From Roseivivax sediminis (GTDB lineage Bacteria > Pseudomonadota > Alphaproteobacteria > Rhodobacterales > Rhodobacteraceae): a stretch of 64,000 bases of DNA. The translations under genes were made by a program, and so were the position numbers. The notes below the pieces were generated by a model. That model did no database searches, had not been told where the DNA came from, and saw only the letters and a program-made list of their open reading frames with translations. The stretch spans positions 62,001 through 126,000 of the forward strand of contig NZ_FOMS01000003.1 in NCBI RefSeq assembly GCF_900112685.1, written 5' to 3'. Numbering within the stretch: the stretch's first letter is position 1; every line of letters starts with the position of its first letter. This document shows, piece by piece, positions 1 to 64,000 of the stretch.

Positions 1-635
1 ACCATGGCCGAGGCGCGGACTGTGCGCGCGTACTGCACCCAGGACGGCACGGCGATGGCGATGATCAGGATCGGCGCGGCGAGGACATCCTTCAGACCGG
101 CCGGCAGCGACGCGGTCGCGACGGCGGTGATCAGGATCGCGATCAGGATGAACGGCATCGACAGCAGAACGTCGCCGATCCGCATGATCACGTTGTCGAC
201 CCAGCCCCCGACATATCCCGCGATGAGGCCCAGGCTCAGCCCCACCGCCAGCGCGACGATCACCGAGGCGAAGCCGATGACGAGGCTGATGCGCGAGCCG
301 TAGAGGATTGCCGACAGGATATCGCGCCCCTGCGTGTCGGTGCCGAGAAGGTAAGGCCATTGCCCCTCGGCGTTCCAGATCGGCGGGATCTCCGCGTTCC
401 AGAGCACCAGCGACGCGAGGTCGTAGGGGTCCTGCGGGGTGATGACCGGCGCCAGCAGCGCGGTCAGCGCGACCAGCGCCAGGAGGCAGACCGCGAAAAC
501 GGCGCTCGGGTGGTTCGTGAACGAATGCCAAAGGTCGGTTTGGCGGAGCGCTGCGAAGCGCGTGCGCCGGACCGGTTCGGTCGTGGCGTCGGTGGCGATG
601 GTCTTCGGGTCGGATGTCATGGAGATATCAGCCAT
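1..635 (-). CDS. ABC dipeptide/oligopeptide permease, DppC/OppC type (3' end outside window)
   Basis: Second membrane subunit of a peptide-type ABC importer. The ATG at 635 overlaps the stop of the upstream permease by 8 bases (ATGGCTGA), typical of translational coupling. The reading frame stays open to position 1, so the C-terminus is missing. About 211 residues are visible: a soluble N-terminus, a first membrane segment around residues 36-56, a periplasmic loop with GTDTQGRDILS (a DppC-family signature), then further membrane segments. The start of the cytoplasmic EAA loop that docks the ATPase (WVQYARTVRASAMV) lies at the window edge. Substrate is unknown. The ATPase genes, if linked, lie beyond the left end. 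Confidence 0.9.
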   Translation of the reverse strand, partial: MADISMTSDPKTIATDATTEPVRRTRFAALRQTDLWHSFTNHPSAVFAVCLLALVALTALLAPVITPQDPYDLASLVLWNAEIPPIWNAEGQWPYLLGTDTQGRDILSAILYGSRISLVIGFASVIVALAVGLSLGLIAGYVGGWVDNVIMRIGDVLLSMPFILIAILITAVATASLPAGLKDVLAAPILIIAIAVPSWVQYARTVRASAM

Positions 636-1620
636 TGGCCCCTCCGGCCTTGACGGAGTCGTCGCGCAGGCGCGGATCGACCCATGCGTAGGTCACGTCC
701 ACAAGCGTGTTCAGCGCCACGAAGATGAAGGAGACGAGCAGCAGGTACGCCGCCATCACGGGAATATCGACGAAGGTCACCGCCTGGATGAACAGAAGGC
801 CCATGCCGGGCCACTGGAACACCGTTTCGGTGACCAGGGCGAAGGCGATCAGGTTGCCGATCTGCATCCCCGTCAGCGTGATCACCGGCATCAGGCAGTT
901 GCGCAGCGCGTGGACCCAGTTGATCCGGCCGCGCGGCACGCCGCGGGCGCGGGCGAACTTGACGTAGTCGGCACGCAGGGTCTCCAGCATCTCTGCGCGC
1001 ACCAGGCGCATCACCAGCGTGATCTGGAAAGTCGAAAGAGAGATGGCCGGCAGGACCAGCGCCGCCCGTCCCGACGGGGTCAGCAGGCCGGTGGACCACC
1101 AGCCGATATCGACGGTCTCGCCCCGTCCGAAGGCCGGCAGCCAGCCGAGACTGACCGAGAACGCCAGGATCAGCAGGATGCCGACCACGAAGGAGGGCAG
1201 CGACACGCCGATGATCGACCCGAGCTGCAACAGATTTGCCAGCCGTGACTTGTGGTGCACCGCGGTAATCACCCCTAGCGGGATCCCGACCACCAGCGAG
1301 ATCACGGTGGCCACGAGCACCAGCTCGAAGGTCGCCGGGAAACGCTCCCCGATCAGCACCATCACGTCCTGCTGGTTGCGGTAGGAGATGCCGAAATCCC
1401 CCTGAACCGCGTTCACCACGAAACGTCCGTACTGGGTCGCGAAGCTGTCGTTGAGGCCCAGCCGCTCGCGCAGCTCGGCGCGGTCGGACTGGGTGGCCTG
1501 TTCGTTCACCATCATCTCGACCGGATCGCCGAAGAACCGGAAGATGACGAAGGCCAGAAGCGCCACGGCCAGCATGACGAAGACCGCATTGGCCGTGCGC
1601 TTGATCAGAAAGGCGAGCAT
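628..1620 (-). CDS. ABC dipeptide/oligopeptide permease, DppB/OppB type
   Basis: First membrane subunit of the same importer, 330 residues, the usual length for DppB. It begins MLAFLIKRTANAVFV, with an N-terminal transmembrane helix, and has the family pattern GDP followed by LRERLGLN near residues 30-60. The EAA-type loop (RAEMLETLRADYVKFARARG) lies in the middle, and the C-terminus ends near DPRLRD. The start at 1620 is preferred over an upstream in-frame ATG because GGAGGA sits about 7 bases before it. It lies downstream of the binding-protein gene and overlaps the next permease. Confidence 0.92.
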   Translation of the reverse strand: MLAFLIKRTANAVFVMLAVALLAFVIFRFFGDPVEMMVNEQATQSDRAELRERLGLNDSFATQYGRFVVNAVQGDFGISYRNQQDVMVLIGERFPATFELVLVATVISLVVGIPLGVITAVHHKSRLANLLQLGSIIGVSLPSFVVGILLILAFSVSLGWLPAFGRGETVDIGWWSTGLLTPSGRAALVLPAISLSTFQITLVMRLVRAEMLETLRADYVKFARARGVPRGRINWVHALRNCLMPVITLTGMQIGNLIAFALVTETVFQWPGMGLLFIQAVTFVDIPVMAAYLLLVSFIFVALNTLVDVTYAWVDPRLRDDSVKAGGANG

Positions 1621-1698
1621 GGATGTGGTCCTCCGCGGACCCCGCACGGAAAGCGAGTGCCCTTGTTCTTCTTCTCGTCGAAAATACTCTCAGGGGGT

Positions 1699-1719
1699 CC
1701 GGGGGATGAAATCCCCCGG
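1699..1719. terminator. Perfect hairpin between binding protein and permease genes
   Basis: CCGGGGGAT-GAA-ATCCCCCGG is a perfect 9-bp inverted repeat with a 3-base loop, 33 bases past the stop of the binding-protein gene and before the permeases. There is no T-run. In this position it may act as a partial terminator or mRNA stabiliser that lets the binding protein be made in excess of the membrane subunits. It belongs to a small family of related repeats in the window (see findings). Confidence 0.6.
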
Positions 1720-1751
1720 CGGATCGGATCGCGCCAGCGATCCGAAACCAC

Positions 1752-3329
1752 TCACCCCTCGCTTCCGACCCGTGCGAACCAGAGCCGTGGCTTGTTGTCG
1801 GGAAAGAGCGGCATCTCGGTGACCTCGTCGGTGACCGCCCAGGCCATCGGCTGTTGGTGCAGCGGGATCATGATGATCTCCTCCTTGACGATGCCGAGTG
1901 CTTCGGTTTCCAGCGCGAGCCGCGTCTCGGTGTCGAGCTCCTGGCCGGCCTCCTGGATCAGCGCGTCGAGTTCGGGGAAGGACCAGCCGCCCCAGTTGAA
2001 GACGCCGGAATTGCCCTCCTTCGAATGGAAGATCTGCAGGAGCGGAGAATAGGCGTCGAGCATCGGCAGCGTCGCCCAGCCGAGCGTGTAGACATCGGTC
2101 GTGCCGCCCGTGCGCTTCGGCGTCTGTACCGCGCGTGGCGCCACGTCGAGTTGCGGGGCGAGGCCGATCCGCGACCACATCGCGGCGATGGCCTGGCAGA
2201 ACTGTTCCTCGTTCACGAGCCCGTCGGACAGGCAGTTGAATTCGAATTCCAGACCTTCGGGAACGCCGGCCTCCTCCAGAAGCGTGCGCGCGGCTTCCGG
2301 ATCGAACTCGGGAACGGTATCCAGTTCCTCGGCATAACCGGGGATCGGCGGGGCGACCGTGGCGCCGGCGACACGGGACTTGCCGCGCATCACCTTCTCG
2401 TGGATCAGTTCAAGGTCGATCGCCTTGTAGAGCGCCTCACGCACCGCCTTGTCCTTGAAGGGGTTGGGCTCGCCGGTCGACAGCGTGTCGCGGAAGGGAA
2501 AGCCGATCATCACGGTGCGAAGGTCGACGCCTTCCAGCACTTCGACGTTCGGCGCGGCCGCAAGGCGCGGCAGGTCCTGCACAGGCGCGTCGTTGGTGAA
2601 GTTGATCTCGCCCGACAAAAGCGCCGCCACCCGCGTCGCAGCAGAGCTCACCGGCGTAAGTTCGATGCGGTCGAGGTTGTGCTGCGGCTCGTCCCACCAG
2701 TCGGGATTGACCACGAAGGTCGTCTTGGCGTCCGGCTGGCGGCTCTCGACGATGAAGGGGCCGGTGCCGTTGGCATTGTAGGTGGCGTAGCCCTCGGTCC
2801 CTGCGCCGATATCGGTGGGCAGGAGCGAGTCGTTCTCTTCCATCCACTCCTGATCGAAGATGTGGATGTTCGTCAGGTCGTTGAGCAGCAGCGGATAGGT
2901 GCCGTTCAGGGTGATGTCGACGGTGCGCTCGTCCACCGCCTCCGACGATACATAGGCCGGCAGGTTGCCCTTGAGCGGCGAGGTCTCGTGGCTGACGCGT
3001 TCGAGCGATGCGACGACATCCTTCGCCGTGAACGGGTTGCCGTTGTGGAAGGTCACGCCTTCGCGCAGGATGAACCGCCAGGTGACCTGATCCTCCAGGA
3101 TCTCCCAGGACTCGGCCAGCGCCGGCTCGATCTCCAGATCGGCGTTGTAGCGCACCAGCCCCTCGTAGACGTGGTTCAGCACGTTGATGGTGAAGCTGTC
3201 GCCGTAGGAATAGGGGTCGAGCGATCCGATGTCGCGGTTGGCGCCCCATTTCAGAACATTCTGAGCCTCGGCGCCGCCGGCCAGGCCGGCCACCGCTACG
3301 GAGGCGAGAAGAAGATGTCTGATCGTCAT
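1752..3329 (-). CDS. ABC transporter substrate-binding protein, family 5 (DppA/OppA type)
   Basis: Periplasmic solute-binding protein of 525 residues with a Sec signal peptide (MTIRHLLLASVAVAGLAGG, cleaved near AEAQ). The mature part follows the SBP_bac_5 plan: GSLDPYSYGD near the N-terminus, LAESWEILED, and FHNGNPFTAKDVVASLERV, the family signature. Length matches DppA/GsiB proteins. First gene of the minus-strand operon, divergent from the GntR regulator; the start ATG is preceded by GGGAG. The ligand could be a di- or oligopeptide or another small molecule carried by this family, and cannot be told from sequence. Confidence 0.92.
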   Translation of the reverse strand: MTIRHLLLASVAVAGLAGGAEAQNVLKWGANRDIGSLDPYSYGDSFTINVLNHVYEGLVRYNADLEIEPALAESWEILEDQVTWRFILREGVTFHNGNPFTAKDVVASLERVSHETSPLKGNLPAYVSSEAVDERTVDITLNGTYPLLLNDLTNIHIFDQEWMEENDSLLPTDIGAGTEGYATYNANGTGPFIVESRQPDAKTTFVVNPDWWDEPQHNLDRIELTPVSSAATRVAALLSGEINFTNDAPVQDLPRLAAAPNVEVLEGVDLRTVMIGFPFRDTLSTGEPNPFKDKAVREALYKAIDLELIHEKVMRGKSRVAGATVAPPIPGYAEELDTVPEFDPEAARTLLEEAGVPEGLEFEFNCLSDGLVNEEQFCQAIAAMWSRIGLAPQLDVAPRAVQTPKRTGGTTDVYTLGWATLPMLDAYSPLLQIFHSKEGNSGVFNWGGWSFPELDALIQEAGQELDTETRLALETEALGIVKEEIIMIPLHQQPMAWAVTDEVTEMPLFPDNKPRLWFARVGSEG

Positions 3330-3349
3330 GCCTTCGGTCTCCCTGTCAG

Positions 3350-3456
3350 AAATTGTATCCCCGATTCACGCCGATTGGATACGATATCCTCTGCATGATG
3401 GATCGATTCTCATCTGGCAAGTAAATTGTATCCGATTGACCGGTCGAATTGGATGC
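3350..3456. promoter_or_regulatory. Divergent promoter region with repeated ATTG(T/G)AT(C/A)C-like boxes, candidate GntR operators
   Basis: The 167-base intergenic region contains AATTGTATCC at 3351-3360 and 3424-3433, the related ATTGGATACGATATCC at 3374-3389 (with the palindrome GGATA-CGA-TATCC at 3377-3389), and AATTGGATGC at 3447-3456. Repeated half-sites in both orientations between a FCD-GntR gene and its divergent transporter operon suggest operators for that regulator. The exact -35/-10 elements are not clear. Confidence 0.55.
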
Positions 3457-3496
3457 GCTATGTCCGGTGCACAAAGAACAGACAAGAAGAACTGCC

Positions 3497-4183
3497 ATGA
3501 CCGACCAGACGACCCTGACGGATGCCGTTCACACGCTTTTGAAGCGTGCGATCATCGAACAGGCGCTGAAGCCCGGCATGCGTCTGCCGGAGGACACGGT
3601 GGGTGAGCAGTTCGGCGTGTCGCGGACGATCGTGCGCCACGCGCTCGTGCGGCTTCAGAACGAGGGGCTGGTGGTGACGCGCCGCAATCGCGGCGCCTTC
3701 GTCGCCGAGCCCTCGCTGGAAGAGGCCAAGCAGATCTTCGAGGTGCGCCGCGCGCTGGAGGCCGAGGTGATCCGCCTTCTGGTCCAGCGCATCCCGGAAA
3801 ATGGATACGATCAGCTCGAGGCGCATGTGCGCAGCGAGGAGAGCGTGAAGGGCAAGGACGGCCCGGTGTCGATCCGCCTCGCCGGCGAATTCCACACGCT
3901 GCTGGCCGAGCTGACCGGAAACGCGGTGCTCTATCGCTATGTCTCCGAGGTCGTTTTGCGCTGTTCGCTGATTATGGCCATGTACGCCAAGACGCATTCG
4001 TCGGACTGTGCCGTCGACGAGCATTCGCAGATCATCGCCGCGATCCGGGCGGGCGACGCCGACGGCGCGATCTCGATCATGGATCACCATCTCGGCGCGG
4101 TCGCGGGCCGCGCGGAGCTGGCCAGGAAACCCGACAGCGTCTCCACGATCCTGTCGCGCTACGGAAAGGAGCTGGCGCCTTGA
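3497..4183 (+). CDS. GntR family transcriptional regulator, FCD subfamily
   Basis: DNA-binding repressor or activator of 228 residues. Residues 1-70 form a winged helix-turn-helix with the GntR signature (LKPGMRLPEDTVGEQFGVSR followed by an HALVRLQNEGLV helix and a wing ending RRNRGAFVAEP). Residues about 80-220 are an all-helical FCD ligand domain; FHTLLAELTGN and the HSQIIAAIRAGD...HH pattern supply the His/Asp residues that usually hold a metal and an organic-acid ligand. It is transcribed away from the ABC operon and overlaps the next gene, so it probably controls both. The ATG at 3497 gives the usual FCD length; upstream in-frame ATG codons are not needed. Confidence 0.92.
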   Translation: MTDQTTLTDAVHTLLKRAIIEQALKPGMRLPEDTVGEQFGVSRTIVRHALVRLQNEGLVVTRRNRGAFVAEPSLEEAKQIFEVRRALEAEVIRLLVQRIPENGYDQLEAHVRSEESVKGKDGPVSIRLAGEFHTLLAELTGNAVLYRYVSEVVLRCSLIMAMYAKTHSSDCAVDEHSQIIAAIRAGDADGAISIMDHHLGAVAGRAELARKPDSVSTILSRYGKELAP

Positions 4184-4827
4184 GCCATCATGCACTGAAT
4201 TTTGCGGATCTGACGCCGCGCGAGGCCTACAAGGTCATGATTGGCACCGTCGTGCCGCGCCCCATCGCCTGGGTCACGACCGTCTCGCCCGAGGGCGTGG
4301 TCAACGCCGCCCCTTATTCGTTCTTCAACTGCCTCTCCGCCGATCCGCCGATCCTGGCGCTCGGGGTCGAGAACAAGCCTGATCGCAGCTTCAAGGACAC
4401 CGCGTGGAACATCCGAATGACGGAGTGTTTCACCGTGAACATCGTCGATCGCGCCAACGTGGAGGCGATGTCGGTCACCGCGGCCGGGTTCGCGCCGGAC
4501 GTCGACGAACTGGAGATGGCGGGCCTGACCGCCGTGCCCGGGGTCGACGTCGCGTCCCCGCGCATCGCCGAGGCGCCGGTGGCGTTCGAATGCCGCCGCT
4601 ATCTCGGGATCGAGGTCAGCTCGGCGCGCGAGATCATCCTCGGCAAGATCGTCATGGCGCATGTGCGCGAGGACATCATCGACCTCGAGACGTATTATTC
4701 CGACCACGAGAAACTCGATGCGCTCGGGCGGATGGGCGGCATCGGGTATGCCGGGACGAAGGATTACTTCGATCTGGCGACGCCCTCCGCGTCCGAGGTC
4801 ATCGCCGGGAAGCGGCAGCGGGCCTGA
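4180..4827 (+). CDS. Flavin reductase-like (FMN-binding split barrel) protein
   Basis: Protein of 215 residues in the flavin reductase-like/DIM6-NTAB family. The region VMIGTVVPRPIAWVTTVSPEG near residues 20-40 and NAAPYSFFNCLSADPPIL are the conserved FMN-binding parts of the split barrel. It starts at TTG, which overlaps the GntR stop (TTGA), with AAGGAG about 8 bases before; the nearby ATG at 4190 is out of frame. Members act as NAD(P)H:flavin reductases or FMN-dependent enzymes. Coupling with a GntR regulator and a peptide-type importer suggests a catabolic role for the imported compound, but the substrate is unknown. Confidence 0.87.
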   Translation: MSHHALNFADLTPREAYKVMIGTVVPRPIAWVTTVSPEGVVNAAPYSFFNCLSADPPILALGVENKPDRSFKDTAWNIRMTECFTVNIVDRANVEAMSVTAAGFAPDVDELEMAGLTAVPGVDVASPRIAEAPVAFECRRYLGIEVSSAREIILGKIVMAHVREDIIDLETYYSDHEKLDALGRMGGIGYAGTKDYFDLATPSASEVIAGKRQRA

Positions 4828-5002
4828 GACCGCGGACGTCCGGCGCCGGGTCGGGTCTGCCCGCGTTCTAAGCAATGCTCGCGCTCCGGTTCCTCAGGGA
4901 CCGCCAGAGGCAATCAGCCCCCTTTCTCCCTTCCCGAGACATGCTAGATCGCGGCGAAACCGGCGGCCCACAAGGAGAGGCGCCGCGAGAGGGAGGATCA
5001 CG

Positions 5003-5566
5003 ATGGCGGCGCTGATGAAACTTTCGCGCGGGATCGACCACGTCAACGGGTGGATCGGAAAGGGGGTGGCCTGGCTGGTGCTGGCCGCCGTGCTGGTCTC
5101 GGCCGGCAACGCGGTCATCCGCAAGAGCATGAACATCTCCTCGAATGCCTGGCTCGAACTGCAATGGTATCTCTTCGGCGCGGTGTTCCTGCTCTGCGCC
5201 GCCTGGACACTGTGCCGCGACGAGCATGTGCGCGTCGACGTCCTGTCCTCCCGGCTCTCGCCCAGGGGGCGCGCAATAATCGACCTGGTGTGTCACCTGG
5301 TGTTCCTGATGCCCTTCGCAGTGCTGATGGTCTGGCTCGCCTGGCCGTTCTTCATGTCCTCCTATGTTAGCGGGGAGCAATCCTCGAACGCGGGCGGCCT
5401 GGTGCGATGGCCCGCCAAGCTCTGGGTGCTGCTGGGCTTCATCTCCTTCGCGGCGCAGGGACTGTCGGAGATCATCAAGCGGGTCGCGCAACTGACCGGC
5501 AGAATGCCGTATCCGTCATCGGATACCGATGAGCTGCCGCCCGTGGCGCGGGAGGCCCGGTCGTGA
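5003..5566 (+). CDS. dctQ: TRAP transporter small permease subunit (DctQ)
   Basis: Inner-membrane protein of 187 residues with four predicted helices (about residues 18-36, 51-68, 88-112 and 135-155), the usual DctQ layout. Conserved features include WLELQWYLFGAVFLLCAAW and the loop CRDEHVRVDVL after helix 2. Start at 5003 is set by GAGGGAGGA about 6 bases upstream. It overlaps the large permease gene by 4 bases (GTGATCG). Together they form the sodium-coupled membrane part of a tripartite secondary importer. Confidence 0.93.
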   Translation: MAALMKLSRGIDHVNGWIGKGVAWLVLAAVLVSAGNAVIRKSMNISSNAWLELQWYLFGAVFLLCAAWTLCRDEHVRVDVLSSRLSPRGRAIIDLVCHLVFLMPFAVLMVWLAWPFFMSSYVSGEQSSNAGGLVRWPAKLWVLLGFISFAAQGLSEIIKRVAQLTGRMPYPSSDTDELPPVAREARS

Positions 5567-7557
5567 TCGAGCTCATCGCACACAACCTCGCGCCCATCAT
5601 GTTCATCTCGGTGATGGGGATGCTGCTGCTCGGCTATCCGGTGGCGCTTACCCTCGCCGGCGGCGGGCTGATCTTCTTCGTCATCGGCGTCGGCCTTTCT
5701 GATTACTCCAGCGAGATCAACCTGTTCTGGCCACTTCTTCGCGCGATGCCTGAACGCGTGTTCGGCATCATGTCGAACGATACCCTGCTGGCGATCCCGT
5801 TCTTCACCTTCATGGGCCTGATCCTCGAGCGATCCGGCATGGCCGAGGATCTGCTCGACACTGTCGGGCAGCTCTTCGGTCCGCTCCGGGGCGGCGTCGC
5901 CTTCGCGGTGATCCTGGTGGGGGCGCTGCTGGCAGCCACGACGGGCGTCGTCGCGGCGTCGGTGATCGCCATGGGACTGATTTCTCTGCCGATCATGCAG
6001 CGCTACAAGTACGATCCGTCGGTCGCGACAGGGACAATCGCGGCGGCCGGGACGCTGGCACAGATCGTGCCGCCGTCGCTCGTGCTGATCGTGATGGCAG
6101 ACCAGCTCGGCGTGTCGGTGGGCGACATGTATCTCGGCGCGCTGTACCCGGCGCTGATCGTCGTCGGGGTCTACTGCCTCTACATGTTCGGCCTGACGAT
6201 CCTGCGCCCCTCGGCCGTGCCCGCGCTGCCGCCCGAGGAACGGCGGCTCGGCGGCGGCGTCTGGTCGCTGCTGGCGATGGCGGTGCTGGCGGTCGTTCTC
6301 TATGTCGGCTCCGCGCGGCTTCTCTTCACCGACGTGATCCCGGCGACGCGCACGGTCTTTGCCGCGGGCTTCACGGTGGTCATCTGCTACGGCATCGCGC
6401 TGGCCAACCGCTACATGCGGCTCGGCCTTCTGTCGCGGCTGGCCGAGGAGGTGGTGATCGTCCTCATTCCGCCGCTGGCGCTGATCTTCCTGGTGCTCGG
6501 CACGATCTTCCTTGGCATCGCGACGCCGACCGAGGGCGGCGCGATGGGGGCCGTTGGCGCGCTGATCCTGGCGCTGGCCAAGAAGCGGCTCGATTTCGGC
6601 ACGCTGCGCTCGGCGGTGGAGGCGACGGCCAAGCTCTCGGCCTTCGTGCTTTTCATCCTGATCGGCGCGCGTGTCTTCGGGCTGACCTTCTACGGCGTGA
6701 ACGGGCAGGTGTGGCTCGAGGAGCTGCTTCTGGGCCTGCCAGGGGGGCAGTTCGGCTTCCTCGTCGTGGTCACGGTGGTGATCTTCATTCTCGGCTGTTT
6801 CCTCGACTTCTTCGAGATCGCCTTCATCCTGGTGCCGCTGCTGGCGCCGGTGGCCGAGACGCTGGGGATCGACCTGATCTGGTTCGGCGTCATCCTGTCG
6901 ATGAATCTGCAGACCTCTTTCCTGACCCCGCCCTTCGGCTTCGCGCTGTTCTACCTCCGATCGGTCGCGCCGACGAAGGAAAGGCGGGATACCGTAAGCG
7001 GTGAAATGCTGGCCGGCATCCGCACGCCGCAAATCTACAAGGGTGTGCTGCCGTACATCGCCATCCAGTTCATGCTGATCCTGTTGGTGATCTCCGTCCC
7101 GAGCCTCGTGACGCACTACCAGTCCGACCGGCAGGCGCAGCGCACGGCACCCGCAGCGCAGAGCGCGCCCGAAACCGGCGGCAGCGGCAGCAGCTCCGGC
7201 GGCGGGTTCAATTTCGGCGGCTCGGGCGGCGGAAGCTCCGATAGCGGCTCGGGGCAGGGCGCCGGCGGTGGCTTCAACTTCGGCGGCGGATCATCGGGGA
7301 GTTCGGGGTCCGGCGGAGCCGGCGACGAGGCTTCGGGCAACGGCTCGAGCGGCGGTTTCAATTTCGGTGTGTCGGGCAATGGCGGTACGGGTGGCGCCAA
7401 TGGCGGGTCGGGTAGCGCGCCCTCAGACCAAGACAGCGGCGGCTTCAACTTCGGATCGAGCCCCGATGCCGGCGAGGCCGAAACCGACGCGCCCTCCGGC
7501 GAAGAGGGCGAGGCCTCCGGAGGCACCTCGGGCGGCGGCGGCTTCAACTTCGACTGA
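5563..7557 (+). CDS. dctM: TRAP transporter large permease subunit (DctM) with a Gly/Ser-rich GGFNF-repeat C-terminal tail
   Basis: Transport subunit of 664 residues. Residues 1 to about 515 are the multi-helix DctM body, with TTGVVAASVIAMGLISLPIM, the scissor-helix region IFLGIATPTEGGAMGAVGAL and a second repeat ending LTPPFGFALFYLRSVAP. The last membrane segment is near 485-505. About 145 extra residues follow, low in complexity and rich in Gly, Ser and acidic residues, with five copies of GGFNF whose first Phe is at 549, 571, 599, 628 and 661. The final copy is the C-terminus itself (GGFNFD). Such a tail is absent from characterised DctM proteins (usually about 430 residues). Its function is unknown; anchoring or phase-separating behaviour is only a guess. 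Confidence 0.93.
   Translation: MIELIAHNLAPIMFISVMGMLLLGYPVALTLAGGGLIFFVIGVGLSDYSSEINLFWPLLRAMPERVFGIMSNDTLLAIPFFTFMGLILERSGMAEDLLDTVGQLFGPLRGGVAFAVILVGALLAATTGVVAASVIAMGLISLPIMQRYKYDPSVATGTIAAAGTLAQIVPPSLVLIVMADQLGVSVGDMYLGALYPALIVVGVYCLYMFGLTILRPSAVPALPPEERRLGGGVWSLLAMAVLAVVLYVGSARLLFTDVIPATRTVFAAGFTVVICYGIALANRYMRLGLLSRLAEEVVIVLIPPLALIFLVLGTIFLGIATPTEGGAMGAVGALILALAKKRLDFGTLRSAVEATAKLSAFVLFILIGARVFGLTFYGVNGQVWLEELLLGLPGGQFGFLVVVTVVIFILGCFLDFFEIAFILVPLLAPVAETLGIDLIWFGVILSMNLQTSFLTPPFGFALFYLRSVAPTKERRDTVSGEMLAGIRTPQIYKGVLPYIAIQFMLILLVISVPSLVTHYQSDRQAQRTAPAAQSAPETGGSGSSSGGGFNFGGSGGGSSDSGSGQGAGGGFNFGGGSSGSSGSGGAGDEASGNGSSGGFNFGVSGNGGTGGANGGSGSAPSDQDSGGFNFGSSPDAGEAETDAPSGEEGEASGGTSGGGGFNFD
7202..7553 (+). 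repeat. Coding repeat array: five copies of a GGFNF-encoding unit
   Basis: Within the end of the large permease gene, the core GGNTTCAA(C/T)TTC recurs five times, the TTC codon starting at 7207, 7273, 7357, 7444 and 7543. Spacing is irregular (66, 84, 87 and 99 bases), always a multiple of three. Linkers encode Gly, Ser, Asp and Glu. This is a protein-level repeat and not a DNA tandem repeat with constant period. Confidence 0.8.
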
Positions 7558-7568
7558 CCCGACGAAAA

Positions 7569-7593
7569 CGGCCCGGAGCCTAGCTCCGGGCCG
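7569..7593. terminator. Bidirectional terminator hairpin between convergent TRAP genes
   Basis: CGGCCCGGAGC-CTA-GCTCCGGGCCG is a perfect 11-bp inverted repeat with a 3-base loop, lying between the stop of the large permease (7557) and the stop of the convergent binding-protein gene (7617). It is preceded by GAAAA on the plus strand, which gives a short U-run for minus-strand transcripts. Confidence 0.75.
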
Positions 7594-7616
7594 CCTCGCC
7601 TCGCGTCTGTCCGCGA

Positions 7617-8774
<1,158 letters not shown>

Positions 8775-8900
8775 GGGTTTCTCCCCCTTTTCATGTCCAA
8801 CGCCGGTCGACGTAGAGTGCAAGTCGCGGAAGGCGATGCAGAGCGGTCATCTGCCTGTCCTTGGCGGTGCATACAGTCGGCCGATCTCCGGCCTGACCGC

Positions 8901-9980
8901 CTAGTCCTGCTGCTCGTTCAGCTTCGCGGGCGCGAGGGAGGCGTAATAGGCCGCGAGGGCCGCGATGTCCGCATCCGTCAGATCGCGCGACGCCTCGTGC
9001 ATGAGGCCCGACACGCGGCTACCGCCTCGATCGCTGTCACGCCACAGCCGGAGCTGCTGCGCGAGATAGGGCTCGTATTGACCGGCGAGGGACGGGAAGG
9101 CGGGATTCAGCGGCTCCGGCCACGGACCGTGGCAGGCGCGGCAGACCGGCACCTCGTGGCTTTCGCCCTTGGTCGCAAGATCGCGGCCGCGCTCTTCGAG
9201 CTCTCCGGGGGTGCTGCTTGCGCCGGTGGGTGCGGTCCCGGCGAAAGACCGTGCGAGATCCGGGATCGCCTCCGCCGGGACAGTCGACATCGCCTGGGCC
9301 ATGATGCCGCTGTCGCGCCGCCCTTCGCGGTAGGCCGCGAGCGTATCGGCGATGTAGCGCTCCGACAGGATGTCGAGCCGCGGGATGTGGGGGTTGCCCG
9401 ACACCCCGTCCGGGCCGTGGCACATCGCGCAATACTGCCCCTCGGGCCGCGCCGTCAGGTCATCGTAGCCCGCTTTGTCCATCTCGGGCACGGCGAGCAG
9501 GAAGGACACGACCGGCCAGACATCGTCCTCGCGCGTCGCGGGCCAGGCGGGCATGCCGCTCATCTTGACGCCCTCGTGCACGATCCAGTGGAACTCGGCC
9601 GGGTCCCAGTGCGCGACCGCCTCGGTGATGTGCGGCGGCTCCGGCACCATGGCGCGCACCGTCGCGCTGCGTTCCTGTCCCGGTGCGGCGTGGCAGCCGG
9701 CGCAGGCGGTATCGAAATGGCCTGCGCCGAGGGCGATCATGGCGTCGGAGCGCAGGTCTTCCGGTGGCTCGGCCGAGGCGCGCAGGTCCACCGAGTTGCG
9801 GAACGTGGTGTGCAGGACCCAGCTCACCCCGGGCAGGTGTCCTACCCTGGCCGAGACGTTGTAGAGGCCGAATGCCATCACCGCCCCCCCGACGAGGCCG
9901 CCGGCGAGCGCAAGCGCCGCCAGCGTGCGGCCGACGCTCGGCCAGTGCGGGCGGGCCCGCAGAAGATCGCGCCATGTCAT
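8901..9980 (-). CDS. Membrane-anchored triheme cytochrome c
   Basis: Protein of 359 residues with one N-terminal transmembrane anchor (about residues 17-40) and a periplasmic region carrying three CXXCH heme sites: CAGCH at 93-97, CAMCH at 184-188 and CRACH at 280-284. Each is followed by a cytochrome c fold, with MSGMPAWP and similar Met-containing loops. The start ATG overlaps the ctaG stop (ATGA). As the last gene of an oxidase operon it probably carries electrons to the oxidase, or from an alcohol or sugar dehydrogenase to it. Multi-domain cytochromes of this sort also serve as dehydrogenase subunits, but no dehydrogenase is nearby. Confidence 0.9.
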   Translation of the reverse strand: MTWRDLLRARPHWPSVGRTLAALALAGGLVGGAVMAFGLYNVSARVGHLPGVSWVLHTTFRNSVDLRASAEPPEDLRSDAMIALGAGHFDTACAGCHAAPGQERSATVRAMVPEPPHITEAVAHWDPAEFHWIVHEGVKMSGMPAWPATREDDVWPVVSFLLAVPEMDKAGYDDLTARPEGQYCAMCHGPDGVSGNPHIPRLDILSERYIADTLAAYREGRRDSGIMAQAMSTVPAEAIPDLARSFAGTAPTGASSTPGELEERGRDLATKGESHEVPVCRACHGPWPEPLNPAFPSLAGQYEPYLAQQLRLWRDSDRGGSRVSGLMHEASRDLTDADIAALAAYYASLAPAKLNEQQD

Positions 9981-10543
9981 GTCGTGCCCTCGCGCAAGGT
10001 GCGGGCGGTCAGGGCGAGCCCGCCGATGAGGTAGATGGGCGTGCCGAGCGCCAGCATCAGGATGCCCCCCAGCTGCTGGCCCGAGAGGTCGGGGGCCCGG
10101 CCGCAGAGCGCGGCGTAGAGGTCGCTCGGCGCCAGGACCAGGAGCGCACCGAGGAAGGTCATGTGCATGGAGGTCAGCAGCAGCCCGCCCGCCCCGGCGA
10201 GCGGCGGCGCGGGCGGCAGCGCGCTGGCCCAGACGGCAAGGCCGGCGGCCAGGAACAGCGCCTGCTCCACGGCGAACCAGGGCAGGGCGGTCTGCGCGGC
10301 GGCATGCAGGTGCGGCAGGTGGAAGGCCCAGACCACCGAAAATTCCAGCGCAGCGGCGAGCGCCACCGGCGGCGCGAGCCGCGTCAGTGGCGGCACGGCC
10401 AGAACGATCAGCGGCGCGGCTACGGCGACGAGCGTCATGTGGCGCAGCATGTGGGCCGGGAAGGCGCCGAGCGCGGCCTCCCAATCGGGCACCCAGACAA
10501 GGGCGAGCGTGGCGAGCGCGGGGGCGGCGAACCGGGCACGCAT
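9977..10543 (-). CDS. ctaG: Cytochrome c oxidase assembly factor, CtaG (caa3) family
   Basis: Membrane protein of 188 residues with about five hydrophobic segments. The conserved HMLRHMTLVAVAAPLIVLAVP near residues 32-55, HLPHLHAAA, and the TSMHMTFLGALLVLAPSDLYA region match the caa3_CtaG family, which assists copper insertion into the CuB centre of heme-copper oxidases. It begins 2 bases past the preceding stop (a GTG at 10549 is an alternative start) and overlaps the triheme cytochrome gene. This is the membrane-integral CtaG family, not the Cox11-type protein also called CtaG. Confidence 0.85.
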   Translation of the reverse strand: MRARFAAPALATLALVWVPDWEAALGAFPAHMLRHMTLVAVAAPLIVLAVPPLTRLAPPVALAAALEFSVVWAFHLPHLHAAAQTALPWFAVEQALFLAAGLAVWASALPPAPPLAGAGGLLLTSMHMTFLGALLVLAPSDLYAALCGRAPDLSGQQLGGILMLALGTPIYLIGGLALTARTLREGTT

Positions 10544-10545
10544 CG

Positions 10546-10908
10546 TCACACGCAACTCGAGATGAAAAGCGCCGGGCTCGCGTTGAACAGCACGCCGATC
10601 AGCGACACGAGGGCGAGCAGCCAGCCCGCATGGCCGAGAAACTCGCGCCGGTCCTCCACACTCGGCCCGTCGTGCTCGTAGTCGAAATCGTCGAGGTAAT
10701 CCCATTGCTTCCAGGCGTGCCAGCCGATTGCGGCGATGAAGGCGATCGCCAGCCCAGTGGCGATGGCAATGCCGAGCCGCGCGGTGCCCGCGTCCCATCC
10801 GCGCGCGCAGACCGAGGCGGTCCAGCCGTAGACCACGCAGAAGTGCAGCGACCACGCGATGGGCGCGGCGATCATGTGCCAGAGGCTTGAGCGGCGGTCG
10901 AACTGCAT
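10546..10908 (-). CDS. Small membrane protein of the oxidase operon, function unknown
   Basis: Protein of 120 residues with three predicted transmembrane helices (about 10-30, 43-63 and 93-115) and a charged loop (DYLDDFDYEHDGPSVEDRREFLG). I do not assign a family. Its start overlaps the stop of the subunit I+III gene (TGATG), and its stop is 2 bases before ctaG, so it is co-translated with oxidase genes. A role as an accessory or assembly subunit is inferred from position. His residues at 11 and 22 near the first helix could be ligands, but nothing proves it. Confidence 0.8.
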   Translation of the reverse strand: MQFDRRSSLWHMIAAPIAWSLHFCVVYGWTASVCARGWDAGTARLGIAIATGLAIAFIAAIGWHAWKQWDYLDDFDYEHDGPSVEDRREFLGHAGWLLALVSLIGVLFNASPALFISSCV

Positions 10909-13511
10909 CAGAGCATCCTCGGCAGGATGCCGATCATCGCGGCGGTGATCAGGCACGAGACGACGAGGAAGTGCCAGAACAGCGTCGTGTTCCACAGATC
11001 GGCATCGTAGCGCGGCGTCAGCTTGCCGAAGATCGTGCCGGCCAGGCAGTAGCCCTGCATGACGACCCCGGCGGCGACATGCGCGCAGGTCCAGACGACG
11101 AGCGCCCACATCATCGCCGGGTAGACGTGGCTCGACGGCGCGAGGCCCGGCACCCAGACGGCGAGGACCAGCGCCGTGCCGCCGGCGATCGCGAGGAGAG
11201 GGGCGGCGATCAGCAGGATCTGCGCGGTGCGCGGGTTGCCCCCTCGGTTGATGCCGCGCGCGGCGCGCGTGGCGGCCCAGCTGCCGAAGAGCAGGGCGGC
11301 GGCGAGCGCCGTCCAGAGCGGGCTTGCGTGCACCGCGCCCTCGGGCGGGAAGTCGGGCCGCGCGGTCCAGTAGAAGAAGACGCCGAAAACAAGGCTGGCG
11401 AAGGCCGTGGAATCGCCCAGCATGGTGATGAAGACGCCCCACCAGCCCGGCGCCCGCGGTCCCGACACGTAGGTCGGCAGGGTCAGGCCGAGGCCCGCAT
11501 CCTTCATCGGCGCCTCGGGCACGAGCGCGGTCGAGGTCCAGAGCCAGTAGATCACCGCCGCGACGGCGAGAATGCCACAGATTATGGCCGGCGGGTACAT
11601 GTGGAAGGTCGGGAAGATGAACGCGCCGCCGGTGAAGACCGCCGCCCAGATCGTGCACCAGGCCGGCCCGGTGATGCGTGCGACGTGCTGCGGCACCGCG
11701 TCGACGGCGGAGGTCACGACCGTTTCCCGCAGCCCTTCTGGCGCGTCGGGAATGTAGAAGCGGCCGGTGTCGAGCCGCTCCAGGAAGTTCGGCTGGTCCC
11801 AGAGCGGATAGCGCGAGGTGATGTAGGGCACGCCGCGCACGCCCCAGCCCGGGTCCGGCACGTCATGCGCCCATTCCAGCGTCCCGCCGCCCCAGGGATT
11901 GCGCTCGGTCAGGTCCTGGTCGCGTTTGGGGCGCAGGAGGTCCCAGGCAAAGACGAGGATGCCCGCCGCGGTCACGAAGGCGCCGACGGTCGAGATCAGG
12001 TTGAGCCAGTCCCAGCCGATGTCGCCCGGGTAGGTGAAGACCCGGCGCGGCATGCCCTTGAGGCCGGTCAGGTGCATCGGCAGGAAGCAGATGTTGAAGC
12101 CGGTGAAGGTCAGCCAGAACGAGATCCTGCCGAGCCGGTCCGACATCTTCTTCTTCGCGAAGAACGGGTAGAAGTAATAGACCCCGCCGATGATCGGAAA
12201 GATCATGCCGCCGAAGAGGGTGTAGTGCAGATGCGCGACGATGAAGTAGGTGTCGTGGACCTGCCAGTCGAAGGGCGCGAGCGCGACCATGATGCCGGTC
12301 AGGCCGCCCGCGGTGAAGATCGCCACAGCCCCCGCGATCCAGAGCATCGGCTGGATCATCCGCACCCGGCCCACGATCAGTGTCGCCACGAAGGCGAAGA
12401 GCTGTATGCCAGTGGGGATCACCACTGCCTCGGACGCCGCCGAGAAGAAGCCGAGCGACAGCGACGGCAGCCCGGTGGTGAACATGTGGTGCACCCAGAG
12501 CCCGAAGGACAGGAACCCGGTGCCCACCGCCGACAGCACGATCCAGTTGTAGCCGACGATCGGCCGGCGGGCGGCGGTCGGGATCACCATCGCGGCGATT
12601 GCGATGGAGGGCAGGAAGATGATGTAGACCTCCGGATGTCCGAAGATCCAGAACAGGTGCTGCCAGAGCATCGGATCGCCGCCGCGCTCGGGGTCGAAGA
12701 ACGGCCAGTCGAAGGACCGCTGCATCTCGAACAGGAAATCCCCGGCGATGAGCGGCGGGAAGGCGAACAGGATCATGCCGCCGACCACCAGCACGTACCA
12801 TGCGTAAAGCGGCATCAGGTTGATGCGCATCCCCGGCGGGCGGCACTTGACGACCCCGACGATCAGCTCGACCGCCGCGGCGATGGAGGCGACCTCGATG
12901 AACGACAGGCCGAGCAGCCAGATGTCGGAGCCCGGACCCTCCGCCTCGGTGGCGAGCGGGGGGTACATGAACCACCCGGAATTCGGCGCGACGCCGAAGA
13001 GGATGGAGCTCAGCACGAAAATCCCGCCGATCAGGAAGGCCCAGTAGCCGTAGGCCGACAGGCGCGGGAACGGCATGTCCCGCGCGCCGAGGAAAGCGGG
13101 CAGCAGGAGGATCGAGATCGCCTCGAACATCGGCACGGCGAAGAGGAACATCATCGCCGAGCCGTGCATGGTGAAGAACTGGTTGAACGTGTCCGCGGGC
13201 AGGAAGTCGTTCTCGGGCACCGCAAGCTGGACCCGCATCAGCAGCGCCAGCACCCCGGCACACAGCATGAAGGCGAAGGCGGTCAGCGAATACCAGGCGC
13301 CGACCTCGGAATTGTTGACCGCCGACCAGTAGCGCCAGCCCGGCGGCTCGGCCCAGACGGCGCGCAGCCGCGCCTCCTGCGCCTTCTGCAAATCGGGGTC
13401 GACGGGCTCGTTCAGCATCTCCTCGGTCGGCGGGTAGATGCCGCGGGGGCGGGTCTCGTCGTCGATGGCGGCGGCGACGCCGGGGTCCATGGACTCGGCG
13501 ATGTCGGTCAC
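10908..13511 (-). CDS. ctaD: Heme-copper oxidase subunit I fused to subunit III
   Basis: Catalytic subunit of an A-type cytochrome c oxidase, 867 residues. The subunit I part (to about residue 560) holds all metal ligands: H116 in TMHGSAMM (heme a), HPEVY at 292-296 (CuB His and the cross-linked Tyr of the K-channel), HH at 341-342 (CuB), and H427 and H429 in VAHLHY (heme a3 and heme a). Residues from about 660 to the end form a subunit III-like helical domain, a fusion seen in caa3/CoxN-type oxidases. The GTG start at 13511 overlaps the subunit II stop (GTGA) and follows GGAGGG. It reduces O2 to water and pumps protons across the inner membrane. Confidence 0.93.
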   Translation of the reverse strand: MTDIAESMDPGVAAAIDDETRPRGIYPPTEEMLNEPVDPDLQKAQEARLRAVWAEPPGWRYWSAVNNSEVGAWYSLTAFAFMLCAGVLALLMRVQLAVPENDFLPADTFNQFFTMHGSAMMFLFAVPMFEAISILLLPAFLGARDMPFPRLSAYGYWAFLIGGIFVLSSILFGVAPNSGWFMYPPLATEAEGPGSDIWLLGLSFIEVASIAAAVELIVGVVKCRPPGMRINLMPLYAWYVLVVGGMILFAFPPLIAGDFLFEMQRSFDWPFFDPERGGDPMLWQHLFWIFGHPEVYIIFLPSIAIAAMVIPTAARRPIVGYNWIVLSAVGTGFLSFGLWVHHMFTTGLPSLSLGFFSAASEAVVIPTGIQLFAFVATLIVGRVRMIQPMLWIAGAVAIFTAGGLTGIMVALAPFDWQVHDTYFIVAHLHYTLFGGMIFPIIGGVYYFYPFFAKKKMSDRLGRISFWLTFTGFNICFLPMHLTGLKGMPRRVFTYPGDIGWDWLNLISTVGAFVTAAGILVFAWDLLRPKRDQDLTERNPWGGGTLEWAHDVPDPGWGVRGVPYITSRYPLWDQPNFLERLDTGRFYIPDAPEGLRETVVTSAVDAVPQHVARITGPAWCTIWAAVFTGGAFIFPTFHMYPPAIICGILAVAAVIYWLWTSTALVPEAPMKDAGLGLTLPTYVSGPRAPGWWGVFITMLGDSTAFASLVFGVFFYWTARPDFPPEGAVHASPLWTALAAALLFGSWAATRAARGINRGGNPRTAQILLIAAPLLAIAGGTALVLAVWVPGLAPSSHVYPAMMWALVVWTCAHVAAGVVMQGYCLAGTIFGKLTPRYDADLWNTTLFWHFLVVSCLITAAMIGILPRML

Positions 13512-14494
13512 GTCAGACCCTCCAGATAGGCGGCAAGCGCCGCGAGGTCGCCGTCGCCGAGGTGATCGTAGGCGGGCATCCGGGCACCGGGCTTCACCGC
13601 CTCGGGGTCGCGGATCCAGCGGATCAGTGCGTCCTCGGTCATCGGCAGGATGCCGGCGGCGAGAGACACGCGCCCGCCGAGATGCGTCAGGTCCGGACCG
13701 ACCCGTCCCGTGGCGGCCGTGCCGCGGATCGCGTGGCAGGCGCCGCAGCCCTCGGCGTTGAATATCGCCTGCCCGCGGCGCGCGGCCTCGCCCTCGGGCG
13801 GCGCGGCGGGTTCCGCTTCCTTCGCGAGCCAGGCGTCGAAGGCCTCGGGCTCCATCACCACCGCGCCGAAGGCCATCAGCGCGTGGCTCTCGCCGCAGAA
13901 CTCGGTGCATTGGCCGCGGAACTCGCCCGCGCGCGTCGGCTCCAGCGACATGCGCGTCTCGCGCCCCGGGATCATGTCGGTCTTGCCGCCGAGCGCGGGG
14001 ATCCAGAACGAATGGATCACGCGATGGGCGTTGAGCGTGATCTCGCTGCGCTGGTGGGCGGGCAGGCGGATCTCGTTGGCCGAAACGACGGCGGCGGTCG
14101 CGCCGTCCTTCAGGTATTCGACCCGCCACCACCACGACTCGCCGGTCACTCGCACGGTCAGGCCGGTGCCGGGATCGCGCTGGCGCGGCATCTCCGACAG
14201 CGCGAAGGCCAGGAGCCCGGCCAGAACGACCGTCGGAAAGACGATGCCGCCGCCGATGATCAGCGCTTCGGCCGTGCGCTGCGACATGGCCCGCTGGTCG
14301 ATGCGCGTGACGTAGACCAGAAGCCCGTTCATCAGCAGCCACAGGATCACCGCGCCGCCCAGCATCCACCAGAAGAGCGTGGCGATGACCTGCGCGTCCC
14401 GGCCGCCGGGGCTCAGCACGGATTGCACGCCGTCGCACCCGCCGAGCAGGGCAAGCGACACCAGCGCCGCAATGGCCCGAACGGGCAACGTCAC
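13508..14494 (-). CDS. ctaC: Cytochrome c oxidase subunit II with fused C-terminal cytochrome c
   Basis: Protein of 328 residues. A lipoprotein-type signal (LALLGGC, Cys20) is followed by two transmembrane helices (about 38-62 and 78-100) and the CuA cupredoxin domain: H161 and the loop C196-TEF-C200-GES-H204-AL-M207. After a short linker a cytochrome c domain has CGACH at 250-254 and a likely axial Met306 (RMPAYDHL). A cytochrome c fused to subunit II marks caa3/CoxM-type enzymes, so electrons can enter directly from a soluble cytochrome. First gene of the operon; the start is GTG, with no suitable ATG nearby. Confidence 0.92.
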   Translation of the reverse strand: MTLPVRAIAALVSLALLGGCDGVQSVLSPGGRDAQVIATLFWWMLGGAVILWLLMNGLLVYVTRIDQRAMSQRTAEALIIGGGIVFPTVVLAGLLAFALSEMPRQRDPGTGLTVRVTGESWWWRVEYLKDGATAAVVSANEIRLPAHQRSEITLNAHRVIHSFWIPALGGKTDMIPGRETRMSLEPTRAGEFRGQCTEFCGESHALMAFGAVVMEPEAFDAWLAKEAEPAAPPEGEAARRGQAIFNAEGCGACHAIRGTAATGRVGPDLTHLGGRVSLAAGILPMTEDALIRWIRDPEAVKPGARMPAYDHLGDGDLAALAAYLEGLT

Positions 14495-14986
14495 AATTCG
14501 ACCGGTCTGCGGAGGAGGCAGGGACGCTCCGCCGCTCGGCAGGTCATCCTGTCAGCCTGCGCTGGACATTGCGACATCCGATCCTCCAGCCAAGCGATCT
14601 CAGTTCCATATGAGAGATGTTCATCGTGCAACTTGCAAGCCGCTTGAGCCGTTCCCGTCGGGTTTCTATGAAGGGGAAGCGATGCGGCCCGCGATTTCGA
14701 GGAGCGGGGCGCCGTCTTCTCCGGCCGTGACGCCCGATCCGGTCAGCCGCCGGCAATTCCGCTTTGGTCCGGCTCGCCCGGTTGCAGCGTGCCCGATGCG
14801 TGATCAAAGGCGGCGAAAAGACTGGCACACATGGCCGTGCCGAGACGCGGTGCGTGAGTGCACACTGTATCGTGCGGTCCGGCCTTGCGCGCGATCTTGC
14901 CGTCCGCTGCGCGGGAAAATAAGAAACCCTCAAGTTTCTCAAACACGTCGTCGAGCCGATGGCGTGTTTCGGCATTTGGTGAAATC
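14495..14986. other. 492-base intergenic region, no gene recognised
   Basis: This stretch separates the minus-strand oxidase operon from the plus-strand RND operon and must hold both promoters. Open frames present on both strands lack recognisable domains and natural composition. It is visibly less GC-rich than its surroundings between about 14560 and 14680. No FNR-type box with a good match was found. The only structure noted is the AAACACG/CGTGTTT repeat set at its right end. Confidence 0.6.
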
Positions 14987-14996
14987 TTGAAACACG
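14941..14996. promoter_or_regulatory. Repeated AAACACG half-sites at the RND operon start, candidate operator
   Basis: AAACACG occurs at 14941-14947, and the inverted pair CGTGTTTC (14963-14970) and GAAACACG (14989-14996) flanks 18 bases just at the translation start of the efflux adaptor gene. Such symmetric sites are where TetR-type repressors often bind in front of RND operons. No regulator gene is adjacent, so this is tentative. Confidence 0.35.
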
Positions 14997-16159
14997 TTGT
15001 ACATCGTCTGGCCCTGAGCGCCATGCTCGTCCTTTCTGTCGCCCCCTTCGCCCGGGCCCAGGGGGGCGGCGATGCGCCGCCTCCGACCGTCGAGACGGTC
15101 GCCGTCTCGTCCGAAACGATCACCATGACCTCGATCCTGCCGGGCCGCGTCGCCGCCTTCGAAGAGGCGGAAGTGCGCCCGCAGGTCGCCGGAATCATCC
15201 TCGAGCGCAGATTCACCGAAGGGGCGCCGGTCGAGGCGGGGCAGGTCCTCTATACGATCGACCCGGCGAGCTACGAGGCTTCGCTGGCCGAGGCACGCGC
15301 CTCGGTCGCGCAGGCGGAAGCGCAGCTTGCCGCCGCCGAAAAGGAGGCGGAGCGTCTGCAGGAGCTTCAGACCCGCAACGTCGCCTCGCAGCAGGCTCTC
15401 GACGACGCCGTGGCGGCCCGCGACGGGGCCGAGGCGGCACTGCAACTCGCCCAGGCGCGGCAGAGGCAGTCGGAGATCGAGCTCGACCGGACGCAGGTCA
15501 CGGCCCGGCTTTCCGGCGAGATCGGGTTCTCGCAGACCTCCCCCGGCGCGCTGGTCGCGGTGGGACAGGCCGAACCGCTCGCCATCATCCGCAACATCGA
15601 CCGCGTCTATGTCGACGTGACCCAGTCGGCGGCCGACCTTCTGCGGTGGCAGCGCGGCGAGGGGCTGGCGCAGCTCGGCAACGCCGAACGGCACGTGTCG
15701 CTCGTCCTGGCTGACGGACAGGGTTACGACCAGACCGGCACGCTGACCGCCGCCGACCCTTACGTCGATCCGCAGACCGGCGTGGTCGCCCTGCGCATCG
15801 AGTTCGACAATCCCGAAAAGCTGCTGCTGCCGGGCATGTACGTGCAGGTGGAAATGCCCACCGGTACCGCCGACGGCGTCTTCCGTGTCCCGCAGGAGGG
15901 TGTGACGCGCGACCGGCGCGGCAATCCTCAGGCGATGGTGGTGAACGGCGAGAACGTCATAGAGGTGCGCGCTCTCGACATCCTGCAGAACCAGGGGTCG
16001 GACTGGATCGTGCGCGATGGGCTCGCCGATGGCGACCGCGTCGTGGTGGCCGGCTTCCAGCGGATCGCCGAGGGCGCGACCGTGACGCCGCAGCCGCGCC
16101 GCGGCGCGGCCAGCGAACAGGCGGCGGCCGAGATGCCGCAGGACACGATTACCGAGTGA
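14987..16159 (+). CDS. RND efflux periplasmic adaptor (membrane fusion protein), MexA/AcrA type
   Basis: Adaptor protein of 390 residues linking the inner-membrane RND pump to an outer-membrane channel. Signal peptide KHVVHRLALSAMLVLSVAPF cut near ARA-Q; then a lipoyl half (VTETVAV...LPGRVAAFEEAEVRPQVAG), an alpha-helical hairpin rich in Ala, Glu and Gln (about 95-165), the second lipoyl half (SGEIGFSQTSPGALVAVGQ) and a beta-barrel. TTG at 14987 is preferred since it supplies the positive N-region of the signal peptide; the ATG at 15023 would leave it very short. The mature protein starts with Gln, not Cys, so it is not lipidated like AcrA. The pump gene follows after 24 bases. Confidence 0.88.
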   Translation: MKHVVHRLALSAMLVLSVAPFARAQGGGDAPPPTVETVAVSSETITMTSILPGRVAAFEEAEVRPQVAGIILERRFTEGAPVEAGQVLYTIDPASYEASLAEARASVAQAEAQLAAAEKEAERLQELQTRNVASQQALDDAVAARDGAEAALQLAQARQRQSEIELDRTQVTARLSGEIGFSQTSPGALVAVGQAEPLAIIRNIDRVYVDVTQSAADLLRWQRGEGLAQLGNAERHVSLVLADGQGYDQTGTLTAADPYVDPQTGVVALRIEFDNPEKLLLPGMYVQVEMPTGTADGVFRVPQEGVTRDRRGNPQAMVVNGENVIEVRALDILQNQGSDWIVRDGLADGDRVVVAGFQRIAEGATVTPQPRRGAASEQAAAEMPQDTITE

Positions 16160-16183
16160 CCGGCCGGCTCCGAGGGAACACAC

Positions 16184-19100
16184 ATGGCGCGCTTCTTCAT
16201 TGACCGACCCGTCTTCGCTTGGGTCGTCTCCATCCTCATCATGGGCGTCGGCATCCTGTCGGTGCTGACCCTGCCGGTGGCGCAGTATCCGCAGATCGCG
16301 CCGCCGTCGGTGCAGGTCAGCGCGACCTATCCCGGCGCCTCGGCGCAGACGGTGGCGAACACCGTGACGCAGGTGATCGAGCAGAACATGACCGGGCTCG
16401 ACGGGCTGCGTTACATATCGTCCTCGTCGACCTCGGCGGGTTCCTCCTCGATCACGCTGACCTTCGAGACCGGCACCGACGCCGACATCGCGCAGGTGCA
16501 GGTGCAGAACAAGCTGAGCCAGGCCACCCCGCTTCTGCCCGAGACGGTGCAGCGGCAGGGGGTGCAGGTCCAGAAGTCCTCTGCCGGGTTCCTCATGGTG
16601 GTCGCGCTCATCGCCGAGAGCGGCGATTACGACGACACCGACCTTGCGGACTACATGGTATCGAACCTCGTCGACGATATCAGCCGGATCGAGGGCGTCG
16701 GCTCCACCCAGGTCTTCGGCGCCGAATACGCGATGCGGATCTGGCTCGATCCGTCGCGGCTCAACGCCTACGACATGACGCCCGCGGACGTGGTGGCGAA
16801 GGTGTCCGAGCAGAACACGCAGATCTCGGCCGGCTCCTTCGGCGGGCTGCCGGCGGTGGACGGCCAGCAACTCAATGCGACGATCACCGCGCAGTCGCTT
16901 CTTCGCACGCCCGAGGATTTCAAGCAGATCGTCCTGCGCGCCGAGACGAGCGGCGGGCTGGTCCTGCTGGACGATGTCGCGCGCGTCGAGATCGGCGCCG
17001 CCAGCTACGCCGCGGAATCGCGCTACAACCAGAAACCCTCGGCGGGCATGGCGATCAGCCTCGCGCCCGGCGCCAACTCCCTCGAAACGGCGGAGGCGGT
17101 GAAGGCGCGGCTCCACGAATTCGCGCAATTTTTCCCCGAGGGCGTCGACTACGTCATTCCCTACGACACGACACCCTTCGTGGAGATCTCCATCAAGGAG
17201 GTGGTGAAAACCCTCATCGAGGCGATCGTGCTCGTGTTCCTCGTGATGTACCTCTTCCTGCAGAACTTCCGCGCGACGCTGATCCCGACGCTCGCGGTGC
17301 CGGTGGTCATCCTCGGCACGTTCGGGGTGCTGGCGGCGGCCGGCTTCACCATCAACACGCTGACCATGCTGGCGATGGTGCTGGCCATCGGCCTTCTCGT
17401 CGACGATGCCATCGTGGTGGTCGAGAACGTCGAGCGGATCATGGAGGAAGAGGGCCTCGGCCCGCGCGAGGCGACGAAGAAGTCGATGGGACAGATCACC
17501 GGCGCGCTGATCGGCATCGCCATGGTGCTGTCGGCGGTGTTCGTACCGATGGCGTTCTTCCCGGGCTCCACCGGCGTGATCTACAAGCAGTTCGCGATCA
17601 CCATCGTCTCGGCCATGGCCTTGTCGGTGGTGGTGGCGCTGACGCTGACCCCGGCGCTCTGCGCGATCCTGCTGAAACCCACCCACGGCGACCGGCGCAA
17701 GGGCATGTTCGGCTGGTTCAACCGCGGCTTCGACGCGACGCTGGGCGGTTATGCAGGAACAGTGGGGTACATCGTCAAGCGGCCGCTGCGGACCTTCCTC
17801 GTCTATCTCGGCATCGGCGTGGCGGTGGTGTTTCTGTTCATGCGCACGCCGACGGGCTTCCTGCCGGAAGAGGATCAGGGCCTGCTGTTCACCCTGATCT
17901 CGCTGCCCACCGGCGCCACCGCAGAGCGCACGCTCGACGTGCTGGAGCAGGTCGAGACGCACTTCATCGAGAACGAGAAGAGCGCGGTGGATTCCACCTT
18001 CGGTGTGGTCGGGTTCAGCTTCGCGGGACAGGGGCAGAACAACGCGCTGGCCTTCGTACGCCTCAAGGACTGGAAGAAGCGCGGGCCGCAGGACAGCGCG
18101 CAGGCGGTGGCGGGCCGGGCCTTCGGTGCGTTCAGCCAGATCACCGACGCGCAGGTCTTCCCGATCGTGCCCCCCTCGGTGCCCGAGCTCGGCAACGCCT
18201 CCGGCTTCGACTTCTACCTGCAGGCGCGCAACAACCAGAGCCATGAGGCGCTGGTGAACGCGCGCAACCAGCTTCTGGGCATCCTCAACCAGTCGCCGAT
18301 GATCGCCTCGGCGCGGCCCTCGGGCCTCGAGGACGCGGCGCAGTTCAACATCGACATCGACTGGCGCAAGGCCGGCGCGATGGGCGTGTCGGCCGAGACC
18401 GTGGGCAACCTTCTGTCCATCGCCTGGGCGGGCCGCTACGTGAACGACTTCGTCGACGAGGGCCGGGTGAAACGGGTCTACGTGCAGGCCGACGCGCCAG
18501 CGCGGATGCAGCCCGGCGATCTCGACCTCTGGCGCGTGCGCAACGCGAGCGGAGAGCTGGTGCCGTTCTCGAACTTCGCCACGACCGGCTGGACCTACGG
18601 TCCGCAGGGCCTCAACCGCTACAACGGCGTGCCGTCGATGCAGTTGCAGGGCTCGCCCGCGCCGGGCGTCGCGTCGGGGGACGCGATGAACGAGATCCTG
18701 CGGCTGGTGGACGAGAACCTGCCCGAGGGCTTCGAGGTCGCGTGGACGGGACTGTCGCTCGAAGAGGTCGAATCCGGCAGCCAGGCGCCGCTGCTCTACG
18801 CGCTGTCACTGGCGGCGGTCTTTCTGTCGCTCGCCGCGCTCTACGAAAGCTGGGCGATCCCGTTCGCGGTGATGCTGGCGATGCCCATCGGCGTGCTCGG
18901 CGCGCTGCTCGGGGCGTGGCTGGGCGGTTACGAGAACGGTGTGTTCTTCCAGGTCGGGCTTCTGACCGTGATCGGCCTGACCGGCAAGAACGCCATCCTC
19001 ATCGTGGAATTCGCGCGCGACCGCATGGAGGGTGGAGAACCGATCTACACTGCTGTGGTGGAGGCTGCCCGGCAGCGGTTCCGGCCCATCGTGATGACCT

Positions 19101-19309
19101 CGATGGCCTTCTCCCTCGGGGTCACGCCGCTGGTCCTGTCGACGGGCGCCGGCGCCGCGGGCCGCAACGCGATCGGGTCGGGTGTGCTGGGCGGCACGCT
19201 GTCGGCGACGGTTCTCGGCGTGCTGTTCGTGCCGCTGTTCTTCGCTGTCATCGCGCGGTTCTTCTTCCGCTCTCCGGGCACCGCAGCGGGCGAGGGCGCC
19301 CGGGCCTAG
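16184..19309 (+). CDS. RND multidrug efflux permease, HAE1 (AcrB/MexB) family
   Basis: Proton-driven inner-membrane pump of 1041 residues, full length for the HAE1 family. It begins ARFFIDRPVFAWVVSILIMG (first helix) and has two homologous halves with large periplasmic porter loops. The proton-relay residues are present: D407 and D408 in GLLVDDAIVVVENV of helix 4, and K935 in LTGKNAILIVEFARD of helix 10. The GFLPEEDQG segment begins the second periplasmic loop. The substrate range cannot be read from sequence. No outer-membrane TolC/OprM gene is adjacent, so the pair probably uses a channel encoded elsewhere. Confidence 0.95.
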   Translation: MARFFIDRPVFAWVVSILIMGVGILSVLTLPVAQYPQIAPPSVQVSATYPGASAQTVANTVTQVIEQNMTGLDGLRYISSSSTSAGSSSITLTFETGTDADIAQVQVQNKLSQATPLLPETVQRQGVQVQKSSAGFLMVVALIAESGDYDDTDLADYMVSNLVDDISRIEGVGSTQVFGAEYAMRIWLDPSRLNAYDMTPADVVAKVSEQNTQISAGSFGGLPAVDGQQLNATITAQSLLRTPEDFKQIVLRAETSGGLVLLDDVARVEIGAASYAAESRYNQKPSAGMAISLAPGANSLETAEAVKARLHEFAQFFPEGVDYVIPYDTTPFVEISIKEVVKTLIEAIVLVFLVMYLFLQNFRATLIPTLAVPVVILGTFGVLAAAGFTINTLTMLAMVLAIGLLVDDAIVVVENVERIMEEEGLGPREATKKSMGQITGALIGIAMVLSAVFVPMAFFPGSTGVIYKQFAITIVSAMALSVVVALTLTPALCAILLKPTHGDRRKGMFGWFNRGFDATLGGYAGTVGYIVKRPLRTFLVYLGIGVAVVFLFMRTPTGFLPEEDQGLLFTLISLPTGATAERTLDVLEQVETHFIENEKSAVDSTFGVVGFSFAGQGQNNALAFVRLKDWKKRGPQDSAQAVAGRAFGAFSQITDAQVFPIVPPSVPELGNASGFDFYLQARNNQSHEALVNARNQLLGILNQSPMIASARPSGLEDAAQFNIDIDWRKAGAMGVSAETVGNLLSIAWAGRYVNDFVDEGRVKRVYVQADAPARMQPGDLDLWRVRNASGELVPFSNFATTGWTYGPQGLNRYNGVPSMQLQGSPAPGVASGDAMNEILRLVDENLPEGFEVAWTGLSLEEVESGSQAPLLYALSLAAVFLSLAALYESWAIPFAVMLAMPIGVLGALLGAWLGGYENGVFFQVGLLTVIGLTGKNAILIVEFARDRMEGGEPIYTAVVEAARQRFRPIVMTSMAFSLGVTPLVLSTGAGAAGRNAIGSGVLGGTLSATVLGVLFVPLFFAVIARFFFRSPGTAAGEGARA

Positions 19310-19320
19310 CACGCGTCTCG

Positions 19321-19351
19321 CGCGGCCCCCGGGGCGTTCCCGGGGGCCGCG
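19321..19351. terminator. Strong GC-rich terminator hairpin after the RND operon
   Basis: CGCGGCCCCCGGG-GCGTT-CCCGGGGGCCGCG is a perfect 13-bp inverted repeat with a 5-base loop, 12 bases past the pump stop codon. There is no long T-run after it, as is common for terminators in very GC-rich genomes. Confidence 0.8.
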
Positions 19352-19467
19352 TGCGTGCAGGGTCCGCCCTCCGGACCCCGGCCCCATGCACCCGCAAAAA
19401 AAATCGCCGCGCTCGGGACGTGCTTGCGGCCTGTCTCCGTATACCCGGTAAACGGAGGGGTGGTGAG

Positions 19468-20637
19468 ATGACGTCTTCTGCAAGCAACGGTGCGACCACC
19501 GCGCTGCTGCCCGGCGATCCCGCGCCGGGCTTCATCCAGCGCAGCGTCGCCAATCCGCGCTATTCCTTCGACAGCGCGGCCGGTCGCTACCTGGTGCTTT
19601 GTTTCTATTGCCGCGCGAGCGATCCCCACGCCGAGGCCGCCCTGAACGCGGTCCACGAGCGGACGGACATCTTCGACGACAGCAAGGCGTGTTTCTTCGG
19701 GGTCAGCGTCGATCCGGAGGACGAGTCCACCGGGCGCGTGACGAACCGCGTGCCCGGCTACCGGCATTTCTGGGATTTCGATCTGACCGCGTCCCGCCTC
19801 TACGGCGTTGTGGCCAGGGACGCCGATCCGGGCAGCCGGCACCTGGCATTCGTCCGCCAATGGGTGGTCATCGACCCCACGATGCGGGTTCTCGCGGCCA
19901 TTCCCTTCCGGAAGAGCCGCAGCGACATCTCCGAACTCATGTCGGTGCTGGACGAACTGCCGCCCCCGGACCGGTTCGCCGGCATCCAGAGCATGCCCCC
20001 GATCCTGTTCCTCCCCCGGGTACTGGAGCCTGAACTCTGCCGGCATCTGGTTGACCTCTACGAAGCGCAGGGCGGCCGGGAAAGCGGCTTCATGCGCGAG
20101 GTCGGCGGCCGCACTGTCGGCGTGACCGACCACGGCTTCAAGAGCCGCAAGGACTACGATATCGAGGACAAGGGGCTGATTTCCACCTTGCAGGAACGGT
20201 TCCGGCGCCGCGTGGTGCCCGAGATCGCGAAGGTCCACCAGTTCAAGGTCACGCGCATGGAGCGCTACATCGTTTCGTGCTACGCTGCAGAGGATGGCGG
20301 GCATTTCGCGCCGCACCGCGACAACACGACGAAGGGGACCGCGCATCGGCGTTTTGCCGTCTCGGTGAATCTCAGTGACGATTTCGACGGCGGTGAAGTG
20401 AGCTTTCCCGAATACGGCCCGCAAGGGTTCAAGGCGCCGCCGGGCGGCGCGGTCGTGTTCTCGTGCTCCTTGCTGCACAAGGTGAGCAAGGTGACCCGCG
20501 GGCGGCGCTATGCCTTCCTGCCGTTCCTCTATGACGATGCCGCCGCGCGCATCCGGGAAGAGAACGCGCGGTTCCTCGGTGAAACGGGGGCGGTCTACCA
20601 GGCACGACCGCAGACCGCGGCAGACCCGTCTGCGTGA
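19468..20637 (+). CDS. Fusion of a degenerate peroxiredoxin-like domain and a 2OG-Fe(II) oxygenase (prolyl-hydroxylase type)
   Basis: Cytoplasmic protein of 389 residues, with no signal peptide. Residues about 10-160 resemble an AhpC/TSA thioredoxin fold (LLPGDPAPGFIQRS, YLVLCFYCRASDP, FFGVSVDPEDE, WVVIDPTMRVLA). However, the peroxidatic Cys position, nine residues past the FY motif, is Ala55, so peroxidase activity looks lost. Residues about 175-365 are a 2-oxoglutarate/iron dioxygenase domain with H283-x-D285 (HFAPHRDN) and H337 (LLHKVSK) as iron ligands and R346/R347 for 2-oxoglutarate. Substrate unknown; hydroxylation of a protein or amino acid is typical of this branch. The ECF sigma gene follows 28 bases later, so a stress-linked role is possible. 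Confidence 0.87.
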   Translation: MTSSASNGATTALLPGDPAPGFIQRSVANPRYSFDSAAGRYLVLCFYCRASDPHAEAALNAVHERTDIFDDSKACFFGVSVDPEDESTGRVTNRVPGYRHFWDFDLTASRLYGVVARDADPGSRHLAFVRQWVVIDPTMRVLAAIPFRKSRSDISELMSVLDELPPPDRFAGIQSMPPILFLPRVLEPELCRHLVDLYEAQGGRESGFMREVGGRTVGVTDHGFKSRKDYDIEDKGLISTLQERFRRRVVPEIAKVHQFKVTRMERYIVSCYAAEDGGHFAPHRDNTTKGTAHRRFAVSVNLSDDFDGGEVSFPEYGPQGFKAPPGGAVVFSCSLLHKVSKVTRGRRYAFLPFLYDDAAARIREENARFLGETGAVYQARPQTAADPSA

Positions 20638-20665
20638 CAAGCGAACAGGGGCGGGGTGCGACATC

Positions 20666-21208
20666 ATGGGCCGGAACGGTCTGGACATCGTGGGACAACT
20701 GGAAGCGCTTCGCCGGTATGCGCGGGTTCTCACGCGCGATCCGGACGCGGCGGATGACTTGGTGCAGGCCACCTTCGTGCGGGCCGAAGAACGGCGGGGG
20801 ACGTTCCGCGACGGTGCCGACGAACGGGTATGGCTGATGTCGATACTGCATCGCCTCTTCATCGACACTCGGCGGAGCGAACGCACCGCCGAAGCAAGGG
20901 AGCAGGCCTGGGCCGAGAGCCGGCCGCTCTTCGTTCCGGCCTCCGGCGAGGTGGCAGCGCGTCTGACGCAGGTGCGGGCCGCCTTCCTTGCGCTGAGCGC
21001 CGAGCGTCGCGAGGCGCTTCACCTCGTGGCGATAGAAGGATTGGGCCTTGCCGAGGCGGCCGAGATCCTGGGCGTGCCTGCCGGTACGGTCATGTCCCGT
21101 GTCGCGCGCGCCCGAGCCGAACTGCGCGCTTTCGAGGACGGCCAGGTGGCGTCTTCTGGCCGGGGCCTGAAAGTTGTAGGAGGGCGCGATGACCGGACCG
21201 ACCGATAG
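20666..21208 (+). CDS. RNA polymerase ECF-type sigma factor
   Basis: Sigma-70 family protein of 180 residues with only regions 2 and 4. Region 2 (about residues 10-70) shows RRYARVLTRDPDAADDLVQATFVRA and WLMSILHRLFIDTRR, covering core binding and the -10 reader. Region 4 (about 105-155) has LSAERREALHLVAIEGLGLAEAAEILGVPAGTVMSRVARAR, a clear helix-turn-helix for the -35 element. It overlaps the anti-sigma gene by 20 bases, the normal pairing for ECF systems. Start at ATG 20666 behind AGGGGCGGGG. Confidence 0.92.
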   Translation: MGRNGLDIVGQLEALRRYARVLTRDPDAADDLVQATFVRAEERRGTFRDGADERVWLMSILHRLFIDTRRSERTAEAREQAWAESRPLFVPASGEVAARLTQVRAAFLALSAERREALHLVAIEGLGLAEAAEILGVPAGTVMSRVARARAELRAFEDGQVASSGRGLKVVGGRDDRTDR

Positions 21209-21950
21209 CAGCGAGGAACTGGAAGCGGATCTTCCGGCCTTCCTCCAGGGGCGCCTCTCCACCGAGCGCAATTACGCGCTCGCGGACTATCTTGCCGAGC
21301 GGCCCGAACGTGCGGCCGCCCTGATGGCCGAGGCCCGGGATATGGAAGGGTTGCGCCTAGCGCTTTCGGCGGACATGCCTTCACCCTCGAGGCTCGTGGC
21401 CATGGCCCGTCGCCTGCAGGACCGCCTGCGATGGCGCAGGCTACTCCGCCGTGGCGCGCCCGTCGCCGCGGCCATCGTGCTCTTCGCGACCGGCTGGGTC
21501 GGGCACGGCGTGTGGCTGGCGAGCGGGCCCGAAAAAGCTCCGCCCCTGGTAGAGGCGGCGCTCGATGCCCATGCCGCGCTCGAGTTGCGCCACTGGATGG
21601 TTTCGCAACCCGAAGCCGCGACGTTCGACCCTCAGGAGATCCTTGCCGCCCTGGGGATCGCGTTGCCGCCTCTGCCCGCGGACTGGACCGTCCGCGACGT
21701 GCAGGTCGTGGCGACCCCCGATCGCCCAGGGGTCGCGATGTCGGTCGATACTCCGGATCTGGGACCGATCTTCGTCCTGGCGGTTGCGCGCGGTGGGGGC
21801 ACGGCCCCGGTTTCGCCAGCGGCCTTCGATTATGAGGGCCGGACGGTGGCGGTCTTCGAGCGCGGCCGGTCGGCCTATGTCATGCTCGACGAGTCCGGGC
21901 ACCCAGACCAACTCGCTTCCGGTGCCCGGCTGCTCGCGGAGGCCCGCTGA
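21189..21950 (+). CDS. Transmembrane anti-sigma factor
   Basis: Protein of 253 residues encoded in overlap with the ECF sigma gene. Residues 10-60 form the cytoplasmic helical region (EELEADLPAFLQGRLSTERN), residues about 88-110 a single transmembrane helix, and 115-253 a periplasmic domain with no recognised fold. The zinc anti-sigma motif HxxxCxxC is absent; the cytoplasmic part has no Cys. Redox sensing through a ZAS zinc site is therefore unlikely, and release of the sigma factor may depend on regulated proteolysis or on the periplasmic domain binding a signal. Confidence 0.85.
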   Translation: MTGPTDSSEELEADLPAFLQGRLSTERNYALADYLAERPERAAALMAEARDMEGLRLALSADMPSPSRLVAMARRLQDRLRWRRLLRRGAPVAAAIVLFATGWVGHGVWLASGPEKAPPLVEAALDAHAALELRHWMVSQPEAATFDPQEILAALGIALPPLPADWTVRDVQVVATPDRPGVAMSVDTPDLGPIFVLAVARGGGTAPVSPAAFDYEGRTVAVFERGRSAYVMLDESGHPDQLASGARLLAEAR

Positions 21951-22070
21951 CGGACGATCTGCCCTGCCCTCAGAGCGGTCGGTCGCCGCGAAGCGCGTTA
22001 CCTTAGGCGGGATATTCTGGCCGGTCGCGCCGTTGTCGGCAGAGATCGCGCATGGTGTTGGCGCCCTTGC

Positions 22071-22766
22071 TCATTCCGGCCGGTCCGCCGAATGGGTCCG
22101 CACCGCGCACCAGACCGGCAAGTGGTCGGACGCACGCCGCGCCGCGCCGTGGTTTTCGACCCCCGTGGCGTGAAGGCTCAGGCCGGGGCCGTGGGCGAAC
22201 CTGTCGAGACGTCCCAGAGGTCGCGCGCTGTGGAAGGACGGTCCGGGGCTGACAAGCTCCAGATCGCTGGCCCAGGGCGCAAAGCCGGCGCGACGGGACC
22301 ACTCGTTGAAATCGCCCCCGATCAGACACGTCGCGGCGCGGTCGCCCAGATGGTCGAGGATCGCCTGCATCTGGAGCTGGCGCCAGCGCCGTATGAGTCC
22401 GAGATGCGTTCCCACGACGTGCAGTCCTTCGATCCGGACCATGACCGCACCCCGGGGCTCCAGCCCCGGCAGGTCGAAACGCTCGGTGGCCGTCACCGGC
22501 AGGTCCTTCCTGACAAGGATCGCGTTTCCGTGCCAGCCGAGGCTGACTTCGCTGACCGCCAGGTCGGCAACCGAATAATCCGTTTCGCGTGCGATGAGCG
22601 AGTGCGGCAGAGCGGCGCGCCGAGGGCCGAGGCGATGGTCGGCCTCTTGCAGGAGCACGACATCCGCTCCCATGCCGTTGATGACCGACAGGATGCGTTC
22701 CGGGCTCCGCTTGCGGTCGATGCCGAGGGCCTTGCGAATGTTGTAGCTGGCAATCTTGAGGTCCAT
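22071..22766 (-). CDS. Endonuclease/exonuclease/phosphatase (EEP) superfamily protein
   Basis: Protein of 231 residues with the DNase I-like EEP fold. Catalytic motifs are visible in order: SYNIRKALG (Asn), VVLLQEADHR (metal-binding Glu), VVGTHLGL, LIGGDFNEW (Asp/Asn pair) and ASDHLPVW (catalytic Asp-His) near the end. The start overlaps the stop of the phospholipase-D-type gene upstream (TGATGG; a GTG one codon earlier is possible), so the two are translationally coupled. EEP proteins paired with cardiolipin-synthase-like genes are common in bacteria, and a phosphodiesterase role in lipid turnover is possible but unproven. Confidence 0.9.
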   Translation of the reverse strand: MDLKIASYNIRKALGIDRKRSPERILSVINGMGADVVLLQEADHRLGPRRAALPHSLIARETDYSVADLAVSEVSLGWHGNAILVRKDLPVTATERFDLPGLEPRGAVMVRIEGLHVVGTHLGLIRRWRQLQMQAILDHLGDRAATCLIGGDFNEWSRRAGFAPWASDLELVSPGPSFHSARPLGRLDRFAHGPGLSLHATGVENHGAARRASDHLPVWCAVRTHSADRPE

Positions 22767-24175
22767 CACAGCACCGGGGCCAGAAGCCGGGCGATCTTCG
22801 CGCCGACTCGGATCCAGAGCGGCGCTTCGGCCAGCGGCGTCTCGTAGATGTCGCAGTTAGCCAGATCGGTTTCCAGCATGGTCGCAACCTCGTGGGCAAG
22901 GCCCGGATCGGCGAAGGCCGCCATCGTCTCGAAGTTCAGGCGAAACGACCGGATGTCGCAATTCGTCGTGCCGACCAGGGCCAGATCGTCGTCGCAAAGG
23001 ATGACCTTCTGGTGCATGAACCCGGCAGCGTAGCGAAAGATCCGGACGCCGTCGGCCCGGATGTCGTCGAAGAACGCATGGGCGGCGAGCCACGGCAGGA
23101 GGTGATCGACCTTGCCGGTGAGGATCACCCGGACATCGACGCCGCTCAACGCAGCGTGGCTGAGCGCCGAGAGGGTGCTGGCATCAGGCACGAAATAGGG
23201 CGATGCGATCCATAGCCGGTGACGGGCCGCGGCGATGGTGGCGAAAAAGACCTGCGAGCCCGCCTCCGTCGGGTCGGCCGGCCCGGTCGGAAGCAATACC
23301 GCCGACCGGTTCTCCTCCTGGAGGCCCGGATCCCAGTTCAGATCGCTTGTCAGCAGCTCGCCCGTGCCCCAGTGCCAGTCTTCCGCGAATATGAGCTGGA
23401 GCTGCGCCACGATCGGCCCGCGGAGCGCGAGATGCGTGTCGCGCCAGCGGCCGAACCGCGGATTGTGCCCGACGTAAGTGTCGGACACGTTGTGGCCGCC
23501 CAGGAAACCGACCTCGCCGTCGACAATGACGGTCTTGCGGTGGTTCCTGAAATTGATGTTGAGCCGCGAGGTCGGACCGCGCGCCGCGCGCGGGTCGACG
23601 ACCTCGACCCCTGCGTCGGAGAGCTTCCGGCGGTAACTGCGCGGCAGACCGTAGCTGCCGACCCCGTCGAAGAGCAGGCGCACGGCGACCCCCCGGCGCG
23701 CGGCCGCCATGAGGCGCTCGGCCAGCGCCCGTCCGGTCGTGTCGTCGACGATCGTGTAGAACTGCACGCAGACACTGTGCCGGGCCGTGTCGATCGCGTC
23801 GAAGATCGCCGCGAACGTGTCGTGCCCGTCGATCAGGAGCCGCGCGGAGTTTCCGCCGGTCGCCGGCAGGTTCACGATCCGCTCGAAGACCGCGAGCCGC
23901 GTCCGGGCGGCTTCGTGAGGCGGAGCGTAGCGCGTATCGTCCTTCAGATCCGAGGCGAGCGCCCGGCTGCGCTGCCGCGACCGTGTGTAGGAGCGAATCC
24001 TGTGGCCGCCGAAGACCGCATAGGCCGGAACCGCGAACCATGGCGCGCTCAGCAGGAAGATCACCCACGCCACAGACCCTTGCGGGGTACGCGCCGTGGC
24101 CATCGCCCGCCAGATGCAGAACGCGACGATGCCGATCGCCACGATCCCTGTTCCTGCGGTCCAGAATACGCTCAT
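22766..24175 (-). CDS. cls: Cardiolipin synthase-type phospholipase D family protein
   Basis: Membrane-associated enzyme of 469 residues. Two N-terminal transmembrane helices (about 4-24 and 35-55, the latter with PWFAVPAYAVFG) are followed by two HKD catalytic motifs: NHRKTVIVDGEVGFLGGHN in the first half and MHQKVILCDDDLALVGTTN in the second. This is the layout of bacterial ClsA, which condenses two phosphatidylglycerol molecules to cardiolipin plus glycerol. The ATG at 24175 begins the first helix; the preceding in-frame codons have no domain character. Other phospholipid genes (psd, pssA, pmtA) lie 4 kb downstream. Confidence 0.87.
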   Translation of the reverse strand: MSVFWTAGTGIVAIGIVAFCIWRAMATARTPQGSVAWVIFLLSAPWFAVPAYAVFGGHRIRSYTRSRQRSRALASDLKDDTRYAPPHEAARTRLAVFERIVNLPATGGNSARLLIDGHDTFAAIFDAIDTARHSVCVQFYTIVDDTTGRALAERLMAAARRGVAVRLLFDGVGSYGLPRSYRRKLSDAGVEVVDPRAARGPTSRLNINFRNHRKTVIVDGEVGFLGGHNVSDTYVGHNPRFGRWRDTHLALRGPIVAQLQLIFAEDWHWGTGELLTSDLNWDPGLQEENRSAVLLPTGPADPTEAGSQVFFATIAAARHRLWIASPYFVPDASTLSALSHAALSGVDVRVILTGKVDHLLPWLAAHAFFDDIRADGVRIFRYAAGFMHQKVILCDDDLALVGTTNCDIRSFRLNFETMAAFADPGLAHEVATMLETDLANCDIYETPLAEAPLWIRVGAKIARLLAPVL

Positions 24176-24642
24176 CGGCGCGTGGTGTTCAGGTCGACTT
24201 GCGGCATTGCGACAATAGTTCGGAAAAGCCGGCCGCTCCGCAAGGGATGAAGCGGAGCGATACGCCCGCCGGTCTCCATGTCCGACAGCCGCGGCATCCA
24301 GCGTACCGCAGGCAGCGAATGACAATCCTCGGGGGCGAGCGGGACGGAAAGGCCGTCGATCCGGGCATGCCGTGGCCATCGGGCGCGGGATCGAGAGCGG
24401 GGAGCGTTTCGATCCGTGCCGTCAGGGCTGGCAGAGGCGGCACGTCATAGGGAGGGCCCCACCGGGAGGCGCGCGGACCTCGCCGCGGTCCCGGCCCGGG
24501 CAGGCGCCGGCCCGCCGGTTGACCGGGTCACACGGAAGTTATAGCGCTTGCGGTGCGCGAGATGGCGTCTCGCGGCATCCCCGAAATCGTCCTGGACGCC
24601 CGGACCTGTTCGAGCACCTCGCGAGGTGCCGGAGGAGGCGAA
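24176..24642. other. 467-base intergenic region with a possible promoter for the DMT gene
   Basis: No gene is recognised between the divergent cls and DMT-transporter genes. TTGACC at 24519-24524 followed by TATAGC at 24540-24545 could be a weak sigma-70 promoter for the DMT gene, but the 15-base spacer is short. Confidence 0.35.
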
Positions 24643-25587
24643 ATGGTCGCGAGCCCAAGCGTTACCCACCACGAGCCGGCCGACAAGCGGGCCGGCATGA
24701 TCTTCATGTGCATTGCGATGGGGCTGCTTCCGGTCGGCGATGCGATCTCGAAGTCGCTGACATCCGTCCTCCCCGCATTCGAGGTCACCGTGCTGCGGGC
24801 CTCGGCGCAGGCGGCCTTCTTTCTGCCGGTCGCGTTCCTGCTCAGACGGCACATGGCCGGGCCGGTCTTCACCCGGGCGTCGCTGATCTCGGCCGTGCTG
24901 ATCGCGACGGTGACCTACACGCTGGTCACCGCGTTCTCCGTTATGCCGATCGCCACGGCCATCGCGATCTTCTTCCTCGAGCCGCTGGTTCTGACCGTGC
25001 TCGCGGGGGTGCTGCTCGGCGAAGTGCCGGGACCGCGGCGCTTTGCGGCCGTGGGCGTCGGTCTGATCGGCGCAATGATCGTCATTCGGCCCAACTTCTC
25101 GGAGTTCGGGCCCGTGGTCCTGCTGCCGCTCGTGGGCGCGGTCGCCTACGCCTTGAACATGATCGTGCTGCGCAAGGCGACGGCACGCCAGTCGGCCCTG
25201 AGTTTCCAGTTCGGCGCCTCGCTCTTCGCTGCCGGGCTCCTTGTCCTCGCGGAAACCGCTCGCGTGATCTTCGGTGCCCGCATGCCCGGCGTTTGGGCGA
25301 TGCCGGAATGGGTGGTCTTGGCGGTGATCTCGGCCGGGGCGCTGGCGACGGTCACGTTCCTGATGATCACCTTCGCCTTCAGCAAGGTCGAGGCCAGTAT
25401 CCTGGCGCCGTTCCAGTACCTGGAGATCGTCGGCGCAACGGCCGTCGGTTTCCTGGTCTTCGGCGATTTTCCGGATGCGATCACGCTGTTCGGTACCAGC
25501 ATCATCCTCGCCTCGGGCGCCTACGTCTTCCATCGAGAGCGCAAGCGGGACATCGAATTGGCGTCCTCGCAACCGCCGGAGCGTTGA
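24643..25587 (+). CDS. DMT superfamily (EamA) transporter
   Basis: Inner-membrane protein of 314 residues with ten predicted helices arranged as two EamA repeats. Conserved elements include LTSVLPAFEVTVLRASAQ in the first repeat, PIATAIAIFFLEPLVLTVLAGV and, in the second, SILAPFQYLEIVGATAVGFLVFGDFPD. Such proteins usually export metabolites or amino acids; the substrate is unknown. Start at 24643 is chosen because GGAGGAGG lies 6-8 bases upstream; earlier in-frame ATG codons lack a ribosome site. Confidence 0.9.
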   Translation: MVASPSVTHHEPADKRAGMIFMCIAMGLLPVGDAISKSLTSVLPAFEVTVLRASAQAAFFLPVAFLLRRHMAGPVFTRASLISAVLIATVTYTLVTAFSVMPIATAIAIFFLEPLVLTVLAGVLLGEVPGPRRFAAVGVGLIGAMIVIRPNFSEFGPVVLLPLVGAVAYALNMIVLRKATARQSALSFQFGASLFAAGLLVLAETARVIFGARMPGVWAMPEWVVLAVISAGALATVTFLMITFAFSKVEASILAPFQYLEIVGATAVGFLVFGDFPDAITLFGTSIILASGAYVFHRERKRDIELASSQPPER

Positions 25588-25607
25588 GTTCCGATCGAAA
25601 TCGGAAC
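25588..25607. terminator. Hairpin between convergent DMT and SLC13 genes
   Basis: GTTCCGAT-CGAA-ATCGGAAC is a perfect 8-bp inverted repeat with a stable CGAA tetraloop, starting at the base after the DMT stop codon and 56 bases before the end of the convergent SLC13 gene. It probably serves the plus-strand gene. Confidence 0.6.
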
Positions 25608-25662
25608 CGCGTCCGCCCGCGAACGAACGCCCGGAGACGCCAGGACGGCTGGGATGCGGCGC

Positions 25663-27444
25663 TCACATGGGAAAGACCAGCGGTATCGCGAGGATCGCCG
25701 CGGCGCCGACGATCAGGTTCATCGGGATGCCGATCCGCAGGAAATCGGCGAAGCGGTAGTTGCCCGCGCCGTAGACCAGCGTGTTGGTCTGGTAGCCGAT
25801 GGGCGTGGCAAAGCTCGCGCTGGCCGAGAACATCACGGCGACGACGAAGGGGCGGGGATCGACGCCGAGCTGGCCGGCAAGCGAGATCACGATCGGCGTG
25901 AAGATCACCGCGACAGCGTTGTTGGTCACGACCTCGGTCAGGAAGGAGCCGACGAAGTAGACGACGGCCAGCAGCACGAAGGGCGACAGTCCTTCCAGCC
26001 AGGGCGTGAGTGCACCGACGATAAGCTCCACCGCGCCGGTATGCTCGAGTCCGGCGCCGACGATCAGCATCGAGAAGATCAGCACGACGATCGAGGCGTC
26101 GATGGAGGCCCAGGCCTCGTCGTTGTCGATGCAGCGCAGGACCAGGATCGCCGCCACCGCGACGAGCGCGAGAATGCCGATGGGCAGAACGTCGAGCGCG
26201 GCGAGGAGGACGATGCCGACGAGCGCGAGCACCGCGACGGGAGCCTGTTTGCGCCGGTAGGCGCGGCCGCCGGGCGCGGTGATCGAGACGACGTCGCCCG
26301 AGCGGCGGAGCTCCTCGAAGCCCTCCGCGGTGCCCTCGAGCAGGAGCTTGTCCGCGGGCCGCAACCGAACGCTAGAGAGATCCGCGCCGGCGATGTGTCC
26401 GGGACGGAACGCGCCGAGGACCCGGATGCCCGCGCGCCGCCCGAGTGCGAGGTCGGCGATACGCAGACCGGAGCTGCGGCGCGAGGGCGTCACGATGGCC
26501 TCGACGATCCGGACGTCCCCCTCGGTATCGATCTCGATCGACCGCCGCTGGCCTACGCGCAGGCCGGTGCGCTCGGACAAAGTCAGAAGCTCGGAGGTGC
26601 CCGCGACGATTATCAGGGCATCGCCGCGGCGCAGCGCCTCGCTGTCCAGGTTCGATCGCTGTATCCGCCCGCCCCGCCGCAGGCCGGTGACCCGCAGCCG
26701 CGATTCCTGGAAGTCCGCGACATCGCGAAGGCGTGCGCCGATATGGCGGTAGCCTTCACGGATCACGACCTCGGACAGGAACCGGGTCTCTTCTTCCTCG
26801 CCGCCCTCGCGCGAGGCGCGGTCGGGCAGCAGGTACCGCGACAGCACCAGCATCGAGATGCCGCCGACGACCGCAACGGCGATCCCGACTGGTGCGATCT
26901 CGAAGATCGAGAACGGCGCGAGCCCCGCCTCGCGCGCGACGCCATCCACGAGGATGTTGGTCGAGGTCCCGATGAGCGTGCAGGTCCCGCCGAGGATCGC
27001 CGCATAGGACAGTGGAATGAGAAGCCGGGTCGGAGCGAGGCCAAGGCTGCCCGCAAGCCGGATCACCACCGGGATGAGGACCAGCACCACCGGTGTGTTG
27101 TTCATGAAGGCCGACGCGGCCACGGTGGCAAAGACGAAGAGCGCGACGGCGAGGGCCGGGCGGGAGGCGGCGTGCTCGATCACGAGGTCGGCGAGGGCGT
27201 CGAGGACGCCCGTCCGCACGAGCGCGCCCGAGACGACGAACATCGCCGCGATGGTGATGGGCGCGGAACTCGAGAAGGCGGCCATCACCTCCTCACTCGG
27301 CACGAGGCCGAGCACGATGAAGAGCGCGGCTCCTCCCGCCGCGGTGACATCGGGGGGATACTTCTCGACGACGAAGGCGACGAAGAGAAGCAGCAGAAGA
27401 CCGAGCGCGAGCAGGGACGCATCAAGGCCGAAGACCGTCGTCAT
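25663..27444 (-). CDS. SLC13/DASS family permease with central RCK_C (TrkA-C) domains
   Basis: Membrane transporter of 593 residues. Two hydrophobic halves (about 1-195 and 385-593), each with the family's re-entrant SNT-like motif region (FMNNTPVVLVLIPVV in the first, FLTEVVTNNAVAVIFTPIV in the second), flank a soluble insert at about 200-380. The insert has two TrkA-C/RCK_C domains (GYRHIGARLRDVADFQESRL and DLALGRRAGIRVLGAFRPG). This layout is found in anion:sodium or sulfate-type permeases of bacteria. Substrate (sulfate, di/tricarboxylate or another anion) is not determinable. Confidence 0.9.
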   Translation of the reverse strand: MTTVFGLDASLLALGLLLLLFVAFVVEKYPPDVTAAGGAALFIVLGLVPSEEVMAAFSSSAPITIAAMFVVSGALVRTGVLDALADLVIEHAASRPALAVALFVFATVAASAFMNNTPVVLVLIPVVIRLAGSLGLAPTRLLIPLSYAAILGGTCTLIGTSTNILVDGVAREAGLAPFSIFEIAPVGIAVAVVGGISMLVLSRYLLPDRASREGGEEEETRFLSEVVIREGYRHIGARLRDVADFQESRLRVTGLRRGGRIQRSNLDSEALRRGDALIIVAGTSELLTLSERTGLRVGQRRSIEIDTEGDVRIVEAIVTPSRRSSGLRIADLALGRRAGIRVLGAFRPGHIAGADLSSVRLRPADKLLLEGTAEGFEELRRSGDVVSITAPGGRAYRRKQAPVAVLALVGIVLLAALDVLPIGILALVAVAAILVLRCIDNDEAWASIDASIVVLIFSMLIVGAGLEHTGAVELIVGALTPWLEGLSPFVLLAVVYFVGSFLTEVVTNNAVAVIFTPIVISLAGQLGVDPRPFVVAVMFSASASFATPIGYQTNTLVYGAGNYRFADFLRIGIPMNLIVGAAAILAIPLVFPM

Positions 27445-28090
27445 GGCTTTTCAATCCTTGGGGGAGTGGCGACGCCCGAAGGTGGCAGGTTTACGGACGA
27501 TGCGCCACTGTCTGTTCCGCCGTCAGGGCGGGGTGGCGCCGTGCTGGGTCCCGCCCTCTCGGTTTGGCAGCAATGTTCCGCCCAAGGCAGCCCCGCAAGG
27601 GGATCAGCCAGCGTCCGGTACGGGGCCGGTCTTGCATCGAGGTGGCATCGTCGAGCGGGGCTACCCGGTCGGGGAGGCGCCGGCACGGCTCGGGGCCAGC
27701 CCAGGGGGGGGCGTCCAACCGGCTCAAGGCCACAATCGCCGTTCCAAAATCCGAACCATGGCTGGGCTCCGGCGCTGCCATGCCGCGGCCCGGTGACGAG
27801 GGCCGCAGGCACCCGGAGCGGTCTGGACGGCCGAACGAGGGCGATATGGCCCGGAACCTGCGACCGACACCGGCCGAGGATCGCCGGCACCTTCTTCCGG
27901 CGTTGGCTCCGGTTGTCCCTGCGCCGGTTGTAGAGTACGCGATTCATGAGATGGCTTTGCAGTACACCCAAAAGAACATCGCAGCGCCGAGTGCGGCGAT
28001 CTTTCCGGCAATGACACGGGGTGACCGCAAGTGCACCGGCCGCGTGGGGCGCCCGGGACCGCTGGCCGCGTCACCGCGAGGTTCTCGGCG
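27445..28090. other. 646-base intergenic region, no gene recognised
   Basis: The region lies between the divergent SLC13 and psd genes. Open frames cross it on both strands, but their products are rich in Arg, Pro and Gly without domains, as expected for chance frames in GC-rich DNA. It must contain the promoter of the psd operon. Confidence 0.6.
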
Positions 28091-28777
28091 ATGAACATGC
28101 TCTCAACCTTCGTGAAACCGATGCATCGCGAGGGCATCCGGTTCGTCGCCATCTTCGCGGCGGTGACCGTTGGCTTGTTCCTCCTGTCGCCGGTGACCGG
28201 GTGGCTCGGCGTCGGCCTCACGGTCTGGTGCTACTACTTCTTCCGCGATCCGGAACGCGTGCCGCCCGGCGGGCACGATCTGGTCGTCAGCCCGGCCGAC
28301 GGCATCGTCTCCCTGATCGAACCGGCGGTTCCGCCGGTCGAGCTCGGCATGGCGGCGACGCCGCTGACGCGCGTCAGCGTGTTCATGAACGTCTTCAACT
28401 GCCATGTGAACCGCGCCCCCGTGGCGGGACGCGTCACCAGCATCGCCTACAGGCCAGGCAAGTTTCTGAACGCGTCTCTCGACAAGGCCAGCGCCGACAA
28501 CGAGCGCAACAGTCTTTGCATCCGGACCGCCGCGGGGCAGGACCTGGCCGTCGTCCAGATCGCCGGCCTGGTGGCGCGTCGCATCGTCTGCTGGACCGGG
28601 GAAGGTGATGCGCTCGCGGCCGGCGAACGGTTCGGCCTGATCCGCTTCGGCTCCCGGCTCGACGTCTACCTGCCGCCGGGGGTGACCCCGAAGGTGCGCA
28701 TCGGCCAGACGATGGTCGCGGGAGAGACGGTGATTGCCGAACTTGGCGAAGCCGCCCGGACCGACCAGACCCGATGA
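28091..28777 (+). CDS. psd: Phosphatidylserine decarboxylase proenzyme
   Basis: Enzyme of 228 residues that converts phosphatidylserine to phosphatidylethanolamine. It is the short, PSD-A-type form: an N-terminal membrane segment (about 16-48), [39 protein letters not shown], and the self-cleavage motif RFGS at 185-188, where cleavage before S188 creates the pyruvoyl group. The start at 28091 gives the standard N-terminus ([16 protein letters not shown]). It overlaps pssA by 4 bases (ATGA), so synthesis and decarboxylation of phosphatidylserine are co-expressed. Confidence 0.95.
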
Positions 28778-29532
28778 CAGAGAAACCGCCGCGCAGACCG
28801 AGATCGGAAATCCCGCTCATCCAGCTCGTGCCGAACATGCTGACGATCGCGGCCATCTGCGCCGGGCTGAGCGCCATCCGTTTCGGCATTCAGGGCGATT
28901 TCCCCCTGGCCGTGAAGCTGATCCTGGCGGCCTGCGTGCTCGACGGGCTGGACGGGCGGCTGGCGCGCGCGATGGCCGCCGACAGCGCCATCGGTGCCGA
29001 ACTCGACTCGCTCGCCGACTTCCTGAACTTCGGCGTGGCGCCGCCGCTGGTGATCTACTTGTGGGGGCTGCAGAGCCACACCAGCCTCGGCTGGATCTCG
29101 GTTCTCATCTTCGCGACCTGCTGCGTTCTGCGGCTCGCCCGGTTCAATGTCGGCACCAAGTCGGAGACGAGCGGCAAGGACAACGCCTATTTCGTGGGCG
29201 TGCCGGCCCCCGCCAGCGCGATGCTGGCCATGCTGCCGATGTTCCTCTCCTTCGCCTTCGCCGGCGCCCCGATCCTGCACCCGCTCGCGATATCGATCTA
29301 CCTCGTCGTCATCGGACTCTCGATGATCAGCCGGATTCCGACCTGGTCATTCAAGACCACAGCCATATCTCGTCGCAACGTGAAGGTGTTCCTGGTCGGC
29401 GTCGCGTTCATCGGAGCGACCGTTCTGACATTCGCGTGGGTCACTCTCGTCGCGCTCTGCATCGGCTACGTCGCTGTTGTCGTCTGGGCACTTGTCACGA
29501 AGCCGCATGCGGCGAATCCGAAGGACAACTGA
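28774..29532 (+). CDS. pssA: CDP-diacylglycerol-serine O-phosphatidyltransferase
   Basis: Integral membrane enzyme of 252 residues that makes phosphatidylserine from CDP-diacylglycerol and serine. The CDP-alcohol phosphotransferase motif DG-x2-AR-x8-G-x3-D-x3-D is complete at residues 60-82 ([12 protein letters not shown]...ELDSLAD). Six to eight hydrophobic segments follow the usual PssA pattern, including [21 protein letters not shown] at the N-terminus. The start overlaps the psd stop. The methyltransferase gene follows after 1 base. Confidence 0.95.
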
Positions 29533-29533
29533 C

Positions 29534-30151
29534 ATGGACAGCAACGCCGTTGAGACCTCCTATGCCCGCTGGGCGCCCATCTACGACCGGACGTTCGGGG
29601 CGATCACCGATGTCGGCCGGCGCAGGACGGTCGACTACGTGAACGGCCGGTCCGGAACGGTCCTGGAGGTCGGCGTCGGCACGGGACTGGCGCTGCCGCA
29701 CTACCGCGGCGACCTCGAGGTGACGGGCGTCGATTACAGCGAGGACATGCTGGTCAAGGCACGCGACAAGGTCGATCGGATGAACCTGAAGCACGTCCGC
29801 GAGCTCCGCCAGATGGACGCGCGGGAGATCGACTATCCCGATGCGCATTTCGACACGGTCGTCGCCATGCACGTGCTGTCGGTCGTGCCCGAGCCCGAGA
29901 CGGTGATGTCCGAGATCGCACGCGTCTGCAAACCTGGCGGCGAGGTGGTTGTCGTCAACCACTTCAAGCGGACGACGGGCGTTCTGTCGAAGCTTGAACG
30001 CGGGTTTGCGCCGTTTGCGAATGTCCTCGGGTGGCATTCGGATTTTTCGGACGAGACCGTTCTTGGAGAGACCAGCCTCTCGCCCGTCGAACGCAAGTCC
30101 CTGCCGCCGTTCGGCATGATGACCTTCATGACCCTGCGAAAGGCGGCGTGA
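29534..30151 (+). CDS. pmtA: Phosphatidylethanolamine N-methyltransferase, Rhodobacter (PmtA) type
   Basis: Soluble SAM-dependent methyltransferase of 205 residues. SAM motif I is VLEVGVGTGLALP near residue 43-55, followed by VTGVDYSEDML (acidic residue binding the ribose) and FDTVVAMHVLSVVPEP. The N-terminus (VETSYARWAPIYDRTFGAIT) is typical of the Rhodobacter PmtA that methylates phosphatidylethanolamine three times to phosphatidylcholine. It ends a three-gene operon, 1 base after pssA, which completes the route CDP-DAG to PS to PE to PC. Confidence 0.92.
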   Translation: MDSNAVETSYARWAPIYDRTFGAITDVGRRRTVDYVNGRSGTVLEVGVGTGLALPHYRGDLEVTGVDYSEDMLVKARDKVDRMNLKHVRELRQMDAREIDYPDAHFDTVVAMHVLSVVPEPETVMSEIARVCKPGGEVVVVNHFKRTTGVLSKLERGFAPFANVLGWHSDFSDETVLGETSLSPVERKSLPPFGMMTFMTLRKAA

Positions 30152-31006
30152 TCCCGGTCCGCCATGCCGGTCCCGACATGCACGTGGGAAGTCGAATGTC
30201 GCTGACATTCGGCCGCGCTGGGCCAAACCCGTGCGGTCGCGATGGCCCGGCAAGGCTCCCTTCTCCGGTCGGTCGGACGGCGGTGCATGCCCGCGATCTG
30301 CGGAGGCTACCGGCGCAAGGCGGCGAAGACACCCTTGGAGGGAGGCTCACCGCCCATACGCGACAGGTGTGGTGAAGATTTTAAATAATAGTCATCTGGC
30401 GTGAATTGATAGCCGGTAGCAGTTTGATTGTCCTTCAATCCTAGCGGGGACAGCCTCGGGCGTCCGTCAATTCGATTGCCGTGAGCGATCTTTCCGGACA
30501 CCAACCGCTAAGTTTTGTAAGCATTTACAACGTCGTGACGTTGCTTCCAGGTATTTCTTTCCCGAGTGGGATCGTCAGCCGCCTTTCTGTTGCCGTCGGG
30601 TGAAGACAAGAAGTCCTGAATAAGGCGCTCCATCGAGACGATATATCCGCAAGGGCACGGCCTATTGCGAGCGCCGGCTATAAGCCACGGCGTGTTTGTC
30701 CGCGGTGGCGCCGGCACGCATCCACTTTCGAGCCCCGCCGACCCGGCCGTTTAGAGCCAAGCCTAAGTTGCCTGGAGGTATGAGCGGGTTGAAGAACCGA
30801 GTATGCAGATAAGTTATACAATGGCATCGGTTTGACTAAATTTGCAATCTAGGGAAGTATGCGAGTCGATGACTGGCCGACGGTACCGGCGCATCGGGGA
30901 GTCGCCCGGTCACGGAATGCCACGGACACATGCGCCCAAATCTCGAGGGACTTGCCTTGAGAATGGCGCCCCGACGCAACTGAATGCTCGAGCGGAAAAG
31001 GTCGGT
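30152..31006. other. 855-base gene-free region, AT-richer than surroundings, with a 16-bp palindrome
   Basis: No recognised gene lies between pmtA and the amidase gene. The part from about 30370 to 30860 is clearly less GC-rich (for example TTTTAAATAATAG at 30378 and AGTTATACAATGG near 30812). TTGTAA-GCAT-TTACAA at 30515-30530 is an interrupted palindrome of operator type. Short open frames here (for instance 30508-30717, minus) have no recognisable product. It may hold a promoter region, a small RNA, or decayed DNA; I cannot tell which. Confidence 0.6.
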
Positions 31007-32275
31007 ATGGAGCTAGACAAAGACAGATTGTGGCAGCGGCTCGAGAAACTCTCGGAGTACACCGATCCGGGTCGGCCATGGACCCGTCGCGCCTTTACGG
31101 ATCGCTATGCCCGGGCCCGGGAGTGGTTGCGCGAAGAAATGGAGAGCGCCGGCCTTCGAACCCGTATGGATGCCGGCGGCAATCTCATCGGTTCGTTGCC
31201 TGGATCCGACCCCGCCGCCGGCACGCTTGTCAGCGGGAGCCATATCGACACCGTGCCCGATGGCGGTCGCTACGATGGCATCCTCGGCGTATTGTCGGCG
31301 CTCGAAGCCGTCCAGTCGTTCGCTGAAGGCGATACGGCGCCTCGGCACACGATGGAGGTCGTCGATTTCCTGTCCGAGGAACCCAGCGACTACGGCGTGT
31401 CCTGCGTCGGCAGCCGTGCGATGTCCGGGAATCTTCCTGCCAGCCTGTTGGAATACACGAATCCGGAGGGCGAGCGGCTCGGCGAAGCCATTCGCCGATG
31501 CGGCGGTGAGCCGGACAAGCTGAACGGTGCACTCCGCTCGCCCGAGGAGATCCGTGGTTTTCTGGAACTGCATATCGAGCAGGGGCGCGTCCTCGAATCC
31601 GCAGGCACACGAATCGGCGTGGTCACCAACATCGTCGGAATCAAGCGGTACGAGATCGTGGTGACCGGACGGGCCGACCATTCCGGCACCACCCCGATGA
31701 ACCTGCGCCAGGACGCGCTCGTCGGGGCATCGCGGATCGTGGAGCGGATCAACCACGAGGCGCACGCCCAACAACGCTCGAATGCCTATCTCGTGGGAAC
31801 CGTCGGCAAGATCGGCGTGCGTCCGGGCGCGGCAAATGCGGTACCGGGCGAAGCGCGGATCACGGTCGAGGTGCGCAGCGATCGCCAGGAGCTGCTGGAC
31901 GGTTTCCTCGCGCCAATCATCGACTGGGCCGAGGAGGCCGTCTGCCGCCGCGGCGAGCTGCGCCTCGAGGTGCGCTTGCTCAGCGCGTCCGAGCCCACCG
32001 ATTGCGCCGGGGACATCACCCGGACCGTAGCGGAAGCGTCACGCGCGCTCGATCTCAGTGCCGTGACGATGCCAAGCGGGGCGGGGCACGACGCGGCCCA
32101 CATGGCACGGATCTGTCCGATGGGCATGCTGTTCGTGCCCTGTCTCGACGGGCGCAGCCACTGCCCCGAGGAGAGCATCACCAGGGAAGATGCCGTCAAC
32201 GGTGCCCGGGTCCTGACCCGGGCCCTGCTGGACCTCGACCGGACCCCGCCCGCGGGCGCCGATCCGGTCGTCTGA
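31007..32275 (+). CDS. M20 family Zn-dependent amidase (N-carbamoyl-L-amino-acid hydrolase/allantoate amidohydrolase type)
   Basis: Metallohydrolase of 422 residues. The binuclear zinc site is recognisable: GSHIDTVPDGGRYDGILGVL (His-x-Asp and bridging Asp), DFLSEEPSDYG (Glu pair), ELHIEQGRVLE (His) and the SHCPEE segment near the C-terminus. The dimerisation domain has RADHSGTTPM, and PSGAGHDAAHM is characteristic of the HyuC/AllC branch. Such enzymes cleave N-carbamoyl-amino acids, ureido acids or related amides. The motif EEPSDYG differs slightly from the common EEGSRFG. ATG at 31007 gives the normal family start (DKDRLWQRLEKLSEY) and follows GGAAAAGG. First gene of a transport/hydrolysis operon. 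Confidence 0.9.
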   Translation: MELDKDRLWQRLEKLSEYTDPGRPWTRRAFTDRYARAREWLREEMESAGLRTRMDAGGNLIGSLPGSDPAAGTLVSGSHIDTVPDGGRYDGILGVLSALEAVQSFAEGDTAPRHTMEVVDFLSEEPSDYGVSCVGSRAMSGNLPASLLEYTNPEGERLGEAIRRCGGEPDKLNGALRSPEEIRGFLELHIEQGRVLESAGTRIGVVTNIVGIKRYEIVVTGRADHSGTTPMNLRQDALVGASRIVERINHEAHAQQRSNAYLVGTVGKIGVRPGAANAVPGEARITVEVRSDRQELLDGFLAPIIDWAEEAVCRRGELRLEVRLLSASEPTDCAGDITRTVAEASRALDLSAVTMPSGAGHDAAHMARICPMGMLFVPCLDGRSHCPEESITREDAVNGARVLTRALLDLDRTPPAGADPVV

Positions 32276-32301
32276 CGAAAAATCCAACAGAGGAGAAAGA
32301 A

Positions 32302-33837
32302 ATGACCAAGTCACTCAAGACCTCGGCCGCCGTGATGGCACTGGCGGCCATGGCCGGAGGCGCCTTCGCCCAGGACCGGACCGAAGTGCGTATTGCCTAC
32401 GATACCATCCCGCCGTCGATCGACCCGCACATGTCGACCGCCTACGCGACCATGGATTTCGCGGCGCAGATCTTCGAGCCGCTGGTCACGCTCAACGCCG
32501 ACTACGAACCCGAACTGGTGCTGGCGGAGTCGATCGACGTCAGCGAGGACGGCAAGACCTACACGATCACTCTGCGCGAGGGCGTCACCTTCCACAACGG
32601 TGAGCCGCTGACAGCCGATGACGCGGTGGCGTCGATGCAGCGCTGGAAGGAGCGGTCGATCCTCGCGCGCGGCACGCTGTCGGACGCCACATTCGAAAAG
32701 GTCGACGACATGACCCTGGCGCTGAAGCTGGCCGAGCCTGCGCCGCTCACGCTGTCGGTCATCGGCAACCCGATGCAGTTCGCCGGCATCATGCCAGAGG
32801 AGATCGTCGCGAACGCGCCGGCGCAGGGCGTCACCGAATACGTTGGCACCGGACCCTACCGGGTCGAGAACTGGGATACCGACCAGGAAATGCACCTGGC
32901 GAAATTCGAGGATTACAGCTCTCTCGACACGCCGCCGAACGGCCTTGCCGGGGCCAAGGAGCCCGGTGTCGACGACGTCTACATGGAGATCGTGACCGAC
33001 GATTCCACGCGCGTCTCCGGCCTGCGCTCGGGCCAGTACGACATCGCGCTAAGGCTTCCGCACGACAATGCGGATCAGATCGTCAATGACGAGGCGCTGA
33101 AGATCTTCGCGGAGGACTATGCCTTCCTCGGCATGTTCTTCAACAAGAAGCACGGCCCCTTCAGCGACATCAAGCTGCGTCAGGCGGTCAGCGCCGCGCT
33201 GAACATGGAAGAGATCCTCTATGCCTCGCTCGGCAACGACCGGTTCTTCTCGCTCGAGCATTCGCTCGCCGCGCCGAGCCAGGTGCTGTGGTACAACGAC
33301 GCCGGTGAGGAGCTCTACAACCAGGACGACGCCGACAAGGCCCGTCGGCTGATCGAAGAATCCTCCTATGACGGAGAGGAGTTGCGCTTTCTCGTGTCCC
33401 GCGCCTATCCGCTTCACTTCTACGCGGCGATCGTGGTGCAGCAGCAGCTTCAGGAAGTCGGGCTGAACGTCGAGCTGGCCGAGTACGACTGGGCGACGCT
33501 TCTCGAGTACCGCGCCGATCCCGAAGCATGGGATCTCTTCGCCTCCGAGTTCACCTTCGAGCCGACGCCGATCAACGCGATCTTCCTGCACTCGAAGAAC
33601 GAGTATGCCGGCTGGACCGACAGCCCCGAAATCGACCGGCTGGTCGAGGAGATCCGGGTGACCGAGGATCAGGACGAGGCGCTGGAGCTGTTCAAGGAAC
33701 TGCAGACCGAGGTGATGGAGTACGCGCCCTACATCCGCTACGGCAACTACAAGCCGCTGCACGGCCTGGCCGAGGAGATCGAGGGCTTCACCGTCTCCAA
33801 CAACATCATCCTGTCGAACCTGTCGGTCGCCGACTGA
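32302..33837 (+). CDS. ABC transporter substrate-binding protein, family 5
   Basis: Periplasmic binding protein of 511 residues with a Sec signal (MTKSLKTSAAVMALAAMAGG, cut at AFA-Q). Family 5 landmarks: PPSIDPHMSTAYATMDF, LAESIDVSEDGKTYTITLREGVTFHNGEPLTADDAVASM (the signature) and GTGPYRVENW. A good AGGAGAAAG ribosome site precedes it. It lies 26 bases after the amidase gene and feeds the permease/ATPase genes further on. The neighbours suggest the ligand is a small peptide or N-acylated amino acid. Confidence 0.93.
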   Translation: MTKSLKTSAAVMALAAMAGGAFAQDRTEVRIAYDTIPPSIDPHMSTAYATMDFAAQIFEPLVTLNADYEPELVLAESIDVSEDGKTYTITLREGVTFHNGEPLTADDAVASMQRWKERSILARGTLSDATFEKVDDMTLALKLAEPAPLTLSVIGNPMQFAGIMPEEIVANAPAQGVTEYVGTGPYRVENWDTDQEMHLAKFEDYSSLDTPPNGLAGAKEPGVDDVYMEIVTDDSTRVSGLRSGQYDIALRLPHDNADQIVNDEALKIFAEDYAFLGMFFNKKHGPFSDIKLRQAVSAALNMEEILYASLGNDRFFSLEHSLAAPSQVLWYNDAGEELYNQDDADKARRLIEESSYDGEELRFLVSRAYPLHFYAAIVVQQQLQEVGLNVELAEYDWATLLEYRADPEAWDLFASEFTFEPTPINAIFLHSKNEYAGWTDSPEIDRLVEEIRVTEDQDEALELFKELQTEVMEYAPYIRYGNYKPLHGLAEEIEGFTVSNNIILSNLSVAD

Positions 33838-33913
33838 CCGGGCCATGCGACGCGGCAGGGCGGGCTGTTCCCGGCTCGCCCTGCCGCCGTGCGAGCCGGG
33901 AAGGAGAAGCCCC

Positions 33914-34927
33914 ATGTCCCACGCCACATCACCTGACACGCCGCGCGCCTCCGCGCCGGAGCCCCTGTTGCGCGCGGTCGAGGTCAGACAGCATTTCCCG
34001 GTGCGCCGGGGCTTCTTCAAACCGACCGCGTACGTGAAGGCGGTGAACGGCGTCTCGTTCGAGATCGCGGAGGGGGAGACGTTCGGCCTCGTCGGCGAAA
34101 GCGGCTGCGGCAAGAGCACGCTGGGCCGCACGTTGCTGCGGCTGGTCGAGCCGACCGACGGGGCCTGCTTCTATCGCGGCGAGAACATTTTCGAGAAATC
34201 GCCGTCCGAGTTCGCTCGTTTCCGGCGCGAATTGCAGATGGTGTTCCAGGATCCGTATTCCTCGCTCAATCCCAAGATGCGCGTGGGCGACATCCTCGAG
34301 GAAGCGATGAAGATTCACGGCATCGGCACGCGCAGGACGCGCACCGACCGGGTGATCGAGCTTCTGGAGACCGTCGGCCTGTCGAGCGAGCACTATTTCC
34401 GGTTCCCGCACGAGTTCTCGGGCGGCCAGCGGCAGCGGATCGGCCTTGCCCGCGCCTTGTCGCTAAGCCCCAAGGTGGTCATCTGCGACGAGACCGTCTC
34501 GGCGCTCGATGTGTCGATCCAGGCGCAGGTGCTGAACCTGATGAAGCGGATCCGCCGCGAGTTCGACCTGTCCTACCTCTTCATCTCGCACGATCTCGGG
34601 GTGGTGAAGTACATCTCGGACCGGATCGGCGTCATGTACCTCGGCAATCTCGTGGAGGTCGCGACTGCCGAGGAGCTGTTCGAGTCGCCCAAGCATCCTT
34701 ACACGCAGGCGCTCATTTCGGCGCTGCCCAAGACCAACCCGCGCACGAAGAAGGAGCGGATCAAGCTCACCGGCGAGGTGCCGTCGCCGCTCTCTCCGCC
34801 GAGCGGATGCTGCTTCCACACGCGCTGCCCGCACGCGACCGAGATCTGCCGCACGACCGTGCCGGCATCCCGCACGATCAGCGACACCCACAAGGTGGCC
34901 TGCCACCTCTACGAGGGTCGGGCATGA
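33914..34927 (+). CDS. ABC transporter ATP-binding protein, DppF/OppF type
   Basis: Peripheral ATPase of 337 residues. Walker A GESGCGKSTLGR, Q-loop MVFQDPYSSLNP, signature FSGGQRQRIGLARAL, Walker B VVICDETVSALD (Asp is the normal D of the motif) and the switch His in LFISHDLGVV are all present. The C-terminal oligopeptide_HPY domain has CCFHTRCPHATEIC, a Cys cluster that in DppD/F proteins can hold an iron-sulfur cluster. Start chosen at 33914 (MSHATSP), leaving a 76-base leader after the binding-protein gene. The stop overlaps the next start (ATGA). Confidence 0.93.
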   Translation: MSHATSPDTPRASAPEPLLRAVEVRQHFPVRRGFFKPTAYVKAVNGVSFEIAEGETFGLVGESGCGKSTLGRTLLRLVEPTDGACFYRGENIFEKSPSEFARFRRELQMVFQDPYSSLNPKMRVGDILEEAMKIHGIGTRRTRTDRVIELLETVGLSSEHYFRFPHEFSGGQRQRIGLARALSLSPKVVICDETVSALDVSIQAQVLNLMKRIRREFDLSYLFISHDLGVVKYISDRIGVMYLGNLVEVATAEELFESPKHPYTQALISALPKTNPRTKKERIKLTGEVPSPLSPPSGCCFHTRCPHATEICRTTVPASRTISDTHKVACHLYEGRA

Positions 34928-36732
34928 CGCTGGCTTGCCTGAACCATTGCACGCTGGATCTGCTCGGCCCCAATCGGTCGCGGCACGCGCGCCTGGGCGA
35001 TCTCGCGTGGGATGCAGGACGCGGCACGGTCCTCTACCTCACGAACGTCGACGACCGGACGGCCCTCTGGGAGTTCGATCCCGAAACCGCGAGCCGGTGG
35101 GCGCTCACCGGCCCCGGCTTCGACGTCACGCGTTTCTGGCTCGTGGAGGATCCGGAGGTGCGGCTCGTCTTCGCCTCGGATCCGGCCTGCACCGAGCGCG
35201 GCCAGCTCTACCTGCTGGGCCGCGACGGATCGGTGCGCGCATGTCTGGAGGATGCCGGCGCGGACCACCACTTCGCGGGCCGGCTCTTCGCGGGGCAGGG
35301 GATCGTCGTGGCGAACACCGCGACCGAAACCCTGCACCGCATCTTGCAGTTCGACACCACCACCGGCGAGGTCCGGCAGCTTCTCGAGGTCGAGCGGCCG
35401 CTCACCCGGGCGATCGCGTTGTCGCAAGACCGCGTGCTGATGCTGGAAGAGATCACCAACATCGACCGACGATTCTGCCTCTTCGATGTCCGGGCGCGCA
35501 GCCTGGTGCCGCTCGATGCAGGATGCGGGCGCATCGGACCGGTGCTTGCCCTTTCAGAGGCCGACATCCTTTTCGCGGGCGATCTGGGCGGGGAGTGGAT
35601 CGGGCTGCACCGGATGAACCTCGACACGGGGACAGTGCAGCTGGTGTTCAAGTCCTCCGGCCGGGACGTCCGGCATCTTTGCCTGCAGCCCGATACCGGG
35701 CGAATCGCGCTGACGCTGGTCCGCGACTGCGCCGAGGAGATGCTCACGATCCCTCTCGACGATCCGGACAATGCGGTCGCCTTGACCTCCGCACCGGGGC
35801 ACGTTCACTCGATGTGCTTCGGCCCGGGAGATGACCTGATCGCGATCACTTCGACCCCGTTCGATCCGCCCGTGGCGCGGCTTCACGGCGCGGAAGCTCG
35901 ACCGAAAGGCGTGGTTGCCGATGACAGGCGCGACAGAGTCGGGCGCTTCGCATCATTCGACGGATGCGAGATCGAATACGTCATTCTCGGGCAGCCCGAA
36001 GGCGGGCAGATCGTTGTCTACCTGCACGGCGGGCCGGAGGATCAGTACCGCCGCGAGCATGCCCCGATCCTCGAGCGGCTGGTGGAGCGCGGAATCGCCG
36101 TGGTCGCCCCGAACATCCGGGGCAGCGAAGGGTACGGTCGCGCATTCGTGGGGCTCGACGACGGGCCCCGGCGCATGGATGCGCTGGGCGACGTCGTGGC
36201 CCTGCATGCGCATTTGCGCGATCGGTTCGGCCGGGCGAGCGGCTCCATCGGGATCATGGGGCACAGCTACGGCGGGTTCATGACGCTGTTGGCGATCACG
36301 CATCATCCGGAACTCTGGTCGTGCGCCGTCGATATCGCCGGAATGTCGCATCTCGGAACCTTCCTGCGCACCGCGCCCGCCCGGCGCCGCGCCTTGCGCG
36401 CGCAGGAGTACGGCGACGCGGAGAAGATGGCCGACTTCTTCGACGCCATCGCGCCAGTGCGCCGCGTCGGCGACATCCGTTGCCCGCTGCTCATCCTGCA
36501 CGGGGACCAGGACACGCGCGTACCGACCTCGGAATCCGCGGCGATGGCCGAGGCGGTGACCGCGGCTGGCGGGGACGTGACGCTGCGATGGATTCCGGGC
36601 GAGGGGCATTTCCTGACACATCGCAGTTCGACCGAAATCGCCGCAGAGGCGGCGACGGACTTCATCACCGGTACGATGCCGCGGGCGGCCGATGCGCCCG
36701 TCGCGGCCGGCCGTCCCGCGGAGGACCCATGA
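34924..36732 (+). CDS. S9 family serine peptidase (acylaminoacyl-peptidase/prolyl oligopeptidase type)
   Basis: Hydrolase of 602 residues. Residues about 1-345 form a beta-propeller-like domain. The C-terminal alpha/beta-hydrolase domain holds the triad Ser448 (MGHSYGGF), Asp530 (LHGDQDTRVP) and His562 (GEGHFLT), plus the oxyanion segment VVYLHGGPEDQ. No signal peptide is seen, so it should act in the cytoplasm on imported peptides. It is translationally coupled to genes on both sides (ATGA overlaps). An intracellular peptidase inside the transporter operon, together with the M20 amidase, points to uptake followed by cleavage of blocked or short peptides. Confidence 0.92.
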   Translation: MTLACLNHCTLDLLGPNRSRHARLGDLAWDAGRGTVLYLTNVDDRTALWEFDPETASRWALTGPGFDVTRFWLVEDPEVRLVFASDPACTERGQLYLLGRDGSVRACLEDAGADHHFAGRLFAGQGIVVANTATETLHRILQFDTTTGEVRQLLEVERPLTRAIALSQDRVLMLEEITNIDRRFCLFDVRARSLVPLDAGCGRIGPVLALSEADILFAGDLGGEWIGLHRMNLDTGTVQLVFKSSGRDVRHLCLQPDTGRIALTLVRDCAEEMLTIPLDDPDNAVALTSAPGHVHSMCFGPGDDLIAITSTPFDPPVARLHGAEARPKGVVADDRRDRVGRFASFDGCEIEYVILGQPEGGQIVVYLHGGPEDQYRREHAPILERLVERGIAVVAPNIRGSEGYGRAFVGLDDGPRRMDALGDVVALHAHLRDRFGRASGSIGIMGHSYGGFMTLLAITHHPELWSCAVDIAGMSHLGTFLRTAPARRRALRAQEYGDAEKMADFFDAIAPVRRVGDIRCPLLILHGDQDTRVPTSESAAMAEAVTAAGGDVTLRWIPGEGHFLTHRSSTEIAAEAATDFITGTMPRAADAPVAAGRPAEDP

Positions 36733-37676
36733 TACAATACGTCGTAAAGCGGATCCTGTCCCTTGTCCCCGTTCTGGGGGTCGTGGCGGTGGTGGTGTTC
36801 GCCCTGGTTCACCTGTCGCCCGGCGATCCCGCCAGCGTCATCCTCGGGCCGGACGCCTCGGCCGACGATATCCGGCAGTTGCGGGACGAGCTGGGCCTCA
36901 ACCGTCCGGTGCCACAGCAATTCGCATCGTGGCTCGGCAATGCGCTGACGGGCGATCTGGGGACGTCGATCTACAGCGGCACGCCCGTCACCTCGGTCTT
37001 CCTCGATTATTTCCGTCCGACCCTGTCGCTGGCGATCTTCGCGCAGATCATCGGGATACTCGTCGCCGTGCCAATGGGAGTCTTCGCGGCGCTCTACCGG
37101 GGCAAGTGGATGGACGGCGCGCTGATGAGCTTCGCGCTTGTGGGGATCTCGGTCCCGAGCTTCCTCATGGGGCTTCTGCTGATCCTCTTCTTCGCCGTCT
37201 TCCTGAACTGGCTGCCGGTGGCGGGGTATGCGCCGCTGTCCGAAGGGCTGGGCACGCATCTGGAGTACCTGCTGCTGCCGGCAATCTCGCTCGGTTTCAT
37301 CCAGGCCGCGCTCATCACCCGGATCACGCGCGCGGCGATGCTGGAAGTGATGAACAACGCCTACGTCAAGACCGCCCGTGCCAAGGGCCTGTCGCGCGCG
37401 ACCGTCGTGATCAAGCACACGCTGCGAAACGCCTTTATCCCGATCCTCGAAATCATCGGCCAGACCTTCACCACCCTGATCGCCGGGGCGGTGGTGGTGG
37501 AGTTCGTCTTCAACATTCCCGGCCTGGGGCAACTCATCGTCAATTCCGTCGAGAGGCGGGACTTCCCGGTGATCCAGGGAACGGTGCTGCTCGTCGCCTT
37601 CGGCTATGTGCTGATCAATCTCTTCATCGACCTGATCTACGGGGTGGTCGATCCCCGAGTGAGGCTGGACCAATGA
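36729..37676 (+). CDS. ABC transporter permease, DppB/OppB type
   Basis: Membrane subunit of 315 residues. It begins IQYVVKRILSLVPVLGVVAV (first helix), contains HLSPGDPASVILGPDAS and LRDELGLNRPV after it, the EAA loop RAAMLEVMNNAYVKTARAKG, and ends GVVDPRVRL, all DppB features. It overlaps the S9 peptidase stop and the next permease start (ATGA in each case). Forms the translocation path with the downstream DppC-type subunit. Confidence 0.94.
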   Translation: MIQYVVKRILSLVPVLGVVAVVVFALVHLSPGDPASVILGPDASADDIRQLRDELGLNRPVPQQFASWLGNALTGDLGTSIYSGTPVTSVFLDYFRPTLSLAIFAQIIGILVAVPMGVFAALYRGKWMDGALMSFALVGISVPSFLMGLLLILFFAVFLNWLPVAGYAPLSEGLGTHLEYLLLPAISLGFIQAALITRITRAAMLEVMNNAYVKTARAKGLSRATVVIKHTLRNAFIPILEIIGQTFTTLIAGAVVVEFVFNIPGLGQLIVNSVERRDFPVIQGTVLLVAFGYVLINLFIDLIYGVVDPRVRLDQ

Positions 37677-38581
37677 CCGACACCTCCCGACCCGATCATG
37701 ACCTTCGCGCCGCCAAGACCCGCCTGAAGAACGAGCAACGGGCCCTCACACTTCGGCGCTTCATGGCCAACAGGCTGGCGGTCTGCGGGCTGGGCCTGAC
37801 CGTCGTGATCTGCCTTCTGGCGTTCCTCGGCCCCTTGCTGACCCCGCACGGCCCGCTCGACATCAACCCGATCGACCGGCTTCAGCCGCCCTCGGCCGAG
37901 CACTGGATGGGGACCGACAATTTCGGCCGCGACATCTATGTACGCGTGCTGCACGGCACACGGGCCTCACTTCTCATCGGGTTCAGCGTCGCGCTGCTGT
38001 CGTCGTTGATCGGGGTGGCGATCGGGCTTTATTCGGCGTATTTCAAGCTGCTCGACCATGTTCTGATGCGCATCACCGACGGCCTGATGGCTTTCCCGGC
38101 GATCCTGCTGGCCATCTCGGTGATCGCCGTCTTCGGCCCGACGACGCGGAACGTGATCCTGACGCTGGTGGTGGTCTATACGCCGCTCATCGCGCGGGTG
38201 GTGCGGTCGAACGCGCTGGTGGTCAAGGAACAGCCCTATATCGAGTCGCTGCGCGCCCTCGGCTCGAGCCGGACCCGGATCATCTGGCGGCACATCTTTC
38301 CCAACACGGTCTCGTCGCTCATCGTGCAGGCAAGCTTCGTCTTCGCGGTCGCGATCATCACCGAGGCGATGCTGAGCTTTCTCGGCGTGGGCATCCCGGC
38401 GCCGCATCCGAGCCTCGGGAACATCCTCTACGACGGCAAGAACGTTATCACCTCGGCCTGGTGGATGACGGTCTTTCCGGGCGCGATGATCATCGGGGTC
38501 GTGCTCGGCCAGAATATCCTGGGCGACGGCCTGCGCGATTTTCTTGATCCGCACACGAACAAGGCCGTGTCCAAGCGCTAA
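37673..38581 (+). CDS. ABC transporter permease, DppC/OppC type
   Basis: Membrane subunit of 302 residues. A cytoplasmic N-terminus with RRFMANRLAVCGLGLTVV leads into helix 1; HWMGTDNFGRDIYVRVLHGTR is the DppC signature and RVVRSNALVVKEQPYIESLRALGSS the EAA loop. The C-terminus holds LSFLGVGIPAPHPSLGNIL, typical for this family. Start overlaps the DppB-type gene by 4 bases. The second ATPase gene follows 21 bases later. Confidence 0.94.
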   Translation: MTDTSRPDHDLRAAKTRLKNEQRALTLRRFMANRLAVCGLGLTVVICLLAFLGPLLTPHGPLDINPIDRLQPPSAEHWMGTDNFGRDIYVRVLHGTRASLLIGFSVALLSSLIGVAIGLYSAYFKLLDHVLMRITDGLMAFPAILLAISVIAVFGPTTRNVILTLVVVYTPLIARVVRSNALVVKEQPYIESLRALGSSRTRIIWRHIFPNTVSSLIVQASFVFAVAIITEAMLSFLGVGIPAPHPSLGNILYDGKNVITSAWWMTVFPGAMIIGVVLGQNILGDGLRDFLDPHTNKAVSKR

Positions 38582-38602
38582 CCGAACCGGAAGGAGCCCG
38601 GC

Positions 38603-39625
38603 ATGTCCGCATCCCCGATCATCGACATCCGCAACCTGAGAACGCACTTCCACACCGAGAAGGGGCGGGTCACCGCGGTCGACGATGTGTCCTTTCACGT
38701 CGGGCGCAACGAGGTCCTTGGCGTCGTCGGCGAAAGCGGCTGCGGCAAGAGCGTGACGTCCGAGGCGATCATGCAGCTGCTCAACCCCGAGATCACCGAT
38801 TTCGAGGGCGAGATCCTGTTCGATGGCGAGAACCTTCTTGCCCTCGACGAGGCGCGGCTGGCCCGGATCCGCGGCAACGACATCTCGATGATCTTCCAGG
38901 ACACGACCAGTTCGCTGAACCCGCTCTACACGGTGGGCGACCAGATCATCGAGGCGCTCCAGGCCCATGGCCGGCAAAGCCGGCAGGAGGCCGCCAGGAC
39001 CGCGCTGGAGATGGTCAAGGCCACCGGCATCCCGTCGCCCGAGAAGCGGCTGTCCGAATATCCGCACGAGCTGTCGGGCGGGATGCGCCAGCGCATCATG
39101 ATCGCGATGGCCCTGGTCTGCCGCCCGAGGCTCCTGATCGCGGACGAGCCGACCACGGCGCTCGACGTGACCACGCAGGCCCAGATCCTCGACCTGATCA
39201 TGCAGATGAAGGCCGAGCTGGACATGGCCGTCGTGTTCATCACCCACGACATCGGCGTGGTGGCCGAGATCTGCGACCGCGTCGCGGTCATGTATCTTGG
39301 CCAGGTGATCGAGGACAGCACGGTCGAAAGCCTCTTCGACGCGCCCCTTCATCCCTACACGCGCGGCCTGATGCAGGCGATGCCGACCATCGAGAGCGAC
39401 CCTGCCGAAGACCTCTACACGATCCGGGGCCGCGTGCCCTCGCTGTTCGACGTTCCTACGGGCTGCCGGTTTGCCGAACGCTGCCCATACGCGACCGGGA
39501 AGTGCCGTGCCGAGGCGCCGACGCTCGAGGCGGCAACGGACGGCCACAAGGTTCGCTGCTGGCACTGGAAGGCGATCGCGGCGGGCGAGATGACGGAGTC
39601 CGAAGCGGAGCTACAGGCCGGGTGA
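38603..39625 (+). CDS. ABC transporter ATP-binding protein, DppD/OppD type
   Basis: ATPase of 340 residues, last gene of the operon. Walker A GESGCGKSVTSE, Q-loop MIFQDTTSSLNP, signature LSGGMRQRIMIAMAL, Walker B LLIADEPTTALD and switch His FITHDIGVV are intact. The C-terminal oligopeptide_HPY region has CRFAERCPYATGKC. AAGGAG lies 9 bases before the ATG. The 3' end runs 15 bases into the convergent LysR gene, so the two genes overlap tail-to-tail. Confidence 0.94.
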   Translation: MSASPIIDIRNLRTHFHTEKGRVTAVDDVSFHVGRNEVLGVVGESGCGKSVTSEAIMQLLNPEITDFEGEILFDGENLLALDEARLARIRGNDISMIFQDTTSSLNPLYTVGDQIIEALQAHGRQSRQEAARTALEMVKATGIPSPEKRLSEYPHELSGGMRQRIMIAMALVCRPRLLIADEPTTALDVTTQAQILDLIMQMKAELDMAVVFITHDIGVVAEICDRVAVMYLGQVIEDSTVESLFDAPLHPYTRGLMQAMPTIESDPAEDLYTIRGRVPSLFDVPTGCRFAERCPYATGKCRAEAPTLEAATDGHKVRCWHWKAIAAGEMTESEAELQAG

Positions 39626-40543
39626 GGCTCGGTCCTTCTTGAGGATGCCCATGCCTTTCAGGCGGTCGACCTCTGCCTCGATCTCGGAGAAGAGGGCTTC
39701 GGCCACGCGGCTGGTCGGCACATTGTCGGGCGTGAGGAAGACCACTTCCCACTCGATCAGCGGGGTGAGCCGCTTGGAGACCACAGAGGTGCCGCGCAGC
39801 AGAAGCTCGGCGAAGGGATCGACGACGGCAACACCCATCCCGCGATCAACCAGCGCGCAGACGCCGCGCATGGTGCCCATCTCGGCCACGGTCCGGCGGT
39901 CGGCGCTTTCGGTCTGGACCAGTTCGTCCACCCGCTTGCGCAGCGGGCTTTCGGGCATAAGGTCGATGAAATCCTGCCCCCGCAGCATTTCGGCAGAAAT
40001 CAGCTCCTCCCGCGCCAGCGGGTGATCCTCGTGCATGATGCAGCGGGCCTCGCAGCGCCCCAGCGGTCGAACCTTGGCGCTGTAATTGCCGCTTTCGAGC
40101 GTAATGCCGAGCGCCACATCGCAGTAGTTCTTGTCGATGGTTCTGAGCAGCTCGCGCATCCCCACGTCCAGGACCTTTATGCCTATGCCGGGATGCTTGA
40201 CGTTGAAGCTGCGAAGCGCATCCAGCAGCAGCGTGTCCACGAATGTCGGCTGCGCGGCTATGATCACGTTTCCAAGCTGGTTGTTCGCGATCGCCGCGGC
40301 GTCCTGCTCGTTTTCCCGCACCTGCGAGATGAGCCGCGCCACCGACTGGTGGTACAGATGGGCCTCGGGAGTCGGTTTGAGCTGGTTTCGCTTCTTGTCG
40401 AAAAGCGCGAATTTGACTCGGATCTCGAGCTTGCTGAGAAGGCGTGAAATCATCGGCTGACTGATGCCGAGTTCCTCGGATGCGGCCTTCATCGTCCCGA
40501 GCTTCATGTACGCATCAAACGCCTCGAGTTCCCTGATTTTCAA
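39611..40543 (-). CDS. LysR family transcriptional regulator
   Basis: Regulator of 310 residues. The winged helix-turn-helix is at the N-terminus (LKIRELEAFDAYMKLGTMKAASEELGISQPMISRLLSKLE), and residues about 95-295 form the effector-binding domain of two Rossmann-like lobes. The TTG at 40543 places the helix-turn-helix at the normal distance from the N-terminus and has GGGAG upstream; a longer frame to 40606 is possible but unusual. Its convergent overlap with the transport/peptidase operon makes that operon its likely target, although LysR genes are usually divergent from their targets. Confidence 0.9.
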   Translation of the reverse strand: MKIRELEAFDAYMKLGTMKAASEELGISQPMISRLLSKLEIRVKFALFDKKRNQLKPTPEAHLYHQSVARLISQVRENEQDAAAIANNQLGNVIIAAQPTFVDTLLLDALRSFNVKHPGIGIKVLDVGMRELLRTIDKNYCDVALGITLESGNYSAKVRPLGRCEARCIMHEDHPLAREELISAEMLRGQDFIDLMPESPLRKRVDELVQTESADRRTVAEMGTMRGVCALVDRGMGVAVVDPFAELLLRGTSVVSKRLTPLIEWEVVFLTPDNVPTSRVAEALFSEIEAEVDRLKGMGILKKDRASPGL

Positions 40544-40926
40544 TGGACACGACTCCCTTCGAGGGTCCGGCACATTAACTGCTTCTATAGCATGTATCGC
40601 CTGCAAGCTCCGGAATGCACCTCGAAATTCGATCGAACAACGCGGAATACGCGACGCTGCCGGTCACACGGAAACGCTCGGCGTAGGCGAAGAGAATACG
40701 GCGGGCCGGCCTCTCGTGGCGCAGACATCGTTCGTCGCCAGAAGATCGGCTGTCGGGGAGCCTGGGTGACGCCGCCGGAGAATCTCGGTAGATCGACGCG
40801 CCCAGCGAACGGGGCACAGGCCCGCCCGATGGGATGGCAGGATTCGGTCGACCGCGCGGCGCCGCCCCGCGCTTCGATCGTGATGGAGAAAGTGAGCCGC
40901 CCGGATTTCGGATGCCGCACCGGCGG
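40544..40926. other. 383-base intergenic region, no gene recognised
   Basis: Lies between the LysR gene start and the end of the nqr operon (both minus strand). Open frames here have no recognisable domain. It should contain the lysR promoter and the 3' end of the long nqr transcript; no strong hairpin was found. Confidence 0.55.
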
Positions 40927-41319
40927 TCAGCCGATCCTGAGGAGCAGCGCAAGGACGTCCGAGCGGTCCAGAAGCCCCGCGTAGCGTCCGTCGTCAAGCA
41001 CCGGAAAGATCCGGTGAGGGTGGCTCAGGAACATCTCCGCCGCGCGGATGATCTCGTCCGCGGCATCGACCGCCACGACATCCGTCGCCATCCGGTCGGC
41101 AACGCGTCCCGTCCATTCCCGGTGGTAGCTGGCGTGCAGGGCCGGCGCGAAGCAGTCCTTCTGGCTGAGCAGGCCGATCAGCCGGCCATCGTCAGACAGC
41201 ACCGGCGCCACCGCCGCGCGCGCCTCGGTCAGGAGCGCGGCGGCGCGGCGGATTGGCATGTCGGGGACGAGGCCCGGCGCATCGGTGCGCATGATGCCGC
41301 GCACACGGTAGGCGCTCAT
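40927..41319 (-). CDS. CBS domain pair protein at the end of the nqr operon
   Basis: Small soluble protein of 130 residues made of two CBS motifs (about residues 5-58 and 72-128): RVRGIMRTDAPGLVPDMPIRRAA and RVADRMATDVVAVDAADEI begin each, and LIGLLSQKDCF and YAGLLDRSDVL end them. CBS pairs bind adenine nucleotides or NADH and sense energy state. The start overlaps the nqrM stop (ATGA), tying it to the Nqr genes. A role as an energy or redox sensor of the complex is an inference from this coupling. Confidence 0.9.
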   Translation of the reverse strand: MSAYRVRGIMRTDAPGLVPDMPIRRAAALLTEARAAVAPVLSDDGRLIGLLSQKDCFAPALHASYHREWTGRVADRMATDVVAVDAADEIIRAAEMFLSHPHRIFPVLDDGRYAGLLDRSDVLALLLRIG

Positions 41320-41492
41320 CGGTCGCTCTCCGGGCGGGTGCGATGCTGCAGCGGGCAATCGGCGCAGCGGGCGATCGCGAGCCCCTCGGCGGCGGCGCAG
41401 CTCGTCCGGACGGGGCCGCGCCCGAGCATCAGGCCGAGCCCGATGCCCGCCGCCGCGAGCGTCACGAGCAGGACGGCAATGAGGATTTCCAT
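41316..41492 (-). CDS. nqrM: NqrM-type iron delivery/assembly factor
   Basis: Very short membrane protein of 58 residues. One transmembrane helix (about 2-23, EILIAVLLVTLAAAGIGLG) is followed by a cytoplasmic Cys cluster: Cys32 (TSC), Cys43 and Cys46 (RCADCP). NqrM proteins have one helix and a Cys cluster and are needed to place iron in the NqrD/NqrE membrane site. Here one Cys of the usual set (CNCPxPC) is absent. Lies 16 bases past apbE and overlaps the CBS gene. Confidence 0.83.
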   Translation of the reverse strand: MEILIAVLLVTLAAAGIGLGLMLGRGPVRTSCAAAEGLAIARCADCPLQHRTRPESDR

Positions 41493-41508
41493 GGCTCTGC
41501 TCCTTCGG

Positions 41509-42489
41509 TCAGAGGATCAGCGCGGAGATGGCACCGCTGCGCATTTCGCGTAGTCGTCCATCGTCCTCGAACAGGAACAGCGCGTCGATATCGTGGGTGC
41601 GGGCGATGTCCGGCCCGGCCGTGTCGCCCGCGGCGAAGAGCGCGGTGGCCCAGCCGTCTGCCGTCATGGCGTCTGTGGCGACCACCGTCACGGAGCGCAA
41701 GGCGCCGGTCGCGGGGGCGCGGGTTCCGGGGTCTATGATGTGGCCGTAGCGTCGCTGCCCGAGCACGTAGCTCTGCGCGATTGTGCCGGAGGTGGCAACG
41801 GCCGTCCCCGTGGGCAGGCGCAGCGCCGCGGGCGCCGGCAGGCCGGGGATCGGCGCCTCGACCGCGACGCGCCAGTCGCGCGCTTCGGGGTGCTGGCCGA
41901 CCGCCACGAACTCCCCGCCGAGATCGAACAGCAGGTCGGTCATGCCGGCCTCGCGCAGTAGCTCTGCCGCCCGGTCGAGCGCCCAGCCTTTCGCGATGCC
42001 GCAGGGATCGAGCGTGAGATCGCCGCGCGACTTGGTCACGCCGTGCGGGCCCACCGACAGCGCACGCCAGTCCGGCGCGCCGCCCCGCGCGATCGGGCCG
42101 AACCCCCAGCGCGCGACGAGTGGTCCGATAGTGGGTTCGAAGGCGCCCCCGCTGCGCCGCGCGATGTCGAGGGCGGCGGCGGTCACCTCGGTCAGCGCCG
42201 GATCGGCGGTGGCGGCCCCCGCCGGCGCGGCGTTGAAGCGGCTTACGGCGCTGTCCGTCCGCCAGGGCGAGAGCTGCGCGTCGATTCCGGCGAACAGCGC
42301 ATCCAGCGCCGGGGCGAATTGCGCGATGCCCACGCCCGGCGGCGCGGTGATCCGCCAATCGGTGCCGAAGGCCCGCCCCGAGAGCGTCCGGGCCGCGCCG
42401 CCACCGATCGCCGCGGCGGGCAGAAGCAGCGTGCCGCCGATCAGGCCGAGCGCGGCGCGTCGGGACCAGTCCTTGCCGGGTGTCGTCAT
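41509..42489 (-). CDS. apbE: FAD:protein FMN transferase
   Basis: Enzyme of 326 residues that attaches FMN from FAD to Thr in the D-x-(S/T)-G-A-T motif of NqrC, NqrB or RnfG-type proteins, acting in the periplasm. A twin-arginine-like signal (DWSRRAALGLIGG) leads the protein. ApbE motifs: FGTDWRIT near the N-terminus, DSAVSRFN, LDPCGIAKGWALDRA (FAD and Mg site), DLGGEF, and RYGHIIDPGTRAP and TADGWATALF (metal ligands). It sits directly after nqrF, whose operon supplies its target NqrC. Confidence 0.94.
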   Translation of the reverse strand: MTTPGKDWSRRAALGLIGGTLLLPAAAIGGGAARTLSGRAFGTDWRITAPPGVGIAQFAPALDALFAGIDAQLSPWRTDSAVSRFNAAPAGAATADPALTEVTAAALDIARRSGGAFEPTIGPLVARWGFGPIARGGAPDWRALSVGPHGVTKSRGDLTLDPCGIAKGWALDRAAELLREAGMTDLLFDLGGEFVAVGQHPEARDWRVAVEAPIPGLPAPAALRLPTGTAVATSGTIAQSYVLGQRRYGHIIDPGTRAPATGALRSVTVVATDAMTADGWATALFAAGDTAGPDIARTHDIDALFLFEDDGRLREMRSGAISALIL

Positions 42490-42499
42490 CTCAGGCTCC

Positions 42500-43723
42500 T
42501 CATGCTCCGAAATCGTCGTAGAAAATCGCCTCGGGCTCGACGCCGAGCCGGTCGAGCGTGGCGAGCACCGCCGAGATCATCGCGGGCGGCCCGCACAGGT
42601 AGTATTCGCATTCCTCGGGCGCGGGATGCGCGCGCATCTCGGCAAAGAGGATCTCGTGCACGAAACCGGTCGCACCGCCCCAGCGGTCCCCCGGCGCGGG
42701 ATCGGACAGGGCGGGCGTCCAGTCGAAACTGTCGTGCCGCCCGGCGAGGGCGGTGAACTCGTCCGAATAGAACAGGTCGGCGGCGGAGCGGGCACCGAAG
42801 AAATAGCGGATCCGCCGCGAGGTGCCTTGCGCCAGCTCCTGGTGGATCATCGCGCGCAGCGGCGCCATGCCGACGCCGCCGCCCACGAAGACCATCTCGC
42901 GTCCGGTGGGCTGCGCATGGAACTCGCCGAACGGCCCCGACAGCGCAATCCGGTCGCCGGCGCGGAGCGAGAACAGCCAGGATGACACGAGGCCCGGCGG
43001 CAACTCGTGCTCGCGCCCCGCCGGCGGCACGGCGAGCCGGATGTTGAACACCGCGTGCCCGGAATCCTCGGGCCGCGAGGCGAGCGAATAGGCGCGCGTG
43101 ACCTCGGCCACGGAGGCGAGTCGCATCCGGCGCCATCCCGCGATCTCCCAGGCCTCCGAGAAGGCCGGGTCGAAGTCGAGCGTGGCGAAATCGAGCGCGT
43201 AGGGCGGCGCCGTGATCTGCATGAAATCGCCGGCCCGGAATTCCGTCGGCTGCTCGGGCGGCAGCTCGACGACGATCTCGCGGATAAGCGGCGCCAGCAT
43301 CCGGGTGGAGGAGACGGTGCCGAGAACTCCGCCGCCGGCGCTGAGGATGTCGTCCGGCACCTCCACGGCGCAATCGCCGCGCAGCCGCGTCTGGCAGGCA
43401 AGCCTGACATGGGCGCGGCGCTCGCGCGGGGACAGAACTCCGCGTTCGGTCGCCTGCGGCTCGCCCGCACCCTCCCCGGTGACGGTCACGCGGCAGAGCC
43501 CGCAGGTGCCCGATCCGCCGCAGGCCGCCGGGATCGCGACCCCGGCGCCGTGCAGCACCGACAGAAGACCGTCGCCGCGCCGCGCGACGAGGTGCAGCCC
43601 GTCGTTGACGGTGACGTCGAGCCCGGTATCGGGCACCAGGCGCCGCCGCAGCGCAAGCAGCCCGACGCTCATCCCGACGACGAGCGCGACGATGATCGCG
43701 ATTCCCAGCACCACCTCGGTCAT
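42500..43723 (-). CDS. nqrF: Na+-translocating NADH:quinone reductase subunit F
   Basis: NADH-oxidising subunit, 407 residues. One N-terminal transmembrane helix (about 3-25), then a 2Fe-2S ferredoxin domain with Cys68, Cys74, Cys77 and Cys110 (ACGGSGTCGLC and RLACQ), an FAD domain with RAYSLAS, and an NADH domain with GGGVGMAPLRAM and YYLCGPPAM. The ending FYDDFGA is typical of NqrF. Start overlaps the nqrE stop (ATGA). All cofactor-binding residues are present, so electron entry from NADH should work normally. Confidence 0.96.
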   Translation of the reverse strand: MTEVVLGIAIIVALVVGMSVGLLALRRRLVPDTGLDVTVNDGLHLVARRGDGLLSVLHGAGVAIPAACGGSGTCGLCRVTVTGEGAGEPQATERGVLSPRERRAHVRLACQTRLRGDCAVEVPDDILSAGGGVLGTVSSTRMLAPLIREIVVELPPEQPTEFRAGDFMQITAPPYALDFATLDFDPAFSEAWEIAGWRRMRLASVAEVTRAYSLASRPEDSGHAVFNIRLAVPPAGREHELPPGLVSSWLFSLRAGDRIALSGPFGEFHAQPTGREMVFVGGGVGMAPLRAMIHQELAQGTSRRIRYFFGARSAADLFYSDEFTALAGRHDSFDWTPALSDPAPGDRWGGATGFVHEILFAEMRAHPAPEECEYYLCGPPAMISAVLATLDRLGVEPEAIFYDDFGA

Positions 43724-44334
43724 TGCGCCGCCGCCATCTGCGAGAAGGCCGCAAAGCCCAGCGACATCAGCCCGGTCAGCACAAAGGCGATGCCGAGCCC
43801 CCGCAGCCCGGGCGGCAGGTCGGCATAGGCCAGCCGGGTGCGGATCGCCCCCAGCATCGCCACCGCGACCGCGAAGCCGAGACCGCTGCCGAGCCCGAAC
43901 ACCGCCGATTGCGCGAGCGTGTAGCTGCGCTCCACCATGAAGAGCGACCCGGCGAGGATCGCGCATTGCACCGTCAGGAGCGGCAGGAACACCCCGAAGG
44001 CCGCGTGGATCGACGGCACGAAGCGGTCGAGCAGCATTTCGAGCAATTGAACCGAGGCCGCGATCACCCCGATGAAGGCGATCAGCGACAGATAGGACAG
44101 GTCGATCTCCGGCAGGCCCGCCCAGGCCCAGGCGCCGGGCGCCAGGAGGTAGCTGTAGACGAGGTGGTTGAGCGGCACGGTCACCCCCAGCACGCCGGTC
44201 ATCGCCACGCCGAGGCCAAGCGCCGCCTCGGGCCGGCGCGACAGCGCAAGGAACGTGCACAGCCCCAGGAAGAGTGTCAGCGGCATGTTGTCGACGAAGG
44301 CCGCGGTCAGGAAGAGTTCCCACAGTCCGGTCAT
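43720..44334 (-). CDS. nqrE: Na+-translocating NADH:quinone reductase subunit E
   Basis: Six-helix membrane protein of 204 residues, paralogous to NqrD. Cys26 (LFLGLCTF) and Cys124 (LTVQCAIL) correspond to the Cys pair that, with the two of NqrD, holds the iron centre inside the membrane. Start overlaps the nqrD stop (ATGA). The fully conserved Cys pair argues that this part of the electron path is intact. Confidence 0.95.
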   Translation of the reverse strand: MTGLWELFLTAAFVDNMPLTLFLGLCTFLALSRRPEAALGLGVAMTGVLGVTVPLNHLVYSYLLAPGAWAWAGLPEIDLSYLSLIAFIGVIAASVQLLEMLLDRFVPSIHAAFGVFLPLLTVQCAILAGSLFMVERSYTLAQSAVFGLGSGLGFAVAVAMLGAIRTRLAYADLPPGLRGLGIAFVLTGLMSLGFAAFSQMAAAQ

Positions 44335-44996
44335 TCTGCCGGCTCCGTGCTCGGGGGCGGCGTGTGCTCGCGCGCCTCGGATTGTTCGGGCAGGATCGTG
44401 CGCACTGCCCAGACCAGAAGGCCCAGCAGGAAGAAGGCCGAGGGCGCCAGCAGCATCAGGCTCAGCGGTGTGAACCAGCCGCCGGCATCGGCCAGCGGCA
44501 GGATGGTCCGGCCGAACAGTTCGCCCTTGCCGAAGAGCTCGCGCAGGCCGCCGATCGTGACCAGCACCAGCGAATAGCCAAGCCCGTTTCCGAAGGCGTC
44601 GATCATCGCGGGGAACGGGGGATTGTGGCGGGCGAAGGCCTCCGTCCGCCCGAGGACGAGGCAGTTGGTGGTGATCAGCCCGACATAGACCGACAGCGCA
44701 CGGCTGATCTCGGCGAAATACGCCTGCAGGACCTGGTCTATGACGATGACCAGCGAGGCGACGATGACGATCTGGACGATCAGGCGGATGGTGCCCGGGA
44801 TATGCCTGCGGATCGCGCTGACAAGACCCGCCGAGAGCGTCAGCACGATTGTCAGCGCCACCGACATCGTCACCGCGGTTGCCAGCGTCGTCGTCACCGC
44901 GAGCGCCGAGCAGATGCCGAGGATCTGCAGCGTCACCGGGTTCTGCCGGACCAGCGGGTCGGTGAGCGTGCTCCAGGTGGCGCGCGCGGCGGTCAT
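44331..44996 (-). CDS. nqrD: Na+-translocating NADH:quinone reductase subunit D
   Basis: Membrane protein of 221 residues with six helices and a charged Pro-rich C-terminal tail (about residues 195-221). Cys29 (ILGICSAL) and Cys112 (TTNCLVLG) match the iron-centre ligands of the Vibrio enzyme at the same positions. NCLVLGRTEAFA and FGNGLGYSLVL are conserved NqrD segments. The gene begins 3 bases after the nqrC stop. Confidence 0.95.
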   Translation of the reverse strand: MTAARATWSTLTDPLVRQNPVTLQILGICSALAVTTTLATAVTMSVALTIVLTLSAGLVSAIRRHIPGTIRLIVQIVIVASLVIVIDQVLQAYFAEISRALSVYVGLITTNCLVLGRTEAFARHNPPFPAMIDAFGNGLGYSLVLVTIGGLRELFGKGELFGRTILPLADAGGWFTPLSLMLLAPSAFFLLGLLVWAVRTILPEQSEAREHTPPPSTEPAE

Positions 44997-44999
44997 GGC

Positions 45000-45794
45000 T
45001 CAGAACTCCCCACGCGCGATGGCGTCCAGCAGGGGGCCGTAGCCCTCCGGCCCGAGCCAGAAGCGGACCATCTGCGTCACTGCGCGCCCCGTGCGGGTCG
45101 CGCCGGTGATGCCGTCGACCTCGTGCATCCCCGAGGCAGGGCCCTGCGCCACGCGAAAGCGCGTCTCTCCGCTGTCGTCGCGCAGCTCGGTTCCCGGAAA
45201 GGCCGCCTGCCAGGCACGCTCCTCGATCCGGCCGCCGAGGCCGGGGGTTTCGGAATGGCCGGTGATGGCGACGCCGGCGATCGTGTTCATGTCCTCGCGC
45301 AAGGCGAGGATCGCGTCGATCCGGCCGCCATAGCCCTGGCCGCTGAGCGGCAGCAGCACGAGCGACACGCTGTCCCCGTCCCGCAGCAGGTAGATCTGGG
45401 CATAATCGGGACGCCGGCCGAGGCCCGCGATGTCCTGCCCGGCGCCGAGCGTCGTCCAGTTGCCGGGATCGGCGAGCGTGGCCTCGAGGTTCGCGGGCGT
45501 CACGTCCTGCGCCGCGCGGCCGTTCTCGAGGTTCACGACCACGGTCGAGAGTGTGCCGCCGGACTCCTGCAGGAGGTCGGCCATGCCGGGAATGTCGTCC
45601 ACCAGAGCGGCGATCCGGGCCTGCTCCTCGGCGGCGCGGTTCGCGGTCTGGATCGGCCGCAGCACCACGGTCGCGCCGCTGACCAGCGCCGCGCACAGCG
45701 CCGAGACCAGGAAGGCCACCATGACCGTCTTGGTGCGGCTTTCGTTGGGCAGGGCCAGAACGCGGCGCAGGGGGTTCCAGTCACGTGCGGCCAT
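45000..45794 (-). CDS. nqrC: Na+-translocating NADH:quinone reductase subunit C
   Basis: Periplasmic flavoprotein of 264 residues with one N-terminal transmembrane helix (about 24-46). The flavinylation motif DGITGAT at 227-233 places covalent FMN on Thr233. Conserved stretches GYGGRIDAILAL and GHSETPGLGGRIEE are present. It overlaps the nqrB end by 14 bases. This is the only Nqr protein in the operon with a visible covalent FMN site. Confidence 0.95.
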   Translation of the reverse strand: MAARDWNPLRRVLALPNESRTKTVMVAFLVSALCAALVSGATVVLRPIQTANRAAEEQARIAALVDDIPGMADLLQESGGTLSTVVVNLENGRAAQDVTPANLEATLADPGNWTTLGAGQDIAGLGRRPDYAQIYLLRDGDSVSLVLLPLSGQGYGGRIDAILALREDMNTIAGVAITGHSETPGLGGRIEERAWQAAFPGTELRDDSGETRFRVAQGPASGMHEVDGITGATRTGRAVTQMVRFWLGPEGYGPLLDAIARGEF

Positions 45795-46563
45795 GGCGTC
45801 CCTTTCTGCGTGCGGTCCAGAGCGCGAGCGCCGCTTCGTCCAGAAGCGGCGCGACGAGCGAGGTCAGCAGCGCGGCGCTGACGGCGATCTGCGCGGGGGC
45901 GGCACCGGCCCAGCCCCGCGCGAAGAGAATGACGAGCGCGGCATAGAGCGCGCCATTGACCCAGCGGCCCGGGGTCGTCGCCGCGCTGGCGACCGGGTCG
46001 GCGACCAGAAGGACGAGGACGATGCACGCGGCGAACAGCACCGCCTGCGGCACCGCGCCGAGAAGAAGGGCGGCGGCGCCCAGGCCGGCGGCCCCGGCGA
46101 GGACCGCGGCCGGCATGGTCCCCGTTGCGATGCCGATCAGGGCCGCGGGGATCGCCGCCCAGGCGACGGGGGCGTCGAAGCCGGGCCAGGCGAAGGCTGG
46201 GAACCCGAAGCCGAGAAACGACAATGTCACGGTCGCGGGATGCACGACGTTGCGGCCCCAGCCGCCGAACACCAGTTCTCCCAACACGACGCCGAAGCTG
46301 AGGCCGAGGGCGAGGCGGATCACGCCGAGATCCTCCGGCGCCAGCATCGCGACGGCCAGCGCCACGATCATGCCCGACAGCGACGGCGCCTGCGCGCGCG
46401 CCAGCAGGAACACGACATGCCACACCGCGACGATCACCGCGGCGAGGGCAAATCTGCCGAGCGCCTCCGCCCCGCCATGCCAGGCCCAGAACAGCGCCAG
46501 CGGCAGGTAGGCCGCAAGCAGCATCAGCGCGACGGTCTCGCGCGTCCACATCCCCCGCGTCAT
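45781..46563 (-). CDS. nqrB: NqrB/RnfD-family subunit, short form without the FMN attachment motif
   Basis: Membrane protein of 260 residues; Vibrio-type NqrB has about 415. Two hallmark segments remain: ELVFGGWGRNVVHPATV at about 96-112 (EVFGGTGRN..NPA in NqrB) and VADPVASAATTPGRWVNGAL at 187-206 (the DPVSAxxTxxGKW motif). The N-terminal cytoplasmic arm (about 55 residues) and the central segment with the D-x-S-G-A-T flavinylation site are missing: the expected place reads APVAWAAIPAALIG. Covalent FMN cannot be attached in the known way. The frame is intact and overlapped by nqrA and nqrC, so this is a stable variant and not a broken gene. Confidence 0.88.
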   Translation of the reverse strand: MTRGMWTRETVALMLLAAYLPLALFWAWHGGAEALGRFALAAVIVAVWHVVFLLARAQAPSLSGMIVALAVAMLAPEDLGVIRLALGLSFGVVLGELVFGGWGRNVVHPATVTLSFLGFGFPAFAWPGFDAPVAWAAIPAALIGIATGTMPAAVLAGAAGLGAAALLLGAVPQAVLFAACIVLVLLVADPVASAATTPGRWVNGALYAALVILFARGWAGAAPAQIAVSAALLTSLVAPLLDEAALALWTARRKGRHGRT

Positions 46564-47828
46564 GCCGCGAACTCCGTCCTGATGCGATCCAGCATGGCGC
46601 CGAGCTGCGCGGACAGGCGACCGCCTTCGCCCAGCACGTAATCGGCGAGGGCCACGTCCTCCTCCAGCAGCGACAGGAGACCGAGGCGCATCGCGCTCTC
46701 GTCGTCGCCGGCGCCGAGAGCGCGCACGAACGGCGCGGCCGGCAGCGCGGCGCCGAAAGCCTGGTTCAGCGCGGCCGTCGGGATCGCCGGCGTCCCCAAC
46801 CCGGGACGGCGCAGCGCGGCGGTCAGCCAGTGCGTCGGCCGGACGTCGCGGGATGTCGGCAGAACGGTGATCTGTCGGTGCCGCGGCGCGAGCCACCGTG
46901 CCGGCCGCCCGTCGAGTGCGGAGCCCGAGATCAGCTCGTGCGGGCCGGGCACGACGAGGCGCTGGGTCAGCTCGCGCAGGTCGGCGCCGGGATGGGTGCG
47001 CACCGTGCGCGCCGTGCGGAGCGCCGCGCCGCCGATCCGGACGAGCCGGGTCATCGGCAAGACGCCGGTGGCCAGCAGCGCGCCGAGTGCGGCGACATCC
47101 TCGGCATGCAGGTCCCAGACCGGCGCGTCGAGGCCCGCCGGGCAAAGCCGATGCACGCAAATCCCGGCGGCGCCCTGCGGATGACGCGGCCCGCGTGGGA
47201 CGACGCGCGCCCGCTGGTCCGACAACAGGTGCCAGCCTTCGGCGGCGTCTGAGGGCGCGCAAACGATCACCGGCCCCTGACTGAGATGTGCCAGGGCCTC
47301 CAGCCCGTGCGCGAAGGCGTCTTCCTGTCCCTCGATCGCAGCGCGCGGGTCGGGTGCGCCGGGCCGGGTGTCGGTGGCCATCACCACGACGGCGAATGGC
47401 ACCTCCTCTGGCGCGGGCATGCCGCCGAAGGGCCGGCGACGCAGGCGCGGCCAGAAGCCCGCCGCCTGCATGAGGCGGCGCAAGCCGGCATCATTGTTCG
47501 TCGCGGACGTATCGTGGCGCTCCGCCGCGTCGCCGGGGTCGCTGTAGAGGACGATCTCGGACAACTTGCGGCCCGGCAGCAGCGAGATGCGCGCCACACG
47601 ACCGGCCACCGGCGCGGCGAAACGGACCTCGGGGTGGTGGCGCAGACACGCCACGGCGGCGCCGCGCGCGACGCTGTCGCCTTCCTGCAAGAGCGGCGTG
47701 ACATGAAGCGATTGGCCCACGGGCGGGCAGATGGCTGCCTCGTCGGTCCGGACTTCGCTCACGCCCGCCTCTTCCGGTGGCGATGCGAAAACCGGATTCA
47801 GGCCCGCACCGCTCCAGGGAAATCTCAT
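46560..47828 (-). CDS. nqrA: Na+-translocating NADH:quinone reductase subunit A
   Basis: Cytoplasmic, cofactor-free subunit of 422 residues (usual length about 446). The N-terminal lipoyl-like region (VARGAAVACLRHHPEVRFAAPVAGRV) and the central part (GGMPAPEEVPFAVVVMATDTRPGAPDP) align with Vibrio NqrA. The C-terminus LLEEDVALADYVLGEG matches the NqrA end but has lost both Cys residues found there in Vibrio (LCTFVCPG). First gene of the operon, with GGGGG about 8 bases upstream. The divergent pentaheme cytochrome gene starts 166 bases away. Confidence 0.93.
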   Translation of the reverse strand: MRFPWSGAGLNPVFASPPEEAGVSEVRTDEAAICPPVGQSLHVTPLLQEGDSVARGAAVACLRHHPEVRFAAPVAGRVARISLLPGRKLSEIVLYSDPGDAAERHDTSATNNDAGLRRLMQAAGFWPRLRRRPFGGMPAPEEVPFAVVVMATDTRPGAPDPRAAIEGQEDAFAHGLEALAHLSQGPVIVCAPSDAAEGWHLLSDQRARVVPRGPRHPQGAAGICVHRLCPAGLDAPVWDLHAEDVAALGALLATGVLPMTRLVRIGGAALRTARTVRTHPGADLRELTQRLVVPGPHELISGSALDGRPARWLAPRHRQITVLPTSRDVRPTHWLTAALRRPGLGTPAIPTAALNQAFGAALPAAPFVRALGAGDDESAMRLGLLSLLEEDVALADYVLGEGGRLSAQLGAMLDRIRTEFAA

Positions 47829-47908
47829 CCTGCCCCCGATCTTTCCGGCGGCCCGCTGTCTCCGGACCCTGCCGGGCGGAAGGGTATCATCGGCTTTGCA
47901 CCCGCAGA

Positions 47909-47922
47909 ATGATCTGGATCAA
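47909..47922. promoter_or_regulatory. FNR/FnrL-type box between nqrA and the pentaheme cytochrome gene
   Basis: ATGAT-CTGG-ATCAA matches the FNR consensus TTGAT-N4-ATCAA at 9 of 10 positions (read from either strand). Its centre is about 87 bases before the nqrA start codon and 78 bases before the cytochrome start codon, so with leaders of about 40 bases it could stand near -41.5 for either promoter. This points to control by oxygen through an FNR-type regulator. Confidence 0.7.
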
Positions 47923-47993
47923 TTCCGGGGCGGGCCTTCGCCGTTAGGATGCCCCCAAAATCGCCGCAGCTCTGCAGAGGGAGACGACAGATC

Positions 47994-49178
47994 ATGCCGT
48001 TGCCGCACAATGCCTTGCCAAGACCGCTCCTTGTCGGCGCGGGTGTCCTGGCGCTTCTGCTGGGGAGCGGGGCGTTCGGCCAGAGCGTACCCGAGACCGC
48101 CGAGACCGAGGACGACGCTTCGGTCGTGCCGTTCGCGCTGCCCCAGTCCGGGCCGTTCGAACCGGCCGACATCGAGATCGAGAACGACCAGGCGATCGCC
48201 GACTGGTTCCGTTCGGCCCATGCCAACGCGGCCGCGGAGGCGTTCCGGCACTGGGACGAGGAGGGAGAGATCGAATCCAGCTGCGCGACCTGCCATTCGG
48301 GCGAGGGCTTCCGCGATTTCCACGGGCTCGACGGCAGCGAGGCGGGCGTCGTCGACGGCCCGATCGACGTCGGCGGCGTCGTCGATTGCGGTACCTGCCA
48401 CAATGCCGGGCTGGCGCAGATCTCCGAGGTGACGCTGCCCAGCGGCGTCGCCCATCCGGTGCAGGGCGTGGAAGCCTCGTGCCTGACCTGCCACCAGGGC
48501 CGCGCGGCCGGCGGCGACGTCGAGGAGGCCGTCGCGGACCTTGCGCTGGACGAGCCGGACCCGTCGCTGCGCTTCATCAATCCGCACTACGCGACGGCCG
48601 CGGCCACCTGGCTCGGCGGTTACGGTGCCTCGGGCTACCACTACGAGGGCCGCGACTATTCGGGGCGGTTCTTCCATGCCCGCCCGGTGGAGAGTTGCAA
48701 TTCGTGCCACGAGCCGCACACGCTCGAGGTGGAGTTCGAGCCCTGCCTCACCTGCCACCAGGCCGACAGCCCGCAGGACATCCGCATCTCCCGCCAGAGC
48801 TACGACGGCAGCGGCGACACTTCCGTCGGCATCCGCTCCGACATCGAGGCCAATGCCAACCGGCTGCTCGACATGATCCGCGCCTATGCCGACGAGGTCG
48901 CGGGCGTGCCGATGATCCACGACGGCACCCGCTATCCGTATTTCTTCACCGATGCCAACGGCGACGGCGCGGTGGACATGGCGGACGGCGCTCCGGTCGC
49001 CTATGGCGCCTGGACGCCGCGCAGCCTGCGCACGGTCTTCAACTGGAAGCTGGTGACCTCCGATCCCGGCGCCTACGCGCACAATCCGGCCTACGCGCTG
49101 GAGCTGCTGCACGATTCCATCGCCGATCTCGCCGGACCGCTCGGCATCGACATGGACGCGCTGGACCTGCTCCGCTAG
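47994..49178 (+). CDS. Periplasmic pentaheme cytochrome c with an EF-hand-like loop
   Basis: Protein of 394 residues with a signal peptide (about 1-29, PLLVGAGVLALLLGSGAFG). Five CXXCH heme sites start at residues 97 (CATCH), 132 (CGTCH), 163 (CLTCH), 235 (CNSCH) and 251 (CLTCH); additional His (SAHANAA, FHGLDG, INPHYA, YHYEG) could be distal ligands. The Cys/heme part ends near 255. The rest has a calcium-loop-like DANGDGAVDMAD near 322-333 and no further hemes. I do not recognise a named enzyme family; general likeness is to multiheme CxxCH proteins that shuttle electrons. It is divergent from the nqr operon and shares the FNR-type box. The antiporter gene follows after 35 bases. Confidence 0.9.
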   Translation: MPLPHNALPRPLLVGAGVLALLLGSGAFGQSVPETAETEDDASVVPFALPQSGPFEPADIEIENDQAIADWFRSAHANAAAEAFRHWDEEGEIESSCATCHSGEGFRDFHGLDGSEAGVVDGPIDVGGVVDCGTCHNAGLAQISEVTLPSGVAHPVQGVEASCLTCHQGRAAGGDVEEAVADLALDEPDPSLRFINPHYATAAATWLGGYGASGYHYEGRDYSGRFFHARPVESCNSCHEPHTLEVEFEPCLTCHQADSPQDIRISRQSYDGSGDTSVGIRSDIEANANRLLDMIRAYADEVAGVPMIHDGTRYPYFFTDANGDGAVDMADGAPVAYGAWTPRSLRTVFNWKLVTSDPGAYAHNPAYALELLHDSIADLAGPLGIDMDALDLLR

Positions 49179-49213
49179 GCGGCAGGCGAGCCGGTTAGAG
49201 GACGCGACCGGGA

Positions 49214-50380
49214 ATGGATCAGGCCGATCTGCTGGTGACGCTCGGCGTGCTGTTCGCCGGTGGCCTGGCCGCGCACCAGATCGGGGTGGTCACGCGGCTG
49301 CCGCGAGTGACGCTGCTTCTGCTCTTCGGGCTGGCTGTCGGGCAATCCGGGTTCGGCCTGCTGCCGGCAGAGGCGAACGGATGGTTCGAACTGATCTCCG
49401 TCGTGGCGTTGACCATGGTCGCATTTCTGCTTGGCGCGGACCTCACGCGCGACAACATGGCCCGGCACGGCCGTGCGATCCTCGCGATCTCGCTCGCCGT
49501 CGTGGCCGGAACCACGCTGATCGTCTGGGCCGGACTGTCGGCGCTCGGGGTCGATCCCCGGCTGGCGCTGCTTCTCGGGGCGACCGCGACCGCGACCGAC
49601 CCCGCGGCGATCGCCGACGTGATCCGTCAATCGGGGCGCCGCACCGGCTTTACCGAGACGATCGGCGGAATCGTGGCGATCGACGACGTCTGGGGACTGA
49701 TCGTCTTCAGCGTCTGCCTCGCGCTTGCGCATCCCTCGGGCGACTGGGCGACGCCTTTCATGGTCGCCGGCCGCGACATCCTCGGCGCGGTGGCGCTCGG
49801 CCTCGTGATCGGCGCGCCGTCGGCCCATCTCAGCGGGCGGCTCAAGCCGGGTGAGCCACTGCAACTGGAGGCGTTCGGCATCGTGTTCCTGACCGCGGGG
49901 CTCGCGCTCTGGCTCGAGGTGTCTTACCTTGTGGCGGGCATGACGGCGGGTGCGATCATCGCCAACTTCGCCCGCCATCACGACGTCGCCTTCAACGAGA
50001 TCGAGCGGATCGAGCTGCCGTTCATGCTGCTGTTCTTCTTGCTCGCCGGCGCGTCGCTGGAGGTCGATGCGCTCTGGGCGCTGGGCTGGATCACGGCGGC
50101 CTATATCGGCCTGCGCATTGCCGCGCGTGTGCTGAGCGGGGAAATCGGCGCCCGGCTCGGCGGCCTGCATGGGGCCGAGCGGCATTGTTACGGGCCGGCG
50201 CTGTTGCCGCAGGCAGGGGTGGCCGTCGGCATGGCGCTTGTCGCGGCCGAGACGTTTCCGGAGTGGGCCGTGCCGATCATGACCCTGACGATCGCATCGA
50301 CCGTGGTGTTCGAGATCCTCGGTCCGCCGGCCACGCTGGCGGTGATCCGGCGCCTGAGCCGGCGTGGGGACGGCGGCTGA
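49214..50380 (+). CDS. Cation:proton antiporter, CPA family
   Basis: Membrane protein of 388 residues with about twelve helices, Na+/H+ exchanger fold. ATATDPAAIADVI (about residues 115-127) and AIDDVWGLI (about 154-162) carry the paired Asp residues of the cation-binding centre. The GLAVGQSGFGLLP segment near the N-terminus is typical of CPA members. No TrkA-N domain follows, unlike KefB/C. It lies 35 bases after the pentaheme cytochrome gene and could be co-transcribed. An antiporter beside a sodium-pumping Nqr operon would connect sodium and proton gradients, an inference from position. Confidence 0.9.
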   Translation: MDQADLLVTLGVLFAGGLAAHQIGVVTRLPRVTLLLLFGLAVGQSGFGLLPAEANGWFELISVVALTMVAFLLGADLTRDNMARHGRAILAISLAVVAGTTLIVWAGLSALGVDPRLALLLGATATATDPAAIADVIRQSGRRTGFTETIGGIVAIDDVWGLIVFSVCLALAHPSGDWATPFMVAGRDILGAVALGLVIGAPSAHLSGRLKPGEPLQLEAFGIVFLTAGLALWLEVSYLVAGMTAGAIIANFARHHDVAFNEIERIELPFMLLFFLLAGASLEVDALWALGWITAAYIGLRIAARVLSGEIGARLGGLHGAERHCYGPALLPQAGVAVGMALVAAETFPEWAVPIMTLTIASTVVFEILGPPATLAVIRRLSRRGDGG

Positions 50381-50642
50381 ACCCCGCGCGATGGCCGAAC
50401 CCCGCCGATGTGGGGAGCGGGCCGGATCGGGACGATTCTTGCCGCCCGCGCTGGCCCGTATCCGGCCTGCGCATCTGCATTGACATGCATGATGTTCCGG
50501 CCCGAGCCGAACTCGTCTCATCGGGCGCGGCCCGCAAGCGTTGCGGAGGATGGCAAGACCAGCACGATCGAAGCGTTGCGGCCGGGGGCGGCTCGGCGCT
50601 ATCGTGCGGCCCGAGCCGATAGCCACAGGAGCCGACCGCCCG

Positions 50643-51173
50643 ATGCCCCGATCCACGACCCGGATGCGCTGCGCCGCCCTGATCGCCTGTCTCTCCCTGC
50701 TTGCGGCCTGTGGCGGCGGGGGGCAGAGCGAGCGGATGCGTCTGCCGCTGCGCGCGAGCGAGGTCGATTGCATGGCACGGGCGATGTACTTCGAGTCGGT
50801 CAGGTCCAGCCACGACGGCATGACGGCCGTCGGCACGGTGGTGATGAACCGCGTCCAGTCGCCCGAGTTCCCCGACACCGTCTGCGCCGTGGTGGGCCAG
50901 CGCGGGCAGTTCGCGCCCGGTGTCATGTCGCGGCGGATGCGCGGCGAGTCCGAGCTGCTCGCCCGGGCGGTCGCCTCGGAGATCCTGCGCGGCGAGCGTC
51001 ACCCGATGGTGGAGAACGCGCGCTTCTTCCACGCCGCGACATACAACGCGGGCTATAACAACATGCACTACGTGCTGACCGCCGGCGGCAACGCGTTCTA
51101 CGAAAAGCGCAGTCCGCAACGCGTCACGCAGCCGGTGCCGCTCGCCCCGCTCGAGGGGATTACCGGCCGTTGA
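50643..51173 (+). CDS. Cell wall hydrolase, SleB/CwlJ family lipoprotein
   Basis: Protein of 176 residues. The N-terminal signal ALIACLSLLAAC is a lipobox with lipidated Cys near residue 23, so it should be anchored in a membrane facing the periplasm. Residues about 38-160 form the hydrolase_2 (SleB) domain: EVDCMARAMYFESVRSSHDGM with the catalytic Glu, AVGTVVMNRVQSPEFPDTVCAVVGQRGQF and the FFHAATYN motif. In alphaproteobacteria such proteins act on peptidoglycan. ATG at 50643 begins the signal peptide. A 262-base gap before it holds nothing recognisable. Confidence 0.88.
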   Translation: MPRSTTRMRCAALIACLSLLAACGGGGQSERMRLPLRASEVDCMARAMYFESVRSSHDGMTAVGTVVMNRVQSPEFPDTVCAVVGQRGQFAPGVMSRRMRGESELLARAVASEILRGERHPMVENARFFHAATYNAGYNNMHYVLTAGGNAFYEKRSPQRVTQPVPLAPLEGITGR

Positions 51174-51183
51174 GGGGCACCGG

Positions 51184-52056
51184 TCAGCCGCGCCCGCGCC
51201 GCTCGAACCTCGGCAGCATGGCCGAGAAGTCGCGCCCCGCGCCGTCCTCCTCCTCCACGAAGCGGGCATAGAGCGCCGCCGCCGCGGTGCCGAGGGGCGT
51301 GTCGGCATCCGCCTCTTCGGCGGCCTGCATGGCAAGGCGCAGGTCCTTGAGCATCAGGTCCGCAGAAAACCCGGGTCGGTAGTCATTGTCCGCAGGTGAG
51401 GTCGGGCCGATGCCCGGCGCCGGGCAATAGCTGTTCATCGACCACGAAGACCCCGAGGAGGTCGAGACCACGTCGAACATCGCCTGCCGGTCGAGCCCCA
51501 GCTTGTCGGCGAGCGCGAAGGCCTCGCAGGTGACGATCATCGTCGCGCCGAGGATCATGTTGTTGCAGATCTTGGCCGCCTGACCGTTCCCGGACGGGCC
51601 GCAATGAACGGCCTTTTTCCCCATGATCTCGAAGAGCTCCAGCGCGGTCTTGAACCCGGCTTCGTCGCCGCCGACCATGAAGGTGAGCGTGCCGGCCTCG
51701 GCGCCGCCGACGCCGCCCGACACCGGCGCGTCGAGCGCAGAGAGCCCGGCGGCCTGCGCCGTTTCGGCCACCGCGCGGGCGCTGGCCACGTCGACCGTGG
51801 AGCAGTCGAGATGGACCGCGCCGCGGCGCATGGCGGGCACGATTTCGTCCGCGACGGCGCGCAGGATTGCGCCGCTCGGCAGCATGGTGATCGCGACATC
51901 GGCCGCGCGGACGGCGTCGGCGGCGCTGCCGGCCATGGTCACGCCCTCGACGGCAACGGCTGCCGTGTCGAAGCCGGTCACCGCATGTCCCGCGGCGGCG
52001 AGATTGCGCGCCATCGGCGCGCCCATGTTGCCCAGCCCGATGAACGCGATCTTCAT
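51184..52056 (-). CDS. mmsB: 3-hydroxyisobutyrate dehydrogenase
   Basis: NAD-dependent enzyme of 290 residues that oxidises 3-hydroxyisobutyrate to methylmalonate semialdehyde in valine breakdown. The NAD-binding motif is FIGLGNMGAPMARNL at the N-terminus; the substrate motif DAPVSGGVGGAEAGTLTFMVGG and the catalytic Lys in GNGQAAKICNNMILG are present. The start overlaps the stop of the hydrolase gene (ATGA). It is the last of three co-translated valine-degradation genes. Confidence 0.94.
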   Translation of the reverse strand: MKIAFIGLGNMGAPMARNLAAAGHAVTGFDTAAVAVEGVTMAGSAADAVRAADVAITMLPSGAILRAVADEIVPAMRRGAVHLDCSTVDVASARAVAETAQAAGLSALDAPVSGGVGGAEAGTLTFMVGGDEAGFKTALELFEIMGKKAVHCGPSGNGQAAKICNNMILGATMIVTCEAFALADKLGLDRQAMFDVVSTSSGSSWSMNSYCPAPGIGPTSPADNDYRPGFSADLMLKDLRLAMQAAEEADADTPLGTAAAALYARFVEEEDGAGRDFSAMLPRFERRGRG

Positions 52057-53105
52057 GGTGCCGCCTTCCAGTCGTGAAAGTCGAGCGCGACCTCGGGCAC
52101 CGGCTGCAGCATGGCGGTCACATCGGTCTGCGACAGAGTGCCGATCTCGTGCCGCCAGCGCGGTGCGCGGTCCTTCTCGACGATCATCGCCCGGACCCCT
52201 TCGAGGAAGTCGCCATGTTCCAGCGCCCGGTGCGTGAAGCGGTATTCGAGCTCCAGCGCCTTGCGGATGTCGGCGGAGCCGAGCTTCATCCGGTGCAGGA
52301 TGTCGAGCGCCGCGCCCATCGACAGGGGCGCACTGCGCTCCATCGCCCTGAGTGCCTCGGCGGCAAGATCGCTGTCGTCGCCGCGCAGCCGGTTGACGAT
52401 GCCGTGCAGCGTCTCGCCGCCGAAGAGCGCGTCGATATCGCCGCGCTTGCCGGGCAGGGTGGCTTCGGGCGGAGTCGTCGCGACCTCCGTCACCGCGTCG
52501 GGCTGGCCGGTCTCTTCCAGTCGCGCGATGAGGTCGGGCCAGCGCGCCTCGGGCACGTAGAGATCGGCAAAGCCCGCGTTGATCGCGTCGCCCGGTCCCA
52601 TCCGGGCGCCGGTCAGCGCGAGGTACTCGCCGATATGCCCTTCCGTCCGCGCAAGAAGGTACGACCCGCCCACATCGGGCACGAGCCCGATCGCGCATTC
52701 CGGCATGGCGACCTGCGCGGTCTCGCCCACCACGCGGTGCGAGCCGTGGCACCCCAGCCCGACGCCGCCACCCATGGTGAACCCCTGCAGGAAGGAGAAC
52801 ACCGCCTTGGGATATTCCGCGATCATCGCGTTCATGCGGTATTCGTCGCGCCAGAAGAGCCGCACCGCGTCGCCGTTGCCCGCCTTCGCCTCCTGATAGA
52901 CCCGGCTGACGTCGCCGCCGGCGCAGAACGCCTTGTCCCCTTCGGCATCGAGGATCACGAGGTCGATCTCGGCGTCCGCGTTCCAGTCGATCAGCGCCTG
53001 CATGACCTGCCGGCACATGTCGTGGCTCAGTGCGTTCAGCGCCTTCGGCCGAGTGAGGGTGATCCGTCCGGCGCGGCCCTCCTTGCGAACGGTCAGGTGG
53101 CTCAT
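52053..53105 (-). CDS. 3-hydroxyisobutyryl-CoA hydrolase (enoyl-CoA hydratase/isomerase family)
   Basis: Enzyme of 350 residues with a crotonase-type fold. The N-terminal TLTRPKALNALSHDM and the oxyanion region AFCAGGDVSRVYQEAK (acyl-CoA-stabilising Gly) are typical, as is FLQGFTMGGGVGLGCHGSHRV. The extra C-terminal region (ECH_2 form, about 100 residues longer than enoyl-CoA hydratases) matches 3-hydroxyisobutyryl-CoA hydrolases. It removes CoA in valine degradation between the acyl-CoA dehydrogenase step and mmsB. ATGA overlaps on both sides. Confidence 0.9.
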   Translation of the reverse strand: MSHLTVRKEGRAGRITLTRPKALNALSHDMCRQVMQALIDWNADAEIDLVILDAEGDKAFCAGGDVSRVYQEAKAGNGDAVRLFWRDEYRMNAMIAEYPKAVFSFLQGFTMGGGVGLGCHGSHRVVGETAQVAMPECAIGLVPDVGGSYLLARTEGHIGEYLALTGARMGPGDAINAGFADLYVPEARWPDLIARLEETGQPDAVTEVATTPPEATLPGKRGDIDALFGGETLHGIVNRLRGDDSDLAAEALRAMERSAPLSMGAALDILHRMKLGSADIRKALELEYRFTHRALEHGDFLEGVRAMIVEKDRAPRWRHEIGTLSQTDVTAMLQPVPEVALDFHDWKAAP

Positions 53106-54244
53106 GCCGCCTCCAGCATCTTGCGCGCCACGATCAGGCGCATGATCTCGTTTGTGCCTTCCAGGATCTGGTGCACGCGCAGATCGCGCACGATCTTCTC
53201 GATCCCGTAATCTGACAGATAGCCGTAGCCGCCATGCAGTTGCAGGCACCCATCGGCGACGCGGCTGCCCGCCTCGGTCACGAAGGCCTTGGCCATCGCG
53301 CAGCGCTTGGTGGCGTCGTGCGCCCCGGTGTCGAGCGCCCAGGCCGCCTGGCGCAGGAAGACGCGCGCGGCCTCGATCTCGATCTCCATCTCGGCAAGGC
53401 GGAACTGCAACGCCTGGAACTGGTCGATGGGCCGTCCGAACGCGTGGCGTTCGCGCATGTAGCCCAGCGTCGCGTCGAGCGCCGCCTGCGCCGCCCCGAG
53501 AGAACAGGCCGCGATGTTCAGCCGCCCGCCGTCGAGCCCGGCCATGGCATAGCGAAAACCCTGGCCCTCTTCGCCCAGGAGGTTCTCGGCCGGGACCTCG
53601 CAGCCGTCGAGCCGCACCTGCCGGGTGGGCTGCGCGCGCCAGCCCATCTTGTCCTCCAGCCCGCCGAAGCTCAGCCCCTCGGTCCCGTCCTCCACCAGCA
53701 TCGCGGAAATGCCGGCCGGCCCGTCCTCACCTGTGCGGCACATCACGATATAGGCGTCGGAATAGCCGCCACCGGAGATGAACGCCTTCGTGCCGCTCAG
53801 TTGCCAGCCGTGGGTCGTGCGCTCTGCCCGCGTCCTCAGCGCCGCCGCGTCGGAGCCCGAGCCCGGTTCGGTCAGGCAATAGGCCAGCACCGTGCGCATG
53901 GTCAGGGCGGAAGGCAGCACGCGATCTCGCAGTTCCGTGCTGCCGAAGCGGTCGATCATCGCCGCGCACATGTTGTGGATCGACAGGAAGGCGGCAACCG
54001 ACGGGCAGGCCATCGACAGCGCCTCGAAGACCAGCGTGCCGTCGAGCCGGCCGAGCCCTGCGCCGCCCGACTCCTCGGACACGAAAAGCCCGCCGAAGCC
54101 CAGTTCGGCCAGCCGCGGCCAGAGCGCGCGGGGGATCGTGCCTTCCTTTTCCCAGGCCAGCGCGCGGGGGGCGATCTCGGCCGCGCCGAAATCCCGCGCC
54201 ATGTCGAAGATCGCCTCCTGTTCGTCGCTCAGGCTGAAATCCAT
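53102..54244 (-). CDS. Acyl-CoA dehydrogenase, probably isobutyryl-CoA dehydrogenase
   Basis: FAD enzyme of 380 residues. LAYCLTEPGSGSDAAALRT and GTKAFISGGGYSDAYIVM are the two FAD/substrate signatures; QLHGGYGYLSDYGIEKIVRD and ILEGTNEIMRL near the C-terminus carry the FAD contact and the catalytic Glu (about 362). The start at 54244 (DFSLSDEQEAIFD) is the normal family N-terminus. Its place ahead of the hydrolase and mmsB makes isobutyryl-CoA the likely substrate. Confidence 0.9.
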   Translation of the reverse strand: MDFSLSDEQEAIFDMARDFGAAEIAPRALAWEKEGTIPRALWPRLAELGFGGLFVSEESGGAGLGRLDGTLVFEALSMACPSVAAFLSIHNMCAAMIDRFGSTELRDRVLPSALTMRTVLAYCLTEPGSGSDAAALRTRAERTTHGWQLSGTKAFISGGGYSDAYIVMCRTGEDGPAGISAMLVEDGTEGLSFGGLEDKMGWRAQPTRQVRLDGCEVPAENLLGEEGQGFRYAMAGLDGGRLNIAACSLGAAQAALDATLGYMRERHAFGRPIDQFQALQFRLAEMEIEIEAARVFLRQAAWALDTGAHDATKRCAMAKAFVTEAGSRVADGCLQLHGGYGYLSDYGIEKIVRDLRVHQILEGTNEIMRLIVARKMLEAA

Positions 54245-54482
54245 GGGGCCTCCCTCCGCCACGTCGCGCTGTGCGCAATTTGTCTCAGGCCGGGCGAGCC
54301 GTGGCAAGCGGCGGGCGCGGATGGCGGGCTGTAACACGGCGTGAGCGGCGCTGGCGGGTTGTCGCCGGGCGAGGGGCTGCCCGCCGGGGCCGGCGGAACG
54401 ATGGCCACGTTCCGGCGGTTCTCAGCCCGATCCCGGCGCGGCGCCCGTGCCGGAGACACGACATAGCGAAAGGACCAGATCC

Positions 54483-55145
54483 ATGACCCGCAAGACCTCG
54501 ATCCTCGCCCTTGTCAGCGCCGGTGCCCTGACCGGCTTCGGCCCCGCCGCGGTGGCCCAGAGCGCCGGCAGCGTCACCTGCGAGGAATACCTGCTGATGG
54601 ACGAGCGCACCCAGGGGCGGATCGCGCTGGAGATCGTCGATACGCCCGAGGGCATCGCCACCACCACCGACATTCCCGGCAACGTCGCTGTGGGCACCGT
54701 CGAGGGGCTGGTGACCGCCTGCGAACTCAACCCGGAACGCACCACGGCCGAGATCGCCGCAGAAATATTCGACGACAAGGACGGCGACGGCGTGCCCGAG
54801 ATGCCGGCCTCCGGGGACGACGGCTTCGCCGGTACGGCGGAGGTGGACAGCTTCGAGGACGGTGCAGCGGCGCCGACCGATGAAGACCTGTCCGAGGACG
54901 AGGCGGTCGGTGACGTGCCCGAGGCGGACGAGACCTCTGACGACGGCACCCAGGCCGAGGCAGACGCCGATGTCGGTGACATGGAGGCCGGCGCCGACGG
55001 CAGCGCGACCGACGACGGGACGTCGGGCGAGGGCACCGGCGGGGCAAACTCGGACTCTGAGACTGACGCCGGGTCTGACGGTTCGGGAAGCGATGGTTCG
55101 GACGGCTCGGACGGCGGCGGTTCGGACGGTGGGGACGAGTCCTGA
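54483..55145 (+). CDS. Secreted protein with an HdeA-like N-terminal domain and a long acidic Asp/Ser/Gly tail
   Basis: Protein of 220 residues with a Sec signal peptide (about 1-25, ALTGFGPAAVA-Q). Residues 28-90 hold two Cys (VTCEEYLLMDERTQG and LVTACELNPERT), spaced like the disulfide of HdeA-type acid chaperones; the likeness is weak. A Ca-loop-like DDKDGDGVPEMP follows near residue 97. From about 110 to the end the chain is almost only Asp, Glu, Ser, Gly, Ala and Thr, with no aromatic or basic residues after about residue 125 and a final GSDGSDGSDGGGSDGGDES. The tail should be disordered and strongly negative. Function unknown; metal or cation binding is possible. Confidence 0.82.
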   Translation: MTRKTSILALVSAGALTGFGPAAVAQSAGSVTCEEYLLMDERTQGRIALEIVDTPEGIATTTDIPGNVAVGTVEGLVTACELNPERTTAEIAAEIFDDKDGDGVPEMPASGDDGFAGTAEVDSFEDGAAAPTDEDLSEDEAVGDVPEADETSDDGTQAEADADVGDMEAGADGSATDDGTSGEGTGGANSDSETDAGSDGSGSDGSDGSDGGGSDGGDES

Positions 55146-55254
55146 ACGCGCCAAAGATCGCACATGATCGGTGCACGGCCACGGCCTTGCTCCGATCTTC
55201 ACGCAACGGTCATCTTCCCATTCCCGGGGCAGGGATGGTGCCGCCGGGCTGAAT

Positions 55255-55289
55255 AGGAAGGGGCGAACTCCTTGGCGCCGCCCCTTCCT
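55255..55289. terminator. Bidirectional terminator hairpin between the acidic protein gene and mmsA
   Basis: AGGAAGGGGCG and CGCCCCTTCCT form an 11-bp stem with a 13-base loop in the gap between two convergent genes, ending 13 bases before the mmsA stop codon. No T-run is present. Confidence 0.6.
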
Positions 55290-55301
55290 GACGGAGGGGA
55301 G

Positions 55302-56801
55302 TCAGTCCATGGCCTTGAAGTTGAACTCGCCGCCATCCTTGATCCCTGAGGGCCAGCGCGCGGTCACGGTCTTGGTGCGGGTGTAGAACTTGAAGCTGTC
55401 CGGACCGTGCTGGTTCAGATCGCCGAAGCCGGATTTCTTCCACCCGCCGAAGGTGTGATAGGCCAGCGGCACCGGGATCGGCACGTTGATCCCCACCATG
55501 CCCACGTTCACGCGATTGGCGAAATCGCGCGCAGCATCCCCGTCGCGGGTGAAGATCGCGGTGCCGTTGCCCATCTCGTGATCCATGGCCAGGCGGAGCG
55601 CCTCGTCGTAGCTGGCCGCGCGCACGGTCGACAGCACCGGGCCGAAGATCTCCTGCCGGTAGATGTCCATGTCGGGCGTCACGCGGTCGAACAGGTGCGG
55701 GCCGACGAAGAAGCCGCTCTCGTAGCCCTGCAGCTGGAACTCGCGCCCGTCGACGACGAGCTCCGCGCCCTGGTCGATGCCGCTCTGGACGAGGCCGAGG
55801 ATCTTCTCCTTCGCCGCCGCGGTGACGACCGGGCCGTAATCGACATCCTCGCCGGCTGTGTAGGGGCCGACCTTCAGCTTCTCGATGCGCGGCACCAGCT
55901 TGTCGATCAGCCGGTCGGCGGTCTCATCGCCCACCGGCACGGCGACCGACACGGCCATGCAACGCTCCCCGGCGGCGCCGTAGCCGGCGCCAACCAGCGC
56001 GTCCGCCGCCTGGTCCATGTCGGCATCCGGCATGACGATCATGTGGTTCTTGGCGCCGCCAAAACACTGCACCCGCTTGCCGTTCGAGCAGCCCCGCCCG
56101 TAGATGTATTCCGCGATCGGGGTGGAGCCGACGAAGCCGACCGAGGCGATGCCCGGATGGTCGAGGATGGCGTCCACCGCCTCCTTGTCGCCGTTGACCA
56201 CCTGCAGGACGCCTTTCGGCAGCCCGGCCTCCTCCATCAGCTCGGCCAGAAGCAGCGGGCAGGACGGATCGCGCTCCGACGGTTTGAGGATGAAGGCGTT
56301 GCCGCAGGCCAGCGCCGGGGCGAACATCCACATCGGGATCATGGCGGGGAAGTTGAACGGCGTGATGCCGGCGGACACGCCGAGCGGCTGGCGCATGGAA
56401 TACATATCGATTCCGGGTCCCGCGGCATCGGTGAACTCGCCCTTCAAGAGCTCCGGCGCGCCGATGCAGTATTCCACCACCTCGAGCCCGCGCTGCACGT
56501 CGCCCTTGGCGTCGGGAAAGGTCTTGCCGTGCTCGCGGCTGATCGCCTCGGCCAGGCGGTCCATGTTCTCGTTCAGCAGGTGCACGAACTTCATCATCAC
56601 CCGTGCCCGCCGTTGCGGGTTGGTCGCCGCCCAGGCCGGCTGCGCCGCGGCGGCGATGCGCACCGCCGCGTCCAGCTCCGCCGACGAGGCAAGCGGCGTG
56701 CGGGCCTGCACCTCGCCGGTCGCGGGGTTGAAGACGTCGGCAAAGCGGCCGGACGTGCCCGCCGTGCGCGTGCCGTCGATGAAATGGGTCAGGTCCTGCA
56801 T
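55302..56801 (-). CDS. mmsA: Methylmalonate-semialdehyde dehydrogenase (CoA-acylating)
   Basis: Enzyme of 499 residues, the last step of valine degradation, giving propionyl-CoA. It has the aldehyde-dehydrogenase fold with GITPFNFPAMIPMWMFAPAL (NAD region), VGFVGSTPIAEYIY and the catalytic Cys281 in GAAGERCMAVSVAV. The QCFGGAKNHMIVMPDADM segment, with Gly-Ala in place of the general catalytic Glu, is characteristic of MmsA. ATG at 56801 gives the family's usual length. It is separate from the acyl-CoA dehydrogenase-mmsB operon, with the acidic protein gene between. Confidence 0.95.
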   Translation of the reverse strand: MQDLTHFIDGTRTAGTSGRFADVFNPATGEVQARTPLASSAELDAAVRIAAAAQPAWAATNPQRRARVMMKFVHLLNENMDRLAEAISREHGKTFPDAKGDVQRGLEVVEYCIGAPELLKGEFTDAAGPGIDMYSMRQPLGVSAGITPFNFPAMIPMWMFAPALACGNAFILKPSERDPSCPLLLAELMEEAGLPKGVLQVVNGDKEAVDAILDHPGIASVGFVGSTPIAEYIYGRGCSNGKRVQCFGGAKNHMIVMPDADMDQAADALVGAGYGAAGERCMAVSVAVPVGDETADRLIDKLVPRIEKLKVGPYTAGEDVDYGPVVTAAAKEKILGLVQSGIDQGAELVVDGREFQLQGYESGFFVGPHLFDRVTPDMDIYRQEIFGPVLSTVRAASYDEALRLAMDHEMGNGTAIFTRDGDAARDFANRVNVGMVGINVPIPVPLAYHTFGGWKKSGFGDLNQHGPDSFKFYTRTKTVTARWPSGIKDGGEFNFKAMD

Positions 56802-56944
56802 GGGCGTCTCCTTGAAGTCTGCACGCGAGGATAGGCGGGCGGAATTGCCGGCAACAGGGGGAAAGCGCGAAAAACGCGCTCCGGTCGCCGCGATCGGAGC
56901 ACCCTCGACCGGCATACTGCGCTCGCCTGCTTCTTTGGGCCGGC

Positions 56945-56980
56945 AAATACTCCGGGGGTGTGGGGGCAGAGCCCCCGCGC
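56945..56980. repeat. AAATACTC/G-run palindromic repeat element (copy 2)
   Basis: AAATACTCCGGGGGTGTGGG followed by GGGGGC-AGA-GCCCCC at 56962-56976 (perfect 6-bp arms). The same layout, AAATA then a G-run and a G/C hairpin, occurs near 1681 and 60332. It lies between mmsA (divergent) and the membrane spermidine-synthase-like gene. Confidence 0.6.
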
Positions 56981-57080
56981 ACGGGCGCGCCGGTGGCGCC
57001 TTTCCTTGCCGCGCCACATGGGCGATCACGCGCGGGGCGGCGCGGCGCGCGCCCCCCGAAAAACCACGATGGAGGGCGAC

Positions 57081-58529
57081 ATGCGGTTCTGGATCACGAT
57101 CGGCCTGATCACGGTGCTCTCGGCGGTCGGCCTGACCTACGAGATCGCCGCCGGCCGAGTCCTCGCGCCCTTCTTCGGCACCTCGCTTCTGACCTGGACG
57201 GCGGTGATCGCGACGATCCTCGCCGGTTTTTCGCTGGGCAGCGCGCTGGGCGGGTTCGTGGCCGAACGCCCCCGCCGCGCCGCCGTCGGCCTTGTCCGCA
57301 TGTCGCTTGTGGCCACGGCCGTGCTGATGGCGCTGTCTCCGACGCTGCTCGGACTGCTGCACGGCTGGGGCGCGCGCGGCACGGAGGGGATGCTGCTGAG
57401 CGTCGTGGTCGCGTTCTTCCCGGCCTCCGTCTGCGTGACGATCCCGTCCCCGTACCTCGCCCGCGTGGCCATCGAGGCGCGCCCGGGCCGGGAGGGCTCC
57501 TCGCTCGGACTGGTGCTGGCGGCGGGATCGCTCGGCGCCATCGTCGGCGCGATCCTCGCCGGTTTCGTCGCGCTGCCGCTGATCGGCTCCACGGCGACCT
57601 TTGCCGGATGCGGCATCGTGGCCGTGCTGTGCGTGCCGCTGGTCGCAGGCGGTCCGCCGGGCGGCGGCAGCGGGCCGCAATCCGGCGTCGTGCTCGCGGC
57701 CGCTGCCTTCGTGGTCTTCGCTGGCGTCGCCGGCGGGCCGGCCTGCATGTACGAATCGGGCCTGTCCTGCCTTCACGTGGAGCGGCGCGGCGGCGAGGTC
57801 CGGCTCTATTCCGACCGGACCATACAGGCGGCCGAGAAGCTGTCGCCGGCCGGCGACAGCCTCGCGCTGTCCTACACGGCCTGGCTCTGGGACCGGCTCG
57901 ACCGCGACCTCGGTCCGGCGCCCGAGGTCCTCTTCGTCGGCGGAGGCGGCTACACGCTGCCGACGCGGCTCCTGGCCTCGCGCCCCGCGGCGCAGGCCGT
58001 CGCCGTGGAGATCGACCCGCTCGTCACCGATGTCGTCCGCCGGCACATGCCGCGCGCCAGCGAGATGATCGCACGGGCCGGCTACGAGGCGCGTGGCGGC
58101 ACCACGGCCGGGGAGGGGCGTCTCGGCATCGTCCACGCTGACGGGCGGGTCTATATCGAGGAAACCGGCCGCCGCTTCGACGCGGCGGTAATGGACGCGT
58201 TCTCCTCGGGCTCGGTTCCCGCCCATCTCGTCACGCGCGAGACCTACGAACGGCTTCGGGCGATCGTGGACGGCCCGGTCTACGTAAACCTGATCGACCG
58301 GCCGGACGGCCCGCTGGCGCGCGGCGTGCACGCCATCCTCGACGGTCTCTACCGCCATGTCCGCGCGCTGCAGGGGCCGCTGAGCGCCCGCGGCCGCGGC
58401 AACGTGCTGCTGGCCGCGTCGGACAGGCCGCTCGCTCCGCTGGACAGCCTGCCCGGGGGCTACGCACCCGTCAGCCTCTCGCCCGCCCGCGCGTTCACCG
58501 ACGATCGCGGATGGGTCGGCCATCGCTAG
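57081..58529 (+). CDS. Membrane-fused spermidine synthase-like protein
   Basis: Protein of 482 residues. Residues about 1-225 contain seven or eight hydrophobic helices (FWITIGLITVLSAVGLTYEIAAG, then helices to AAAFVVFAGVAGG). From about 230 a cytoplasmic domain resembles a polyamine-synthase/methyltransferase fold: LSYTAWLWDRLD, VLFVGGGGYTLPTRLL (nucleotide-binding-like), AVEIDPLVTDVVRRHM and MDAFSSGSVPAHLVT (YDAF-like). Such fused-MFS/spermidine synthase proteins have no confirmed substrate. Start at 57081 is preferred because GGAGGG lies 5 bases upstream; an ATG at 57069 is in frame. Confidence 0.86.
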   Translation: MRFWITIGLITVLSAVGLTYEIAAGRVLAPFFGTSLLTWTAVIATILAGFSLGSALGGFVAERPRRAAVGLVRMSLVATAVLMALSPTLLGLLHGWGARGTEGMLLSVVVAFFPASVCVTIPSPYLARVAIEARPGREGSSLGLVLAAGSLGAIVGAILAGFVALPLIGSTATFAGCGIVAVLCVPLVAGGPPGGGSGPQSGVVLAAAAFVVFAGVAGGPACMYESGLSCLHVERRGGEVRLYSDRTIQAAEKLSPAGDSLALSYTAWLWDRLDRDLGPAPEVLFVGGGGYTLPTRLLASRPAAQAVAVEIDPLVTDVVRRHMPRASEMIARAGYEARGGTTAGEGRLGIVHADGRVYIEETGRRFDAAVMDAFSSGSVPAHLVTRETYERLRAIVDGPVYVNLIDRPDGPLARGVHAILDGLYRHVRALQGPLSARGRGNVLLAASDRPLAPLDSLPGGYAPVSLSPARAFTDDRGWVGHR

Positions 58530-58642
58530 GCGCCTCGCAACGGAATGCCGGCCGTGCCGTCTTGCGCAAAGGTAGGTGTTGACAGCAACGCCCCGTCAAG
58601 TGGACCTTTTCCGGACAGCCCATGGCAAGGGAGACCGCCGCG

Positions 58643-59080
58643 ATGCAGGTTCAACACATCCTCAAGAGCAAGGCCGACGACGGTGTCGTCACGGTGGCGC
58701 CGGGCACCGCGCTGAAGGACGCCGCCAAGATCCTGGCGGAGCGGCGGATCGGCACCGTGGTCGTCTCCGAAGACGGCGAGACCGCGCTCGGCATCCTGTC
58801 GGAGCGCGACATCGTGCGCTGTCTGGCGCAGAAGGGCGCCGCCTGCCTCGACGAAGGCGTGGAGGTCTACATGACGCGCGAGCTTCAGACCTGCGGGCGG
58901 TTCGACGCCGGCGACGAGGTGCTCGCCCGCATGACCGAGGGGCGGTTCCGCCACATGCCGGTGATCGAGGACGGCAAGATGATCGGCCTCATAACCATCG
59001 GCGACACCGTCAAGGCGCGGCTGTCCGAGCTGTCTATGGAAAAAGACGCGCTCGAGGGCATGATCACCAACAACTGGTAG
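58643..59080 (+). CDS. CBS domain pair protein
   Basis: Soluble protein of 145 residues with two CBS motifs (about 5-60 and 73-130): QVQHILKSKADDGVVTVAPGT begins the first and EVYMTRELQTCGRFDAGDEV the second; ALGILSERDIVRCLA and MIGLITIGDTVKARL end them. It closely follows the small CBS-only proteins common in Rhodobacteraceae. Adenosine nucleotides or NAD(H) are likely ligands. Start at 58643 has AAGGGAGACC upstream; an ATG 21 bases earlier is also in frame. coaD follows 68 bases later. Confidence 0.9.
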   Translation: MQVQHILKSKADDGVVTVAPGTALKDAAKILAERRIGTVVVSEDGETALGILSERDIVRCLAQKGAACLDEGVEVYMTRELQTCGRFDAGDEVLARMTEGRFRHMPVIEDGKMIGLITIGDTVKARLSELSMEKDALEGMITNNW

Positions 59081-59148
59081 CGTCACCGCCTCTTGCATTC
59101 GCGGGCGCAATATCGTTGCGTGCGCCGACGGCCAAGAGGGAGGCGCCG

Positions 59149-59649
59149 ATGCGAACCGGACTCTATCCCGGTACATTCGACCCGATCACGCTGGGGCATA
59201 TCGACATCATCCGGCGCGCGGCGGTGCTCGTCGACCGGCTGGTGATCGGCGTCGCGATCAACCGCGACAAGGGGCCGCTCTTCGATCTGGAGACCCGGGT
59301 CGCGATGATCGAGGCCGAGTGCAAGACGCTCAGCGTCGAGACCGGGGCGGAGATCGTCGTTCATCCGTTCGAGAACCTGCTGATCGACTGCGCCCGCGAC
59401 GTCGGTGCGCAGGTCATCGTCCGCGGTCTGCGCGCTGTGGCCGACTTCGAGTACGAGTTCCAGATGGTCGGCATGAACCGGGCGCTCGATTCGTCGATCG
59501 AGACGGTGTTCCTCATGGCCGAGGCGCGACACCAGGCAATCGCGTCGAAGCTGGTGAAAGAGATCGCGCGCCTCGGCGGCGACGTGACCACCTTCGTCAC
59601 GCCGCCGGTGAAGGAAGCTCTGGTGCGGCGCTTCGAGGCTCAGCCATAG
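59149..59649 (+). CDS. coaD: Phosphopantetheine adenylyltransferase
   Basis: Enzyme of 166 residues for the fourth step of coenzyme A synthesis (4'-phosphopantetheine plus ATP to dephospho-CoA). The nucleotidyltransferase motif GTFDPITLGH spans residues 8-17; VRGLRAVADFEYEFQM and the VKEIARLGGDVTTFV region complete the active site. Usual length for CoaD. The last 10 bases overlap the end of the convergent small gene. Confidence 0.96.
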   Translation: MRTGLYPGTFDPITLGHIDIIRRAAVLVDRLVIGVAINRDKGPLFDLETRVAMIEAECKTLSVETGAEIVVHPFENLLIDCARDVGAQVIVRGLRAVADFEYEFQMVGMNRALDSSIETVFLMAEARHQAIASKLVKEIARLGGDVTTFVTPPVKEALVRRFEAQP

Positions 59650-59798
59650 ACCGCTCGGCGGGCGACGCTCTTTTCCGCGCCCGCGATGTCGAGGTCGAGC
59701 CGCGTGTCGAGCGGCAGGGCGCGCAGCTCGCGGAGAGTGCGGCGATAGGCAGCACGCTTGCCGAGGCGGGTTGTGAATCCGTGCAGGGCGCTGGACAT
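59640..59798 (-). CDS. Small DUF1127-like protein
   Basis: Arg-rich protein of 52 residues: AAYRRTLRELRALPLDTRLDLDIAG is the DUF1127 (YjiS-like) pattern, a helix ending in a Leu-Asp-x-Asp motif, and the C-terminal AVYG is typical of the Rhodobacterales branch. A strong GGAAAGGGG site lies 5-8 bases before the ATG at 59798, which separates it from the chance upstream extension. Family members bind RNA or regulate phosphate, sulfur or light-stress responses in other alphaproteobacteria. It overlaps the coaD stop. Confidence 0.78.
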   Translation of the reverse strand: MSSALHGFTTRLGKRAAYRRTLRELRALPLDTRLDLDIAGAEKSVARRAVYG

Positions 59799-60023
59799 TG
59801 CGGTCCCCTTTCCTTTCGGTGTCTGCGGTACAGGCCCGACATGGGCGATGCTGCGGCGCAGCGCAACGTCGGACACCCGAAGGCCGCCATGCGCGAGATG
59901 CAAACCGTTCCGGTTAACCGTGTCTCAATCCCAATCAGCTAGGCTGCCGGCATGTCGCGCGCCGCCCCGCGCGCCGCCTGCATCGCGCGCCGACCCGCGC
60001 GCCCGCCTTGAAGGAGACATGCG

Positions 60024-60263
60024 ATGGACGGATCCCGCCTGATTGCCGCACCTGCGGCCGACTCGGTCCAGGGACTCGAAAAGCGGCCGGCCGCGCGCCC
60101 GGACACGCCGCGCGCCGACTTCACCGCCACGCTGGCGGCGGAGACTCGCGCCGGCCTCTCGCTCGAGGCGCCGTTCCGCGCCCCGCCGCCGGTCGAGACC
60201 AGGATCCTTCCAGAGGCGCCGGACGGCTACGGCGATGCGCGGGGCGCGTTCGGCTACGAGTGA
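60024..60263 (+). CDS. Hypothetical small protein
   Basis: Predicted protein of 79 residues, rich in Ala, Pro, Arg and Glu, without membrane segment, signal peptide or known domain. AAGGAG lies 8 bases before the ATG, and an ATG at 60019 in another frame stops within a few codons, which supports the reading chosen. Low complexity in the middle (RPAARPDTPRADF) suggests disorder. It is probably a real but lineage-specific gene; a chance frame cannot be ruled out. Confidence 0.5.
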   Translation: MDGSRLIAAPAADSVQGLEKRPAARPDTPRADFTATLAAETRAGLSLEAPFRAPPPVETRILPEAPDGYGDARGAFGYE

Positions 60264-60331
60264 TGCGGCCCGGCCCAAGGACGCCGGGGGCGGCACACCT
60301 GCGCAGGTTGCCCCCGGTCTTCATCTGCCCA

Positions 60332-60410
60332 TAAATATCCCGGGGAGCGCGAGGGGCTGGCCCCTCGCTCCGCCGCGCGGGGCCTGGCGCCGGACGCCGG
60401 CACGCCAGGC
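60332..60410. terminator. Hairpin cluster downstream of gap, containing repeat element copy 3
   Basis: Two inverted repeats lie past the gap stop codon at 60430: GCCTGGCG/CGCCAGGC (60382-60389 and 60403-60410), nearest the gene, and GCGAGGGG-CTGG-CCCCTCGC (60349-60368), preceded on the plus strand by TAAATATCCCGGGGAGCG. The first is the probable gap terminator. The second is a third copy of the AAATA/G-run palindromic element. Confidence 0.6.
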
Positions 60411-60429
60411 GCAAAGGCCCCGCCCGATC

Positions 60430-61434
<1,005 letters not shown>

Positions 61435-61526
61435 GACGTCAGTCCCTCCGGATCCGGTGGTTTTTCCGTTATCGCTAACGAGCAAAGCCCGCCTCGCATG
61501 TCAAGGTGGACCCGCCGGCCCGCCGG

Positions 61527-61733
61527 TCAACGCCAGAACGCCATCCACTCCAGCAGGTCCAGCCCCTTGCGGCCCAGGAAGGTCAGGTGCTGGCCGTCCC
61601 AGAGCGTGACGTCGCCTACGATCGCCCCCAGGATGGCGAGACCGAGGACGATGGCAAGGGTATTGGTCACGGACGGCGCACTCTCCGGGTCTCGGCCTGT
61701 CCAGAGATGCCAGAGCCGGCCCGTGCTGTCCAC
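61527..61733 (-). CDS. Small membrane protein downstream of galM
   Basis: Protein of 68 residues with one clear transmembrane helix (about 24-45, NTLAIVLGLAILGAIVGDVTL) and a conserved-looking ending HLTFLGRKGLDLLEWMAFWR. The start is GTG at 61733, 3 bases past the galM stop, so it is coupled to galM. Function unknown. The composition and the amphipathic end fit a real protein. Confidence 0.7.
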   Translation of the reverse strand: MDSTGRLWHLWTGRDPESAPSVTNTLAIVLGLAILGAIVGDVTLWDGQHLTFLGRKGLDLLEWMAFWR

Positions 61734-61736
61734 GCC

Positions 61737-62720
61737 TCAGCCGGCGCGCGCGAAGGCAAAACGCGACAGGGCGCGGTATGTCTCCCCGGGAAAGAGATCG
61801 ACCTGCACGCGCATCCCCTGGTTGGCCGCGTCCACCCAGGCCTGAGGCTCGAGCGCGAGGCCCGCGCGCGGACCGTAGGCGCGTCCCTCGATCCCGAGCC
61901 CCTGCGCCACCTCGATGCCGCCGCCGTCGTAGACCTGGAGTCCGGGTTCCGAGGTGGCGATGCGCATCTCCACGCCGCCGGCGGCGAGGCGCAGCACCTC
62001 GCGCGGGGCGCGTCGCGTGTCCGCCAGGCAGAAATTGTGGTCCACCCCCCAGGGCGGCACAGCGGGGGTGCGCAGATCGAAAGACGTGCCCTCCACAGGC
62101 ACCGGCGGGCCGAGCGGTATCTTGCGCGCGTCGATGTCCTGGAACCGGTCCGCGTCGATGGTCAGCAGGTGATCGTCGATGCTCTGCTGTCCCGACAGGT
62201 TGAAGTAGCAATGCGAGGCGAAGTTGCAGAGCGTCGGCGCATCCGTCTCCGCGCTGATTTCGATCTCCAGCGTGCCGCCGTCGAGCGCGTAGCGCACCCG
62301 CACGTCGAGCGTGCCGGGAAAGCCCATATGCCCGTCCGGAAGGGTATCGGCAAAGACGACGTGCGTGTCGCTCTCTTCCTCGATCCGCCAGAGGCGGCGG
62401 CCGGTGCCGTCCTTGCCGCCGTGCAGCGTCTGCATCGCGCCCTCGTTGAGGTCGAAGCGGCAGGTCTCCCCGGCAATCTCGGCGGTGCCGTCGCCGATCC
62501 GGTTGGCCACGCGCCCGACGATGGCGCCCATGTAGGGCACTTCGCGCGCATAATCGGCCACATCGTCATAGCCGAGCACCAGCGGATGTCCGACTCCGGA
62601 GAGTCGCAGGTCGCGCACGGTGGCGCCGTAGCTCAGGAGCCGCACCGACAGCGTGCCGTTCGACAGCCTCACCTCGTGGATCGGGCGTCCGCCCGCGGTC
62701 TCTCCGACGATCTGTGCCAT
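61737..62720 (-). CDS. galM: Aldose 1-epimerase (mutarotase)
   Basis: Enzyme of 327 residues that interconverts alpha and beta forms of galactose and other aldoses. GatM family features: LLSYGATVRDLRL, GAIVGRVANRIGDG, a conserved His in MQTLHGGKDG (H of the NxxHGG-type motif) and ASHCYFNLSGQ (catalytic His); the C-terminal YGPRAGLALEPQAWVDAANQ contains the catalytic Glu. Start at 62720 follows GGGAGAGCG. It lies 16 bases from dgoK in the same direction. Confidence 0.93.
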   Translation of the reverse strand: MAQIVGETAGGRPIHEVRLSNGTLSVRLLSYGATVRDLRLSGVGHPLVLGYDDVADYAREVPYMGAIVGRVANRIGDGTAEIAGETCRFDLNEGAMQTLHGGKDGTGRRLWRIEEESDTHVVFADTLPDGHMGFPGTLDVRVRYALDGGTLEIEISAETDAPTLCNFASHCYFNLSGQQSIDDHLLTIDADRFQDIDARKIPLGPPVPVEGTSFDLRTPAVPPWGVDHNFCLADTRRAPREVLRLAAGGVEMRIATSEPGLQVYDGGGIEVAQGLGIEGRAYGPRAGLALEPQAWVDAANQGMRVQVDLFPGETYRALSRFAFARAG

Positions 62721-62736
62721 CACGCTCTCCCTCGGG

Positions 62737-63633
62737 TCATTCGACGGTCGCCAGCGCCTTGTGCGCGGCCCGGAAGCCTGCAAGCGTGACCTCGTCAAGA
62801 TCCGGTGTCGCCGCCACGGCACCCTGCATCGACAGGGCGGTCTGGTAGGCGGAGGACAGGGCGGCCACGCCGACAATGCGCAGCGGACGATCCTGCCAGA
62901 TGTCCCGGGCCGCCGACAGCTCGGTTCCGATCAGCAGGCCCGACAGCCGCGCCCGCGACGCCTCGGGCGACAGATCGCGCAGAAGCGCCTCGGCGCGCAG
63001 CGAAAACAGGCCGGCTGGCAGCGAATCCGGCCGGGCGAGCCCGCGCTGCACGCCGTCGCGGAAGGCCGCGTCGTCCCATCCCTCGGCCCCGACGCTGAGC
63101 CGCAGGACCGACTGGTCGGACAACAGGGTGAAGAGTTCCCCGGTCATGAAGGTGCGGAACCGGACCACCTCGCCACCGCGCAGTTCGACCCATTTCGTGT
63201 GCGTCCCCGGAAGGCAGACGATCCCCTCGAAATCGGGCTCCGTCGCCATCAGGCCGGCGATCTGCACCTCTTCGCCGCGCATCACGTCGGGCGGATCGTC
63301 CTGCCGCATCCCCGGCAGGACATGCACGGCCAGCCGCGAATCGCGGGTCTCGGGCCGAACGGCCGCGGCGACCGACGGTGGCGGCGCTGGAATGGTGGTG
63401 TAGGGCGCTTCGATCCAGCCCTGGCGCGCGCCGACCATGCCGGCCGCCAGCACTTCAGTCGCCTGGGCCACCGGGATGTGGTCGCGGAGAAGACCGAGCA
63501 GCGTCGGTTCGTAATCCTCCGGTTGCAGGCGGCCCATGCCCTCGTCGGTTTCCATCCGACGCAGGACCGCGTCGCCGTCCATCACCCACAGGCGCAGATG
63601 CGTCGTGCCCCAATCCGCCGCGATCCAGACCAT
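62737..63633 (-). CDS. dgoK: 2-dehydro-3-deoxygalactonokinase
   Basis: Kinase of 298 residues of the De Ley-Doudoroff galactonate route: phosphorylates 2-keto-3-deoxygalactonate with ATP. The N-terminal phosphate motif is WIAADWGTTHLRLWVM; AAGMVGARQGWIEAPY and IVCLPGTHTKWVELR are characteristic DgoK segments, and LSGLLIGTELSAAR lies in the second half. ATG at 63633 (a GTG one codon earlier is possible). Together with galM and the SDR gene it suggests a sugar-oxidising galactose/galactonate pathway; the aldolase gene would lie outside the window. Confidence 0.93.
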   Translation of the reverse strand: MVWIAADWGTTHLRLWVMDGDAVLRRMETDEGMGRLQPEDYEPTLLGLLRDHIPVAQATEVLAAGMVGARQGWIEAPYTTIPAPPPSVAAAVRPETRDSRLAVHVLPGMRQDDPPDVMRGEEVQIAGLMATEPDFEGIVCLPGTHTKWVELRGGEVVRFRTFMTGELFTLLSDQSVLRLSVGAEGWDDAAFRDGVQRGLARPDSLPAGLFSLRAEALLRDLSPEASRARLSGLLIGTELSAARDIWQDRPLRIVGVAALSSAYQTALSMQGAVAATPDLDEVTLAGFRAAHKALATVE

Positions 63634-63646
63634 CACTCTCTCCGTA

Positions 63647-64000
63647 CTAACCCGTCGTCACAACGCCGCCGTCGACGGCCATGAATTGTCCGGTCATCGC
63701 TCCGCTCGCCGCGCTCGCCAGGAACAGCGCCGGCCCGACCATGTCCGCGGGTGCCAGCGTGCGTTTCAGGCATTGCCGCTCCAGATGCGCGGCGACGGCC
63801 TCCTCGGTGGCCCAGAGCGCCCGCTGCCGCTCGGTCATAACCCAGCCGGGGCCGAGGGCGTTCGCGCGGATACCGTCCGCCCCGAATTCCCGCGCCAGCG
63901 ACCGTGTGAGCGACGTGATGCCCGCATTCGCCGCAGTATAGAGCGGATAGCCCGCTTGACCCATGACGTAGCTGATCGAGCTGAGATTGACGATGGAGCC
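63647..64000 (-). CDS. Short-chain dehydrogenase/reductase, C-terminal part (5' end outside window)
   Basis: About 117 C-terminal residues of an SDR enzyme running off the right end. Visible: the catalytic Ser region (IVNLSSISYVMG), the catalytic Tyr-x3-Lys position where YTAANAG is found (Asn instead of the usual Lys), IRANALGPGWVMTE and a typical SDR ending AVDGGVVTTG. The change Lys to Asn in Y-x3-K, if the alignment is right, would be unusual for an active SDR. It lies 13 bases before dgoK and probably acts on a sugar or sugar acid in the same pathway. Confidence 0.88.
   Translation of the reverse strand, partial: GSIVNLSSISYVMGQAGYPLYTAANAGITSLTRSLAREFGADGIRANALGPGWVMTERQRALWATEEAVAAHLERQCLKRTLAPADMVGPALFLASAASGAMTGQFMAVDGGVVTTG

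Follow-up and report, generated by a model that had tools for sequence, protein, structure and literature searches.

The locus of Roseivivax sediminis analyzed in this study raises the question of where the electrons of an Nqr-type complex go when its quinone-reducing end seems to have been lost and a secreted cytochrome is encoded next to it. In the window (the whole stretch of 64 kb that was analyzed), the operon nqrABCDEF-apbE-(NqrM-like)-CBS at positions 40927-47828 on the minus strand is divergent from the gene of a secreted pentaheme c-type cytochrome (Table 1). A preliminary description of this DNA had given the same gene content and order, which we confirm, with nqrM accepted only as a tentative NqrM-like ORF. 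Its assignment rests solely on the location of the ORF and on a product with a single hydrophobic stretch and three cysteines, taken as the pattern of NqrM, and the Pfam search of the 58-aa product gave no NqrM match. The missing quinone-site N-terminus of NqrB, the exchanger gene downstream of the cytochrome, and a second module in the genome had not been mentioned in that description.

Our interpretation starts from what can be read in the sequences: the gene content, the absence of the FMN loop and of the quinone-site interface in both its parts, the cofactor residues kept as far as NqrC, and the conserved linkage. We suggest that the complex is probably, though by no means certainly, an Nqr-derived NADH:cytochrome c oxidoreductase from which electrons leave at the FMN of NqrC for the pentaheme cytochrome rather than for quinone, the hand-over and its direction being inferred. 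Adjacency is no proof of electron transfer, and no experiment stands behind this reading.

Table 1. Features of the nqr-cytochrome locus in the window.
Feature	Position	Strand	Evidence
Two-CBS-domain protein	40927-41319	-	PF00571, E 4e-20
Small protein of 58 aa with 3 Cys, tentatively NqrM-like	41316-41492	-	Place, one hydrophobic stretch, three Cys
apbE, FMN transferase	41509-42489	-	PF02424, E 1.8e-64
nqrF: 2Fe-2S, FAD, and NAD(P)-binding domains	42503-43723	-	
nqrE, both cluster cysteines present	43720-44334	-	
nqrD, both cluster cysteines present	44331-44996	-	
nqrC, FMN-attachment motif TGAT	45000-45794	-	139 bits (cut-off 144)
Short nqrB, 260 aa, without FMN loop and N-terminal quinone-site region	45781-46563	-	56 bits (NCBIfam cut-off 350)
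nqrA-like, 422 aa, largely without the segment in which the Vibrio NqrB N-terminus is held	46560-47828	-	191 bits (NCBIfam cut-off 321)
Divergent promoter region common to nqr operon and cytochrome, 165 bases	47829-47993	.	
FNR-type box ATGATCTGGATCAA, halfway between the gene starts	47909-47922	.	Pattern [TA]TGAN6TCAA
Secreted pentaheme c-type cytochrome, 394 aa, 5 CXXCH	47994-49178	+	
Na+/H+ exchanger-family protein, 3' of the cytochrome, optional part	49214-50380	+	PF00999, E 1.5e-31

It had been proposed that the NqrB of this operon lacks its FMN, and this is confirmed in so far as the [ST]GA[ST] loop is absent. The FMN motif was found at the loop position in none of 129 short NqrBs (two chance matches lie elsewhere in the chain), and the short form is without the residues corresponding to 1-49 and about 222-270 of the Vibrio protein. 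The NqrA segment around the NqrB N-terminus is mostly missing in all 18 short-operon NqrAs compared and is present in both long-operon NqrAs. The NqrA and NqrB of the window both score far below the NCBIfam equivalog cut-offs (Table 1), and the latter matches PF03116 only, with no fused NAD-binding domain. According to the alignment, the proposed gate residues Phe338 and Phe342 are replaced by Ile/Leu in the short form. The riboflavin site (T162, N200, N203, and D346) reads V, N, H, and D in the window; since N200 and D346 are kept, NqrB may still be redox-active. N200 and N203 are both replaced in several clade B members, and NqrA is present in every pentaheme-linked operon compared.

Judged by conserved residues, the electron carriers from NADH to the periplasmic flavin of NqrC look intact. 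The FMN-attachment motif of NqrC is kept in 129 of 130 proteins, the CX5CX2C motif of NqrF in all 127, and the cluster patterns of NqrD and NqrE in 125/128 and 119/123, respectively. The NqrF, NqrE, and NqrD of the window exceed the NCBIfam equivalog cut-offs.

The five CXXCH motifs of the cytochrome are present, as the preliminary description had stated. Five more His are invariant among 21 diverse relatives, which suggests bis-His ligation of each heme, with none open. Pfam gave only weak matches to Cytochrom_CIII / Cytochrome_C7, and a fold search against the PDB found nothing at E ≤ 0.001, with an AlphaFold model that is only fair (mean pLDDT of 75.1). The protein weakly resembles NrfA in sequence and fold, the latter on this model without heme coordinates, and CXXCK is absent. 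A search for the cytochrome in other families of the class, covering 385 genomes, returned three weak, short matches besides the genome itself and one family member.

The linkage between the short NqrB and the cytochrome was analyzed in 394 genomes of the family, of which 51 have a short NqrB, 57 have only other NqrB matches, and 286 have no NqrB match. The cytochrome is present in 47 of the 51 and adjacent in 45, compared with 2/57 and 17/286 in the remaining groups (Fisher p of 3e-23 and 3e-38, uncorrected for kinship). The preliminary description had held that absence of the cytochrome beside short-NqrB operons in most relatives would refute the proposed coupling, and the opposite was found. 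It had also called for a search for co-occurrence; in another sample, drawn by NqrB, each of the 19 short-NqrB operons not met before adjoins the cytochrome or its remains (17 full-length, one remnant, and one broken). Approached from the other side, in a sample of named genomes chosen by the cytochrome (80 loci kept), nqrA-B-C or more lies divergent beside it in 78, and the remaining two loci start at contig ends. In four loci (L109, L111, L115, and L231) the cytochrome is co-directional and ahead of nqrA, indicating that adjacency outlasts a change of orientation; in L109 and L231 both the nqr and the cytochrome halves are broken. One genome (G036, locus L106) has a short nqr with no cytochrome in the flank fetched, and another (G346) has the two on separate contigs.

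A neighborhood survey of the named loci found no other family recurring at a fixed place except the Na+/H+ exchanger, which means that the nqr-cytochrome pair is not the passenger of a wider synteny. Of the 80 loci, 18 have the exchanger gene within 400 bp of the cytochrome on its downstream side, three of them with the gene on the other strand. The genome of R. sediminis also carries a second module (contig C3, ~345.7-355 kb; 66-68% alike), which branches elsewhere in the NqrDEF tree, and its origin by recent duplication is unsupported because the copies branch apart.

The common promoter region, previously put at 166 bases, measures 165 bases; the upstream ATG at 47949 would leave 120, and the longer value was taken because the relatives support the cytochrome start at 47994. 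The pattern [TA]TGAN6TCAA of the FNR-type box occurs twice in the whole window. This relaxed form was found in 10 of 30 clade A promoter regions against 0.23 expected, and a strict form in 2 of 30. FNR-type boxes are strongly conserved in only one of the two cytochrome clades and weakly in clade A. The box in the common promoter would be in keeping with low-oxygen expression, which is itself inferred.

Other partners take the place of either half of the pair in some genomes. Nineteen genomes have the cytochrome but no short NqrB; in 15 of them it is divergent from an FAD/NAD-binding, ferric-reductase-like membrane protein, and the other four (G087, G119, G199, and G007) have neither partner. 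Four short-NqrB genomes of the family sample lack the pentaheme cytochrome; two of these carry an unrelated c-type cytochrome in its divergent place, namely a tetraheme c3-type cytochrome at locus L105 and, at locus L107, an EB_dh-type protein containing a single CXXCH. Of the candidate electron acceptors, N2O reductase showed no link: 10 of 40 short-NqrB genomes (taken from the 47 that carry the cytochrome) and 11 of 40 controls gave full-length matches of NosZ type; only three matches exceeded the curated cut-off, all in controls. Cytochrome c peroxidase/MauG is too common to discriminate (37/40 vs. 32/40), no conserved third gene points to an acceptor, as only the exchanger recurs at a fixed place, and the neighborhood survey found no sulfur-, hydrogen-, or other lithotrophy genes recurring beside the module.

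We propose that an ApbE-flavinylated membrane complex would receive NADH electrons at NqrF (FAD, 2Fe-2S) and that the 2Fe-2S cluster of NqrD/E would relay them to the periplasmic FMN of NqrC. This FMN would reduce the bis-His pentaheme cytochrome c of the divergent gene, bypassing NqrB and quinone, and the cytochrome would deliver the electrons to an unidentified periplasmic acceptor. The hand-over, the direction from NADH to the cytochrome, and any Na+ translocation by the truncated NqrB are inferred. It might be objected that the enzyme is still an NADH:quinone oxidoreductase, in which NqrC electrons would reach quinone, bound at an altered site, by way of riboflavin in the short NqrB, with the cytochrome as a co-regulated side branch. 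NqrA and NqrB are indeed retained, and two riboflavin-site residues are present in the window. However, NqrB FMN, the NqrB N-terminus, and the surrounding NqrA segment are all gone, the riboflavin-site Asn residues are also replaced in several clade B members, and a complex I subunit is present in the same genome. A side branch would, moreover, leave the linkage in 45/51 genomes and the partner swaps unexplained, and we consider this reading unlikely.

The absence of a recurring lithotrophy gene beside the module and the nature of the alternative partner, which is of a ferric-reductase-like type expected to move NAD(P)H electrons outward, also weigh against a complex running in reverse, in which a periplasmic donor would reduce the pentaheme cytochrome and NqrC-DE-F would reduce NAD+ using the ion gradient. 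Rnf/Nqr-type complexes are able to run backwards according to a review, and the antiporter gene 3' of the cytochrome in 18/80 loci would suit such a role, but we hold this direction to be quite improbable. Still harder to defend is the view that the pentaheme protein acts as the terminal reductase, similar to NrfA, with nitrite or some other small molecule as its acceptor and with Nqr or the ferric-reductase-like protein as its electron source. Its weak resemblance to NrfA is opposed by the five extra His, which suggest no open heme, and by the lack of CXXCK and of a confident PDB fold match, leaving this alternative with very little likelihood.

If electrons do leave at NqrC for the cytochrome, the module would be a respiratory entry that bypasses quinone and the bc1 complex in 51 of the 394 family genomes. 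Its presence in many marine bacteria suggests a new electron route, of which ion pumping is inferred only. Going further, we tentatively raise the possibility, which may well not hold, of a distinct ion-motive class of NADH:cytochrome c oxidoreductases. In this class, quinone would have been dropped altogether, the NqrC flavin would reduce periplasmic cytochromes that can replace one another, and NqrD/E and NqrC would suffice for pumping. The pentaheme acceptor could likewise be served by the ferric-reductase-like protein, which has no known pump, letting bacteria choose between conserving and non-conserving routes. Two models compete for ion pumping in Nqr/Rnf, one via NqrB by its FMN and riboflavin and the other by an inward-outward switch of NqrD/E (RnfA/E). 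The short module has lost the NqrB FMN and the quinone site and has a changed Phe gate, while D, E, and C stay; if the complex pumps, the NqrB-FMN model is not general, and if it does not, the purpose of the NqrB part is shown.

A literature text search, from which paywalled papers and preprints mostly fell outside, found no account of a short NqrB or of a cytochrome beside Nqr. The pentaheme nitrite reductase NrfA is likewise secreted, has five hemes, and is faintly similar, but there is no confident fold match, and the window cytochrome seems to have no open heme. Parallels also come from Rnf. Methanosarcina acetivorans has a homologous membrane core with a multiheme cytochrome, MmcA, encoded beside the rnf operon and proposed to accept electrons from Rnf; growth on acetate was spared after its loss. 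The input of that Rnf is ferredoxin and MmcA has seven hemes, whereas the input here would be NADH via NqrF. The rnf operon of Desulfovibrio alaskensis is preceded by the gene of the decaheme DhcA and ends with an apbE-like gene; it differs in being Rnf rather than Nqr and in having a c3-family cytochrome, whose gene was lost without fitness effect in the conditions cited. The Rnf input and output subunits RnfB/RnfC are absent from the module, NqrF and NqrA being in those places. Two-subunit NQR/RNF-like systems (Meheust 2021; mSystems 2024) have been proposed to move NAD(P)H electrons in one direction only, onto a flavin outside the cytosol, and their NqrB-like part is without the FMN Thr. 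In these systems, however, NqrB forms a fusion with an NAD-binding domain, and there is no D, E, or A, whereas the window has all six subunits. The Na+-NQR of Vibrio cholerae (NqrA-F) shares with the module its six subunits in the same order, the NqrC FMN motif, the NqrD/E cluster cysteines, and apbE. The window differs from it in its shortened NqrB, which has neither the FMN loop nor the quinone-site N-terminus, and in the secreted cytochrome adjoining the operon.

A sample of 394 genomes from the family included 66 that matched the pentaheme cytochrome and 108 that matched NqrB. The latter were divided by score and reading frame into 51 with short NqrB (the type without the FMN loop and the N-terminal quinone-site region) and 57 with weak matches only (E >= 1.9e-13), whose frames were mostly of about 400 residues, the canonical type; in two fetched weak-match loci (L123 and L124), the FMN loop was present and the cytochrome absent. 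On recount, the cytochrome was found in 47 of the 51 short-NqrB genomes, in 2 of the 57 with weak matches only and in 17 of the other 286; the Fisher tests on these counts were not corrected for kinship. The starts of the cytochrome gene and short nqrB were at most 2.9 kb apart in 45 of the 47 genomes having both; in the two exceptions (G159 and G346) they lie on different contigs. A second sample of 292 genomes of the order, searched by NqrB, contained short NqrB in 35, 19 of them new. The cytochrome adjoined nqr in all 19 new loci, each of which was fetched, and was full-length in 17, a remnant in one (L226) and broken along with nqr in one (L231). When named genomes were scanned by the cytochrome, 80 loci were kept; nqr lay divergently beside it in 78, and the remaining two start at contig ends. 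The named hosts include Jannaschia, Marivita, Pseudooceanicola, Paracoccus, Martelella, Nitratireductor, Shinella, Mesorhizobium, and Devosia. In L171, from a MAG labelled Granulosicoccus, the module falls inside the alphaproteobacterial branch, reflecting either gene transfer or mis-binning.

There are signs that this linkage reflects function rather than inertia. No flanking gene is conserved around the module except that of a Na+/H+ exchanger-family protein behind the cytochrome. The cytochrome gene is co-directional ahead of nqrA in four loci (L109, L111, L115, and L231), and in L109 and L231 both cytochrome and nqr are broken. The window's genome carries two modules, 66-68% identical, that branch at separate places in the NqrDEF tree.

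Coordinates of features in the window, its genome and fetched loci (L-numbers)
Feature	Place	Position	Remarks
Second complete module	window's genome (G000), contig C3	~345.7-355 kb (L003 650-10082)	exchanger, pentaheme cytochrome, nqrA-F, apbE, CBS
LysR-like regulator gene	window	39611-40606	by eye from sequence; beyond CBS gene, same strand
Promoter motif	window	47909-47922	ATGATCTGGATCAA
Cytochrome divergent from ferric-reductase-like FAD/NAD(P)H membrane protein	L065-L070, L073, L075-L078, L080, L082-L084, L116		TTGAN6TCAA box often between the two genes
c3-type four-heme cytochrome, then FAD_binding_2 flavoprotein pieces	L105	143-1510	divergent from short-NqrB operon; flavoprotein appears broken
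EB_dh-type protein, one CXXCH	L107	1367-2752	in the pentaheme cytochrome's place
Short nqrBCDEF-apbE-CBS	L211, another alphaproteobacterial family	6929-14909	nqrA not detectable; four-CXXCH protein about 2 kb away
Divergent pentaheme relative, then larger multi-CXXCH protein	L122	6332-7549 (pentaheme relative), then the gene behind it	without nqr or ferric-reductase-like partner

On the minus strand of the window lie nqrABCDEF, apbE, a short NqrM-like ORF and the gene of a CBS protein; divergent from them is a gene whose product is secreted and has five CXXCH motifs. NqrF, NqrE, and NqrD surpass the NCBIfam equivalog cut-offs and NqrC is slightly below its own (139 of 144 bits); NqrA (191 of 321 bits) and NqrB (56 of 350 bits) are far below. 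The genome also encodes a complex I subunit, which means that the nqr module is not necessarily required for quinone reduction.

In alignment with Vibrio cholerae NqrB, the window's protein (260 residues) has no counterpart of residues 1-49 and about 222-270, and the stretch after the first helix is much shorter. The published structure papers place quinone and inhibitors at the NqrB N-terminus and describe NqrA 330-379 as intertwined with NqrB 34-53. The alignment of the window's NqrA skips from 338 to 391 (Vibrio numbering), and among 20 aligned NqrAs most of this region was missing in all 18 from short-NqrB operons and present in both from operons with long, canonical NqrB. None of the 129 short NqrBs (loci, not all distinct organisms) has the FMN motif at the loop position; two show a chance match elsewhere in the chain. 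The predicted model of short NqrB is confident (pLDDT 91.9) and keeps the NqrB fold; at E <= 0.001 it had 15 matches in the PDB, the best being 8a1x_B.

The FMN motif of NqrC is kept in 129/130 sequences, CX5CX2C of NqrF in 127/127, and the cysteine patterns of NqrD and NqrE in 125/128 and 119/123; the misses in NqrC, NqrD, and NqrE were not inspected one by one. All four NqrD/E cysteines of the window align with the Vibrio ligands. In named operons having nqrF and CBS (L125-L204), apbE is present in 67 of 75 and missing from 8, though the NqrC motif is kept almost everywhere.

Exactly five His (76, 198, 228, 242, and 363) are invariant beyond the five CXXCH motifs in 21 diverse members of the cytochrome family, a pattern which suggests, from sequence alone, that all hemes may be bis-His ligated and the protein thereby an electron carrier; no confident match to a known fold was obtained for it. 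TTGAN6TCAA occurs in 11 of 14 nqr-linked regions of cytochrome clade B (0.09 expected), in 14 of 22 loci that have the cytochrome but no nqr (expected 0.04), and in 2 of 30 regions of clade A, to which the window's copy belongs; the relaxed [TA]TGAN6TCAA occurs in 10 of these 30 (0.23 expected). Expectations come from a first-order Markov control, and relatives are not independent. The motif fits FNR-type control, and does so better in clade B than in clade A.

Nineteen cytochrome-positive genomes lacked short NqrB. In 15, the gene divergent from the cytochrome encodes a ferric-reductase-like protein that has FAD- and NAD-binding domains, and four (G087, G119, G199, and G007) have neither partner nearby. 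Both genes are broken in L116. An extra cytochrome copy in G047 has the ferric-reductase-like partner too; second copies in G349 and G346 have neither. Four short-NqrB genomes lacked the pentaheme cytochrome (L105 to L108): L105 has the four-heme c3-type cytochrome and L107 the EB_dh-type protein with one CXXCH, no cytochrome of any kind lies within the fetched stretch of L106, and L108 stops inside nqrB.

Searches for NosZ or CCP as final acceptor gave no lead. Against electron transfer to the cytochrome stand the retention of NqrA and of part of the NqrB riboflavin site (N200 and D346 are kept in the window, T162 and N203 replaced by V and H). Cytochromes beside rnf were also dispensable under the conditions tested in published cases. 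The most likely route is still one in which NADH electrons would pass NqrF and NqrD/E, reach the flavin of NqrC and leave there for the cytochrome, the transfer itself being inferred. The carrier chain is intact as far as NqrC and cut beyond it, and at the NqrC step donor and acceptor both look interchangeable, with the periplasmic step retained.
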